Shown: one piece after another, positions 1 to 64,000 of the stretch
Layout of the letters: each line of letters starts with the position of its first letter
How positions within the stretch are numbered: position 1 is the first letter of the stretch
Origin: Liolophura sinensis
Taxonomy: Eukaryota > Mollusca > Polyplacophora > Chitonida > Chitonidae
DNA: 64,000 nt
Assembly (NCBI RefSeq): GCF_032854445.1
Contig: NC_088298.1
Coordinates: forward strand, 22,097,295-22,161,294
Direction of reading: 5' to 3'
Program-made: the position numbers and the translations under genes
The notes under the pieces: model-generated
Seen by the model: the letters and a program-made list of their open reading frames with translations, nothing else
Database searches by the model: none
What the model was told of the DNA's origin: nothing

Positions 1-239
1 ATGAATTAATGGGAAAGTGACTGAGCAGGTGGATATAACTCTGATTTTACCAATAACCACGATTATACCGGAACGCGAACTCATTAGCCCACTGTATGCA
101 CATTCTGCAAAAAGCTCTCTCTGTATGACATCTCAAACATTCATTTCAAAATTCATCTTCTGTAGATTTTTCAGATTTACGTCTCAGATTGTTGTGACTG
201 TTTTTCCTGAACAAATATCGCGTTTTCTGTGAGGAAATA

Positions 240-560
240 TCTTGTACAAAAACGGATGCGTTGAACACATCGGTGTCTTAATCGTACGAACAAACATTTG
301 TGGATATATCGGTTTTTAATACCACATTTTTTTCACGAATACTCTGGTGTCTTGTACAGACAGGCTTTAGTGGAGACATCGGTGTTTCATACGACAATTT
401 TTTGTTGTTGTAAATACACTGGTGTTTTGTACAGACATGATTTTCTGAACACACTGTTATTGGATACAACCGGGTATTTTGTGATACACAGGTATCTTGT
501 ACACACAGTGAGAAGAATTGTTTCTTGTCCAACCGGGTTGATTGTGATCATACAGGAATT
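240..560. repeat. degenerate short tandem repeat
   Basis: About eight loosely conserved units of roughly 30-38 bp share a core like GGTGTTTTGTACAGAC (for example near 345, 381 and 420). Decay is strong. Short open frames on both strands here follow from the repeat and show no other sign of coding. No gene seen in 1-240 either. Confidence 0.6.
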
Positions 561-974
561 AGGTATGTGGTAATTACTTAAGGTAGTAACTCACACTACT
601 AATAATAAAAAGTGTCTTCAACAATTTCACATTGCATTATTACCAGTTGCTTGCCATCCTGAATAGCTGCCTTTAGAACCTATTTGGTTTAAGGTCTTCG
701 AAAGATGTGAGACACAAACCTTACACAGTCTTGCACATTTCTTTTGGTGCTTTTCGCTGGTGTTAATAATGGAGGTTCCTAACTACAGAATACAGAATGG
801 CTCTCCTGCGCATCGTCATCGGACTTTAAGTACAGAACCAGCAGGAAATTTGAGAAGACATCTTTGTGTTACAAGATTCTCATTTCCTCTCGGCACCATC
901 TTACGAGTGAGGTTCAAAATGTCACTACCAGCTTATTTACAGAGTATCACACATCCCTTGTTGTCCTCTTGAGC
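561..974. other. unannotated single-copy-like DNA
   Basis: No repeat family, RNA gene or convincing exon is visible. The short open frame at 760-972 has no recognisable domain and no flanking splice pattern that would support it. Confidence 0.5.
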
Positions 975-1880
975 AAAGTCTTCGTATTTTCGTATTTAGT
1001 GTTTAAGCTAGTATTGCCTCTAAGATTAAGCGTGCCTGTATGATTTTCGTATTTAAGCTGGTGTTGTGTCTATGGTTTTTGTATGAAGCTGGTAATATCT
1101 TTCTGTTTTGTATTAAGCAGATATTGCCTCCCGAGTTTTCGTATTCAGCTGGTATTGCCTTCCTTATTTTCGCATTAAGGAGGCATTGCCACCCTGCTTT
1201 TCGTGTTTAATCTGGTATTCCCTCTATGATTTTCGTATTAAGCTGGTATTGCCTCTCTAACTGTACGGGTAATGACTCTCTGACTTTCGTATTTAAGCTG
1301 GTATTGTCCCTCTTATTTTCATATTTAAGTTGGTATGGCCTCTATGATTTACGAATTTAAGCTGGTATTGCCTCTGTAATTTTAGTATTTAAGCTGTTAT
1401 TGCCTCCCTAAATTTCATATTTAAGTTGGTATTGTCTCTATGATTTTCGTATTAAGCTAGTAATACTTCTCTGTTTTAGTGTTAAACAGGTAATACCTCC
1501 CGGGTTTACGTATTCAGCTGGTATTGCCTTCCTGGTTTTCGAATTTCGCTTTCCTGGTTTTCAGCTGGCATTGTCTCTCTGATTAAGCTGCTATTGTCTC
1601 TATGATTTTCGTATTAAGAAAGTAATACCTCTCTGTTTCAGTATAAAACAGGTATTGGCATCGTGTTTTTAGCATTTAAGTTCGCATTGCCCCCCCACAG
1701 GTATCGTATTGAGCTGATGTGGTCTCATTATCAAATTATTTATCTCTCTGTTCGCATTAAGCAGGTATTGCCTCTCTGGCTCTTGTATCCAGGTGATTCC
1801 AGGTCTCCAGACTTCTAGGTGGATGCTCCAACTATTAGACCGAGCTGATATTACCTCTCTTGTTTTCAATTTCAGCTAGT
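975..1880. repeat. degenerate ~35-bp tandem repeat
   Basis: About twenty-five diverged units share the core TTTCGTATTTAAGCTGGTAT followed by TGCCTCTCTG. Unit length drifts around 33-40 bp and many units carry small deletions, so this is an old array. A fragment resembling the SINE-B head (near 1798-1842, GGTCTCCAGACTTCTAGGTG) sits inside its distal end. Confidence 0.8.
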
Positions 1881-2660
1881 GTTTTGTGGTTTTGTGTTTT
1901 TATCTCAATTTCTAGCGAAAAACAAAGACATGCTCTACCACTTGATCTCAGCATTGACTACAAACATGAACTCGAAAAAGTAATGCCAACAGGTTGTCCA
2001 TGAAAACCCTCTTTCCTATAGTTTAGCTCTGAAAATGAACCGGATTTGATCTTAGTCATTTATAGTTGAAGTCGTTAGGGGGTGGCTCTACCTGATAACG
2101 TGGACGTTTTCCATTAAGCTGTTCATGTAAACGCTGTGTCTTGCCTTTAAGACGATTAAAAAAGACTTACCCAGTTTATTGGGGACGTTCACTCTCTTTT
2201 ATCCAGCTCGCCGTAGAGTCTATTTAGCACACACTTGAAGGCCTTTTAGGAATCTGCGATAACTGTCACAGACCTGTCGATTCCACGAGAATCGATCGTT
2301 AGCTACCACAGTGGTCAGCTGTTTTGTGTTAACCTGAGTAAGTATTGACTACTGTCACGGCGACCTGGGGAGAAGAAAGACCAGTGTATGGTATCAAACT
2401 CAAACATGTCAACAAGACAATGGGGCACCGCGGCAGCTGGATAAAGAAAACATAATTTTATCTCTGATACAGATTTGCCCAGATCAGTCTGCCCACCCCA
2501 ATTCTTCAACTTTTTCACATACAAAAGAGTAACTTTATCCAATTTGCTATTAGTTACATTGGTTCCGTTGATCACTTTCAGGGCTTCACAAAAGTATATA
2601 ATTTAGCCAGTCTACACAGAATAATGCCTTCACAGTATGCTTGAATAAACATCTCGCAAA
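1881..2660. other. unannotated intergenic DNA
   Basis: No repeat or gene was recognised. Open frames are short and without domains. Confidence 0.45.
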
Positions 2661-2666
2661 CACACG

Positions 2667-2790
2667 AATATTTGATTTATTTATTTCATTGGTGTTGGGG
2701 GCCGTACTGGCCTGCGGCCAGCATTACCACCATCCGCAGGTTTCTGGAAACCCTCCAACGTACCGGTGGAAAACACGTAAATTGGTCAAG
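2667..2790 (-). repeat. SINE-A fragment
   Basis: Contains the family A pieces GGCCGTACTGGCCTGCGGCC-like core and CACCATCCGCAGGTTTCTGG with ACCCTCCAACGTACCGG. The tRNA-like head, which would lie on the - strand, is missing. A TTTATTTATTT tail precedes it. Confidence 0.65.
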
Positions 2791-2821
2791 GGGTCACAGT
2801 GGCCGATTGTATGTATGCATG

Positions 2822-3140
2822 TATGTCTGGGGTTTTACGTCGTACTTTCAGACATATACTGACGAAGAGTCATTAGCTATGTGCACATATACATATAATA
2901 CCATGTTTTCTTATGGCAGGGTCGTCACTGAAGTACCACGCCGAAGACACCAGACATGACACCCCACCCAGTCACCTTATACTAACACCAGGTCAACCAG
3001 TCATGCTTCCTTGCTCTAACCTAGTATTGCTAAGCGCCAAGAGAGGCAGCAACAAAGTAACATTTTAGTATTTTGACCTGACCCGACCCGGGTTTGATTC
3101 CAGGTCTCCAGACTTCTAGGTGGATGCTCCAACTATTAGA
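2822..3140 (-). repeat. SINE-B copy, tRNA-derived head on - strand
   Basis: Begins with GGGGTTTTACGTCGTACTTT, continues through GACGAAGAGTCATTAGC and the CCGAAGACACCAGACATGAC block, and ends near GACCCGGGTTTGATTCCAGG. Read on the - strand, the last part resembles a tRNA B box (GGAATCAAACCC). The final ~40 bp (GTCTCCAGACTTCTAGGTGG) recurs at 1798-1842. Confidence 0.7.
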
Positions 3141-4304
3141 TCAACGAAGCGGTCTCTGTCATACATGAAATATAATCGTCTACTGAGGGCATTTTTTTTT
3201 TTAATTTGTGATATTTACTCAGTTGTCAGTACTCTAAATCTATAGAAACTATTGTGATTTTATTTCCGGATGCCTTCAACAGTTAATGGTCAGAATATAC
3301 AATACAGAATGATGTTGTAACGACTTGAGTTACCTGTGAATGGATCTATCAGTTTCTTCCCAAGTCCGTCATCTTTATTTCCGATGAGTTATTTCCGTTG
3401 TATTGCACGATTTCTGCTGACTTGAAAGATTTCCGTTTCGTTTTACAGGTTCTGTTCCTGCCACAACAATTATTTTATTCCGCAGTTGCCAATTCCTCTA
3501 TTTTACACAAATTCCAGTAATGCCACACAAAGTTCTGTGATCTTAAAGCAGTGCAATATTTTGCTCCACTTGTATCCCTGGGGGTCGCAATTGCTTAGGC
3601 ATGATCTAAGCAATTCAACATGTAAAAACTGCCAGAAACAGAGGGAAAAGCCTGTTCACACGATCCGTTAAATTTGTCTCATTTTTCACAAATTACGCTA
3701 AGATAATTAGGCCGTATCGGTTGTAGCTTTCTCGTAACACACCAACCCGGCGATGCCGCTCCCTCTCTAAACACCGTGAATTACCGCTAATATCCGGGAT
3801 TACATTTACCGCTAATACACTTCCGTCGAGCGCAAAACACCCTCCCTCTTTCTGTGCAAGATACGTGGATCACAATGTCAACATCACCAAAGAGAAGACT
3901 TCTACAGGATGTGACTCCGTAGATTATTCTCTGTCTCTGTCATCCCTTGTCATGCTGTACACGGTCGATGCTTTCCTTGCGTCCACTTGGCCACAACGCG
4001 TCTGTTTCCCCGGCCCCACACTCCACAGGTATGCGTGCGACTAGTATTTACCCAGCTTAGCAGCTAAAGCGCGCTCCAAGCTAAGCTGTCATCCGACCAG
4101 CTCATTGCCACGCCCTCCGTTGGACATTGATGACACAGCAACCGAACGCAACACCTTTATATACATGCGCTACAGAAACAGAGCTATCATATGTACCAAC
4201 CGAGAACCATCCAGCGTTTGTCCATTAAATGATGGCCTATTTCAAATAAATCAACTAATATTTCTCGAGGTCACCTGTCAATAGCTGACAAATCTGATAT
4301 AAAA
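3141..4304. other. unannotated intergenic DNA
   Basis: No repeat family or exon with supporting structure was found. Contains a short T-rich run near 3191. Confidence 0.45.
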
Positions 4305-4930
4305 AGACGATAGCATGGAGAGTAAAACCAGAGCAGGGACGACAGTATGATAGCTGGCACATGGTCACACGTAGCCAATGAAATCTGGCTTCTTGTCAAT
4401 TTACCTTAGTCAATTAAGGTTTCATTCTGATGCTTCAGTTGTAGAAGCTTACTTGTGTAACATACAGCGATCTTAATATCAATTTACCAGGTGTCCCTGG
4501 TCCAGAATTACTCACAATATCGGGGTGTATTCACATTTAATAAACAGTAATATGAGAATAATACAAAGGAACCAGGCCTCTGTCTTCTGGGATATGTAGT
4601 CCACGCGCAGAATCCTGTATTAAGTCTGTATACAATATAAAATACTAGACTTAAAATCCACTCTGGGCTGTACGAACCAAGAGCTAGCATTAGACCTTTG
4701 CCCATTAAATGATCAAACCAGTCAGCAAATCACTCATCCAGTATACCTGGTGGACAAGAAGATATATAAGACTACAGTATGGAGATTAACACCAGAACAG
4801 TGACGACAATGTGATAGTTGGCACACCGTCACACCTTATCAGTGAAAACCTGCCTTTTGTCAATTCACCTCAGTTAGGTTTTATTCTAACAGTTCACGTA
4901 TAGGTGCTTAAATTTTTGCACCTTCCTGCT
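4305..4930 (+). repeat. two copies of dispersed repeat C
   Basis: Copies at about 4,310-4,490 and 4,775-4,930 share GAGAGTAAAACCAGAGCAG, GACGACAGTATGATAGCTGG, GTCACAC..AGCC/ATCAGTGAAA, and TTGTCAATTTACCTTAGTC. The same ~165-bp unit recurs near 6,215, 18,070 and 25,195. No coding capacity or tRNA-like promoter was seen. Confidence 0.7.
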
Positions 4931-5084
4931 TCTATAGCAGCACTTCCTGGGGTTCATTCTGTGTTGCGCTGCACCAGATTTACACCATTGCACAGACTTA
5001 TGTTCATGGACTTAATTCGTTCAACGCACCAAATCGGTGCGATCTGATTTTTATGTCTAGTCAAATATATATGTAGGCCTTATG

Positions 5085-5345
5085 GTTCCCTGGTGTTTTA
5101 CGTCGTACTTAACAATTTTTCAGTAGTATGACGTTGAGGAGTTATTAAGTGTGTGTACATATATTGCGTCTATATGCGGGTCCAAAGGCCTGTCGCCAAT
5201 TAAGTATTGTGTACACGACACCAGACATGAAACCCCTCCCAGTCGTGTTTCCTTGTTCTAACCTCTCAATTATGAGAGCCAAGCGAGACAATAACAAGTA
5301 TCATCAGTCCTGTGGGATTGCGGGGATCCTGACTTCGATCTGACA
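5085..5345 (-). repeat. SINE-B copy
   Basis: Shares GGTGTTTTACGTCGTACTTA, the AACAATTTTTCAGTAGTATG / GACGTTGAGGAGTTATTA block and the AGCCAAGCGAGACAATAACA block with the other family B copies. The head is not recognisable as a tRNA in this copy. Confidence 0.7.
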
Positions 5346-5371
5346 CTTATACCACAGAAGCGGTTGGAATC

Positions 5372-5610
5372 AGTGTATATATTTACGCCGTACCCGGGGG
5401 AAGCCAACGACCATCCGCAGGTTGCTGACAGACCTTCCCACGTACTGCTGAACTTGAACTCACAGCGACCGCATTGGTGAGACTCCTGGGTCATTGCACT
5501 GCGCTAGCGGGCTAACCAACTGAGCCACCACAATGCTAACCGCCGTTGTATAAGTAAAATATTCTCCAGTACGGCGTAAAACACATAGATGAATGAATTA
5601 AAGAGGTAGG
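5372..5610. repeat. composite SINE-A: head on - strand joined to a + oriented tail
   Basis: From 5372 to about 5527 the family A body reads in the - orientation (AACGACCATCCGCAGGTTGC, then CACAGCGACCGCATTGGTGA and GCGGGCTAACCAACTGAGCC, the complement of the tRNA-like head). From about 5531 a family A tail follows in the opposite sense (GTTGTATAAGTAAAATATTC, AGTACGGCGTAAAACAC). The two halves meet head to tail in inverted order. Confidence 0.7.
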
Positions 5611-6210
5611 CCTACTAGTTCTGCCTGTATTTGTCTTGCTATCCATGAACGCCAACATTCTTGAGTATAAGACGTAAAACACAAATCAAATAAATGATTG
5701 TTTGATTATCTGTGGGTGTTGTCACATGAGTGCTGATCTCGACAACGCCTGTTGTGTTAAACAATCGATTGAGGACATTGGCTGAAAGCGACAGGAGCAA
5801 CTTTTGACACTGGAATTACAAAATCGTTGTATCACACGATAGGTACCCTCGTATCAATTATCGAATACGTGTGAAACGATGTAATGTTGATGTTCGTGAT
5901 AAAAGTATAGTGGTATTTCAGAAAACTTTGGAAGCCATTTCCATGAGGTAAAAATTGAAAACAGTATTCAGGTGTGGAGTGTGTAACTAGTGAAGAAAAC
6001 AATATACAACCAAGGACCGGAAAATCACGAAGTCATTGGGTGTATCTGTACAAGAGCTTGACTAATCACAGTTGATCGATGAACAGGTGACAAATAGAAT
6101 CAAGGGCTGCTTCTGATTATATTTCACGAAAACCAAAGAACTAGCAAAAGAATGGTGGCCAGCTGGTTTCCGATCTAGCACGTACCCAGCAAACAAAACC
6201 ATATGAAATG
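5611..6210. other. unannotated intergenic DNA
   Basis: No gene or recognised repeat. Confidence 0.4.
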
Positions 6211-6214
6211 CTTA

Positions 6215-6370
6215 CAGCATAGAGAGTAAAACCAAAGCAGCGACTACAACGTACTAGTTGATAATAGTCACACCTAAACGGTGGAATACGGCCTCTTGCC
6301 AATTATCCTTAGTCAGAGTTTTATTTTAACTGTTTTTTTTTAATATAAATGCTTAAATTACACACATCCT
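6215..6370 (+). repeat. dispersed repeat C
   Basis: CATAGAGAGTAAAACCAAAG, GCGACTACAACGTACTAGTT, CGGTGGAATACGGCCTCTTG and AATTATCCTTAGTCAGAG match the other C copies. Confidence 0.7.
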
Positions 6371-8030
6371 GGCACCATGATTTAAGCAGAATTAGGTAAA
6401 AAAAATACAATGATGTTATTTGCAGTTCATTAGTCGCAACAGGCCTAAAATTACTAAAAATGATGTGTCGTCTTTGGCTGAATGCATGTCAAATGCACGG
6501 TCGTCATTGGCTAGCACATCTCAAAAAACTTTCGTGTCATAAATCTTGGCATCTCATTGATAACAGTTGTCAACTTCGACTCCTCATTCACAAACACTAA
6601 AAAGACTCACATAATTAAGAAATGAAACGTAGTTTACCAGCGGCCCCTCGTTCTCAAACAGTGGACAACTCTCGTTTGCAGTACATTATCTGGGTGATTT
6701 AAACATGACAAACTAAGCTTTATTTCTATCCTAACATACCATTACGAAATAATAGAGCCATTAGAGTGAAAAAATAACATCGAAAACAACCGCTCTCTCC
6801 TGTTTGTTAATATGCAATAGCCTGGGTTGTTTTACGAGTCTGAATTATGAGTTTGGGAAACTCCATGCCAATGGAATGGGTGGGAAATAAATCACCCAAT
6901 CAGAGCGAGGCACGTGGCAGTTATTAGCCAATAAATGCAGATTTCTTATCAGCTCCTCTCCATGTCAGTTCGAGTTCTAAATTCGAACATAACAGTTATG
7001 CGACGACAGAGGAATGATGATAAAAGGAATTGAAAACAAACTCATAATAAAAACTGTCAGAAGTGAACGACTTATTTCGTAGAGTATCACGTAGATTCAG
7101 TTGAAGTTTAAATGGAAGGTGCTTCCCGATATGGTAACGGTGCCGAGACTTTGGTGAATATGTCGAGTCGATTTCGGCACACTCAGGTCTACATGCAACT
7201 TCTTCAGCTCGGGTCACATGCCACAGAGGCATTCGACCTACTGGGTGGAAACAATGGTTGAGTGTAAATCACTGCTCAAAGAGCCACTAGCTGTATGTAA
7301 TTCCTCAGGCTGGACTTGTTCTGGTGGCCAGTTATGTACATCACCCCATGCATTTCAACACCAGTGTGGCTCATAACATAGGCTGCAGTGGCACAGAGAC
7401 AGTGATTTGTGTACCGTCGACTGAGCCCTGCATCACGGGAGGTGACTGTCATTCTGAAGCACGAGCTGTTCACTGCGATCGCTTGCTTGTAATATCAGCA
7501 ATCCGCCGCTTTTGGGGGTGGGGGTACCAGTAAGAGGACGCTGAAAAAATCATCGTTGTTACCCACGTTGCAATTATCCAGGTATCGTACCTACATGCTT
7601 CTTGTTTGAAGCCAATTCTTTATATCTCATACACTGAATAGGTGGCTATTGTCCACATGATGTCCGTAAAGGTAAATATTTCACCTTTAAGCTTAACTGC
7701 CTGACCTTTTATTTTTCCTTTTTCCTCGGAAAATTTGAGCTGTCAAATTTTGAAGAAAACAGACGTTCTGACAGCACAACCCAACCCCCTATTTTATTAG
7801 CGAAATGGAACCGACGCAGAATCCACGATGAGGACCTCAGCTGTAATTATCGACTTGAGCACACTTCTCTCACCATTGCCTTTAGTGTTAAAATGTATGG
7901 AGGTATGTTGGAAGGTACGTTAGGTATGTTATGTATAATTAGATGCAAACTAATTTACAACATTATTCCGCCACTTTCAATATAACTTTCGTCATCTAAA
8001 TTATGATAGGTAAGGAAAGCGTTGCAAACA
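6371..8030. other. unannotated intergenic DNA
   Basis: Three short open frames overlap around 6,996-7,533, but none shows a domain, signal peptide or paired splice sites. A few poly-A/T runs are present. No repeat family seen. Confidence 0.4.
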
Positions 8031-8035
8031 TTCTC

Positions 8036-8795
8036 TTTGTCCCATTTCATTTGATCCAGATTCTGTTTGTCCAATTTCATTTGGTCCAGATTCTGTTCGT
8101 CCAGTTTCATTTGATCCAGATTCTGTTTGTCCAATTTCATTTGATCCAGGTTCTGTTTGTCCAATTTCATTTGATCCAGATTCTGTTCGTCCAGTTTCAT
8201 TTGATCCAGATTCTGTTTGTCCAATTTCATTTGGTCCAGATTCTGTTCGTCCAGTTTCATTTCATCCAGATTCTGTTTGCCCGATTTCATTTGATCCAGA
8301 TTCTGTTCGTCCAGTTTCATTTGATCCAGATTCTGTTTGTCCAATTTCATTTCATCCAGATTCTGCTTGTCCAATTTCATTTGATCTAGATTCTGTTCGT
8401 CCAATTTCATTTCATCCAGATTCTGTTTGTCCTATTCCATTTGATCCAGATTCTGTTCGTCCTATTTCATATGGCCCAGATTCTGTTTATCCAGTTTCAT
8501 TTGATCCAGATTCTGTTTGTCCAATTTCGTTTGATCCAGATTCTGTTTGTCCAATTTCATTTGATCCAGATTCTGTTCGTCCTATTTCATTTCATCCATA
8601 TTCTGTTCGTCCTATTCCATTTGATCCAAATTCTGTTTGTCCAATTTCATTTGGTCCAGATTCTGTTTATCCAGTTTCATTTGATCAAGATTCTGTTTGT
8701 CCTATTTCATTTTGTCCAGATTCTGTTTATCCAGTTCCATTTGATCCAGATTCTGTTTGTCCAATTTCATTTGATCCAGATTATTTTTGTTCTAA
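8036..8795. repeat. 30-bp minisatellite, about 25 copies
   Basis: The unit is TTTCATTTGATCCAGATTCT followed by GTTTGTCCAA, with few substitutions and almost no indels. Because 30 is a multiple of three and the unit lacks stops, frames stay open on both strands. The - strand frame reads a hydrophilic 10-residue repeat (QNLDQMKLDK) for 151 codons; the + strand reads a hydrophobic one (QILFVQFHLI). Without splice or start evidence it is annotated as satellite DNA. Confidence 0.9.
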
Positions 8796-8799
8796 TAAA

Positions 8800-10450
8800 A
8801 TGGCCCACGCGGAGTTAACGAAGACTGCATCAAACCCTACCCATGATCAAAGAAGCGCGCTGTGAATCCTTTCGTGACAGACTATACTCGGTCATATTGT
8901 TAGATCAAAACTACACAGAAATTGGCTCAAGATGTAATCAGTACGACAGTAATGAAAGACGATCTGTTTGGTCGGGCTTTGCCTTTGCTTGAAGGGGCAT
9001 TAGAGACAGACAAAAGACAAGCTGTACTCGTTTCCGGAAGCGCGATGGCGACAGACCCCCCCTATTTTTCCATAAATGACAATGTTAACGTTTAGCGCTG
9101 TAGCTCAGTCCCAAACATCCAGTGGTCAATAAACTTTGGTGCATACCTGGCCCAGCCAGTGAGAAAGAAGCTATAAAAATATTGGCATAGGTTGATTGTG
9201 AAAATCTGGACCCTTCCATGCCGGCAGCTGGGAGGGGTGCCTAGCAACGCCAAGGGGACGCCACTCGCAGTTTCATCACCACCTGTCTCCTTGTGTCCTC
9301 TCACCTAGAATTTCAAACTTTCATTATTGAAACTCATACCTGCCCAAAGCTTAGAAAAAATCTCCATCATTTTGATACCAAGCATGCACCTGTACACCAA
9401 AAACGACAGGCTGGCAGCTAAAAAAGACTTTACACCCTAAAATACACAGAACTATAATCGTCCCTACCGAAAAACAGAAGTTGTGATGGGGGTCTGTGTC
9501 CCGATAGCCAGAGCAGCCATTTTCCAGCCATGGTCACGTGACATCGAAAGCTGTCGTCTGCTTTAAAGCCTGTTTAATTGCGATGTGAACCTCTTATAAA
9601 TTGCCAATAGGGAATTCCAATAAATACCTTAACAGTGGTTCTGTTGTACACTAGCCCCTTTACCACTTTTATGGGCGCTTTTCTCAACAGAGTTACATAT
9701 TTCAGTGTGACAAATGCACACATGTACCTGTGATTTCTTATCTTGAAATATTTAACCAGCTCGAGATAATTTAAGGTAAACTGATGTGCTATGAAAAGAT
9801 AAAAACAGCAACCATTTGCTGGATAGGTAGCCTTAACCAACGCGTTTGAAAGTGAAATACTTTGAGTGTTCCTCTTGGTGAAATTTAATAAGAAAAAATA
9901 TTAAATTCTTGATTGACTTGATCAGAACTGATGGGTAAGCTATCACATAAGGCACACTCTGACAGGTTATACAAGGCGGTTCAAATCGCCGTAAAAACAC
10001 ATCGTTTTCTGTTGTTCCGCTGCTGCTCTTGTGTACCAAGGTTTATCAGCATACATTGCAAACTTTGACAATCTCTTTGTAACTTCTGACTTCGGCACTT
10101 GCTGCTAGAGAAGGATGTTGCGCTATTGCATGTCCGCTTTAAAAACTCAGGATTTCAGAAAAGACAAAGCGAAGACCATCCAGTGGGAGAGAGGATTTAA
10201 GTCTGCTGACTGCAGGCTTTCTACCCTATTTATTTACCTTCTACAAGTGGCCCATGTATCAATCGAGCTACACATACAAAACAACCAGTGTTGACACAAA
10301 ATCAAGTTATAAGTCTAATACAGAAAAATACAACACCTTATACATGAAAATGAAACTAATTTCTACAACATGTTTATAAAAAACGTGACACGGTTTACAC
10401 CGAAAAAAGTAGAACTACACAATCGAATACATGTGTAACTGCACTAGTAC
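8800..10450. other. unannotated intergenic DNA
   Basis: No repeat family or supported exon was recognised; open frames are short. Confidence 0.4.
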
Positions 10451-10454
10451 ACTT

Positions 10455-10670
10455 AAAAAATAATGTGTTAATTTTAACAGAAAATCTATTGCCTAAGCGA
10501 TGTTTAGAATGTACTCTCTTATTCAACATAATATCATGATAGTCTAATAGAATCCTTATGTTGAATTAATAGAATAGTTTTGTCACATTTAACAGAATAA
10601 TCTGCTGCCGTAATAGAATACATTCTAGCATCACTCAGATAACGGACTTTGTCTTAAATTTAATAGACTT
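10455..10670. mobile_element. MITE-D, diverged full-length copy
   Basis: Starts with GTGTTAATTTTAACAGAAAA and ends with the inverted counterpart (GGACTTTGTCTTAAATTTAA). Inside are the family hallmarks AACATAATATCATGATAGTC, TTTAACAGAATAATCTGCTG and TAGAATACATTCTAGCATCA. No open frame. Confidence 0.7.
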
Positions 10671-12300
10671 GCCAACCATCAGACTGTCAACGATGCTCTG
10701 ACTTTACTCACTATATGATTTTACTAGTAATTAAGGCTGGAAGGCCGTTTTACGGCTTCTCATGCTTCTATCAAGGGAACTATATTTTCGTGGGGGATAT
10801 TTTAAATTATTGCTGCGATTCGCCATGAGACTAATAATACAGTACGTCGTAAGTCGTTGATCGTGGTGAGTTCAAATCTGGGGTATGATTAGACGCATGC
10901 CTGTAGGGATTTTACAGTTGACCACAATAATCCCGGCTACAGATGACCACCAGATGACCATCAGATAACCTCTATCTGTGCAGACTAACTTATATAATGG
11001 TTTTTGTAAAAATCAGACTTCAAAGAAACCTCGACGTTTCCAGCAATAACGCCTCATCCATGCGGTAATGACGGGTGTAGCCCTCTATAATTTTCCACCC
11101 GTACTAACATGGTACAAGATTTGAATATTGATTCAACTCATCCGCCTAGAACATACATTGCATCTTTCCAACATCACTGGAACCTGTTAACTGCATCTCT
11201 TTGCATCATTCCGTCCCGATTTTATATACTTTCTTACGTCTTTGGTGGTTTGTGTCAAATGTCGTTTTGAGAATTGGCTTTTGCGATTATTGACGTAGAA
11301 CGTCAATTTTGGTTGAAGGCTGGTAAGCGAATGTCTGTTTTGACGCTTAGATTGATATCTAGTAACGGAGGAGCAGCATTCTAAAAATAGAGATACTTTG
11401 TCTTCGTTAAGATAGCCACTCTCATACACCAGGGCCCAATTTCACAAAGATGTCGTACATGTACGATAATCGCACATATACGACAATGGTATGGTAATGG
11501 TGACTTACAAAATACCGTGAAACAAACTGGATCCTAGGCCCGGTGAAGCACTCTTAAAGGCCAAGACAGCATCTGGCTAAAACATATTTCTATCGAAAAC
11601 AGGAAACTCAAGCTTTCTAACACGTATCATACTTTATTGTATTACTGAGATTTCAACGAATAACATGTAAAACCAAATGACAATATTGCAGAAACGGCTG
11701 GTGTGAATCGAGGCAGAAATCTTGAATATTTTATCCAATCAAACACGATGCTATCAGATTGCGCGTCAGATTGCTGTGACGTAACCTTTACCCATTCACT
11801 CCATGAAGTGACATACGATAACGCAGTACTGCATAATTCATCATTTTAAGATCGTTTAAAACGATTTAGTTACATGTGGTCGAAGGACCATTTTACACAG
11901 TGTTGTGGACATGTATGTGGCGAACAACCACAGATGTAAATTCATTTGATTTACAAGCCGCGTAACATTTAAACACGGTATCACAAATTATATCATACAG
12001 TAGCATATCGCTTCGGTCCAAACCGCATTCATCTGCTCAACAGATCTTAGCCCAACTTAGTCACTCTGTTCAGATTACACAAATGCATTTTTATCGTTCA
12101 TTTTAGCGTTTATTCAGCAGTTTGTAAATAACAAATATTAGTCAGTGCAAAATACATTAGGGATGCCAAGGGTTTTTGGAAATGAGAAGACGACATCTCA
12201 CCAGACAACGCTTAAAATTAATTAAATCTTAAGGTATTTTTTTCTCTTTATTAGAACTGAAAAATGTGTTCAAACGTCCGCGATAACTAGGTCAGCATTG
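10671..12300. other. mostly unannotated DNA with an old repeat near 11,215-11,370
   Basis: The stretch around 11,215-11,370 is similar to 48,860-49,005 (shared TTTGGTGGTT, TTGCGAT, GGCTGGTA and CGAATGTCTGTTT). This indicates an unnamed dispersed repeat. A possible tRNA-like SINE remnant lies near 10,740-10,920 (GTGAGTTCAAATCT). The rest shows nothing. Confidence 0.4.
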
Positions 12301-12312
12301 TTTTCATCTTAG

Positions 12313-13092
12313 AAGCAACCACTACAATATTTGCAGAATGTAACTCTAAAATCGACCAACACGAAGTGCTGAAGGAGTTACGGAGAATAATTACGGAGAA
12401 TAACTCCTTCTAATGTGTCTAATCGACGGTAAGCCACATTTGCCACATCTTCACACACGCATTAAATTTTCCCTGGCGTAAATCAATGTTCAAGCTCGCC
12501 GAACCAAGAACGATCCATGACAACCGCACAAATTCACAAAATAAATACATTTTCAGACGTTACACCCACTGTGGCCGTAAGCCGTCTGTCACCATTTCGA
12601 TCACTTGCGAGAACCAGTGAGGCTGAAGCGATTAGCGCTATCTGACAACAGGGGGAGTGAACCAACCAAATGAACGACTAGACTTGCCCAGTCTTACTAT
12701 AATGATTGGTATATGTATTCTCTCCCGTTAACGACCGTATTTTTGAGCGCTCACATCGATCACGTAACTTGTATGTACGACTATCAGTAGGAGGTGGCGG
12801 CCACAGTGAGTGTAGCCTTTGAGAATGCATTTATTTTGTGAATTAGTGCGGTTTTCGTGGATAGTTTTTGGTTCTGTGAGACTCAGAACAGGTTAGTTGA
12901 TTACGGGGACCACTAGGTTGACATCGATTTACGCTAGGGAAGATTTAATGCGCGCGTGAAGATGCGGTAAATGTGTCTAACCGTCGATCCGACACATTAG
13001 AAGTAGTTAGTCTCCGTAACTCTCCCAACACTTCTTGTTGGTCGATTTCAGAATTACATTCTGCGACTATTGTAGTGGTGGTTTTAGGCTAG
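12313..13092. mobile_element. foldback element with ~250-280-bp inverted arms
   Basis: The left arm (about 12,313-12,560) and right arm (about 12,817-13,092) are reverse complements at diverged but clear identity. Matching pieces include ACCACTACAATA, GCAGAATGTAA, AAATCGACCAACA, TTCTAATGTGTC, ATCGACGGT and CACAAAATAAAT. The ~255-bp centre contains no transposase frame and keeps weak inverted similarity at its edges (CACTGTGGCCG on the left, the reverse of this in CGGCCACAGTGAG on the right). Best described as a non-autonomous foldback or long-TIR element; the superfamily is unknown. Confidence 0.8.
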
Positions 13093-13559
13093 TAATCGCA
13101 AGACCAATCCCCAAAACGACCCGAACTAAGAACTAAGAAAGTGTATAAAGTTCAAAAATAGCGCGGAATCATACAAAGAGAAGCAGTCAACAGTTTCCCA
13201 TGATGCTGGAAAGACCCCACGTATGTTCTAGGTGACTGAGGATAATCACTATTCCGTATTCGTACAAAATGCGAGAATATCAGTTCGAGAACAAAATATG
13301 TATCTCAGTTGCGCGTTGATCGCAACTGTTCACATACCCAACGCGGCGATATGATCGTAAACAGGGTGAAATGGTTGAGGGTGTTGCTGTGGGAGGGGGT
13401 GTGGAGGTGGGGATGTGGGGTCGGGGGCTGGACGGTTAAATATGCATGTGCAATGGAGGTTCTAACGTTGGTATATCAGCAAATCTTTAGCCAACTGGCT
13501 TTATACCACCGTGATTAAGTGGGTTTCTGTTTTTCTTAATGTGGTGATAATTTGATTTG
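13093..13559. other. unannotated DNA with an old dispersed repeat
   Basis: The segment 13,180-13,290 (GAGAAGCAGTCAACAGTTTC, GAATATCAGTTCGAGAACAA) resembles 48,510-48,625 and, more weakly, 50,545-50,635. A G-rich run follows near 13,385-13,430. Confidence 0.45.
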
Positions 13560-13775
13560 TGGCAGGGTGAGTCCATGCAGCCAAAGTGCTGCTGCCACTG
13601 AAGTATCATGCCGAAGACACTAGACATAACACCCCATCCAGTCACATTATACTTCCACCGGGCCAACCAGTCATGTTTCCTTGCTCAAACTTCTGAGTGC
13701 TTAACGCCAAGCGAGGCAGCAACAAATACCATTTTTAAAGTCCTTGGTATGACTCAACCCGGATTCCCCGCAGAT
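13560..13775 (-). repeat. SINE-B fragment
   Basis: GGCAGGGTGAGTCC, the block CCGAAGACACTAGACATAAC, CCGGGCCAACCAGTCATG and AACGCCAAGCGAGGCAGC match the other B copies. It ends near TTGGTATGACTCAACCCGG, the complement of a degenerate B box. Confidence 0.65.
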
Positions 13776-16700
13776 GTGTCCCTCGTAAAAACATCAAAAC
13801 CATCAATCAGCATACAAACTTTCCGTCATGCGCAGTGACAGCCTAAAATTATTCCCGAGAAATCACGCTGTTTCAAATGGCATCCAAAATTCAGAAAATT
13901 AGGATGGGGAGGGGCGTGGGTGTGACTATTAGTATTATGTAAACTCATACACTGCAGCCAAGTGTCTTGCCCTTTTAGACTAAAAATCATCCAGTTCGTC
14001 TACGTGCGTCTTTGAGCTTAAAATGTCGCAATAACAACATCATCGTAACCTTTTCGTCAATTTTGTCACTTCACACGACGCAAAAATCCTGATTATGGCC
14101 TCCATCAGCAATTTTGACTTTGGATCCATCATCACCGGGAAACCAGACAAAGGCCGGTTTCATTTTACCACCTTTTTGAGGCGTGTGGTATGACAGTCTA
14201 GGGTGTCTCTTCTATACCTGTGATCATCGCCCAGTCCTCTTATCCTCTGGCACTTTAAGGCTTCATGGACGGTGATTACAGGCTTACCAACGATTACCAG
14301 CCTGTCAATCTCTGTACTGGATAGGTCATCGTGTATCGCAGCAACAAGTCTCTAATGTAACCAGAATACCAGGTCCGGATTACCGCCGTAAACCTGATCA
14401 CAGCCTCACCCACGCGCATCGCCGCAGAGAAAAACAGTTTTATATAACTCAGGCTCAGACGGGTAAAACACTGCTCTCTGCCACTATCCGGCCTTGGCCA
14501 ATGAAGTGGCGAGTTCGAACACAAATTTCTCTGCTTGGGTTTCTCCTTTGAATTTGAAGGTTTGTCAGGTGATTAGCAAAGAGAGAGTGTGTGTTGGGGT
14601 GGTGGGTGGAGGTGGGTGGGGGATGGGTGGGTTGGTATTAGCCAAGTGCCAAACCTGATTAAGCTGGCAAACGTATAAGCCTGACGGCATTGTGTTGGTT
14701 GGATGGCGGAAGTTATTGGCGTCTCCATTTAGCTGAATGATGTGCGCCACAAAGAAGAAGCAGCCATACATGCTACATACATAAAAAAATAAATAAATAA
14801 ATAAATAAATAAGGTACTACATACATGTAGCAAAAAACATAACTGACATAAGGAATACAAACATGTACATGCTGTAAATAGACGCACAAAGCAGCAAGGG
14901 GGAACACAAGGTTCCGGTTCATGCAATCAACCAATCACGCAGGATTAAAACCGGCGACACGCATTTAAAAACTTAGCAACGGCTTTGAAGACAATATCAC
15001 GGTAAAAAGCAAATCAGAGTAAACAGTTAATCTTATACTTATCTTAATAATCTTAGTATACTTATTACAGTGTAATAAAAAATGCGAGATTGTGTACATG
15101 TCACAAAGTGTGCAAAATCACATAACAAAGGCACATATCACATAATCCATTATCATGACGATTCAACCTGTTCTTCGAGTAGGCATTTTTATGTCAGAAC
15201 CAACAGGTTACATTAAAAAAAAGGTCTTCCCTTTGTTGAGCATTCCCAGTACCTTTGCCATACCTTTGTAAAATACTGTTTAAAGTAACACATCATATCA
15301 GTAGAGGAGGGCTTTGTGTCCACGGCAGTACCTCCAGCACTAACAGCTTTTTTAGGACGGCAATTTTTTGATAAACCTAGAAAGTTCGTTTCAGTCCACC
15401 TAGAAATTCATATTTAAGATTGTCCAAAAGCCTGATGTCAAAATTGAGCGTTCTACAGTACTGCCATGAGACAAATTTACAAAAGACAAAAAAGTGCGTA
15501 AAAAAGGTAAAAAGGTGGCCTTTTCGCAAGGTACATGGCGCTGTTTACTAGAGTCTCATGTGTGCGCATGTATATACGCGTTAATGATGTATGTGTAAAG
15601 ATTTTGATGGTAAATTCATTTTATTTTCAGTTTGATTATCTGTTTAATTAATCTGATCGAATTAAAAATATATTCGTGAATTTGACACTTAAAGAGGAAA
15701 TTTCCTCAGAAAAGAAATGTATACCATGAAGAAAAATCTTTCATCGCACTTTCGACCAACTGTATGTTTAATGGAAACAAATGTATTTTTCTTGCTACAC
15801 TCCAAAAATTAATCTGTTAAGATTAACGGAAAGTCTGTTGTAAGGGTGATGCCAGAATATGTTTTGCTATTGCAACAGATTATTCTGTCAAACATATATT
15901 CTATTAATTCAAAAAAAAGATTCTATTAAACTAACAGGATATGATGTCGAAAATGACAGAATCTTATAATAACAGAATACATTCTAGCGTCAATCAGACA
16001 ACAGACTTTCTGTTAAAATTAACATACTGAGTTGTTTAATGTATTGGCATTTTAGATAGCAACAAAGATGCTGGAGACCGTTTAGCCACTGCAAACTGTA
16101 TTGAGACTTGAACTGAAGTATCGTTTTCGGCCATTCCTGCACTCGGTGATTCCCAGCGAATGTACAGGAGTCCCTATGTTGCACGTTACTTTCTTTCAAA
16201 TCCGCCCAGCGGCCAAAAGCGGCTGGTAACTTCCAGTTTTCATCGATCTACATAACACATTAAATAAAACGCTTCATACATCTTACTTTATCAAAAAAAT
16301 CTAGTTTAAATAGGCATGGCGTTCTTATTGTGGTTCTTCATGAGATGATGTTTAGTGTGAAGTTTTCGCTTCTGGGGATTTCAACTTCAAATAGAACGGG
16401 TTCACAAGTATAAAAAATGACGACAAATCAATCTTATAATTTGATTTGGACGGCAAATTCGTGATTTTATTTAACACTGCATTGGAGATCACAAGATGCA
16501 TCCACTCAGGTTATCATAGCCCCGATACGACGTGTTTTAGAAATGTCAGCCTTTCTGTTTTTCTGTTTAGCCGCGTAGAATTTTGCCAGCACCAGGGTTA
16601 AAGGTGCAGCTTCACTGAAATGCGGATCGATACGGCACTGGGTACATCTGCACATCATGCAGATGAGATTCCTCAGATCTCATTGTTAGTAGTCTATGTA

Positions 16701-17205
16701 TGACCTTGGTCACAAGAAGCTGATGATGCTTGATCGGCCATTTGTGTTCTTTTGCCTTCGTTGAAGACCACCTACATGGCGTGCATGACTTACACATGGG
16801 AAAGTCTGTCAGTAATTTGCTACAGGTCGATGGTTTAGCCCCACCCCAAACCCCCAGGTAATTCGATTTTCTCTATTTATAACGCTGTATGTTCGCCCAT
16901 TAGCATATCTAGTTCCTGAGCATATCCTTAAAAACAATGAAATGAATAATTAAATGACTTGGAGAAAGAGAAGTTAATCAAAGATATAATATGATGTTAA
17001 TTGTTATTAAAGTGTTTGATGCTTTCAGCAGATATCTTAACTGCTGAACCATTATATATTGATAAACACACTTTAAACTATAAAAGTACTGCATTTAACA
17101 CTTGAAAACTTCGCGAAGTGACTTCGCTTTCGAAATGTGGCACAAACTACTGACAATTCTGTTACTATAGCACGCACAACTGGTACATTTAACACTTAGA
17201 AATGC
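13776..17205. other. mostly unannotated DNA
   Basis: Apart from the MITE-D copy listed separately and an (AAAT)n microsatellite near 14,785-14,812, no gene or repeat was recognised. Short G-rich/C-rich runs occur near 14,590-14,640. No open frame carries a recognisable domain. Confidence 0.4.
15797..16032. mobile_element. MITE-D copy
   Basis: Left end TACACTCCAAAAATTAATCT with GTTAAGATTAACGGAAAGTC. The right arm is TCAATCAGACAACAGACTTT then CTGTTAAAATTAACAT. It contains the family interior (AACAGAATACATTCTAGCGT). The left flank ends in TA, as expected of Tc1/mariner-related MITEs. Confidence 0.75.
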
Positions 17206-17207
17206 TG

Positions 17208-17530
17208 CAGGGGGCTTCCGTGGCCGACCGGATTAGCACGTCAGGGCAGTGGAATGGCCCAGGAGCCTCTTACCAATGTGGTCGCTGTTAGTTCAAGTCC
17301 AGCTCATGTTGGCTTCCTCTCCGGCCGGGCGGGGATGGTCAAAGAAAGAAAGAAACGCTGCAGACCTGTAGTACATTGAAGTGTAGGAGGGGTAGACAAC
17401 CTAGTTACAGGTAGGCTGTCTGCGGATGGTCGTGAGTACCCCATTTGCTCCCACCACAATGCTGGCCGCTCTGGTATAGACTGCATGAAAAATTCTTGAG
17501 TACGACGTAAAGCACCAGTCATACAAATAA
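17208..17530 (+). repeat. SINE-A copy with tRNA-like head
   Basis: The head reads GGGCTTCCGTGGCCGACCGG then GATTAGCACGTC (A-box-like) and TTAGTTCAAGTCCAGCTC (B-box-like). The body has TTGGCTTCCTCTCCGGCC, GCGGATGGTCGTGAGTACCC, CCACCACAATGCTGGCCGC and the tail CTTGAGTACGACGTAAAGCA. A GAAA-rich insert lies at about 17,340-17,355. It ends in an AAATAAATA tail. Confidence 0.8.
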
Positions 17531-18064
17531 ATAGCCAGCTATTATGTTAAAGTTCATGCAACGTGACACGGAATATTTAATAAGTTTTTGGACGCTTTTT
17601 ATGTCAAAACTATTCCTCTTAGCAAAACTGGATAAAAATAGTTATAACATTAAAATTCAAAAACTAAGTAGTGAAAAGACGTCATCGGCCAAAGACGAGC
17701 TTCTACAGTTTTCGCTGGAATCCAATAACCTTTGCAAACTTTTGTTTCTCTGTTCGTGTTGAAGTTAGCAACATACCAAGTTTGAGACTTATCCGTGAAT
17801 TAATGCTAGAGAACAACATTAGTAATACTTTTGTACCATTCGAGCGCGATTTGCACCATGTCCGTGGCGTGGGCCGCGGGGCGAGATGTCCTCATCCGTC
17901 TTCCATATATATAGGGTGATATCAGAACACGCGCCTGCGGTTTTTGTATTCGACTTGCCATGTACATCTGAATTGTGTTCCGAATGCTTCCAATCGAGAT
18001 TCGTGTAGACTTGTGTCCCGATCCAACAGCTGACTACTGGGATAAGGGTGGAATGTAATAAAAG
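17531..18064. other. unannotated DNA
   Basis: Open frames at 17,544-17,919 show no recognisable domain, and no splice partner was found. Confidence 0.35.
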
Positions 18065-18250
18065 ACACACAACATCGTGAGTAAAATAGAGCAGCGACGA
18101 CAGAGTGATAACTGGCATATGTTCACATCTAGCCAGTGAAATCTGCGACGCGATAATTGGCAAATGGTCAAACGTAACCGGTGAAATTGAATAGGGTAAC
18201 ACTTTACTTCTTGTGAATCATCACAGACCGTTATCGGAAAACATAGAGGC
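18065..18250 (+). repeat. dispersed repeat C
   Basis: GTGAGTAAAATAGAGCAGCG, ACGACAGAGTGATAACTGGC and ATGTTCACATCTAGCCAGTG match the family. A partial second unit (GATAATTGGCAAATGGTCAA, ACGTAACCGGTGAAATT) follows at once, so the copy is internally reduplicated. Confidence 0.65.
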
Positions 18251-21200
18251 ATTACGGGCTGTTGATTGAACGGGTTCTGCTGAGCTGACTCATACGTATA
18301 TCCCCACCCAACCCCACTCCACCCTCAGAACTATACGTGTACACCTGGTAAAGTCTTATTGCACGTAAACCACATTCTATGTGCTTGAAACTAATGGCAT
18401 GATTGTGTGACAACATCAGGGTTAAATTTTAAACTTTAAAAAGACATTGTCGATGTTTTAGTGCTGCCAGAACACCAGCCATGTCATTTTATCATTGCAG
18501 ACTTACAGAGAGGTGGTTAACTGTGTGTATATGAATGTATCAGGGATCATATGCGACTGAAATTTCAATTTTTTAGATAACATGTTTTTCAATTTCGTTT
18601 GATAGCCTTCCTAACAAGTGAAACAATGGGCGAAATTCGAGTTGCTCGAATTAAGTTCTGACAGGTTAGGGGTTGCGCCCTTAAACCTGGCGGATTAGTG
18701 GGTACTCTCTTCCGGCGACGGTTTAATTTGTTAGATGGGTCTTGCGATTATCGACTTAGAACACCCCTTTACGGTTTACGAGTGATATAGGGATGTCGGA
18801 CTTGCTTGAGTAAGGCGTTCCACAAATGAATAACTAAATGACTTATTCAGAAACATCTTCGTACATTATTCTCACAGGAACCAGTTTCATGAAGTGTACC
18901 TAGTGTTAAATATTCCTTAGTTAAATGCAATTTATATCCCTACAACATACTTTGTCGTGGTAATTAAGATCTCACTTTACTGAGTGCGCTTCATGAAACC
19001 GGCCCCTGTCAAGTGAAAGACACCACCTCACTGATGTTTATATCCACTGAAAAACTACCATTCAAGGAATCGTAAACCGGCATTAAACACTTTATAAGAT
19101 TTTTTTCCAACCCAAAAAAAGTTTAGTGGAACTTTGTCTTGAGACAGCTTCAATGCGTCTCCATTATCGACAGCAAGGTGACGTCACGTTTACTCCAGCT
19201 CTCTAACGTAGAAAGTATTTTCCGTATCTTAGTCAAAGCAGTAGCCTATGGCAGATAAAAGTTGTGAGCTTCGGCGATGAAGGTCCAAGTGATTAATAGC
19301 TTTTATCTATTGTATTCCAATCAAAGTTCAATCATATGGTTGTTTTGGCTGTGAGGTTCTGTTTAATAGCGTAATAATTATTGAAACAAGAAAATAAAAA
19401 CTGACCAAAAGATATCATGAATGGAACTTCCAATAATGGGAAAGTAATAAATAAACGTTTCCGTGGAATCATGTTGCTATGGAAACCGCGATAATAACGA
19501 GGGATACGCCTACTCTGTGCACCTGAACGCTTAAATTCCCACAACTACATGTAGTAAACATAGTATTATAATGTACCTGTAATCTGTGCACAATCCATAA
19601 CCTCAGTGTGTGCCATTGTGCAATTATAATGGTTCCAGGGAAATTTCAGACACATATAACTCATAGACATTGTCCAGAACAAGATTATTTGCAGGTAATT
19701 AACTTCTGAAACTCTAAGTCTTGTCCTGATATTATGATAATGAACAGACTTTCTGTATGTAGCAAATGAATTGAACACTGCAGGTACGTATAGTTAGACT
19801 TAGTTAGAAGTCAGTCTTGACTAGGTGAGTCACGGAAATCTCGTCTCACGCTCAGCACATACTAATATCTTCAGTCACATGTCATGTTGTTCCTACAGAA
19901 ATCCCAGTGTGACTGTCGTCAGAGGTGCACACGTAAGATGGATAGCGAAATTGGACACATCACCTTCTTGGCTCTAGCAATTCATAGGTCGAAACGTGCT
20001 ATGTATACTAGAGCTGAACTCAAATTTCCAGTAAAAGAAGCCAGTGCCAACCCTGAAGAGATGAAGGAATGTGACCTTAAAAGCTTCCGACACAATGTAT
20101 GTGCTAAGGAACAGTCAATACAAACAAGATGAAAGCAATGAATTTTGAAATCAATGAAATTATGCTATAAAAATGTACCACAGCAGTTACTAGCATTTAT
20201 GGTAGTTAAGATGTTTCTGGTCACTGTTGCTAAAAGGAACTATCAGATGTATCTTACCGATAACATCCAGTGAAACTGTTTATTGTTGGCAACTATTTTA
20301 CTAACTTAAAGTGTTATCTGGCGCGGAATTCATTAGCTTGTATTATTACTGTACAGTGTGAGTACACACAGGATTTTGCTTATTCATTTACTGGCATGCA
20401 TTGTGTTTTAAATAGCAAGGATTTCGCATTATTTTTGTGTATACTATGTATGCTGATACTGGCACCTTACTCTCTTTAAACGATGGAATACTCTTTTCAA
20501 GGAAGAAATGCAGTCATAATGATATATAATGATAGTACAAGGGCAAAATATGGTGGAGAACGCAAATAAACTCATGAATAAGAATATAATAATATATGTC
20601 TATATTGCATATAAATAAAAATATATATATTCCACCTGCGGATGCATCCACGATACACAGTAATACCACATACCAGGTTTACCTCCCTTCCATGGGATAA
20701 TACATGTAGGCCCTACCATGTGCAGTATGTTACATTTAACTTGGAAATGGCACTAAATCAATGTATGTTTATATTAAAAACAAACAGCCTGAATGAATTT
20801 CATACAGCCTGATTTTCGGTATGTTGCTATTGACGATGGATATCAATATTTTGCTACCCGGTGCACATAAATATACTGGCGCATTGTAGGCCTCGGGTAA
20901 GCTAGTGCTCCAGTACACACTGCAATGGACATTCAATACTATGTTTTTACGTTCTTGCTTGGATTTCGTTTCGATTCCTAAGAGCATCTGTTCTGTGACA
21001 GTACTTGTAAGCTTGAATTTTCGATATGTTGTAGAGAAAAGTGATACATACATATTGTCTCAGTGAAAGATGACAGATTTATCACGTGAAGAATACAATG
21101 GAAAATCACATGAAAAAAATTCCCATGTAACATGGGACTGATATTAGTATCATATGTAATCTACAACAACAACACACCCACCACTTGCACATCACTACTC

Positions 21201-22700
21201 GCCACAACAACTGCGCACGTATATAATGATGCGCAACACAACACGCATTGTGCAGTAGACACGAACACAAACAATTTTATGAGAAAAGATAGAAACAATC
21301 AGTACATACCAGTACCCCAACTGCCAAATACTGAGGTACTTCTCTTCAAAAAATGAACAGACGACCAACCTCGTTTTCAATAACATCACGTGTACTATGG
21401 CGAACATGGCCAAATAGAGCCTGTAGGGGCGTACACATGTTTAAACTAAACACGTTCAGTTAGCAACTGAACTAAATAATACCGTCATAAAGATCGTCAT
21501 ATAGACATGTTTAGCTGTGTTCTTAAAACGTGTTTACTTTTCCGTAAAGCAATTCACATGTTTAGACAGACAAGTGCTCAGCTTTGTGCCATCTTTGTGT
21601 TTACCTCGAATATGGTCATACAAATGCCCTATGGCCAATAAACGACGATTACGTTTCGTCTTTAGCAATTAAACATCATGACACAGATACTTCGGTATTT
21701 TTGCTAAACGCGTTCAGCACCTTGATATATTGTGTTACATGACAAACCTTTTCAGGTATTTCCGATGTGTGTTAATCCTCCACACCACATTTAGAGTGTA
21801 TGCACGAACTGCATGGGCGTTTTTTCTGCTTACTGAATGCGTTCTGTTTCAAGTCATTCGTTCCCAGTTAGCCATATAAACTCTAGGCATCTACATAAAT
21901 CAGTATAAAGCAGGGAAACAACTGTTTCTTGGAAAAGCGTTTTAACATGTACGTAATGTTATTTTAATTCTTGTTATTGTAAAACAAACTGATCCCGAAC
22001 CGATCCAAACGATTTCGTTTTGAATAAAACATGACAACCTTACATGAATTTTTTTTTCAGCATTTTACTGTATAGTTTTGGGGCATTCTAAATCTGCTAC
22101 AACAGGGCCTTGTTGTTCAAAACTGGTTTAAGACTTAAAACCAGATTTAACTTTAAGCCAACTCCTCAAATTTGTACTCAGCCTAAAGAAATTGTGTAAC
22201 ATTACAGAAAATATTAACTAAAGCTGCTACAGTTATACTTTGACTTTGAACAACTGCACTGACTGCTGAGTTTGGCTAAACTTTTACATATAAAATATGA
22301 CTTAATACCTGTATTAGCTAATACACTTTCAAATTACTGGGCCCACGACTTAAGATGCTCATGAGTTAGATGAGTCAAGATTCATGGATAAGGAAAGCAG
22401 TAATTTGGCGAACATTCTCCACGAGTAGCCGCGCGTGCACACCTGCGTCCGCCTTGCATCAGATGCTCTGCGAAATGATCCAGGGGTTTTTGTACACGTC
22501 GTAGGAGTGGACACATTTCAATCTAGATAGAACAGAATAATAACAGCACGTTGATGAAAACAACTTTGTGGTGGTTTTCTGGAAAGCAAAACTAAAACTG
22601 GTAGGCAGTGATATGAGAGAAATTAAAAAATAAGATATTGGCATGACGGACGGAGCAATGTAACAGGGATGGAAATATGAGATGGTGGTATGAAGGATGG
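18251..22700. other. unannotated intergenic DNA
   Basis: About 4.4 kb without a supported gene. A weak tRNA-like or SINE-like stretch may lie near 18,655-18,830. An AT-rich low-complexity run is at 20,520-20,635. A possible short exon-like frame at 19,884-20,132 has no recognisable homology. Confidence 0.4.
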
Positions 22701-22724
22701 ATGAAGACAGGATTGTAACAAGAC

Positions 22725-23157
22725 GGATGGCAAAAGGAAATGTACATGTTAAGATACAGGGTTGAGACAAGGCGAATGGCAAAAGGAAATGTACATGTTA
22801 AGATACAGGGTTGAGACAAGACGGATGGCAAAAGTGAAATGTACATGTTAAGATACAAGGTTGAGACAAGATGAATGGCAAAAGGAAATGTACATGTAAA
22901 GATATGAGATTGTGATAAGACGAATTGCAAAAGGAAGTGTACATGTAAAGATATAGGATTGTGACATGACGAATGACAAAAGGAAATGTACATGTAAAAA
23001 TATAGGATTGTGACAAGACGAATGGCAAAAGGAATGTACATGAAAAGATATAGGATTGTGACAAGACGAATGGCAAAAGGAATGTACATGAAAAGATATA
23101 GGATTGTGACAAGATGGACGAAAGAATAAAGGTTTGTGACAAAAAAAAGGTGCGTCG
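22725..23157. repeat. ~50-bp minisatellite related to the 36-bp array
   Basis: About eight units of the form GACAAGACGAATGGCAAAAG, GAAATGTACATGTAAAGATA, TAGGATTGT. Each equals the 36-bp unit further right plus an extra block of about 14 bp around ATGGCAAAAGGAA. Units become shorter and more variable to the right. Confidence 0.85.
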
Positions 23158-23205
23158 TCGTATAAGTGAAGAATTGTTGAGTACGGCGAAAAACACCAAT
23201 CCAAT
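23158..23205 (+). repeat. SINE-A 3' tail fragment between two arrays
   Basis: CGTCGTATAAGTGAAGAATT and GTTGAGTACGGCGAAAAACA followed by CCAATCCAA is the 3' end of family A. It separates the 50-bp and 36-bp arrays. Confidence 0.75.
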
Positions 23206-24935
23206 GTGTGAAAATATATACATTGTGACAAGAGGGATGTACATGTGAAAATAAGGACTGTGACAAGATAAACTAAATTATAAGATTGTGGCAAAAAGAA
23301 TGTACACGTGAAAAATAGGACTGTAACAAGAAAGACAGGAAAATATAGGATTGAGACAAGAGGGATGTACATGTAAAAATATAGGATTAAGACAAGAGGG
23401 ATGTACATCTAAAAATACAGGATTGTGACAACAGGGATGTTCATGTAAAAATACAGGATTGTGACAAGAGGGATGTACATGTAAAAATATAGGATTAAGA
23501 CAAGAGGGATGTTCATGTAAAAATACAGGATTGTGACAAGAGGGATGTACATGTAAAAATACAGGATTGTGACAAGAGGGATGTACATGTGAAAATACAG
23601 GATTGTGAGAACAGGGATGTTCATGTAAAAATACAGGATTGTGACAAGAGGGATGTACATGTAAAAATACAGGATTGTGACAAGAGGGATGTACATGTAA
23701 AAATACATGATTGTGACAAGAGGGATGTACATGTAAAAATACATGATTGTGACAAGAGGGATGTACATGTAAAAATACATGATTGTGACAAGAGGGATGT
23801 TCATGTAAAAATACAGGATTGTGACAAGAGGGATGTACATGTAAAAATACAGGATTGTGACAAGAGGGATGTTCATGTAAAAATACATGATTGTGACAAG
23901 AGGGATGTACATGTGAAAATACAGGATTGTGAGAACAGGGATGTTCATGTAAAAATACATGATTGTGACAAGAGGGATGTACATGTAAAAATACATGATT
24001 GTGACAAGAGGGATGTACATGTGAAAATACAGGATTGTGAGAACAGGGATGTTCATGTAAAAATACATGATTGTGACAAGAGGGATGTACATGTAAAAAT
24101 ACAGGATTGTGACAAGAGGGATGTACATATGAAAATACAGGATTGTGACAAGAGGGATGTACATGTAAAAATACAGGATTGTGAGAACAGGGATGTTCAT
24201 GTAAAAATACAGGATTGTGACAAGAGGGATGTACATGTAAAAATACAGGATTGTGACAAGAGGGATGTACATGTAAAAATACAGGATTGTGACAAGAGGG
24301 ATGTACATGTAAAAATACAGGATTGTGACAAGAGGGATGTACATGTAAAAATACATGATTGTGACAAGAGGGATGTTCATGTAAAAATACATGATTGTGA
24401 CAAGAGGGATGTACATGTGAAAATACAGGATTGTGAGAACAGGGATGTTCATGTAAAAATACAGGATTGTGACAAGAGGGATGTTCATGTAAAAATACAT
24501 GATTGTGACAAGAGGGATGTACATGTAAAAATACAGGATTGTGACAAGAGGGATGTACATATAAAAATACAGGATTGTGAGAACAGGGATGTTCATGTAA
24601 AAATACATGATTGTGACAAGAGGGATGTACATGTAAAAATACAGGATTGTGACAAGAGGGATGTACATGTGAAAATACAGGATTGTGACAAGAGGGATGT
24701 ACATGTAAAAATACAGGATTGTGACAAGAGGGATGTACATGTAAAAATACAGGATTGTGACAAGAGGGATGTTCATGTAAAAATACAGGATTGTGACAAG
24801 AGGGATGTACATGTGAAAATACAGGATTGTGACAAGAGGGATGTACATGTAAAAATACAGAATTGCAACAGAAAGGGATGTACATGTAAAAGTACAGGAT
24901 TGTGACAAGAGGGATGTACATACCAAATATAAGAT
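23206..24935. repeat. 36-bp minisatellite, about 42 regular copies after a variable lead-in
   Basis: From about 23,400 the unit GACAAGAGGGATGTACATGT plus AAAAATACAGGATTGT repeats with period 36 to about 24,930. Recurrent alternatives are GTACAT/GTTCAT, ACAGG/ACATG, GACAAGAG/GAGAACAG and TAAAAA/GAAAA. They are shuffled along the array, as unequal exchange or gene conversion would do. The unit has no stop in three of the six frames, giving open frames of 547 and 505 codons on - and 438 on +. These are a product of the period, with no splice or start evidence. Confidence 0.95.
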
Positions 24936-25050
24936 TGTGACAAAATGAATCTCAGATGCACGAAGACGGAAATGTCAGATGCACGAAGACAGCAAGTGAA
25001 ATAGCTTTGAGTATAGAGTAAAACACCAATCAAATTAATAAACAAATGAA
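24936..25050 (+). repeat. short duplicated motif and SINE-A tail
   Basis: Two copies of CAGATGCACGAAGACG/AG occur at 24,954-24,991. Then GCTTTGAGTATAGAGTAAAA and CACCAATCAAATTAATAAA form a diverged family A tail that closes the array. Confidence 0.6.
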
Positions 25051-25194
25051 GAAAATAACTAAAACATGAATAAATAAATATTTGTGGTATGAGGTTATCC
25101 TGTCGACGGATTATGTTGAAATTCCTTATACCCCAAAATAACTGTAAACATTCATGCCAAAGTGAAACTTATATATCTACGTCTACTGGTTGTT

Positions 25195-25350
25195 AAGACG
25201 TTTAGCATAGAGAGAAAACCCAAAGCAGCGACGACAGAGAGATAGCTGACAAATGATCACACGTAACCGGTGAAATACGGCCTCCTGTCAATTTACCTCA
25301 GGTAGGGCTCTATCCTAACTGTTTACGTTAAAACTGCTCCACTACCACTG
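25195..25350 (+). repeat. dispersed repeat C
   Basis: TAGCATAGAGAGAAAACCCA, AAGCAGCGACGACAGAGAGA, ACACGTAACCGGTGAAATAC and GGCCTCCTGTCAATTTACCT match the family. Confidence 0.7.
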
Positions 25351-27055
25351 GACGAAAAGATAGTATATGTCTATTGTTATTACACAGACATGAACATTCG
25401 TATTTACCTTTTGTATGTACAGTTGCTGACAGACATTTGTCAATGGGTGACCAATTTAACGAATTAGTGGGTGCCCCACATACTAGCTGTGCACTACACT
25501 CCATTCAAATCAGGCACGTCCGTCATGCAATAGCTTTTTCTAATGAGTAGAAGTATAGACTTTAGGCAGCACTATTCTATTTATTTTTTTAGTTGATCAG
25601 TGTTTCATGCCGTACTCAAGCAACAGCAACAGTAGCTTGACAATTTAATGTCTTTTTTTCGCAGAACGTTATACCATATTGATGAACAACATGTCTATAC
25701 CTTTACGTTTCCAAAAAGCTAAACAAAAATGTAATTTCCTCATTTCAGCACTAGAAATATCTGTTCCAAAAATTAGAATTATTACGGTATTTTCAGGGAA
25801 TTTGCGTAAAAAAATATCACGACTGTGTCAATAGTTGAGGTGAGACCGGTATAAACATAAAAAGTGAATACCAATCATGAGGAACACAGAGCCACCATTT
25901 TCTCATCTTCTACAGTTGACGACGTTTTTCCGGCAAAAACCAGTTTGACACCACGCATGAGAAAGGAATCAGGGAAAGTCTCCCTCAATTCATAACACCA
26001 ATGACGTAAGAAGCGTCACCAACCAATCTACAAAACTTCCTAGTATAAAGTGTTTCAGTACAGGGCCTACAAGTGGGTTAATGTCATTCTAGCTGAATCA
26101 ACACCTACGACGTAGGAAGAGTCACGTAGCTATCAACAACATGCTTCCTTTTTATCAAAATTACAATCAGTTAATGTTGTGGAAACTTCAGCGAACCAGT
26201 CACCGCACTTGAATCAACGAGCACCCATATCTCCGTCCAATGCTGACTAAACATCAATAGGCCTGAACTAACTCATTATGATCTCTGTTTTTTAAACAAA
26301 GGAGAAAAGAAACAATGATAATTTTATAAATTTTAGATAAAAAGTAGATACATTTTAATCCCCTAAACCACAACGCACATTGTATTGAAAAATTAATATG
26401 TTAAATTTAATAGAAATTTTCAATGAATGTCAAACTCTTTGCTTACACTAGCTATTTTGTCCCCTAAATGCATTTGTAATACATTTAAGGTGAATATTCC
26501 CCTTTATGTACATTTTCCCCTGTTGACGTTCCCCCTTATGGACAATTCCCCCATCGCATAATTCCCCATAATATATACAGGTATAACCAGTATATGAACA
26601 CCTATATTTTTGCTCTAATTTGATACGTAAGGGTAATCACCTGAGCCTGGGATGTTATACACCTGGTAAACGGTTACATAATAGACCGAGGGCTTCAGTG
26701 CCGAGGTCTGTAATTGCATCCCTTAACAGTACCAGGTGTGTAACCGAGATCAAACACCATAAGCGAATAGTGTTAGTCTTCTTACATAATAACGCTATTC
26801 TTCGCCCGCAAGCGCTTTATGTTGTGTATTGTCCAGTTTCGAGGAACCCCTCTTACGACAATCATTAACATGAATAACGCCATATATAGAAGTTCTAATA
26901 AGAGGAAGGCGGTTTGGCTTTGTCAGACATGTACCACAAAAATGCGCATAAAGCGACACCAAATTTAAAACCTTTTTTGCACATTTTATGTCCACGAAAA
27001 ATCCGAAGCTATAAGTATAGATCAGACCCGACGGCAAATGAAACTATGAACTTGA
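25351..27055. other. unannotated DNA with a hairpin and a short C-rich motif run
   Basis: Short reiterations of TTCCCC(C)TTATG lie at 26,490-26,570. An imperfect nested hairpin is at 26,654-26,744 (separate finding). Nothing else is supported. Confidence 0.4.
26654..26744. other. hairpin-forming inverted repeat
   Basis: GTTATACACCTGGTA at 26,654-26,668 is matched, with one mismatch, by the reverse complement of TACCAGGTGTGTAAC at 26,730-26,744. Inside, the interval 26,684-26,708 starts GACCGAGG and ends CCGAGGTC, giving a partial inner stem. It could be a small foldback element or a structured RNA; no family recognised. Confidence 0.5.
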
Positions 27056-27057
27056 CT

Positions 27058-27385
27058 CATGTTGCCCCGATAGCTCAGCTGGTAGAGCGCCCCCTCCCCT
27101 ACCTCCCTCGGGGGCGGTAAAGAGTGAGGTGCAGCTTCTTCGCTTGGCGTTCAGATTTAAGGGGATAGTACAACGACTGGTTGACCCGTATCAGTATAAT
27201 GGCTCGGGTGGGGCCATTACTTGCCTTCGGTAAGTCGTCTCAGTGAAGCAGCACTTGATAAAAGAGTGTCGGAAATCCGTCCTGCAACAAGTAGGCACAT
27301 TACATACACTCTAAAGATTACTTCTTCCTCATATGACTGAAAAATTGTTAAGTACGACGTTATATCCAAAGCACTCACTCACTAT
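27058..27385 (+). repeat. SINE-B copy with recognisable tRNA A box
   Basis: The 5' end GCCCCGATAGCTCAGCTGGT then AGAGCG is a good tRNA 5' half with an A box. It is followed at once by GC-rich sequence instead of an anticodon arm, and no T-arm follows at the right distance, so it is not a tRNA gene. The body (CTTGGCGTTCAGATTTAAGG, ACTGGTTGACCCGTATCAGT, GAAATCCGTCCTGCAACAAG, ATGACTGAAAAATTGTTAAG, TACGACGTTATATCC) is the reverse of the B copies elsewhere. This sets the family's orientation. Confidence 0.8.
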
Positions 27386-28025
27386 TAAATCACCCACCTG
27401 ACAAAACAGACACAAAACAATCCTTATTTCCCCAAAACCAACATTTTGGAACTTTCTTTCGATGGCAGTGTCAAATCAGTAATTATTGTTTGTGTCAAGC
27501 ACCTGTTGTTAACTCAGTGGTATAAAATATGATATTTTCAAAATATTTTTAGATATATTTTATTATACATGAAGATATGTTATAATACAGATTTTTAGCT
27601 GACATTGGGAGAAGCTTAAATACGTCGATTCTACGTCCCTGTCTACAGGGTAATATGCAAATTTGAAGAACCTATGAGGTGGAGAACGTACATGTCCGTT
27701 ATGTATAACAGGACAAGTGTTCATCATTCTTGGCGTGCATCATCCCTTTTCAGGGCTTGGAAAACGCCACATTCATAATTTCACTCCCACTTTCACATCA
27801 TCATTTTAGATGTGTTTCCATTGTCAGTCCGTATCGCACAGAAGCCTAATCTTAACGGTGTATCCATTATACCCTCGTCTATAACTGCCATATACATCCC
27901 ATATCATCGCTCCTGGTCAAAGAAACTGCACTTACCGGCTATAATATCACCCGTGTGTAACATTTATTACACTCTGTCAATATGTATATCCTGCATGACA
28001 TATTTGCATAACTGCTTAAAATTGT
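27386..28025. other. unannotated DNA
   Basis: No repeat or supported exon seen. Confidence 0.4.
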
Positions 28026-28283
28026 TGGTTAGCGCGCTACCGCAGGGTAATAACCCAGGAGTCTTCTCACAAATGCGGTCGCTGTGAGTTCAAGTCCAGC
28101 TCATGCTGGCTTCCTCTCCGGCCGTAAGTGGGAAGGTCTTGCAGCAACCTGCGGATGGTCGTGGGTTTCCCCCAGGCTGTGCCCGGTTTCCACCCACCAT
28201 AATGCAGACCGCCGTCGTATAAGTGAAATATTTTTGAGTACGGCGTAAAACACCAATGAAATAAATAAATAAATAAATAAGTA
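28026..28283 (+). repeat. SINE-A copy
   Basis: The head TTGGTTAGCGCGCTACCGCA (A-box-like) and the B-box-like GAGTTCAAGTCC at 28,086-28,097 are followed by the family body (CATGCTGGCTTCCTCTCCGG, CCTGCGGATGGTCGTGGGTT, CACCCACCATAATGCAGACC). It ends with TTGAGTACGGCGTAAAACAC and an (AAAT)n tail. Confidence 0.9.
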
Positions 28284-28394
28284 AAATTCACGACAAAGGA
28301 TATGCAAAACAGCTTAATATGTGTAACAGCTCCTAAATGTACTAAATCGTCTGATTTTATCTACCCAATGGCCAACATGCTGGGTTGATGAAGC

Positions 28395-28665
28395 GAGTCT
28401 TCCATAATCCTCGTGTCAAGTGGTAGTACGCAGTCTTACTCAATGTCGCTAATCCCTTATCCTCGTGTCGTATGGTAGTATCCAGTCTTACTCAGTGCCG
28501 CTAATCCACAATCATCCTATCGAGTGGTAGTACCCAGTCTTACTCAGTGTCTCTAATCCGCAATCCTCATGTCGAGTGATAGTACCCAGTCTTCCTTAAT
28601 ATCGCTAATCCACAATCCCCGTGCTGAGTTGTAGTACCCAGTCTTACTCAATGTCACTAATCCAA
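28395..28665. repeat. 52-bp tandem repeat, five copies
   Basis: The marker CAGTCTTACTCA recurs at 28,431, 28,483, 28,535, 28,587 (variant CAGTCTTCCTTA) and 28,639, exactly 52 bp apart. The rest of the unit is like CTAATCCACAATCCTCGTGT, CGAGTGGTAGTACC. Confidence 0.85.
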
Positions 28666-29097
28666 GTTGCAGCACAACTTTTATAAGACAATGAAATCAG
28701 CAATCTCGCATAATCCAAGTTTACATGTATAAACACACTCATAGTTTCATAAATTAGTGGGGCAAAATGTGCTCTAAAACCCAACAATGCGGGGATGACA
28801 CAATTATTATGGTATAACAACACTAAATCTACAGCACTGATACATCAGCTTAGGACAACAAATCGACTTTTATATTCTCTTCACATCAACGGAATCTGCA
28901 CTTCGATTTTCCTCTATTCTGTAACTAATAATGCTTGTGAGCAGTCCACGTTTATATATATGTATAAATATATATATGTACCCAGCGTCGCAACAAGAAG
29001 TTCAGTGTTTTAATGTCTTTGGTATGACCCTAATAGGGTTTAATTCTAGGTCTCAGGAATCATGACAAACTTTTCAAGTGTATCCTTAAAACATCTC

Positions 29098-29330
29098 TGA
29101 GTCGGTTAGCGCGCTAGGGCAGCGTAAAGACCCAGTAGCCTCTCACAAATACGGTCACTGTGAGTTCAAGTCCAGCTCATGCTGGCTTCCTCTCCGGCCG
29201 TAAGTGGGAAGGTCTGCCTGGGCTCTGCCCGGTTTCCACCCACCATAATGCTGGCCGCCGTCGTATAAGTGAAATATTCTTGAGTACGGCGTAAAACACC
29301 AATCAAATAAATAAGTAAATAAGTAAATTA
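29098..29330 (+). repeat. SINE-A copy
   Basis: CGGTTAGCGCGCTAGGGCAG (A-box-like), TGAGTTCAAGTCCAGCTC at 29,161 (B-box-like) and the standard body and tail (CTTGAGTACGGCGTAAAACA, CCAATCAAATAAATAAG). It lacks the piece between GGAAGGTCTG and CTGGGCTCTGCCCGG found in the 28-kb copy, an internal deletion. A SINE-B head remnant (TTTGGTATGACCCTAATAGG) precedes it at about 29,013-29,055. Confidence 0.9.
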
Positions 29331-29699
29331 AAACATCTCTGTTTATTGTGTAGTGACAAACGTTTCAGGTGTATTTTTAAATACCGGTGTATTCATAAAG
29401 AAGACATATGTGTGTGATTTGTAAAACACATTAATTTTAAAGAATATGGATTTTGTGTCTCTCAAGCGTTTATGATTACGCATGTTTAAGCTGTTCTAGT
29501 ATTTGAAGTGTATACAACGAAAACAAAGAACAAATGGACGTAAAATTAATCACAACAAATGTCAGACTTTTGATAAATATTGTTTTTTTTTCATAAGTGC
29601 TGCACAAAGCAGCAATAATTTAGCAATTTAGAAAAATAATCCTATCTCACATGGAGAAAACCATTTCGTCCTCATATGTTCAATGACGGCCTCAAACTG

Positions 29700-29968
29700 T
29701 ACACTCAAAAAATCAATCTGTTAATTTTAATAGAAAGTCTGTTGTCTGAGAAATGCTAGAATGTAATTTTGTAACTATAGCTTAATATTCTGTCATTAAT
29801 AACACACAACAATATCTTGTTAATCTAACAGAATTTTTGTGCTCAATTAATGGAATATGTGTGTGATATTTAACAGAACAACCTGTTGCAATAACAGAAC
29901 GCATTCTAGCACCACCATAAGACAACAGACTTTAAGTTAAAATTAGCAGATTAATTTTTTGAGTGCAA
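29700..29968. mobile_element. MITE-D, well-preserved copy
   Basis: The ends CACTCAAAAAATCAATCTGT and the inverse of ATTAATTTTTTGAGTG form terminal inverted repeats, continuing as TTTTAATAGAAAGTCTGTTG on the left and CAACAGACTTTAAGTTAAAA on the right. The arms pair for roughly 80 bp. The left flank is TA. There is no open frame, so it is a non-autonomous element. Confidence 0.85.
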
Positions 29969-30682
29969 TAATGTTTGTGCTTATTTACTTATTACTTTTA
30001 TCCTTACACAATGACATAGATTGTAAGATCACCTGCATTATCTAGGGTGTGTTTAATACAATGTGAGAAAAAATAAATTTAATGAGGAAAATAATGCATT
30101 TTTGTTTGCACGATACTAGTTAATGACTGAAACATTTTTGGCACTATAAAATTCATTATATATAGGAGTTCACTTTATATGTGTTAAAGGCCAAATCATG
30201 TTGTGACATTTGGTACATTTAATTAAATTACAAATCAAATTTAATTGTAAATTAAATTAAATTAAAAATATTAGATTAAATTAGATTAAATTAAATCAGT
30301 TTGTATAGGAATTTATTTTATATATGTAATAAGTCAAGACATGTTACACCTGTGACATTTGGTATCGTTAATTAAATTTTACAAAATCAATAAAATTCAT
30401 TTAATTTAAATAATTAATCTTTTTTATGAACCAAACAAAAATGTTGGGACTTTTACAATATAGTAGCCAAATCAGAGGGTTTCTCAGTTGATGTTAACTG
30501 GTTTTTTCCCCTATAGAAACTAGAAAGTAAATACAGACAGATAAATATGTCGAAATACCTTGAATATACTCTCAACCAGGAAGTTGTAGCTCCTTGTGAC
30601 GTAGGTTGCTATCATTGATAAATACACCAATACTACTGACGATCTAGCAGTCCATATATCAGCGCCGGTAAAGACAACCAAA
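29969..30682. other. AT-rich upstream region of the Shisa-like gene
   Basis: Contains AATTAAATTAAATT-type low-complexity sequence at 30,215-30,300 and 30,365-30,420. The 5' UTR and promoter of the gene starting at 30,683 should lie at its right end, but no TATA box or initiator can be called with confidence. Confidence 0.4.
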
Positions 30683-30746
30683 ATGAAGGATTACAGACAG
30701 ATTTTCCGATATATTTTCGTTGTGGCCGCCATTCTACTAGTTATTG
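30683..30746 (+). CDS. Shisa-like gene, exon 1: signal peptide
   Basis: The ATG at 30,683 opens MKDYRQIFRYIFVVAAILLV: a short basic start, then a hydrophobic core of about twelve residues, typical of a signal peptide. The exon ends at 30,746 before a consensus donor (GTGAGT), leaving one base of a split codon (phase 1). That base joins exon 2 at 32,561 to make Gly followed by LEVTLA, a plausible cleavage region. No domain identifies the family in this exon; the assignment rests on exons 3-5. The start is the only in-frame ATG near the hydrophobic core. The encoded protein should enter the secretory pathway with its N-terminus lumenal or extracellular. Confidence 0.75.
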
Positions 30747-30925
30747 GTGAGTATGCAGATAGCCATTGACCTCTAATTTAACCAGCGTGACGCAGGTGTT
30801 GTGCTAGATTTTACCATAAAAAAAACAGAGGGAAAACATAGCTTTCAAATTAAAAATTCTCTCTGGAAAAGTAATCAGAATGTGTAATAAGAATAACTGA
30901 AAATTTAGTAATCGGAAAAAATCAG

Positions 30926-31137
30926 TATTTCGCCCATTCACCTCCTTGTTATTTATCACTGCTGCTCCTTGCAAGAACCCGGATGGTGAAGACTGTGAAT
31001 TCTCCTACGTCTGTAGTAGCCTACCTGGTTTGATTTTAAGTACGTGTACACCGAAGGGTAGTTTTTTTAAGCTTAGCTGTCAAATTGACCTGGTTGGTTT
31101 ATACTGTAGCAATAAACTCCAGTATAACTTTGACTAG
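30926..31137 (+). CDS. possible alternative terminal exon: small Cys-rich peptide
   Basis: An open frame ends at TGA 31,137 and contains TAAPCKNPDGEDCEFSYVC followed by three further cysteines, six in all, with a compact spacing like small secreted peptides. An AG at 30,924-30,925 would start an exon in the phase needed to accept exon 1 (phase 1), placing this frame behind the signal peptide. The acceptor has a poor pyrimidine tract and there is no in-frame ATG. This is either an alternative 3' exon making a short secreted product, an old exon remnant, or chance. No family was recognised. The main transcript would skip it. Confidence 0.3.
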
Positions 31138-31139
31138 TA

Positions 31140-31310
31140 TTTATTTATTTTGTTGATTGGTGTTTTGTACGACGGTGCCAAGCATAATGGTGGGAGAAAA
31201 CCGGGCAGAGTCTGGGGAAAACACATGACCATCTGCAGGTTGCTGGAAAACCGTATTGTTGACATACTACCGAGCTGATAGTCTAACTACTTGGCCAGGG
31301 AGCCCCTCCC
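31140..31310 (-). repeat. SINE-A copy in intron 1
   Basis: In the + reading, TTGATTGGTGTTTTGTACGA, CATAATGGTGGGAGAAAACC, GGGCAGAGTCTGGGGAAAAC and GACCATCTGCAGGTTGCTGG are the reverse of the family A body. It ends near CTTGGCCAGGGAGCCCC, the complement of the tRNA-like 5' end. Confidence 0.75.
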
Positions 31311-31736
31311 CAACCTCACCCACCCCCACAAGACACCTGATTAAGGCCGGAGCACAAAGTTCAAAATTAATATAGCACAAAATAGTATGCCTTTGAAATC
31401 GTCGTTATTCATGAGCGGCATTTGTATGTATGTTTGTACACAAAATAAAACAAAATAAAACAAAAATTACAAAAAGACACATGTTTTGAAATTTTATCAA
31501 TAAATACAATATTATAGATTTGTATGTGTTAGCAATTTACACATACATACTTACGATTTGCGTTCCCAAGTATTTTTATGCCATCGGAATAATATCACTC
31601 AGAGCTATTGACATCACGGTGTTAATTCTCCCATCCTGTTATTCTGTTCGTCCATTTATAACCGAAATATCATAAAAACGGATTCATTTACCGCTATAAC
31701 ACATGGTGAACTTGATCAATGTTTGACGTCGCTGAG

Positions 31737-32365
31737 AAACCGTGAATATACAGTGTGACATGCCTAAACGTGGCACCGCAAAACAGTTTGGAGATAAACA
31801 AATTTAGTACTAAAGCGGACAATTTGACTACATGAATACAGTGTGACATGCATGACATGGCACCGCAAAACAGTTTGGAGGTAAACATATTTAGCACTAA
31901 AGCTTACAATTTGCCTACATGAATACAGTGTGACATGCATGACGTGGCGCCGCAAAACAATTTGGAGATAAACATATTTATTACTAAAGCTGACAATTTG
32001 CCTACATGAATACAGTGTGACATGCATGACGTGGCGCCGCAAAACAATTTGGAGATAAACATATTTATTACTAAAGCTTACAATTTGCCTACATGAATAC
32101 AGTGTGACATGCATGACGTGGCGCCGCAAAACAATTTGGAGATAAACATATTTATTACTAAAGCTGACAATTTGCCTACATGAATACAGTGTGACATGCA
32201 TGACGTGGCGCCGCAAAACAATTTGGAGATAAACATATTTATTACTAAAGCTGACAATTTGCCTACATGAATACAGTGTGACATGCATGACGTGGCACCG
32301 CAAAACAGTTCAGAGATAAACATATTTATTACAAAAGATGACAATTTGACTTCATGAACACAGTG
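31737..32365. repeat. 87-bp minisatellite in intron 1, about seven copies
   Basis: GAATACAGTG recurs at 31,921, 32,008, 32,095, 32,182 and 32,269, exactly 87 bp apart, with nearly identical units between 31,900 and 32,300 and more diverged ones at both ends. The period is a multiple of three and gives a 29-residue repeat open on the - strand (179 codons); no support for coding. Confidence 0.9.
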
Positions 32366-32560
32366 TAGTCGCACCCTATTCTGAAGTATTGTGAAAGAAT
32401 TTCTTTTATATTTTTCTCTCCATGTTCATTCCTTTAAAATCCTAATTATTTCAGCCGAAAAAACTGCCCCTACCGATTCGCCCTGTTTTTGCCTGACATG
32501 GTCGTTATCTGTAAATGATGATTTTTAAGGAGAGCCTTATATAACATGATTGTTTTTCAG

Positions 32561-32910
32561 GTTTGGAGGTGACGCTAGCTCGTGGGCGTGGTGGTGGTCG
32601 TGGAGGTAGTAGAGGCCGCAGTACATCCGTGGCGACAGTGAAGCGCGTAGCAGCAGTAGTGCGCGTAGCAGCAGTGGTACACGTAGCAGTAGTGGTACGG
32701 GTAGCAGCAGTGGTACACGTTTCAGCGGTGGTGGCAGTAGTGGTGTGCTTAGCAGCAGTGGTGGCAGCAGTAGTGCGCGTAGAAGTAGTGGTACGCGTTT
32801 TGGTGGGCGAGGCGTTAGTGGGGCACCTGGCGGCAGTACAACAGCGCTTACCACAGGCAACTTTGGAAATCGCAGACATTTCACAAGGAGGCGCTACTTA
32901 AACAACAAGG
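32561..32910 (+). CDS. Shisa-like gene, exon 2: RG-rich then Ser/Gly-rich extracellular region, frame broken
   Basis: The acceptor TGTTTTTCAG ends at 32,560. In the phase set by exon 1 the exon reads LEVTLARGRGGGRGGSRGRS. From about 32,631 to the donor GTGAGT at 32,911 the sensible frame is another one: Ser/Gly/Arg-rich (ARSSSSARSSSGTR, then GGRGVSGAPGG and NRRHFTRRRYLNNK). Only this second frame leaves the phase-1 base that joins exon 3 as Asp-Ala-Gln-Ile-Cys. The first frame meets TAA near the exon end. One base appears to be missing between about 32,613 and 32,640. Possible causes are sequencing or assembly error, a null allele, or use of an internal acceptor at 32,643 (GTGAAG, no pyrimidine tract). 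Low-complexity linkers between signal peptide and Cys-rich domain are common in fast-evolving surface proteins. Confidence 0.7.
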
Positions 32911-33389
32911 GTGAGTGTCGTAATAAAATAACCTGAAAATACAGTTTTTCTAAGCGCCTATAGCGGCCTGTCCGGAAAGTAAGTAGCTTGTAATCGTCAA
33001 TGACAAGAACTGTCAGAGCAACTTTACAACGGAAAACTTCTGACCCCTCTCGGAAAATATGCACGAAATAGAGGGATCATTTTCAGACATAAGGTATGTC
33101 TCAGAACAGAAACTTTTGTAAATAACTTTCCTCATTGCCCACATAAGCCTAGTCATCGTTTGGGCTTTCCTTTCGCGCATCCTTTAACTTACGGTATTAT
33201 GCCTGGACTCAGTACTATTTTCTTCCATTTTTGTCATGAAAGTCGAAAACAACTTGCTACTTTAAGGTCTTTGCGTCCATTTTGAGATGAGGTCTAAATT
33301 AAAAAGTTTTTCATTTTTGTGTACTTGGTGAGTGTGTGAATTTTTGGTAGGCTGGACGGCTTAAATTAAAAATGAAAATGGTTTTCACA

Positions 33390-34060
33390 GTGCCCTGACA
33401 GGTTTCTTCTTCCCATTGAGATTCTTAAGGAATCTGACTGGTTTTCTCCGACCAGTGAGTTTCCGGGAAAGTTTTGACTGGTTTTCTCTTCTGGATATGT
33501 TTTATTATGATTCTGACTGGTTACCTCTGCCCAATAAGTTTTGACAGCTTTCTGACTGGTTTTCACTGCCCAGTGAGTTTCCTCGGGGTAGAGAATGGGT
33601 TTTCACTGCCCTGTGAGTTTCCTCGGGTAGTGAATGGGTTTTTCTACCAAGTGAGCTTCCTCGGGTAGTGAATGGGTTTTTCTACCAAGTGAGTTTCCTC
33701 GGGGTAGTGAATGGGTTTTTCTACCAAGTGAGTTTCCTCGGGTTAGTGAATGGGTTTTTCTACCAAGTGAGTTTCCTCGGGGTAGTGAATGGGTTTTTCT
33801 ACCAAGTGAGCTTCCTCGGGGTAGTGAATGGGTTTTTCTACCAAGTGAGTTTCCTCGGGGTAGTGAATGGGTTTTTCTACCAAGTGAGCTTCCTCAGTGA
33901 TCTACCGATTGCCTTCTGCCCAGTAAGTTTCATCAGGACTCATGATTGGTTTCCTCCGCCAAATACGTTTCCTCATGCTTCTTACTGGTCTCTTTGCCCA
34001 ATAAGTTTCTCCGGGATTCTGATCAGTCTCCTGTGTCCATTTGTCTCAGGGTTCATAAAT
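33390..34060. repeat. 39-bp minisatellite in intron 2
   Basis: The core at about 33,590-33,900 has nine units of GGTAGTGAATGGGTTTTTCT plus ACCAAGTGAGTTTCCTCGG. It is flanked on both sides by diverged units (TTCTGACTGGTTTTC, CCCAGTAAGTTTC). It reads as a 13-residue repeat on +, with no evidence of coding. The array contains many GTGAGT- and CAAGTGAG-like strings that resemble splice donors. Confidence 0.85.
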
Positions 34061-34124
34061 TAACCGTAAAGGATAAATTTAAATGGTCTGCTTTATTGCA
34101 AACTTTCATTATCTGCGTTTTCAG

Positions 34125-34275
34125 ATGCCCAAATTTGTGAGAATAATAACTTGTACTTAACTGAAGATGAGGCATTTGTCGGAAAGTTCATCTGTCCGAT
34201 GAGTCACCAGCCTGACAACTATGTTTATTGCTGTGGAGAATCAGGGAATCAAAGATGCTGTGCCTTTGACCATGA
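34125..34275 (+). CDS. Shisa-like gene, exon 3: Cys-rich Shisa-type domain
   Basis: The acceptor GCGTTTTCAG ends at 34,124 and the donor GTAAGT starts at 34,276. With the phase-1 base of exon 2 the exon reads DAQICENNNLYLTEDEAFVG, then KFICPMSHQPDNYVYCCGES, then GNQRCCAFDHE. The order C, F-x-C-P, Y-C-C-G, C-C is the hallmark of the N-terminal Cys-rich domain shared by the Shisa, CYYR1, VOPP1 and WBP1 group. In vertebrate Shisa proteins this domain lies before the single membrane span; family members hold receptors in the ER or modulate AMPA receptors. Which of these roles applies here cannot be read from the sequence. The exon ends in phase 2 and joins exon 4. Confidence 0.85.
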
Positions 34276-34479
34276 GTAAGTCTGAATTGTTCAGCAGCGG
34301 CCCGCCATAAGCTGACCTCTCGCACAACTATAGCAGGATTCTTGTAAATATAAGCGTCAAATCCGACATTCCTATACCATTGTGTAGATATTGCTGTGGT
34401 CGGTGGATGTGGTGACTAATACATAAAGGTCACCACAAGCCACTTCCAGCATGTAGCGTTATAACTGTGGTTAGTGGAT

Positions 34480-35240
34480 GCGGTGTCTAACGCTCACCAC
34501 AAGCACACTTTTAGCAGGCTTCTAGCATTCCACTTCCAGCATGTAGCATTACAACTGTGGTTAGTGAGTGCTTGGGGTTTAACGTCGTACTCAACAATTT
34601 TTCAGTCATATGACGACGAAGGAATCATTAGGGTGCATGCACGTGTGATGTGCCTCCTTGTTGCAGGACGGATTTCCACCGCTCTTTTATTTAGTGCTGC
34701 ATCACTGAGACGACTTAACGAAGGCAAGTAAGCCGCCCGCCCGAGCCATTATACTGATACGGGTCAACCTGTCGTGGCACTATCCCCTTCATGCTGAACG
34801 CCAAGCGAGGAAGTTACAACTTCCACTGTGGTTAGTGGATGGAGTGTCTAACGCTCACCACAAGCACACTTGTAACAAGCTTCTAGCATTCCACTATCAG
34901 CACGTAGCGTTACAGCTATGATCAGTGGATACCGTCTAATGCTCACCAAAAGCACACTTGTAGCAAGCTTCTAGTATTCCACTTCAAGCATGTAGCGTTA
35001 CAGCAGTCACTGCATACCATGTCTAAAGCTCACCACAAGCACACCTGTAGCAAGCTTCTAGCATTCCACTACCAGGGCATAGCGTTACAGCTGTGGTCAG
35101 TGGATACAGTGTCTAATGCTCACCACATGCACACTTGTAGCAAGCTTCTAACATTCCACTACCAGCACGTAGCGTTACAGCTGTGGTCAGTGGATACCGT
35201 GGCTGATGCTCACCACAAGCACACTTGTAGCAAGCTTCCA
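34480..35240. repeat. 90-bp minisatellite in intron 3, split by a SINE-B
   Basis: AGCGTTACAG recurs at 35,081 and 35,171, 90 bp apart, with units like CTGTGGTCAGTGGATACAGT, GTCTAATGCTCACCACAAGC, ACACTTGTAGCAAGCTTCTA, GCATTCCACT. Units occur on both sides of the SINE-B at 34,563-34,835, so the SINE landed inside the array. A reading frame is open at 35,019-35,327 because 90 is divisible by three. Confidence 0.85.
34563..34835 (-). repeat. SINE-B copy inside the 90-bp array
   Basis: GCTTGGGGTTTAACGTCGTA, CTCAACAATTTTTCAGTCAT, ATGACGACGAAGGAATCATT, TGCAGGACGGATTTCCACCG, ACGAAGGCAAGTAAGCCGCC, ACTGATACGGGTCAACCTGT and AACGCCAAGCGAGGAAGTT give the fullest B body in the window. The tRNA head (on -) is cut off where array sequence resumes. 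Confidence 0.85.
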
Positions 35241-35350
35241 TCGTTGCGCGGCGCAATGACCCAGGAGCCTCTTGGCAATGCGCTTATGATGACTCACTCT
35301 CCGGTCTTACGTGAGAAGGTCTGTTAGCAACCTGCGGGTTGGCGTGGGTT
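35240..35350 (+). repeat. SINE-A fragment at the end of the 90-bp array
   Basis: GCAATGACCCAGGAGCCTCT, CTCTCCGGTCTTACGTGAGA, AGGTCTGTTAGCAACCTGCG and GGCGTGGGTT are pieces of the family A head and body. The tail is missing. Confidence 0.7.
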
Positions 35351-35686
35351 TGTAACCGTAAGCGAATGATATCCCGATGCAACCTGCTTTGTACACCATA
35401 TTCTTAGGCGACCAAAACGTTTACCATAACTGGGTATGTGTTAAGTGTTATTTTCTTGAAAATGTCTTTTTCATTAGTCAGAATAAAACAAAATCATTCC
35501 CTGTGGACTCACCCTATTTTTTTCTGATAGAATTGAGTTATCCCCAACAAAGAAGTTATCCCCAACAAAAAATATTTTATGGGTATCCCTTCATCCAGAT
35601 TTCTCTCGCAGTACCCGAAAAACGTCTAATGAATTGATTACATGTTATTAATTGAGCACACATTATATCTGGCATATTCTTCTTAG

Positions 35687-35820
35687 TTTCAGTTCCGGTA
35701 GAATTGCGGGGATTGCAATCGGAACATGTCTCTCATTCATAATTATCAATGTAATAATATTCTGCTGCTGCAAATATCATGCAAAGGAGTTAGAAATGAA
35801 GTCCAAAGACTCCATCAAAT
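35687..35820 (+). CDS. Shisa-like gene, exon 4: transmembrane segment
   Basis: Two in-frame acceptors are possible, after 35,686 (TTCTTAG) or after 35,692 (TTTCAG); they differ by two codons. Joined to the phase-2 end of exon 3 the exon reads FSSGRIAGIAIGTCLSFIII, then NVIIFCCCKYHAKELEMKSK and DSIK. This is one hydrophobic span of about 22 residues beginning with a G-x-x-x-G-type stretch, followed by three cysteines and a basic/charged stop-transfer segment. Such cysteine clusters just inside the membrane are typical of Shisa-type proteins and may be palmitoylated (inference). The donor GTAAGT at 35,821 leaves phase 1, which every tail exon copy downstream accepts as T+CA = Ser. Confidence 0.85.
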
Positions 35821-35939
35821 GTAAGTACATCGATCCTCCCTTGTTTACCATAATACTGAAAGTAAACTATTATTCTTTGATCACGTCATATGCCGTACTT
35901 GCTAAAAATGTCGCTTGGCTAGCTGTAGCCCACCAAATG

Positions 35940-36512
35940 GTTGCCATGTGCCTGGACAATTTAGACACCACTGAGAACATACCCCTGCATGGGGATAAAT
36001 TAAACACCACTGAGAACATAAACATGTATGGGTACAAATTAGACATCACTGAGAACATAAACATGTATGGGGACAAATTAGACATCACTGAGAACACAAA
36101 CATGTATGGGCGCAAATTAGACACCACTGAGAACATAAACATGTATGGGGACAAATTAGACACCACTGCGAATATACCCCTACATGGGGACAAATTAGAC
36201 ACCACTGAGAACATAAACATGTATGGGGACAAATTAGACACCACTGAGAACATAAACATGTATGGAGACTAATTAGACACCACTGAAAACATAAACATGT
36301 GTGGGGACAAATTAGACACCACTGAGAACATACCCCTGCATGGTGACAAATTAGACTTCACTGAGAACATAAACCTTCATGGTGACAAACTAGACATCAC
36401 TGAGAACATACCCCTGCATGGTGACAAATTAGACTTCACTGCGAACATAAACCTTCATGGGGACAAATCAGACTTCACTGAGAACATAACCCTACATGGG
36501 GACAAATTAGAC
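35940..36512. repeat. 39-bp minisatellite in intron 4, about 14 copies
   Basis: The unit is GACAAATTAGACACCACTGA, GAACATAAACATGTATGGG with two main variants (AACATGTATGGG and CCCCTGCATGGG). The frame of exon 4 runs on through its donor and through this array to a TAA at 36,270-36,272, so retention of this intron would add a 13-residue repeat tail (TTENINMYGDKLD). A second stretch is open at 36,297-36,542. Confidence 0.9.
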
Positions 36513-36556
36513 ACAATTGAGTACGGTGTAAAACGCCATTGAAATAAAATAAAATA
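36513..36556 (+). repeat. SINE-A 3' tail fragment
   Basis: ATTGAGTACGGTGTAAAACG and CCATTGAAATAAAATAAAAT is a diverged family A tail lying directly at the end of the 39-bp array, the same arrangement as at 24,995-25,050. Confidence 0.7.
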
Positions 36557-38195
36557 GATCAAAGTGCCATTCTATTAGGTCTGCTCAGAATTATCTCCCT
36601 TGTTATAGTAACAATGACGTAACGAGAGGATAGTTTTTGATCCGTGAAATAACGACAAGTGGGATGTCGTCTATTCAATCAAGCAGTATGAAGGTTATGT
36701 CGCGACAGAGACAACAAAATGTAAGATGAAAAACATGATGTCAGCTTTTGGAGTCACAGATATGGAGATCTCTTGAGTGAAGTCCATGTTTTTCAGCTGA
36801 AAGAGTTAGACAATGCTGTTGTATTTAATTAAGGCCAAGATTTTAAAATTACCCATCCCTACGAATTGATTAAAAACAAAACCTAACGTTTCCCTGGGCT
36901 TTCCAACTAGGTTTACAAAACCAAAATCTGCATTAAAGCTAGGTCTTCAACGAGTTTATGCCTCTTTTAACTCCAAGGCTTGTTACTAGACATAATACTC
37001 AGGTCTCTCCAAACAAAGTTTACTCCTAAAAATGCACCTTTTAAACTGGGAAGTTACCTAAAGGAAGGTATTTCGGTGTGACCCCATTATAAACATCCAC
37101 AGAACCTTAAGAATCAGACGAAATAAGTAGCTTAAATCAGATCAAATATAGGGTAACCTAGAAACGAGACGACGTCTTCATACACAAGTAATTTTATATT
37201 CGGGCTTTTGCCCACGCCGCCTTTCTCTCAGCTGTATAAGAGCTGTATAAAGAAGCGTGCTTTTGTATACTGACTGACTAAAGAGATGAGATCCAGGTAC
37301 ACACTAGTCCATGAAAGGTATGAGATCCTTTACACTAAGAACATAATCTCCAGGAAAATCATCAAGCCAATACCTGAGAGTAGGTGAAAAGTTCTATTAT
37401 GAAGAAAAGAAGTATATACAGGTGTGGACAGGTGTTTTGTTTGTTGTTATGTACCTGTTGTGTAACTAGACTTTATTTCACCTTGACTTCACACATGCAT
37501 ACTGTATGTTGACCTCTCCTGACAAGGAGGTAAAATGGCTGCTATTGTGTAAGGACTTCCTGGTAAAGATACCGATGGCTGGTTGAATGAATCCTGCGGA
37601 AAGTTTTTGTTGAACATTCCGTGCCTTCTTTGAATTTAAAGGATTTATTCATCAACCAAATTGTTGCACGAATTCTGTAAAATGTAGCAGTTGAATGTTT
37701 CACCGGAATATTTTATCACACACATGTTCATGTATTTAAACTAAATAAATGTTTCGACCATAACCAAATTGCTTCAATACAAGTATGATTAAAAAAATTA
37801 TTAGTGAAACTTTACACGAAGTATTTTACCACATATTTAAACTAATGATTAAAAAGAAAATTGATTAACATATGTGACTAAAAATATTAGCACTGAATTT
37901 TTCCACTGAATATTTTAGGACTTAAATTAGAACTTTTCATTCAAAGCCAACTGAAACCGTTACAAGTACAATATACACGCACAGCGTATAATTTAAATAT
38001 TCATGAGTTGGGTAGTGCATTGGAAAACTCACCCTTTACATTGACACAAAACCATAAGAGCAACATGTATGCGGGTTGAATAACTGCTTTCAGAAGTCCT
38101 ATAAGTTTTGAAGAATCATATATCCTATAATGTAATTTTTAAAAAAACATGTAGGAAAAATACCACCCTTTCACAGTGAGATTTGTAGGTATACA
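36557..38195. other. intron 4 sequence without recognised features
   Basis: AT-rich. No exon with matching phase and Shisa-tail composition was found before the duplicated units begin at about 38,200. Confidence 0.4.
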
Positions 38196-38749
38196 GAAAA
38201 CCTGTTATATGTAGCCCATGACGTGCAGCTTACTGCCTTAATCCGGTTTGTAAGAGTGTATATTAGTATACACGTATTTGTTTGCATGGGGACTCTTGAG
38301 TGATATATGTACCCTCACCTAATGACACCTCGTCTTGCTGTGACTGAAAACTGCACAACGTTAACTATCAAGTATACACACATATACCCTAATTCTGCCC
38401 ATTTCTGGGGACAGGTGTTAACAGTGTTGAAAGTAGAGTATTACATTTCTTCCTTTTCGAAAAGTAAAGATATCAGTATGTTGTTCATTGCATGGTCTAA
38501 ACATATGAGAAAAAGAAACTCACCAGGAGTCCCAAACATAAGAAGAAATAGGATACAAAAAGAGTTACAATTGATCGCGCATAGAATACGAGGAATGTTG
38601 TTGCTAGTATTGCGAAAGGACTTTCGTGTACCGTATAACAAATGTTGCCGTGTACACAGTTGTATTTAGTCACCCATACATAATTTGTCTCTCGAATATG
38701 AAAGAATAGTTTCCGTGGACGGATGGTTGGCGTGGTTACAACATAAACT

Positions 38750-38753
38750 ATAT

Positions 38754-38812
<59 letters not shown>

Positions 38813-38850
38813 TTTGTTTGTTTGTTTGTTTGTTTGTTTATTTATTAAAC
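38750..38850. repeat. (TTTA)n(TTTG)n microsatellite, unit 1
   Basis: About 17 TTTA repeats then six TTTG repeats. The same site in unit 2 (40,813-40,884) is all TTTA, and in unit 3 (42,803-42,895) mostly TTTG. Confidence 0.95.
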
Positions 38851-39302
38851 TGTTGTCCTTCCTCGTCATTTTCACATGTGAAAGAGCAACATTCAATGCG
38901 ATTTATAAGGACATTTTTAATTTAAGTTTAGGAACACAACTACATTGATTGGCTTTGCCAGTTACAGGAATTTCCCAAAGAAGTATAATTCTATCATTCT
39001 GCACAGAATAATACACAAGGATATATTGAAATAAACATCTTGCAAACACTAGAATAGGTTAAACAATTGACAGTATTGTACTATGCGACATGAAATATTT
39101 AACAGAAACCGGTCTGTATCATTGCTTAAGACTTGGTGCTGCATTAATATTTTACAATCAGGAGGTTTATTAATAATATACCTACAAATACCTGCATGCT
39201 CACAAAAGGATATTAGTTTAATTTGGGCACTCTGGTCACCCTTGCCTTTATATGCTCAATCCTGACTGCACTGGTGTAACGGAAGAAGACAGGAGGTTAC
39301 GC

Positions 39303-39590
39303 TACTTTATTTTTATTTGATTTATTTGATAAGTGTTTTACGCCGTACTCAAGAATATTTCACTTATACGACGGCCAGCATTATGGTGGGAGGAAATCCG
39401 GGCAGAGCCCAAGGGAAGCCCACGACCATCCGCAGGATGCTTCTATACCTTAGCACGTACTGCCGGAGAGGAAGCTAGCATGAGTTGGACTTGAATTCAC
39501 AGCGACCGCATTGGTGAGATGATCCTGGGGCATTGAGCCGCTCTGGCGTGCTAACCACCTCTGCCAACGAGGCCCCCTCCCACATACTTC
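39303..39590 (-). repeat. SINE-A upstream of tail exon 1
   Basis: In + reading: GTGTTTTACGCCGTACTCAA, GAATATTTCACTTATACGAC, GGCCAGCATTATGGTGGGAG, CCACGACCATCCGCAGGATG. It ends in the complement of the head (TTGGACTTGAATTCACAGCG for the B-box region, CGTGCTAACCACCTCTGCCA for the A-box region). Full length. Confidence 0.9.
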
Positions 39591-39664
39591 TATAATTATC
39601 AATAATAATATTTAGGTACATACATGTACTCACACACATATTTCGGTTTTCGTTCTGTTTACAG

Positions 39665-39861
39665 CATCCAATCCTCGTAACTCGACCTACTCTAATGGTA
39701 CAGACTCTGGTGGCTCTGGCCCTGATGGTACAGACTCTGTTGGCTCTGGCCCTGATGGTGCCGACTCTGATGGCCATTTTACACTTGATCCTGAGTTGCA
39801 ACCCCCATCTTATAACGAGATAGACGGCATGCCTTACTCGCCCAACCCGACAGGTAAATAA
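39665..39861 (+). CDS. Shisa-like gene, cytoplasmic tail exon, copy 1
   Basis: The acceptor TTCTGTTTACAG ends at 39,664. Phase 1 from exon 4 gives Ser-Ser-Asn, then PRNSTYSNGTDSGGSGPDGT with two 10-residue units of the type GGSGPDGTDS, then PPSYNEIDGMPYSPNPTGK and TAA. It lacks the 24 bp coding ELQMQSDY that the other copies have. PPSY is a PPxY motif, the ligand of WW domains such as those of NEDD4-type ubiquitin ligases; such motifs are typical of Shisa tails. The exon can also be read as internal, because a GTAAAT donor follows ACAG in the same phase; see findings. Confidence 0.75.
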
Positions 39862-40818
39862 GACATTATTACTGTAATGTGTGGAGACAAGGACGACAAC
39901 GTCATATTGTAACGAGATTCCAACGAGACTTCAAAAAAATCCAGTTGGGCATCTATGTAAAAATCTGAATCTCGACTACATCTCGCGCCCTAGATCCAAT
40001 CTCTCGTCTTTGTGCATTTCTTAACTAGATCTATAGCAAGTCTCTTCAGAACCTTGACCAAATGACGCACAGTGCATTTTATTTGAACCAAGGAGAACAT
40101 GGCCGCTTCCGGCTTCCATAGAAATCACCTAAAATGTCGCTCACGTCCAAGTTGCACATTTAGTGCCATTAAATCGGCTGTTTTTGTCTAACGTGTGTGA
40201 GGCCCACAACGAAGGCAGTGCGGATTTAGCAGAGGCATGTAATCTACAGGAAATACCCGAAATACCTGTTATATGTAGCCCATGACGTGCAGCTTACTGC
40301 CTTAATCCGGTTTGTAAGAGTGTATATTAGTATACACGTATTTGTTTGCAAGGGGACTCTTGAGTGATATATGTACCCTCACCGAATGACACCTCGTCTT
40401 GCTGTGACTGAAAACTGCACAACGTTAACTATCAAGTATACACACACATACCCTAATTCTGCCCATTTCTGGGGACAGGTATTAACAATGTTGAAAGTAG
40501 AATATTACATTTCTTCCTTTTCGAAAAGTAAAGATATCAGTATGTTGTTCATTGCATGGTCTAAACATATGAGAAAAAAGAAACTCACCAGGAGTCCCAA
40601 ACATTAGAAGAAATAGGATACAAAAAGAGTTACGACTGATCGCGCATAGAATACGAGGAATGTTGTTGCTAGTATTGCGAAAGGACTTTCGTGTACCGTA
40701 TAACAAATGTTGCCGTGTACACAGTTGTATTTAGTCGCCCATACATAATTTATCTCTCGAATATGAAAGAATAGTTTCCGTGTACGGATCGTTGGCGTGG
40801 TTACAACATAAACTATAT

Positions 40819-40881
<63 letters not shown>

Positions 40882-41351
40882 TTAAACTGTTGTTCTTCCT
40901 CGTCATTTTCCCATGTGAAAGAGCAACATTCAATGCGATTTATAAGGACATTTTTAATTTAAGTTCAGGAACACAACTACATTGATTGGCTTTGCCAGTT
41001 ACAGGAATTTCCCAGAGAAGTATAGTTCTATCATTCTGCACAGAATAATACACCAGGATATATTGAAATAAACATGTTTCAAACACGAGAATGGGTTTAA
41101 CAATTGACAGTATTGTACTATGCGACATGAAATATTTAGCAGAAACTGGTCTGTATCATTGCTTAAGACTTGGCGCTGCATTTATATTTTACAATCAGGA
41201 GGTTTATTGATTATATGCCTGCAAAGACCTGCATGCATGCATGCTCACAAAAGGATAGTAGTTTAATTTGGGCACTCTGGTCACCCTTGCCTTTATATGC
41301 TCAATCCTGACTGCGCTGGTGTAACGGAAGAAGACAGGAGGTTACGCTACT

Positions 41352-41545
41352 TTATTTTTATTTGATTTATTTGATAAGTGTTTTACGCCGTACTCAAGAA
41401 TATTTCACTTATACGACGGCGGCCAGCATTATGGTGGGAGGAAATCCGGGCAGAGCCCAAGGGAAGCCCACGACCATCCGCAGGTTGCTTCTATACCTTA
41501 GCACGTACTGGCGTGCTAACCACCTCGGCCAACGAGGCCCCCTCC
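41352..41545 (-). repeat. SINE-A upstream of tail exon 2, internally deleted
   Basis: Matches the unit 1 SINE until GCTTCTATACCTTAGCACGT, then jumps to GGCGTGCTAACCACCTCGGC. The B-box region is lost, a deletion of about 90 bp. Confidence 0.85.
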
Positions 41546-41629
41546 CACATACTTCTATAATTATTATTAATAATATTTAGGCACATACATGTACTCACAT
41601 AGATATTTTTGATTTCGTTCTGTTTACAG

Positions 41630-41850
41630 CATCCAATGAGCTCCAAATGCAATCTGACTATCCTCGTAACTCGACCTACTCTAATGGTACAGACTCTGGT
41701 GGCTCTGGCCCTGATGGTACAGACTCTGTTGGCTCTGGCCCTGATGGTCCAGACTCTGATGGCCAATTTACACTTGATCCTGAGTCTCAACCCCCATCTT
41801 ATAACGAGATAGACGGCATGCCTTACTCGCCCAACCCGACAGGTAAATAA
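41630..41850 (+). CDS. Shisa-like gene, cytoplasmic tail exon, copy 2
   Basis: Acceptor at 41,629. Reads SNELQMQSDYPRNSTYSNGT, two GSGPDG-type repeats, then FTLDPESQPPSYNEIDGMP, YSPNPTGK and TAA. It keeps the PPSY motif and is a complete version of the exon, with the ELQMQSDY segment. The end is flanked by the same potential donor (ACAG then GTAAAT). Substitutions between copies are few and none breaks the frame, which suggests recent duplication or selection to keep the frame. Confidence 0.75.
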
Positions 41851-43371
41851 GACATTATTACTGTAATGTGTGGAGACAAGGACGACAACGTCATATTGTA
41901 ACGAGATTCCAACGAGACTTCAAAAAAATCCAGTTGGGCATCTATGTAAAAATCTGAATCTCGACTACATCTCATGCCCTAGATCCAATCTCTCGTCTTT
42001 GTGCATTTCTTAACTAGATCTATAGCAAGTCTCTTCAGAACCTTGACCAAAACAATCCCAGTGCATTTTATTTGAACCAAGGAGAACATGGCCGCTTCCG
42101 GCTTCCATAGTAATCACCTAAAATGTCGCTCATGTCTAAGTTGCACCTTTAGTGCCATTAAATCGGCTGTTTTTGTCTAACGTGTGTGAGGCCCACAACG
42201 AAGGCAGTACAGATTTAGCAGAGGCATGTAATCTACAGGAAATACCCGAAATACCTGTTATATGTAGCCCATGACGTGCAGCTTACTGCCTTATTCCGGT
42301 TTGTAAGAGTGTATATTAGCATACACGTATTTGTTTGCAAGGGGACTCTTGAGTGATATATGTACCCTCACCTAATGACACCTCGTCTTGCTGTGACTGA
42401 AAACTGCACAACGTTAACTATCAAGTATACACACACATACCCTAATTCTGCCCATTTCTGGGGACAGGTATTAACAATGTTGAAAGTAGAATATTACATT
42501 TCTTCCTTTTCGAAAAGTGAAGATGTCAGTATGTTGTTCATTGCATGGTCTAAACATATGAGAAGAAAGAAACTCACCAGGAGTCCCAAACATTAGAAGA
42601 AATAGGATACAAAAAGAGTTACGACTGATCGCGCATAGAATACGAGGAATGTTGTTGCTAGTATTGCGAAAGGACTTTCGTGTACCGTATAACAAATGTT
42701 GCCGTGTACACAGTTGTATTTAGTCGCCCATACATAATTTATCTATCGAATATGAAAGAATAGTTTCCGTGGACGGATGGTTGGCGTGGTTACAACATAA
42801 ACTATATTTATTTATTTATTTATTTGTTTGTTTGTTTGTTTGTTTGTTTGTTTTTTTGTTTGTTTCTTTGTTTGTTTGTTTGTTTATTTATTAAACTGTT
42901 GTTCTTCCTCGTCATTTTCACATGTGAAAGAGCAACATTCAATGCGATTTATAAGGACATTTTTAATTTAAGTTCAGGAACACAACTACATTGATTGGCT
43001 TTGTCAGTTACAGGAATTTCCCAAAGAAGTATATAGTTCTATCATTCTGCACAGAATAATACGCCAGGATATACTGAAATAAATATCTTGCAAACACGAA
43101 AATAGGTTAAACAAGTGACAGTATTGTACTATGCGACATGAAATATTTAACAGAAACTGGTCTGTATCATTGCTGAAGACTTGGCGCTGCATTAATATTT
43201 TACAATCAGGGGGTTTATTAATAATATACCTACAAATACCTGCATGCTCACAAAAGGATATTAGTTTAATTTGGGCACTCTGGTCACCCTTGCCTTTATA
43301 TGCTCAATCCTGACTACGCTGGTGTAACGCAAGAAGACAGGAGGTTACGCTACTTTATTTTTACTTGATTT

Positions 43372-43640
43372 ATTTGATAAGTGTTTTACGCCGTACTCAA
43401 GAATATTTCACTTATACGACGGCGGCCAGCATTATGGTGGGAGGAAATCCGGGCAGAGCCCAAGGGAAGCCCACGACCATCCGCAGGATGCTTCTATACC
43501 TTAGCACGTACGGCCGGGGAGGAAGCTAGCATGAGTTGGACTTGAATTCACAGCGACCGCATTGGTGAGAGGATCCTGAGTCTTTTAGCCGCTCTGGCGT
43601 GCTAACCACCTCTGCCAACGAGGCCCTCTCCCAGATACAT
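43372..43640 (-). repeat. SINE-A upstream of tail exon 3
   Basis: Same insertion as in units 1 and 2, full length with both A-box and B-box regions on the - strand. Confidence 0.9.
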
Positions 43641-43715
43641 CTATAATTATCAATAATAATATTTAGGTACATACATGTACTCACACATATATTTTGGTTT
43701 TCGTTCTGTTTACAG

Positions 43716-43936
43716 CATCTAATGAGCTCCAAATGCAATCTGACTATCCTCGTAACTCGACCTACTCTAATGGTACACACTCTGCTGGCTCTGGCCCTGA
43801 TGGTCCAGTCTCTGCTGGCTCTGGCCCTGATGGTCCAGACTCTGATGGCCATTTTACACTTGATCCTGAGTCTCAACCCCCATCTTATAACGAGATAGAC
43901 GGCATGCCTTACTCGCCCAACCCGACAGGTAAATAA
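43716..43936 (+). CDS. Shisa-like gene, cytoplasmic tail exon, copy 3
   Basis: Acceptor at 43,715. The first codons are TCT AAT GAG, a silent change from the other copies. It reads ELQMQSDYPRNSTYSNGTHS, then AGSGPDGPVSAGSGPDGPDS, then PPSYNEIDGMPYSPNPTGK and TAA. The PPSY motif is kept; replacements are confined to the Ser/Gly/Asp repeats. Same splice phase and same flanking potential donor as the others. Confidence 0.75.
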
Positions 43937-44138
43937 GACATTATTACTGTAATGTGTGGAGACAAGGACGACAATGTCATATTGTAACGAGATTCCAACG
44001 AGACTTCAAAAAAATCGAGTTGAGCATCTATGTAAAAATCTGAATCTCGACCCTCAGATACTTTTTTAATTTTCAATAATAATATTTAGGTACATACATG
44101 TACTCACACATATATTTTGGTTTTTGTTCTGTTTACAG

Positions 44139-44389
44139 CATCCAATGAGCTCCAAATGCAATCTGACTATCCTCGTAACTCGACCTACTCTAATGATGCA
44201 GACTCTGCTGGCTCTGGCCCTGATGGTACAGACTCTGGTGGCTCTGGCCCTAATGGCCCAGACTCTGGTGGCTCTGGCCCTGATGGTCCAGACTCTGATG
44301 CCTATTTTTCACATGATCCTGAGTTTCTATCCCCGTCTTATGACGGGCTAGACGGCATGCCTTACTCGCCCAACCCGACAGGTAAATAA
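44139..44389 (+). CDS. Shisa-like gene, cytoplasmic tail exon, copy 4 (diverged)
   Basis: Acceptor at 44,138. It has three, not two, of the 10-residue Gly/Ser/Asp units, and reads FSHDPEFLSPSYDGLDGMP where the others have the PPSYNEIDGMP segment. The first Pro of PPxY is Ser (SPSY), so the canonical WW ligand is lost. The end YSPNPTGK and TAA is kept. Only about 200 bp separate it from copy 3, with no SINE between. Its 3' flank (44,411-44,507) holds about 95 bp missing after copies 1-3. It may be the original last exon. Confidence 0.75.
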
Positions 44390-45229
44390 GACATTATTAC
44401 TGTAATGTATGGAAACCGAGTGTGGCCATGCTCTTCTTTTACATACTTACCCCAAACCATAACAACGATATCAAAGTGACACTGCGAGATTTAGTCGAGA
44501 TTGGGTGAAGATAAGGACGACAACTTCATATTGTAACGAGATTCCAACGAAACTTCAAGTTGGGCATCTATGTAAACATCTGAATTTTGACTACATCACA
44601 CGCCCTAGTTCCAATCTCTCTTCTTTGTGCATTTCTTAACTAGATCACTAGCAAGTCTCTTCAGAATCACGCACAGTGCATTTTATTTGAACCAAAGAGA
44701 ACATGGCCGCTTCTGGCTTCCATAGAAATCACCTAAAATGTCGCTCATGTCTAAGTTGCACCTTTAGTGCCATTAAATCGGCTGTTTTTGTCTAACGTGT
44801 GTGAGGCCCACAACGAAGGCAGTGCGGATTTAGCAGAGGCATGTAATCTACAGGAAATACCCTTTAGTGAGTTAATCTCCCTAATGAGTATCAGGATTAC
44901 ATACCTGCTTTCTTTCACGGTAAGTTATTCCGTTTTTGTTAAAATTTAAAGGTTTTTACAATGCGCATTTGTTTTCATCTTTCAGTGAGAGAAAAGGCAA
45001 GAGAATTGAGAATCAAAAACTGTGAAATAAAAACGGTCAAATTTCACCCCTGGAGGTTTAGTCCCCTAATTTATTTGTCCAGAACATTCCTTGAGTCTGG
45101 AACATTCTTTTATCACTAAAATCTTTTAACCATTTCTCTCTGCTATAATCCGTCCTAATTTCTTACGTTAAAATGCTTTATTAGTTCTGGTTCTTTAGTG
45201 ATTTGTATTGAACGTTGTTTTGGACACAT
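44390..45229 (+). other. 3' flank of the Shisa-like gene
   Basis: Up to about 44,868 this is the unit trailer (CACCTAAAATGTCGCTCATG, CGTGTGTGAGGCCCACAACG). From there the sequence is single copy. A further coding exon with the P-Y-S-P-N-P motif was looked for and not found. Possible poly(A) signals occur but none can be preferred. Confidence 0.5.
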
Positions 45230-46965
45230 GTCCTGTGATTATTCACCCGCACCTGAAACCCACATAAATATCTGGATGGAAGTGTCGGGGTTTCCTCTGG
45301 ATTCCTCCGCCTGTTTCTTCTTCATGCAGTCATTTTGGATTCGTTGCAGCTTTACATCAGGAGGTTTGGCTTGTGCCTGGGTGGAAGTGCTGTGGTTTCT
45401 TGAGGGCACTGCCTGATATCCTTCTTCAGTCATGGCGAATTCGCTGCAGCCTTGCATCAGGAGGTTTGGCTTGTACCTAGGTGGAAGTGCTGTGGTTTCA
45501 TGTGGGCACTACCTAATGTCCTCCTTTAGTCATGGTGAATTCGCTGCAGACTTGCATCAGGAGGTTTGACTTGTACCTAGGTGGAAGTGCCGTGGTTTCA
45601 TGTGGGCACTACCTAATGTCCTTCTTCAGTCATGGTGAATTCTCTGCAGCCTTACATCAGGAGGTTTGACTTGTACTTAGGTGGAAGTGCCGTGGATTCA
45701 TGTGGGCACTACCTAATGTCCTCCTTCAGTCATGGTGAATTCTCTGCAGCCTTACATCAGGAGGTTTGACTTGTACCTAGGTGGAAGTGCCGTGGATTCA
45801 TGTGGGCACTACCTAATGTCCTCCTTCAGTCATGGTGAATTCTCTGCAGCCTTACATCAGGAGGTTTGACTTGTACCTAGGTGGAAGTGCCGTGGTTTCA
45901 TGTGGGCACTACCTAATGTCTTCCTTCAGTCATGGTGAATTCTCTGCAGCCTTGCATCAGGAGGTTTGACTTGTACCTAGGTGGAAGTGCCGTGGTTTCA
46001 TGTGGGCACTACCTAATGTCCTCCTTCAGTCATGGTGAATTCTCTGCAGCCTTACATCAGGAGGTTTGACTTGTACCTAGGTGGAAGTGCCGTGGTTTCA
46101 TGTGGGCACTACCTAATGTCCTCCTTCAGTCATGGTGAATTCGCTGCAGCCTTGCATCAGGAGGTTTGACTTGTACTTAGGTGGAAGTGCCGTGGTTTCA
46201 TGTGGGCACTACCTAATGTCCTCCTTCAGTCATGGTGAATTCTCTGCAGCCTTACATCAGGAGGTATAGGTGGAATAGGTGGAAGTGCTGTGGTTTTCTC
46301 TGACATTTGCATGATGTCTTCCCACTGTCAATGTGGACTGCCTATGGCCTTAGGTCAGGAGGACTCTCTTGTGCCTGCTTGGAAGTCGTGCTTTCCCTTG
46401 GGCTCTGCCTGATGTCCTCCCGCGATCATGTTGGATTGGTTGTAGTCTTACATCAGGAGGTCTGTTTTGTACCTGTTTTGAAGTGCCGTGGTTTCCCCTG
46501 GCCTCTGCCTGATGTCCTCCCGCAATCATGGTGGATTGGTTGTAGTCTTACATCAAGAGGTCTGTTTTGTACCTGTTTGGAAGTGCCGTGGTTTCCCCTG
46601 GCCTCTGCCTGATGTCCTCCCGCGATCATGGTGGATTGGTTGTAGTCCTACTTCAGGAGGTCTGTCTTGTACCTGTTAGGAAGTGCCGTGGTTTCCCCTG
46701 GCCTCTGCCTGATGTCCTTCGCCAGTCACGGTGGATTGATTGTAGCCCTACTTCAGGAGGTCTGTCTTGTACCAGGGTGGAAGTGCCATGGTTCCCCTGG
46801 GCTCTTCTTGAAGTCCTCCCTCAGTCATGGTGAATTGGTTGCAGCCATACAGCAGGTCTGTCGTGTACCTGTTTGGAAGTGCCGTGGTTTCCCATGGGCT
46901 CTTCCTGAAGTCCTCCCTCAGTCATGGTGAATTGGCTATAGCCTTATATCAGCTCTGTCTGATCA
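45230..46965. repeat. 100-bp minisatellite, about 17 copies
   Basis: TCTCTGCAGC or TCGCTGCAGC occurs at 45,541, 45,641, 45,741, 45,841 and so on, exactly 100 bp apart, up to about 46,270. From there to about 46,965 a diverged sub-family continues with the same period (TTACATCAGGAGGTCTGTTT, TTTCCCCTGGCCTCTGCCTG). Since 100 is not divisible by three, each frame is used in turn and open frames are short. Confidence 0.9.
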
Positions 46966-47194
46966 ATGAAGTCTCTGTTATATATTAATAATTGTGCAGT
47001 TTGTGTTTTATTTATTTTTGTTTTTACTTTCTTAAGGTACTCACACTCGTTACTGACATGACCACGGAGAAGGGGTCACTTAGGAACTGGAAATGCGTTG
47101 GCCCTACATCCCGAGAACAAAAGATGGGCGACATTGTTTTCAAAACGCTTTTTTGACACCCCATCCCCCTTTCATAATAGCGTTTCCTTTTCGG

Positions 47195-47640
47195 TCTCTT
47201 GTTTTAAGCCTTTCTAGTTTGGTCTCCTATTATATTTACCCCCCTTTATTTATGTTCCCTATTACATTTGTCTCTCCTGTTTTGTCCCTTATTACATTTA
47301 CCCTCCCGAGTTATGTTCCTTATTACATTTGTCTGTGTTTAGTTTTGTTCCCTATTACATTTGTCTGTCTTTAGGTTTGTTTTGTACATTTGTCTCTTTC
47401 CAGTTTTGTTCCTATTACATTTACCCCTTTCCAGTTATGTTCCCTATTGCATTTGTTTCTCTCTAGTTTTGTTCCCTATTACATTTACCCCTCTCCAGTT
47501 ATGTTCCTTATTACATTTGTCTCTATCTGGTTTTTTCCCTATGACATTTGTCTCTCTCTAGTTTTGCTTCCTGTTACATTTGTCTCTCTCTAGTTTTATT
47601 CCTATTACATTTGTCCCTGACCATTTTTCGTGCCTATATA
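47195..47640. repeat. pyrimidine-rich ~33-bp tandem repeat
   Basis: About 13 variable units like GTTCCCTATTACATTTGTCT, CTCTCCAGTTTT. The C/T-rich + strand contains many CAG-following-pyrimidine strings that look like splice acceptors. Confidence 0.8.
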
Positions 47641-48235
47641 CCTTACTTTTGTTTCTCGTTGTATTAACGAAGCTTCGTTACTCTAGACTCTCTTTTCCCA
47701 AACTAGTTTTGTACTTATGTAGCTTACGTTTGTTTCTCGTTGTACTAACGAAGTCTTCGTTACTCTAGACTCACTTTTCCCAAACTGGTTTTGTACTTAT
47801 GAAGGTTACGTTTGTTTCTCGTTGTACTAACGAAGTCTTCGTTACTCTAGACTCACTTTTCCCAAACTGGTTTTGTACTTATGAAGGTTACGTTTGTTTC
47901 TCGTTGTACTAACGAAGTCTTCGTTACTCTAGACTCACTTTTCCCAAACTGGTTTTGTACTTCTGTAGCTTACATTTGTTTCTCGTTGTACTAACGAAGT
48001 CTTCGTTACTCTAGACTCATTTTTCCCAAACTGGTTTTGTACTTATGAAGGTTACGTTTGTTTTTCGTTGTACTAACGAAGTCTTCGTTACTCTAGAATC
48101 ACTTTTCGCAAACGGGTTTTGTATCTGTGTAGCTTACTTTTGTTTCTTGTTGTACTAACGAAGTCTTCGTTACTCTAGACTCACTTTTCCCAAACTGGTT
48201 TTGTACCTATGAAGGTTTGATTTGTTTCTCGTTTC
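47641..48235. repeat. 82-bp minisatellite with a palindromic core, about seven copies
   Basis: TACTCTAGAC recurs at 47,761 and 47,843 with period 82. Each unit holds AACGAAGTCTTCGTT, a 15-nt palindrome around a single central T, followed by ACTCTAGACTCACTTTTCCC, AAACTGGTTTTGTACTTATG. Confidence 0.9.
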
Positions 48236-49084
48236 TTTCTTGTGGTGTAACATGCATGTAACTACTCTGTACTTTTGCTTCTATCCACTTGTGACAAGTT
48301 TTGATTACTCGTTTTCGGCTAAAGTTTGACAGCCTATAGAATCATGAGCATAGAACTATATAGATTCCTTCCAACTTGAGAAAATCAATGCTTCGAAACA
48401 GATATTCGTATACCAGCTGTCAATCAATGGGGACGTTCCTGGTAAATATAACACCAACCACCAAAGAACTAAAAGAATATATGTAAAGCACGAAAATAGA
48501 TCCGAATCATGCTAAAAGAAGCAGTCAACAGTTTTCAGTGATGTTGGGAAAACGTAAGGCGACTCAGTGAAATCAGTATTCAAATCGTGTACCATGCTAG
48601 AATATCAGTTGTCGATAAGAAAATTCTTCCTCCAGGTCCGCCTATCACAGGCTGTTTATAACGTTACATACATCTATAAATACCAAGGTGCTGTATTGCA
48701 CATATTATTGGCTGGCTCGGTAATTACAAGACACGTGTGTTAGGTTACATGTTTGAACAGTTGTGAAATGCACAGCTGGAACAGTCAGATACATCAGTAA
48801 TCTGGCGAAAAGTTGAGATAACTGTCTGGTTTCTCTTGTTTACTACAAATATATTACTCAGTATACTTTCCTTAGTTCTTTGGTGGTTGTGCTATACGTC
48901 AGGCAATTGGCCTTGCGATAATTCATCTGGAACGACGTATTGGTTGACGGCTGGTATACGAATGTCTGTTTCGACTCATAGATTATTAAAAGTAATCTAG
49001 TTTTGAGAGTGAATTTTGACAGTGGGTTTGAAAAGTTCTTTCTTTCATGTTTTAACATACCTAATGTTAAAGGTAAACTTACAC
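48236..49084. other. unannotated DNA with two old dispersed repeats
   Basis: 48,510-48,625 matches 13,180-13,290, and 48,860-49,005 matches 11,215-11,370. No gene seen. Confidence 0.5.
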
Positions 49085-49425
49085 TGAAATTTTTATTTTT
49101 GACAGTGATATGTGTACGCTGACATTTTTACTTTTAACAGTGATGTGTGAACGCTGACATTTTTACTTTTAACACTGATATTTGTACGCTGACATTTTTA
49201 CTTTTGACGGTTATATGTGTACGCGGACATTTTTACTTTTAACAGTGATATGTGCACACTGACATTTTTACTTTTAACGGTGATATTTGTACCCTGACAT
49301 TTTTACTTTTAACAGTGATATTTGTACGCTGACATTTTTACATGTACTTTTAACAGTGATATGTGTTTTACCTTTAACATACGCTGACATGTTTACTTTT
49401 AACATACGCTGACATTGTTGTTTTG
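49085..49425. repeat. 35-bp minisatellite, about nine copies
   Basis: GACATTTTTACTTTTAACAG, TGATATGTGTACGCT repeats with period 35 (for instance at 49,121 and 49,156). The last units are irregular. Confidence 0.9.
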
Positions 49426-50634
49426 GAAGTATACGTTGATAACTTTTACATGGATTTACATTTCCATCATTGTTAACTTTCATCGCGAGGGTTTTTGACA
49501 TAAATAATATCTGAGCGTCTGTAAAAGTGTATCTAGACGGATTCATCATTGTAACGAAATATTAGTCAAAATGGATTTTCTAGTGGATGAAACAAGTTAC
49601 ACACGCAAAAAACATTCACCGATGATTTATTTTCGCGTTCAGCGTTGAAAATAAGTATACATTCAGCACTTCTTTCTGTTTTCAAAAATTTCAGTTATTA
49701 ACAGACATGCATATATTTGAAAGATTTTGAATATACGTGTATCAACACGTGGACTATTCATGTATTATACACCAGGGTATATTTACAGCTTTTTGTGTCG
49801 CTGATTTGTTTTCCAGGATTCTTAAGATTTTACAATATCTAAACAACCTTAGATTCTTGTACAATATTTTTTTTTATATGTAAATGCTATTCTAAAGTGA
49901 ATTTAATATAAAATATTCAATGCATCCATTGAACATTATCTAAGAAAACTTACCTTTTGACTTGAGTCAAAACTTAAACCCTTCTCACAATGCTTCGTGT
50001 TCGAGACTGCAAAGTGATATTTTGATACATTTGTCCTCCGATTGTTTTTATCTAGTGGCCAAAATCGTAATGCATAGAGCTCTAAAGGAAGCTTCAAAAT
50101 CGTATTTCAAATTATGACAAGGCAGAAATGGCTTTGTGGATCTTGCTCCTGTTTAAAATGGAAAAAAAAAGAATTTGGCTTATGGTCTGCCACCTTTTGT
50201 ACATATTTTGATGATCGTATTATATAGATTAAACAAAACGCGTCCAAGGTAAAAAATGAATCTCCTTACTCTTATATATCTTATACATATATAAATATAA
50301 ATATACTGTTATTTTTATAGGAAACAAATACAGCAAATCGTGTCGTACTAAAAGTAAACCGTTATATCTCCTGAACAATATAGCCTAATTCAGCCTTCCC
50401 AGAGTCAATCATCAATATGTTATGATAAATATAAATATGATATTTTCCTATAATTATACATGCAGGAAATATTACTATTTTCAAAGGGCAATACTAATTT
50501 TGGATTACCGATTTCTTATATAGATTTATAGGTAAAGGAATTATATGACGGAAGCCGTCGACAGTTTCCAATGGTCACGGAAAGACGCAAGGCATGAGCT
50601 ATGCCAATGAATTAAACCAGAATGCAAATCGTGT
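49426..50634. other. unannotated AT-rich DNA
   Basis: No gene or family seen, apart from a short similarity at 50,545-50,635 to 13,180-13,290 (GTCGACAGTTTCCAATGGTC). Confidence 0.4.
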
Positions 50635-50635
50635 A

Positions 50636-50900
50636 CACTTCAAAAATTAATCTGTTAATTTTAACAGAAAGTCTGTTGTCTGAATGATGCTAGAATGTAT
50701 TCTGTTATTATAACACAATACTGTGTCATATTCAACATACATGTAATATCCAGTTAATCCAATGGGACTGTTATGTTGATTTAATGGAATATGTGTGTTA
50801 TATTTAACAGAATAATCTGCTGCAATAACAGAATACATTCCAGCATCACTCAGACACCAGACTTTCTGTTAAAACTGACAGATAATTTTTTGGATAGTAC
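50636..50900. mobile_element. MITE-D copy at the left edge of a tandem duplication
   Basis: TACACTTCAAAAATTAATCT and TTAACAGAAAGTCTGTTGTC at the left pair with GACACCAGACTTTCTGTTAA and AACTGACAGATAATTTTTTG at the right. Flanking TA is visible on both sides (GTACACTT, GATAGTACAA). Confidence 0.85.
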
Positions 50901-51626
50901 AAAAGAAGTGAACATATCACGATATACATGATAAAGCAGTGTGTGCACATGCCGCTAGTTCATAATTAGTAGTAGTTCATAATTATGTATAATATGTCTC
51001 CATATCAAACTACCAAGTCTTTCAAATTCATATACATGTAGCTTCATCAGATATTTACTTTTTCGAGTGTTTTTTTTTTTCTGTACCCTGTGCTGCTATG
51101 TGATATGACAGAAATCACATCTATATTTGTTTTACCTTTTTCAGAAATAATTGTACATGTATATCATGGAAAATGTGAAATAAATAGAATCTCATATTTT
51201 ATGAATACATTCTATATTTAGCTGTCTTGTTTATTTCATAATCGGTTGCATTCATAAGAAATGGTCAAGACAAGGTATAAAACTATAACTATTTTTCATG
51301 GCTGTGCAATATGTTTGTGTACATACATGTGGGTAAACCTGTACACCTGAGACGTTTTAGTGTCAACATGCGACCACATGAAGTAATCTGGCGTAATCTG
51401 GCGTAATTATATACTTGATTTTATTGGTGTTTTACGTCGTACTAAAGGATGTTGTATTAAAGATAACGGTATAATTTGTGGTCTCAAAATATAATCGCCT
51501 GAACTTAAGAGACAACCCGCTGTCTGAGTAATGCCATAATATATTGTGTTCCTGCAGGGGATTATTCCGTTAAATAGAACACACATTCTAATGGATCAAC
51601 ATGATGATTGGTGAGGCTGACAAAAT

Positions 51627-51627
<1 letters not shown>

Positions 51628-51694
<67 letters not shown>

Positions 51695-51737
51695 TTGTTT
51701 GTTTGTTTGTTTGTTTGTTTGTTTGTTTGTTTGTTTG
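51628..51737. repeat. (TTTA)n(TTTG)n microsatellite
   Basis: About 17 TTTA followed by about ten TTTG units. The second copy, at 55,212-55,282, is shorter. Confidence 0.95.
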
Positions 51738-52015
51738 ATTGCCATTTTATGTAGTGCTCAAGAATATTTCACTTATACGATGGGGGAGGCATTATGGTGG
51801 GAGGAAACCGTTCAGAGCCCAGGGCAAACACACTACTATCCGCAGGTTGCTAGAGGACCTTCTAAAGTACGGCAATAGAATATTTATCCACTTATTTGGT
51901 TGGTGTTTTACGCCTTAGCTAAGAATATTTCACTTATAGGCTACGACGGCGGTCAGCATTATTATGGGAGGAAACAGGGCGGGGGAAATCTACAACCATC
52001 CACTGGTATGGTTGT
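51738..52015 (-). repeat. two adjacent SINE-A fragments
   Basis: The first (to about 51,880) has TGCTCAAGAATATTTCACTT, ATTATGGTGGGAGGAAACCG and CCGCAGGTTGCTAGAGGACC. The second (about 51,897-52,015) restarts with TTGGTGTTTTACGCCTTAGC and ATTATGGGAGGAAACAGGGC. Heads are missing in both. Confidence 0.75.
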
Positions 52016-52035
52016 AGTACAGTGCAGAATGTTGA

Positions 52036-52115
52036 ATATGACACACTATTATGTTATAATGACAGAATACGTTTTAATCACCCAAACAACAGACTGTCTG
52101 TTAAAATTAACGGAC
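52036..52115. mobile_element. half MITE-D
   Basis: TTATAATGACAGAATACGTT and CAACAGACTGTCTGTTAAAA with TTAACGGA match the right arm only. Confidence 0.65.
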
Positions 52116-52677
52116 TTCAGCGCCTGTGTGTGTGCTAGACTCAGCGTTGTGACAGCTTTGCAAGACTGGCCCCAGAGGACAGGTCGGGCAGCAGGATTTA
52201 CAAAACGCCCGAACGCTTAAGCCTGTAGCTTTTTTCACTCAAGAAAAACGCTTAAGCTTAAAGAAACGACAACATCAGACCAAATGTACGTAGGCCTATG
52301 CATTGATAAAGTATCCCGTGTTATGCGACATCAAGTTTCAGGTTTCTGTAATGCAGCTTTTCCCTTGACCCCGGAAACATTCCGTGTTAAAAACGGATTT
52401 AAAGAGTTACCAAAAGCGTGAGAAAAAATGGCTGTGGCTGTTCAGGTCTGTTCCCACCCCTTGTCCGACATAAAAAAGCTTATTATTATTTACCGGTTGT
52501 TGTTGTTGTTTCCTTTGAAGCCCAATAAATAATATGGGCTTTTGTATAAGTGAACCAAGTTCGGGGGGGGGGGGGCGGTCAATTAGCTTCTTGCCGCTGA
52601 CTGCCGAGAAATTATAAGCCTCCCAAACTGCGCCTGTCTTAACTCCCATTACGTACAACAGCAAGATACATCACCAC

Positions 52678-52945
52678 ACTCGAAAAATTAATCTGTTAAT
52701 TTTAACAGAAAGTCTGTTGTCTGAATGATGCTAGAATGTATTCTGTTATTATAACAAAATACTGTGTCATATTCAACATACATGTAATATCCAGTTAATC
52801 CAATGGGACTGTTATGTTGAATAAATGGAATATGTGTGTTATATTTAACAGAATAATCTGCTGCAATAACAGAATACATTCTAGCATCACTCAGACACCA
52901 GACTTTCTGTTAAAATCAATAGATAATTTTTTGGATAGTACAAAA
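52678..52945. mobile_element. MITE-D copy between the two duplicated units
   Basis: CACTCGAAAAATTAATCTGT and AATTTTAACAGAAAGTCTGT on the left, ACACCAGACTTTCTGTTAAA on the right. Nearly identical to the copy at 50,636. Confidence 0.85.
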
Positions 52946-53571
52946 GAAGTGAACATATCACGATATACATGATAAAGCAGTGTGTGCACATCTAATTCAT
53001 AATTAGTAGTAGTTCATAATTATGTATAATATGCCTCCATATCAAACTACCAAGTCTTTCAAATTCATATACATGTAGCTTCATCAGATATTTACTTTTT
53101 CGAGTGTTTTTTTTTCTGTACCATGTGCTGCTATGTGATATGACAGAAATCACATCTATATTTGTTTTACCTTTTTTCAGAAATAATTGTACATGTATAT
53201 CATGGAAAAATAAACAGAATCTCATATTTTATGAACACATTCTATATTTAGCTGTCTTGTTTATTTCATAATCGGTTGCATTCATAAGAAATGGTCAAGA
53301 CAAGGTATAAAACTATAACTATTTTTCATGGCTGTGCAATATGTTTGTGTACATACATGTGGGTAAACCTGTACACCTGAGACGTTTTAGTGTCAACATG
53401 CGGCCATATGAAGTAATCTGGCGTAATCTGGCGTAATTATATACTTGATTTTATTGGTGTTTTACGTCGTACTAAAGGATGTTGTATTATAGATCACGGT
53501 ATAATTTGTGGTCTCAAAATATAATCGGCTGAACTTAAGGGACAACCCGCTGTCTGAGTAATGCCATAATA

Positions 53572-55123
53572 AACTACCAGGCAAAAGAAAGGTTTCACCG
53601 TATTTTTTGTCATAAAAAAAGTAAAAGCGCGGTTCCGGGTTTGATTCTAAGTAGGACTTAGTGTATGACTGCATTGTTTCCTCTACCAGAACGCATCGTC
53701 ACGAACGCAGCAATTGGAATTGTGAAATTGCCACCACATGCAAAACGTCCTTTTGAGGCATGGCTCGTGATGCACGTCCGGTAATGTTGCATAAATACTC
53801 TTGCTCGAAAGAGCAGACATTCAGTGACCGAAAAAACACCAACAGTATGCCAAGACTTACGCAAACGCAACGAGGCCAGGCCATCGGTATGTCCACCATG
53901 GGAGTCTCGCAACGTCACATTGCAAGAACGTTCAACTGCAGCCAAACCACCATCAGGAGGTTGTTGATACGCTATCAGCAGACAGGCCAGACCCAAGACA
54001 GACCAAGATCGGGAAGACCGAGGGTAACAACTGCGGCTGATGATCGCTACATCAGGCAGATCCACCTTCGAAACCGATTCGTCACGGCGACGTCAACAGC
54101 GTCGACGGCACTAGGCCATGTCATCAGCCCCAGAACAACACTGCGTCGTCTTCGTTCAGCTGGTTTACGACCTTACCGCCCCTTCCGTGGGATGGCCTTG
54201 ACCCTTTTACACCGTCAACACAGATTGCGATGGGCACGTATTGTACGTCAGTGGCAGCGACGTGACTGGGCAAGAGTGCTGTTTACAGACGAGAGCAGGT
54301 TCTGTCTATTCAGGAACGATGGCAGAGTTCGAGTTTTCCGACGAAGAGGCGAGCGTCTCGCGCCAAACTGCGTAAGAGAGGTTTATCCGTTTGGTGGCGG
54401 AGGCGTCATGGTTTGGGGAGGGATTTATGACCAAATGAAGACGCAGCTGGTTATTGTGTGAGGTAATCTGACTGGCCAGCGATACGTTGATGAGGTACTG
54501 AGACCTGTCGTCGTTCCTTTCCTCCAACGACAGCCAAGAGGATCGATCTTGCAACACGACAACGCAAGACCTCACACTGCCCGCATTGTTACAGACTACC
54601 TCGAGACCGCAAACGTCATCGTGTTGCCCTGGCCAGCCAACTCACCAGACATGAACCCCATTGAGCATCTCTGGGATCACCTTGACCGCCGTTTGAGACA
54701 GCTGGTGCCTCCTCCAACTAACCAACAGGAACTTGAGCAAGCTCTGTTAAACCTATGGAGCCTTATCCCTGTTGACGTCATCCGGCGACTGACGACGTCA
54801 ATGCTGAGGCGTGTGCTTGCTTGCATTGATGCCCAGGGTGGCCACACTCGCTACTGATGACTGTAGTCCTTCATTTCTGTGGATACTGTGACTTTACATG
54901 CACTTGCCAGTTAACTTTACATTTGTGTAATTTTTTCTTCTTACCCCTTGTCTCTTTCATTGTGTTTTGTGGCCAATTGAATGCCAATATTTTAAAGCAT
55001 TTTTCAGAGAATATTTCACAATGATTCCTGTTTATAAACCAATCCTCTTAATTCTTATATCTGCCTTTGTTTTTCTTTTATGGGCTCAAGAAGTGGGTAA
55101 AACCTTTCTTTTGCCTGGTAGTA
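53572..55123 (+). mobile_element. Tc1/mariner-type transposon, complete with inverted ends
   Basis: The left end ACTACCAGGCAAAAGAAAGG with TTTCACC and the right end, read in reverse, ACTACCAGGCAAAAGAAAGG with TTTTACCC form terminal inverted repeats of about 27 bp. TA flanks both sides (53,570-53,571 and 55,124-55,125). Copy 1 of the surrounding duplication shows the unoccupied site with a single TA at 51,540-51,541, so both ends are set by direct comparison. The element is about 1,552 bp, usual for Tc1-like elements, and holds one transposase frame. Confidence 0.92.
53847..54857 (+). pseudogene. Tc1-like DD34E transposase, one in-frame stop
   Basis: The best start is ATG 53,847 (MPRLTQTQRGQAIGM), which gives 336 codons, the usual length. 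The frame is interrupted only by TGA at codon 205 (54,459-54,461), just before GNLTGQRYVDEVL. Paired helix-turn-helix DNA-binding regions occupy about residues 5-110, with the GRPR linker motif at 56-59. The catalytic triad is seen as D148 in LFTDESRF, D238 in LQHDNARPH and E273 in NSPDMNPIEHLW, with 34 residues between the last two (DD34E). The family cuts and pastes its own element at TA sites. The single stop would separate the first catalytic Asp from the other two residues, so this copy is probably inactive, and recently so since no other lesion is seen. An upstream in-frame ATG at 53,760 is possible but makes the protein longer than is usual. Confidence 0.92.
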
Positions 55124-55210
55124 TATATTGTGTTCCTGCAGGGGATTATTCCGTTAAATAGAACACACATTCTAATGGATCAACATGATGATTGGTGAGG
55201 CTGACAAAAT

Positions 55211-55211
<1 letters not shown>

Positions 55212-55250
<39 letters not shown>

Positions 55251-55550
55251 TTGTTTGTTTGTTTGTTTGTTTGTTTGTTTGATTGCCATTTTATGTAGTG
55301 CTCAAGAATATTTCACTTATACGATGGGGGAGGCATTATGGTGGGAGGAAACCGGTCAGAGCCCAGGGCAAACCCACTACTATCCGCAGGTTGCTAGAGG
55401 ACCTTCTAAAGTACGGCAATAGAATATTTATCCACTTATTTGATTGGTGTTTTACGCCTTAACCAAGAATATTTCACTTATTCGACAGTGGTCAGCAGTA
55501 TTATGGGAGGAAACAGGGCGGGGGAAATCTACAACCATCCACTGGTATGG
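55212..55550 (-). repeat. microsatellite and two SINE-A fragments, duplicated copy
   Basis: Same content as 51,628-52,015: a shorter TTTA/TTTG run, then CTCAAGAATATTTCACTTAT, GGTGGGAGGAAACCGGTCAG, and a second fragment from about 55,440. Confidence 0.8.
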
Positions 55551-55575
55551 TTGTAGTACAGTGCAGAATGTTGAA

Positions 55576-55655
55576 TATGACACACTATTATGTTATAATG
55601 ACAGAATACGTTTTAATCACCCAAACAACAGACTGTCTGTTAAAATTAACGGACT
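55576..55655. mobile_element. half MITE-D, duplicated copy
   Basis: Same as 52,036-52,115. Confidence 0.65.
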
Positions 55656-56231
55656 TCAGCGCCTGTGTGTGTGCTAGACTCAGCGTTGTGACAGCTTTGC
55701 AAGACTGGCCCCAGAGGACAGGTCGGGCAGCAGGATTTACAAAACGCCCGAACGCTTAAGCCTGTAGCTTTTTTCACTCAAGAAAAACGCTTAAGCTTAA
55801 AGAAACGACAACATCAGACCAAATGTACGTAGGCCTATGCATTGATAAAGTATCCCGTGTTATGCGACATCAAGTTTCAGGTTTCTGTAATGCAGCTTTT
55901 CCCATGACCCCGGAAACATTCCGTGTTAAAAACGGATTTATAGAGTTACCAAAAGCGTGAGAAAAAATGGCTGTGGCTGTTCAGGTCTGTTCCCACCCCT
56001 TGTCCGACATAAAAAAGCTTATTATTATTTACCGGTTGTTGTTGTTGTTTCCTTTGAAGTCCAATAAATAATATGGGCTTTCGTATAAGTGAACCAAGTT
56101 CGGTGGGGGTGGAGGGGGAGGGAGGGGGCGGTCAATTAGCTTCTTGCCGCTGACTGCCGAGAAATTATAAGCCTCCCAAACTGCGCCTGTCTTAACTCCC
56201 ATTACGTACAACAACAAGATACATCACCATA

Positions 56232-56478
56232 CTCGAAAAATTAATCTGTTAGGTTTCACAGAAAGTCTTTTCTGCCTGATGTTAGAATGTATTCTGTTAT
56301 TATAATCCAATATTCTGTCGAATTCAACATAATATCCTGACAGTCGAAATCTTTATATTGAATAGAATATGTGTGTTATATTTAACAGAATAATCTGCTG
56401 CAATAACAGAAGACAATCTAGCATCAGACAGACAATGGACTTTCTGTTGGAATTAACAGATTAATTTTTTTAGTGTAG
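56232..56478. mobile_element. MITE-D, diverged copy at the right edge of the duplication
   Basis: CTCGAAAAATTAATCTGTTA on the left and ATTAACAGATTAATTTTTTT with AGTGTA on the right. It is clearly more diverged from the copies at 50,636 and 52,678 than these are from each other. Confidence 0.8.
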
Positions 56479-57782
56479 CGCCACACAGGGATCGCATCAT
56501 AACGTACCACAAAAAGATACGTGGTCATACATGGTGGGCGTACATGTAAACGCGACGGACGAAGTCTTGCGACAGCTTTACAGGTAGCTATCACTTCACA
56601 CCGTCAGATTACATACATGTGCATGTACAGGTAAATGTAAATGTAAATGCTGAAAGTGTAGTTAGTCTTTCAGAGGAAAACCGCCTAAGTAGCCTATAGT
56701 GGACACGAGATGCTGAGACGAACGTCCATTTGTGACATCAATGTTGTTTATATCACTGATGTAATGCGCATATATTTTAGAATCATCCATTACTGTAACA
56801 TAAGAATGAACCTGGTGAATGAACGGCACGTTTCACAAAAGGAATTCGGCAAATTAACGTTTATTTTAGATATACTGATATCATTTCATACGATCTGGAA
56901 ATCGTTTTAACATAACTGAAACTTTTCTGTGATATATGAATGACAAAACTGGTAATTCAGATATAGGCCTGTTTGGAAATAGTTTTGGATACGCCTAGAT
57001 GTGTTGTGTGTGTGTGCCTGCTTCATTCGACAGTGCGCTTATGGCTTGAACCAATCAAACCGTCACTTGGAATCACGTGATATTACACAGCTATTTTTCT
57101 GACGTTTTGTTAAACAGCCTTTAACCTGGAATTCTACGAGGGATACGCCGTGTTAGACAAACCAGAAACGTAATGCTGCGTCACTCCAACCATAAACATG
57201 CGATATGGCAAATCTCTGAAGAAGGGATAGAGTGACGTCACAGCTAAACAGGAATGTGCTCGGCCAATAAAACAACTCGCGCCTGATGGCTTAAAATTGA
57301 CAATTCGTACGGCTAAGCTATCAACACAGTGGCGTTATCAATTTTCACGATGTGGACGTTAAGTTTTGCTTACTTTGAATTTTTATCCTGCCGATGTAAC
57401 ATCAGAAAATTTAACGTTTTTTAAATGTGAAGAACACATAAAAATGACGTAAACATCAGTTGAAAGAATGAAAGGTTCTATGTGAAAACTGTCCTCGACG
57501 TATTTTTTAAATTTTCTTTATGGAGAAAAGGGCGTTTGAAATAACTTTTGCAAGACGAGCATTTAGGGCCACGTTTTGGTATATAACATGTTTGTGTAAT
57601 AATGTTCCAAATGAGACTGTGATGTAAAATATTCCGTGATGCAAAATATTCTTGAATACAGCGTAAAGCACCAATCAATCAAGTAAAAAAAAACCTCTGT
57701 TTTCTTTTAACTGAACTTAGAACAGTTTGTAAAGCTGGCCCCCGTTGTTTCGCGATGTTCCAATACTGTATCAAGAACACTC
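56479..57782. other. unannotated DNA with a SINE-A tail fragment
   Basis: TTCTTGAATACAGCGTAAAG, CACCAATCAATCAAG near 57,650-57,690 is a family A tail. A (TG)n run lies near 57,003-57,016. No gene seen. Confidence 0.45.
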
Positions 57783-57960
57783 ATATTTATTTATTCATTT
57801 AATTGTTGTTTCCCGCATTATGAAGAATTTATCACTTATATGATGGCGGTCAGCATTATGGGTGGAGGAAACCACCGACCTTTGGCAAGTTACTGACGAG
57901 CTGTCCAACGTGACGTAGAGATATGCAGACCATAGTGCAGGCACGTGGTCTATAGGTTAC
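57783..57960 (-). repeat. SINE-A, diverged copy
   Basis: TATTTATTTATTCATTTAAT, TATGAAGAATTTATCACTTA, TGATGGCGGTCAGCATTATG, GGTGGAGGAAACC and GCAAGTTACTGACGAGC are diverged family A pieces. Confidence 0.6.
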
Positions 57961-58382
57961 ACAAGCGCAATTCAGGCAATTGGGTCCAAGATTTGTCTCC
58001 GAACTGAAGAGTTAAGGAGCACTCACTGATTGGGTAATACTGCCATACAGACAGTTTATGTTGTTGAAACACTATAAATGTCTACACTGCTACTTTACAC
58101 CTAGTTAAAATATATCAGAATTTTGTCTGTTTTGGATACAACTGAAAACCAAAGTAACAAAATGCTATGACTTCACTTCCAGCTCACCTTACAGAACGCA
58201 TAAATCGCCATACGAGCGTCAACGACGGTATTTTGTCATCAAGGCCAAGCAGGAATCTACAAATTTCTCCCCGGATTTGAACCTGCGCCTCTTATGTCAT
58301 GGCGATTGCAAGACAAGCGCCTTTAACCACTATAGACTATCGTCAACATGCATCTTATACTCTAGTCTTTACTAAATGAGAG

Positions 58383-58485
58383 TATACAAATTACACAGAA
58401 TGACCTGTTGCAGTGGCAGAATACACTCTCTAGAAGCACTCAGACAACAGATTGTACTGTTAAAATTAACAGATTAATTTTAGGA
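58383..58485. mobile_element. half MITE-D
   Basis: ACACAGAATGACCTGTTGCA, GAATACACTCTCTAGAAGCA, CTCAGACAACAGATTGTACT and AAATTAACAGATTAATTTTA match the right arm. Confidence 0.75.
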
Positions 58486-58489
58486 CTGC

Positions 58490-61400
58490 ACAGGTTTCTG
58501 ATTTTAGCCATATACACTGCCAAGTTGCACTGGCATGACAGACCGTTAAGTCTATCCCTGTCATGGACGTTTCTTAGCCAACCCATTATGAAACTGACAA
58601 CACAACTATAGACATCGTGTATAAGCACATTTGTCAGTCGTTTATTTTAAAGTCCACAAAAGGAATGTCACATTATAAAAAGTATATTCTTTCCACAAAA
58701 ACATTCTTCCGTTTATTCAATTTTTCCATGAATATACATATAAAACTACTTCTGATTTACGCAAAATAAAAACGTATATAGATACTGTTATATCACATAT
58801 ATGTCAATGCTAAAAGAAAAAAAACCCCCAAAAAACCCAAGAAGTAAATTAAGAAATAAAAATGTTTTCTAAAACACTCACAGACATTTAAAATCTTGAC
58901 AGTTCGATATGGCGACACTAACTATACACTAAGCAGCAAAGGCGCTTACATGTGCATGTACTTGATGTGGTACACGTGTATATGTAATATTGCAAGTTTT
59001 AAAATTTTTAATCCAAAATAGGCAATGCCCTTTGAAAATAGTACCACTGTTTGGTTGTAAAATTATAGGAAAATATAAATACAAATCAATAGGTTAAGGC
59101 CTATAATTTATTCTGGGCTGTTTCGATTAGGCCATGCAGTGCTCCAATAGATACAGTTCACTCTGAGGGAAACATGGAATTAGACATGGCTTGCTTTAGA
59201 TGTCGTCTATAGAGATCATAATACACCTGTTGGCATTAATTGAGAATTCAGTCTCGGCGTATAAGATGTATAAATGGCATAACAGATTATGGGACGAACT
59301 ATATTTTTTCTTTCATCTCAAACAGGCATATGTAGCTTTGGACACGGCTTGTTTCAGCTATGTTCTACACTATATGAAAGATAGCAGGTTGGAGGAAAAG
59401 ATCCTTTCTCATCTCAAACAGGTGAACTCAACACCCTTGTTCAAGCTATGTTCTAAGATAACAGCTATTATTATTTGGAATTACACTTCCCGGGTATAAT
59501 ATATATAAAAGGCAGCAGGTTTTAGTAGCAAATAGGCACTCATAAGTTTAGGCACTGCTACATTCTGTCAGACATAGAAATTCTGATCATAGGAAAAAGT
59601 CTTTTTTTTATCAGACTGGTAAAATCGGACAATGATTATTTAGGCAAAGTTCTACAATATATAAAAGTTCACAGATTATAGGAAAAAGTCTATTTTCATA
59701 TTAAACAGGAAAGTTTCCACATATAAGTATAAAAAAAAAAATGAATATTTTATAAGTCACTTCAGAATATATTCTCAACATATATGAAAAAAAAATTTGG
59801 TACTTTTTAATCTTAAAAAAAAGGAGGGGGCAGGGAAAGGCTTCCAGCTCTGTAAAATTTAGAAAATGAACTGGGCTGTTTTATAATCCTGATAAAGGGA
59901 CCAGTGTATTTATAAAGCCACACTCTGATCTATCTTAGTTCTGGTGCAAACTAAAACACAGATGCTAAGCATCTTCTGATTGGCTACAATTATTTTGCCC
60001 ACAAGTCTAGACATTTTCCAATATTCCTTTATTAATGTATCAAAAGTTAATTTGACAAAATTTTTAAGGTTTAAACAAAAATGATAATAATGATTTTCAA
60101 TAAAGATAAACACGTTAAAAAAAAAACAACCCTCCCCCCACCCCCCACCCCCAAATCACATGTAAATACATTTTATGTGTACAGAATGTTAAAAAGGTTT
60201 TTCAACTGTGATGTTGTAGTGAATGTATGTTTTTCATACTTCATACTGAATAAAACATAAACAGTTGTACCACAGGAACATCCGGAAAACCATACCACCG
60301 GGAATTATTGTTAAAACTTAACAGTATAACAGACAAAGATATGTATAAATTCAGAAGACTTTTATACGTATGTTTTATAAAAATCGCTAACAAAATATGC
60401 ATAGAATGTTTTCTGATAACCTATGCAACGGCTGACAAAGATAATCTTAAATACGACTTAAAAAGAGCTCATATTCAATCATGGTAACTGGAAAATGTAC
60501 TTGTAAAATTGCATCACAGCCTAAAAAATCTGGTTGCATAACACTACAAATGTTCAGCATTATTTTATAGCTATTTGCATGAAATGTCATGGACAAGTCT
60601 TAAAAAATAAGCTTACAATGACACTCCCAAACTCGTTACACAAATTTAACCTCACAATCATAAATCCCTGTTACCATGGTGATTTACATGTACCATAAAC
60701 TTAAACCATGCAGCAGCCATTTTAATCTAACATCTATTTTAAACATTATTTAAATTCATTTGCATGAACATTCAGTTAGGCTTACATGGAGTCCCATCTA
60801 CAGAACACGCACCAACGTGATCAACCATTTGAATGAACACCGGCCATCATACATGTGTTCACACACGTGTTCACATGAACGCTGGATAATGAACATGTTT
60901 TTACCAAAACATCTACTGACATAAACAATCTTTAACACTCAAACATATTTGTTTATACATGAACGGAAAAAGTACTATGGGGGTTTTGAGACTGAACTCT
61001 TTTGTCGCTAAAGGTTAATATAATCCCACTCTATCATGTGCTAAGCAAGCTTTTGTCGACATTAATTTACCAAAGGCAATCACCTGTCTCGCCTTGTTTC
61101 GCAGGTACAAATTACACCTCTTTTCTTTTATAACTTTTGAAGTTCGCAAACCCTCCGCTCCTTTTACAATTTCTTTTACAGCAATCAAAAGTAGTTCTTT
61201 AACATTCAGCGATAAAAGAATTTGTACTCAAAACTCACATATTATTCCACTTTAATGAGTACCAGTACTCATTTTATCAACAACATTCATAATAAATGAT
61301 ATGTCCCATTGATATGTCATTCAACATTAACGATATACTCTATCTACGTGCACAAAATTATAATCAACTTCGATTCAGGAATGTAAACGTGTCTCTATGG

Positions 61401-63713
61401 GACTACATGTAAGTGTATAAAAAAAGAAACCCTAAAATATGTGAGCCTTTGAAAACCCAATAATACATTCGATATACCCATATCTGCCAAAACCAAAATT
61501 ATAGAAGCCAATAATTTTAAAAAACAAAAGGCTACAGCACTACATTCATAATATCTGAGCTAATTAACAAACGATATAAAATGACAATTCTAATATGATG
61601 TAACGAAACACTTTCATTAGCTCATATCTAGGTAACAATAACAATTTAAAGGTAACTGTTTTTCTTTTACCTATTTTAAACCCCGCACCCGTGTTTAAAA
61701 TAATGATTATTCTTTAATTTCAGACTGAAATCCATATACTTCTTTAAACACAGTGTTTAAAGAAATTAAACATATATTACAAAGTACATTTTACAATCTG
61801 AGGTAATAATTAAGTTTTTCAATTAATGTAAAACTTCAAGGAATGTTTTCACACGGCATATTCCCTGGCCACAACAAAGAGGTACCTGAACTTAATGAGC
61901 AATTAGACTTCAATTAAACACTGTACTAAAGACATTCTGAAATTATGGTTCATCTTCTAAAAAAAAAAAAGATAAATATACCTTTCTCTCTTGAAAGGAA
62001 CATTAGCTGTCAGAACTGTTTGGTTCATTAAAACAGGAAAATCTTTAAACATGTTGTAATTTACAAACTTTTGGTTTTTTAAACCAGAAAAATTGTTTGT
62101 GATTTACAAGCATCATCAGTGATTATTTTGTATATGAAATATGTTGAACAATTAATCCCTGTTTCATTACACGAAATACAGTAAATCTTGTTATTATCAA
62201 AACCCATGTGATAAAAGTCATCAATGATACATGTAAAACTTATCACTGTTAACAATAAAATATCAACATACACACATTACAAGTTTGCCAAACAAAGAAT
62301 TTCTTCTCAGGAGACAAGGAGACACGTCAACACAAGAGAGATTTTATTATGCCACAGGAAATTTTCAAAACAAGAGGCATATGTTTGTAAGTTTTATAAA
62401 CTTAGTAATTTCTGGAACTTTCACTATACATGATAATATATGAAGAAAACAACATTTCTTATCAACTGTCAAAGATTTACAGACATTTTTTATAACACAA
62501 CTGGGGCAAAATAAGGCAATCCAAGCCTAAAAAATCTCCAGAAAAATTAGGATGTATTCCATCCAACCATTAAAGACCTGGACATGTACGAATTGGTGAC
62601 CTTACGATCTTACGTAACATTGTAATCTTTACGAGAACATGAATCGTAACTTAATGGACAGTAACACGTGACTGAATGTACCAAGGCAGCCAGTACCGTG
62701 CTTATTTTACCACCACTGTAGTTACATTCAAGTAACGCTGGAAACGTTTAGCTGATTCTGAGCGTTGACAGCATTTATGACATTATACACAAAGAAAGAT
62801 AAAAGAAGACATCGCCAAAAAAAAAAAATTAAAAATTTTGTGATCAACTCTGTCCAACTTTTCTGTTCCTGATGTAAAACCAACTTATCATTTCCAAAAA
62901 GCCGCCCAACTCCAAGGCATCAGTAGCGAGTGGGTGCACCTGAAAACAAAAATTTACAAATGATAACGTCTGCATCCCATCGGTTCCTTATTAATTCATA
63001 ATGCCCCAAGCTGGTTGCTTATTATCAAGCCTTAGTGGAATGCTGTGTAAAGCCATATTCAAACGCTTGTTCACTTTATTATACCGTTTTATGTGAGGGA
63101 GTGCCCAGGGAAAACCACCAGCCTTTGGCCTGTTATTGACAAGCTTTCCCACGAGTGATGCACAAATTACAAATTTAGTGGTCTGCAACAAATGGTTACA
63201 TGAGTGTTACTGACTACCTTGCATTGTCATCCAGGCCAGACAAACTCTGAGAGCTGGGGAGTATACAAATACCCTGTCACAGGCTGCACTTGAGCCCAAG
63301 CCTGGTGTGTCTCAGCTATAGGGGAGTTTCGAGTAGGAAATCTTTGTTGTCAAAGGTAAAAACAGTCCTACTGTGTCATGTGACTTGTAAAAGTTATTAG
63401 GCAACCTCTGTTGACATATATTTATCAACCACTTGTATCACCCAGTTCCTGAAGCACAAATGACACCTCTTTCCTTTAGAAAGTTCACAAAGTTCACAAA
63501 ACGTTCAGCTTCTCAATTTCCTCGATCATTCGTCTAGTCTAAATTACTTTTTTATGAAACCTTTTTTTGACACCCACGTTATTATAGTAAAATGTGATCA
63601 AAATAATTGCCTAACATTCAGACAGGTCATACTGGACTTTTTCTACCTTTATCGATAAAAGGGTTCGAAATCGAAATTCTTCAACTGAAAGGTTAGCACC
63701 CATAAACATTTAA
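58490..63713 (-). other. AT-rich, repeat-poor block; possible long 3' UTR of the - strand gene
   Basis: About 5.2 kb lies directly downstream of the stop codon at 63,714 on the - strand. It almost lacks the SINEs, MITEs and minisatellites that crowd the rest of the window and has no supported coding frame. Candidate AATAAA signals on the - strand appear as TTTATT on + near 58,638 and 58,712. An old degenerate repeat of about 100 bp is visible at 59,300-59,720 (CATCTCAAACAGG at 59,312 and 59,409). Diverged SINE-like pieces lie at about 63,063-63,330 (GTGCCCAGGGAAAACCACC). That this is a UTR is inference. Confidence 0.4.
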
Positions 63714-63847
63714 CTAAGCTTTAATGGGAATCTGCTTACTAGAGTAGCCCTGGCCAGCAGCATTAGGATCCGAATAGTAGTTTGGTGGGTTTGGTTCAAC
63801 AAACCCCACGGGGTTGGGCGAGTAAGGTGGTGCTGCGGGTTGACTGC
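63714..63847 (-). CDS. last coding exon of a second Shisa-like gene (5' part beyond the window)
   Basis: On the - strand an acceptor (CTTTTTACCCACAG) ends at 63,848. The exon from 63,847 begins with two bases of a split codon (phase 1), then reads SQPAAPPYSPNPVGFVEPNP, PNYYSDPNAAGQGYSSKQIP, IKA and TAG at 63,714-63,716. The segment P-P-Y-S-P-N-P-V-G matches M-P-Y-S-P-N-P-T-G of the + strand gene's tail exons, with the same phase-1 entry. Its Pro/Tyr-rich composition is typical of Shisa-type cytoplasmic tails. It has no strict PPxY motif (P-P-Y-S and P-P-N-Y; the latter fits PPxY if read P-P-N-Y, residues 20-23), so it could still bind a WW domain. The upstream exons with the Cys-rich and membrane parts should lie to the right of 64,000. 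Confidence 0.75.
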
Positions 63848-64000
63848 CTGTGGGTAAAAAGAATGGTGAAGTGATTATTAGTGACAGGTTATAACAATGT
63901 CAGGTTGCTAATGGGAATGTAACATCGCAAGCACATTTCCCCAACAACTGAAGATCTTGACAAAAGCTCTATCAGTATTATGAAATTGCTCGTCACACTG
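63848..64000 (-). other. intron of the second Shisa-like gene
   Basis: No further exon is visible before the window ends. Confidence 0.5.

Follow-up and report, generated by a model that had tools for sequence, protein, structure and literature searches.

Shisa-like/STMC6 adaptors, a group that includes CYYR1, combine an ectodomain that is rich in cysteine and has CC pairs, a single transmembrane segment and a PPxY-containing tail, as described in PMC11399591, and the gene analyzed here, termed F, shares this ectodomain and layout. Human CYYR1 carries three PPxY motifs in its tail; according to the same text, loss of a single PPxY barely affects WWP1 binding, while pairwise losses drastically abolish it (PMC11399591), so the number of motifs matters. 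F differs from CYYR1 in that one tail exon is quadrupled. Two known modes of exon duplication come close to this arrangement. Substitution systems, in which tandem-duplicated exons are mutually exclusive or swap the C-terminus, have tandem homologous exons with matching phases as in F; in F, however, the copies can be joined without leaving the frame, and the paralogs carry this exon internally. Growth of internal repeats via symmetric phase 1-1 exons likewise duplicates exon and intron and leaves the series open, whereas in F the downstream exons seem lost and the last copy is probably terminal. Of 236 human events, PMC9741552 counts 77 as C-terminal swaps of duplicated exons; such swaps are not rare, hence even a model of alternative terminal exons would be of a known kind. 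We found no report of tail-exon duplication in the Shisa/CYYR1 family in open-licence PMC text, including the accessible part of a paper on CYYR1 splicing (PMC1863428), and the corresponding part of PMC5549309, from the literature on mollusc shisa expansion, has no bearing on tail exons. Protostomes with the shisa family have one or two genes in the survey text available to us, although the definition used there may exclude genes like F (PMC7653359).

The focal stretch is C4:22097295-22161294 of a 609-Mb genome assembly, which its genes and introns would mark as that of an animal. This whole 64-kb stretch is the window in what follows, and positions are counted from its first letter. F lies on the plus strand and begins with the following exons.

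30683..30746, plus strand: exon 1, with start codon and a signal-peptide-like segment; donor G/GTGAGT (the slash marks the exon end), phase 1; similar in paralog C.
34125..34275, plus strand: exon 3, Shisa-like cysteine-rich ectodomain (YCCG...RCC); Pfam Shisa_N score under the cut-off.
35693..35820, plus strand: exon 4, transmembrane and juxtamembrane segment; donor T/GTAAGT, phase 1.

The splice phases that an earlier note on this DNA had assigned to exons 1, 3 and 4 were confirmed on the sequence. Exon 1 matches the paralog C exon at 80% over 20 aa, and the translation of exon 4 contains one hydrophobic stretch, following the Cys-rich exon. Of the label "Shisa/CYYR1-like" in that note, the first half is fair, although F, at 19.5 bits with Pfam Shisa_N (PF13908; E 0.0011, cut-off 22), comes near the profile and stays below its cut-off. 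The scan of five relatives put a single one above the cut-off (23.7 bits) and the other four under it (15.9-21.9 bits). The CYYR1 half is not shown: the CYYR1 profile (PF10873) gave no reported match to F with E up to 10; paralog B scored 13.6 bits against a cut-off of 31.

We searched the complete assembly with the protein of exons 3 and 4 and obtained 16 matches, 13 of them on C4 (E <= 7.8e-4). These 13 correspond to ten ectodomain places including F, and eight of the ten fall within 21.94-22.22 Mb. Judged from its sequence, F belongs to a family of Shisa-like membrane proteins with a single pass, whose genes sit mostly in one cluster. Three paralogs were examined closely in stretches of 20-30 kb each: B, which adjoins F on the minus strand and has its last exon within the window, C at 22.19 Mb and D at 18.19 Mb of C4. 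Exons 3 and 4 evolve under constraint. Between F and B we obtained dN 0.25, dS 0.62 and dN/dS 0.40 (85 codons), and the other five pairs gave dN 0.30-0.42 and dS 0.74-1.36 (82-85 codons).

Downstream of exon 4, the four tandem copies of the tail exon were found where the earlier note had placed their first bases (39665, 41630, 43716 and 44139), and all four accept the phase-1 codon of exon 4, as it had proposed. PPSY is present in three copies, again in agreement with that note, and T4 has SPSY.

39665..39853, plus strand: tail exon T1, 189 nt, phase 1-1, PPSY; without the ELQMQSDY segment; donor CAG/GTAAATAAG.
41630..41842, plus strand: tail exon T2, 213 nt, phase 1-1, PPSY.
43716..43928, plus strand: tail exon T3, 213 nt, phase 1-1, PPSY.
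44139..44381, plus strand: tail exon T4, 243 nt, phase 1-1, SPSY replaces PPSY; read-through ends Gly-Lys-stop at 44389.
38197..44862, plus strand: tandem duplications of about 2 kb, each comprising the tail exon with the intron around it; likeness of about 93-97% among most copies.

Each of T1-T4 is preceded by ttctgtttacag and ends in CAG/GTAAATAAG, a good splice donor with a TAA just beyond. The tails had been taken to end at this TAA; instead, they are symmetric 1-1 exons whose donor precedes the stop, which makes serial joining possible. Indeed, all tail lengths are divisible by three and the series from exons 1, 3 and 4 through T1, T2, T3 and T4 is open throughout. A scan for phase 1-1 exons across about 35.8-60.0 kb of the window (threshold 8) returned T1-T4 and nothing else above threshold. 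The introns T1-T2 and T2-T3 are roughly 96% alike (1699 of 1768 aligned positions identical), and the last, shortened unit, which carries T4, is less alike than the other copies. Among the best candidates scored, the assembly held neither a second array nor an alternative allele of it; the other matches were an upstream unit fragment, paralog C and seven short dispersed ones.

We compared this exon with its counterparts in the paralogs. The stretches of B, C and D each contain one tail exon of the F type, and none similar to it was seen in the more distant paralogs compared (L025-L029, L032, L049, L050). In B and C the exon ends CCTACAG/GTAAATA, without the TAA; in D the donor position is kept with a weaker site, GTAGAC, also without TAA. 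The tail exon measures 168 nt in B and 315 nt in C, and it is followed by a further coding exon (147 nt in B, 120 nt in C) and then by the last one. The chain from exon 2 to this last exon is open in both genes and ends at a stop. Its internal place in B and C, where further coding exons come after it, the retained donor position and the lack of the TAA show that the tail exon is ancestrally internal. Exon duplication occurred more than once in the tails of F's gene family, because D has the last-type tail exon twice, besides the array in F. For B the following feature falls into the window.

63714..63847, minus strand: last coding exon of paralog B (PYSPNPVGF...), an exon type that the search did not find for F.

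In the paralogs, the phase 1-1 scan at threshold 8 gave two exons for B, each of which has the backing of family similarity, and a single, probably false one for D; it missed the last exon of B and the tail exon of D, whose donors score low. At 8.5 it gave five exons in C, two of them supported and three probably false. In a further splice-site scan, exon 3 escaped detection in F and in each of the three paralogs, as did exon 4 of B and D and exon 2 of C, because the scores penalise their splice sites, and the exons missed in this way rest on protein similarity. Exon 1 of B was not found, and a six-frame DNA comparison of the paralogs was too noisy to be used alone.

On the plus strand of F's 64-kb window we found no match to either of the exon types that follow the tail exon in the paralogs. 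In profile searches of the whole window with E up to 1, the last-exon profile found the exon of B on the minus strand (E 1.6e-19) and weakly T1-T3 (E 0.077-0.09), and the middle-exon profile found nothing. Candidate last exons of F further downstream, for instance one with its first base at 44986, were rejected, having no family similarity. We would place the 3' end of F somewhere from 44.4 to 63.7 kb as the most likely range, because the last exon of B, approached from the opposite side, sits at 63.7-63.8 kb. As no downstream exon type is matched on the plus strand, T4 probably ends the protein, and the simplest ending would be one in which T4 is read past its former donor as far as the TAA at 44387-44389.

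T1-T4 thus have the features of duplicated symmetric internal exons: acceptor, donor, phase 1-1, a length divisible by three and an internal position in B and C. Neither the frame nor a competing 3' end was seen to prevent their joint inclusion, whereas a block of this kind would be expected of mutually exclusive or alternative terminal exons. The array most likely arose by ordinary duplication of a symmetric exon, and the sequence supports the proposal that F encodes a Shisa-like single-pass protein whose cytoplasmic exon has been multiplied. The first cytoplasmic exon, ancestrally internal, reached four copies through tandem duplication of an exon-plus-intron unit, and all copies retained an acceptor, a donor and phase 1 on either side. 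Because adjacent exons should be joined in order by default where their splice sites are compatible and their frames do not conflict, default splicing would link exon 4 to T1, T2, T3 and T4. In T4, for want of a downstream exon, translation would run through the old donor into the in-frame TAA as the protein end. Together with the multivalent tail considered below, this is the explanation that we prefer, although we regard its chances of being right or wrong as evenly balanced.

A joined series would present three PPxY motifs, while one copy offers one (T1-T3) or none (T4). The whole tails of B and C have four each, spread over two or three exons, so the array does not raise the count in F above that of these whole tails. 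Given that three is near this four, duplication may have made good motifs that were lost with the downstream exons, and may thereby have kept the tail multivalent for partners with WW domains, for example ubiquitin ligases of the NEDD4 family; that F binds ligases of this type would follow from the motif only. Several observations speak against this part of the serial reading. T4 has SPSY, the single tail exon of C alone already contains three PPxY, and the known tail exons of D contain none. On account of D, the PPxY motif is not retained across the whole family.

A different view of the locus is that F is a decaying gene, in which the frame broke within exon 2 and a rearrangement removed the 3' exons, so that the array would be a neutral local tandem duplication and no product would be under selection. 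The weight of this view comes mainly from an exon that the earlier note had left out. Its exon list is incomplete in this respect, as exon 2 is a conserved coding exon of the gene family.

32561..32910, plus strand: exon 2, 350 nt, rich in Gly/Ser/Arg; its conserved start is in another frame than its conserved end.

This exon matches a Gly/Arg-rich exon that is open in B (204 nt) and C (207 nt) and in part one exon of D, and in F it is one base short of 351. If it is kept as assembled, F stops before the transmembrane exon, which also counts against serial joining. Searching the assembly for exon 2 yielded neither a second copy nor an alternative allele, and its only other match is a short one to paralog C; together with the result for the array, this leaves no candidate for an intact allele. 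The unmatched downstream exon types fit decay as well. The tail copies compared with one another give dN/dS 0.77-2.32, near or above 1, from few changes (1-3 synonymous, 3.5-15 nonsynonymous), and with 90.5-96.8% likeness the tail exons are conserved no better than the introns. Neither dN/dS nor the comparison of exon with intron gives a sign of purifying selection to retain four tail copies, a further point against the serial reading. On the other hand, exons 1, 3 and 4 are intact, as are the frames and splice sites of all four tail copies, although these copies are too young for their intactness to weigh much, and the F-B dN/dS resembles that of the other pairs. The neighbours of exon 2 are phase-1 exons, so that skipping it preserves the frame. 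Exon 1 of paralog C likewise ends one base off phase, and both breaks are therefore possible single-base assembly errors. We consider decay a serious alternative, although less probable than serial joining.

The earlier note had favored a model in which each copy is an alternative 3'-terminal exon, used one per transcript to give four isoforms. The four acceptors do match the phase of exon 4, and the in-frame TAA after all four donors fits each copy as an ending as well, an observation that we count against serial joining. An ATTAAA lies 315 nt past the exon end of T1 and T2 and 391 nt past that of T4. However, about 0.6 such hexamers per 400 nt are expected by chance (23 listed in 16.2 kb), and neither AATAAA nor ATTAAA occurs between the T3 donor and T4. 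With the exon internal in B and C, its donor conserved, the TAA missing from B, C and D and a frame that permits joint inclusion, four mutually alternative 3' exons are improbable. Least probable of all, and hardly to be expected, is a graded tail, in which each copy is either spliced on or cleaved in the next intron and the donor-overlapping TAA ends the protein cleanly after one to four modules, so that the gene would set ubiquitin-ligase valency by tissue: GTAAATAA is in frame at all four copies and an ATTAAA follows T1, T2 and T4, but T3 has no hexamer, the TAA is possibly one chance change from GTAAATA, and the copies are young, hence their sharing of it is not independent.

Under the preferred reading of copies spliced in series, the count of four isoforms would have to be corrected, since the evidence from the paralogs favors a single, longer tail with repeats. 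Provided that it is expressed, F would be a recent natural case in which exon duplication multiplied PPxY, within a family whose E3-ligase binding depends on the number of motifs, and the single-copy paralogs in the same genome would serve as controls for the array.

Within the window, four tandem repeat arrays were found in the introns of the focal Shisa-like gene and in the region directly after it, together with several open frames and one exon of a neighboring gene.

Features in the window
8014-8865 and 23278-24951, both strands: long open frames built from short repeats
31681-32463: tandem repeat array, period 87 nt
33469-33973: tandem repeat array, period 39 nt
35867-36607: tandem repeat array, period 39 nt
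45227-46280: tandem repeat array, period 100 nt
53757-54857, + strand: two adjacent open frames
63714-63847, minus strand: paralog B (a Shisa-like neighbor), final coding exon

The repeat-built open frames are probably satellite-like rather than genes. The adjacent pair presumably resembles a Tc1/mariner-type transposase. The remaining exons of paralog B lie outside the window, past its right end.

Paralog exons (positions local to each extracted stretch)
L023:300-364: exon 1 of paralog C
L031:500-601 and 1017-1121: two copies of the last-type tail exon of paralog D

In paralog C, the end of exon 1 is one base out of phase with exon 2, reflecting either an assembly error or decay, as is the case for exon 2 of the focal gene. 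The two tail exons of paralog D are spaced about 0.5 kb apart and record an earlier duplication of an exon within the Shisa-like family to which the focal gene belongs.

Eight matches to the Shisa-like ectodomain exon, including the focal gene, cluster at G000:C4:21943215-22220155 on the contig carrying the window, and two further matches lie outside this cluster on the same contig, at 18.19 and 4.76 Mb. The cluster is a local expansion of the family.
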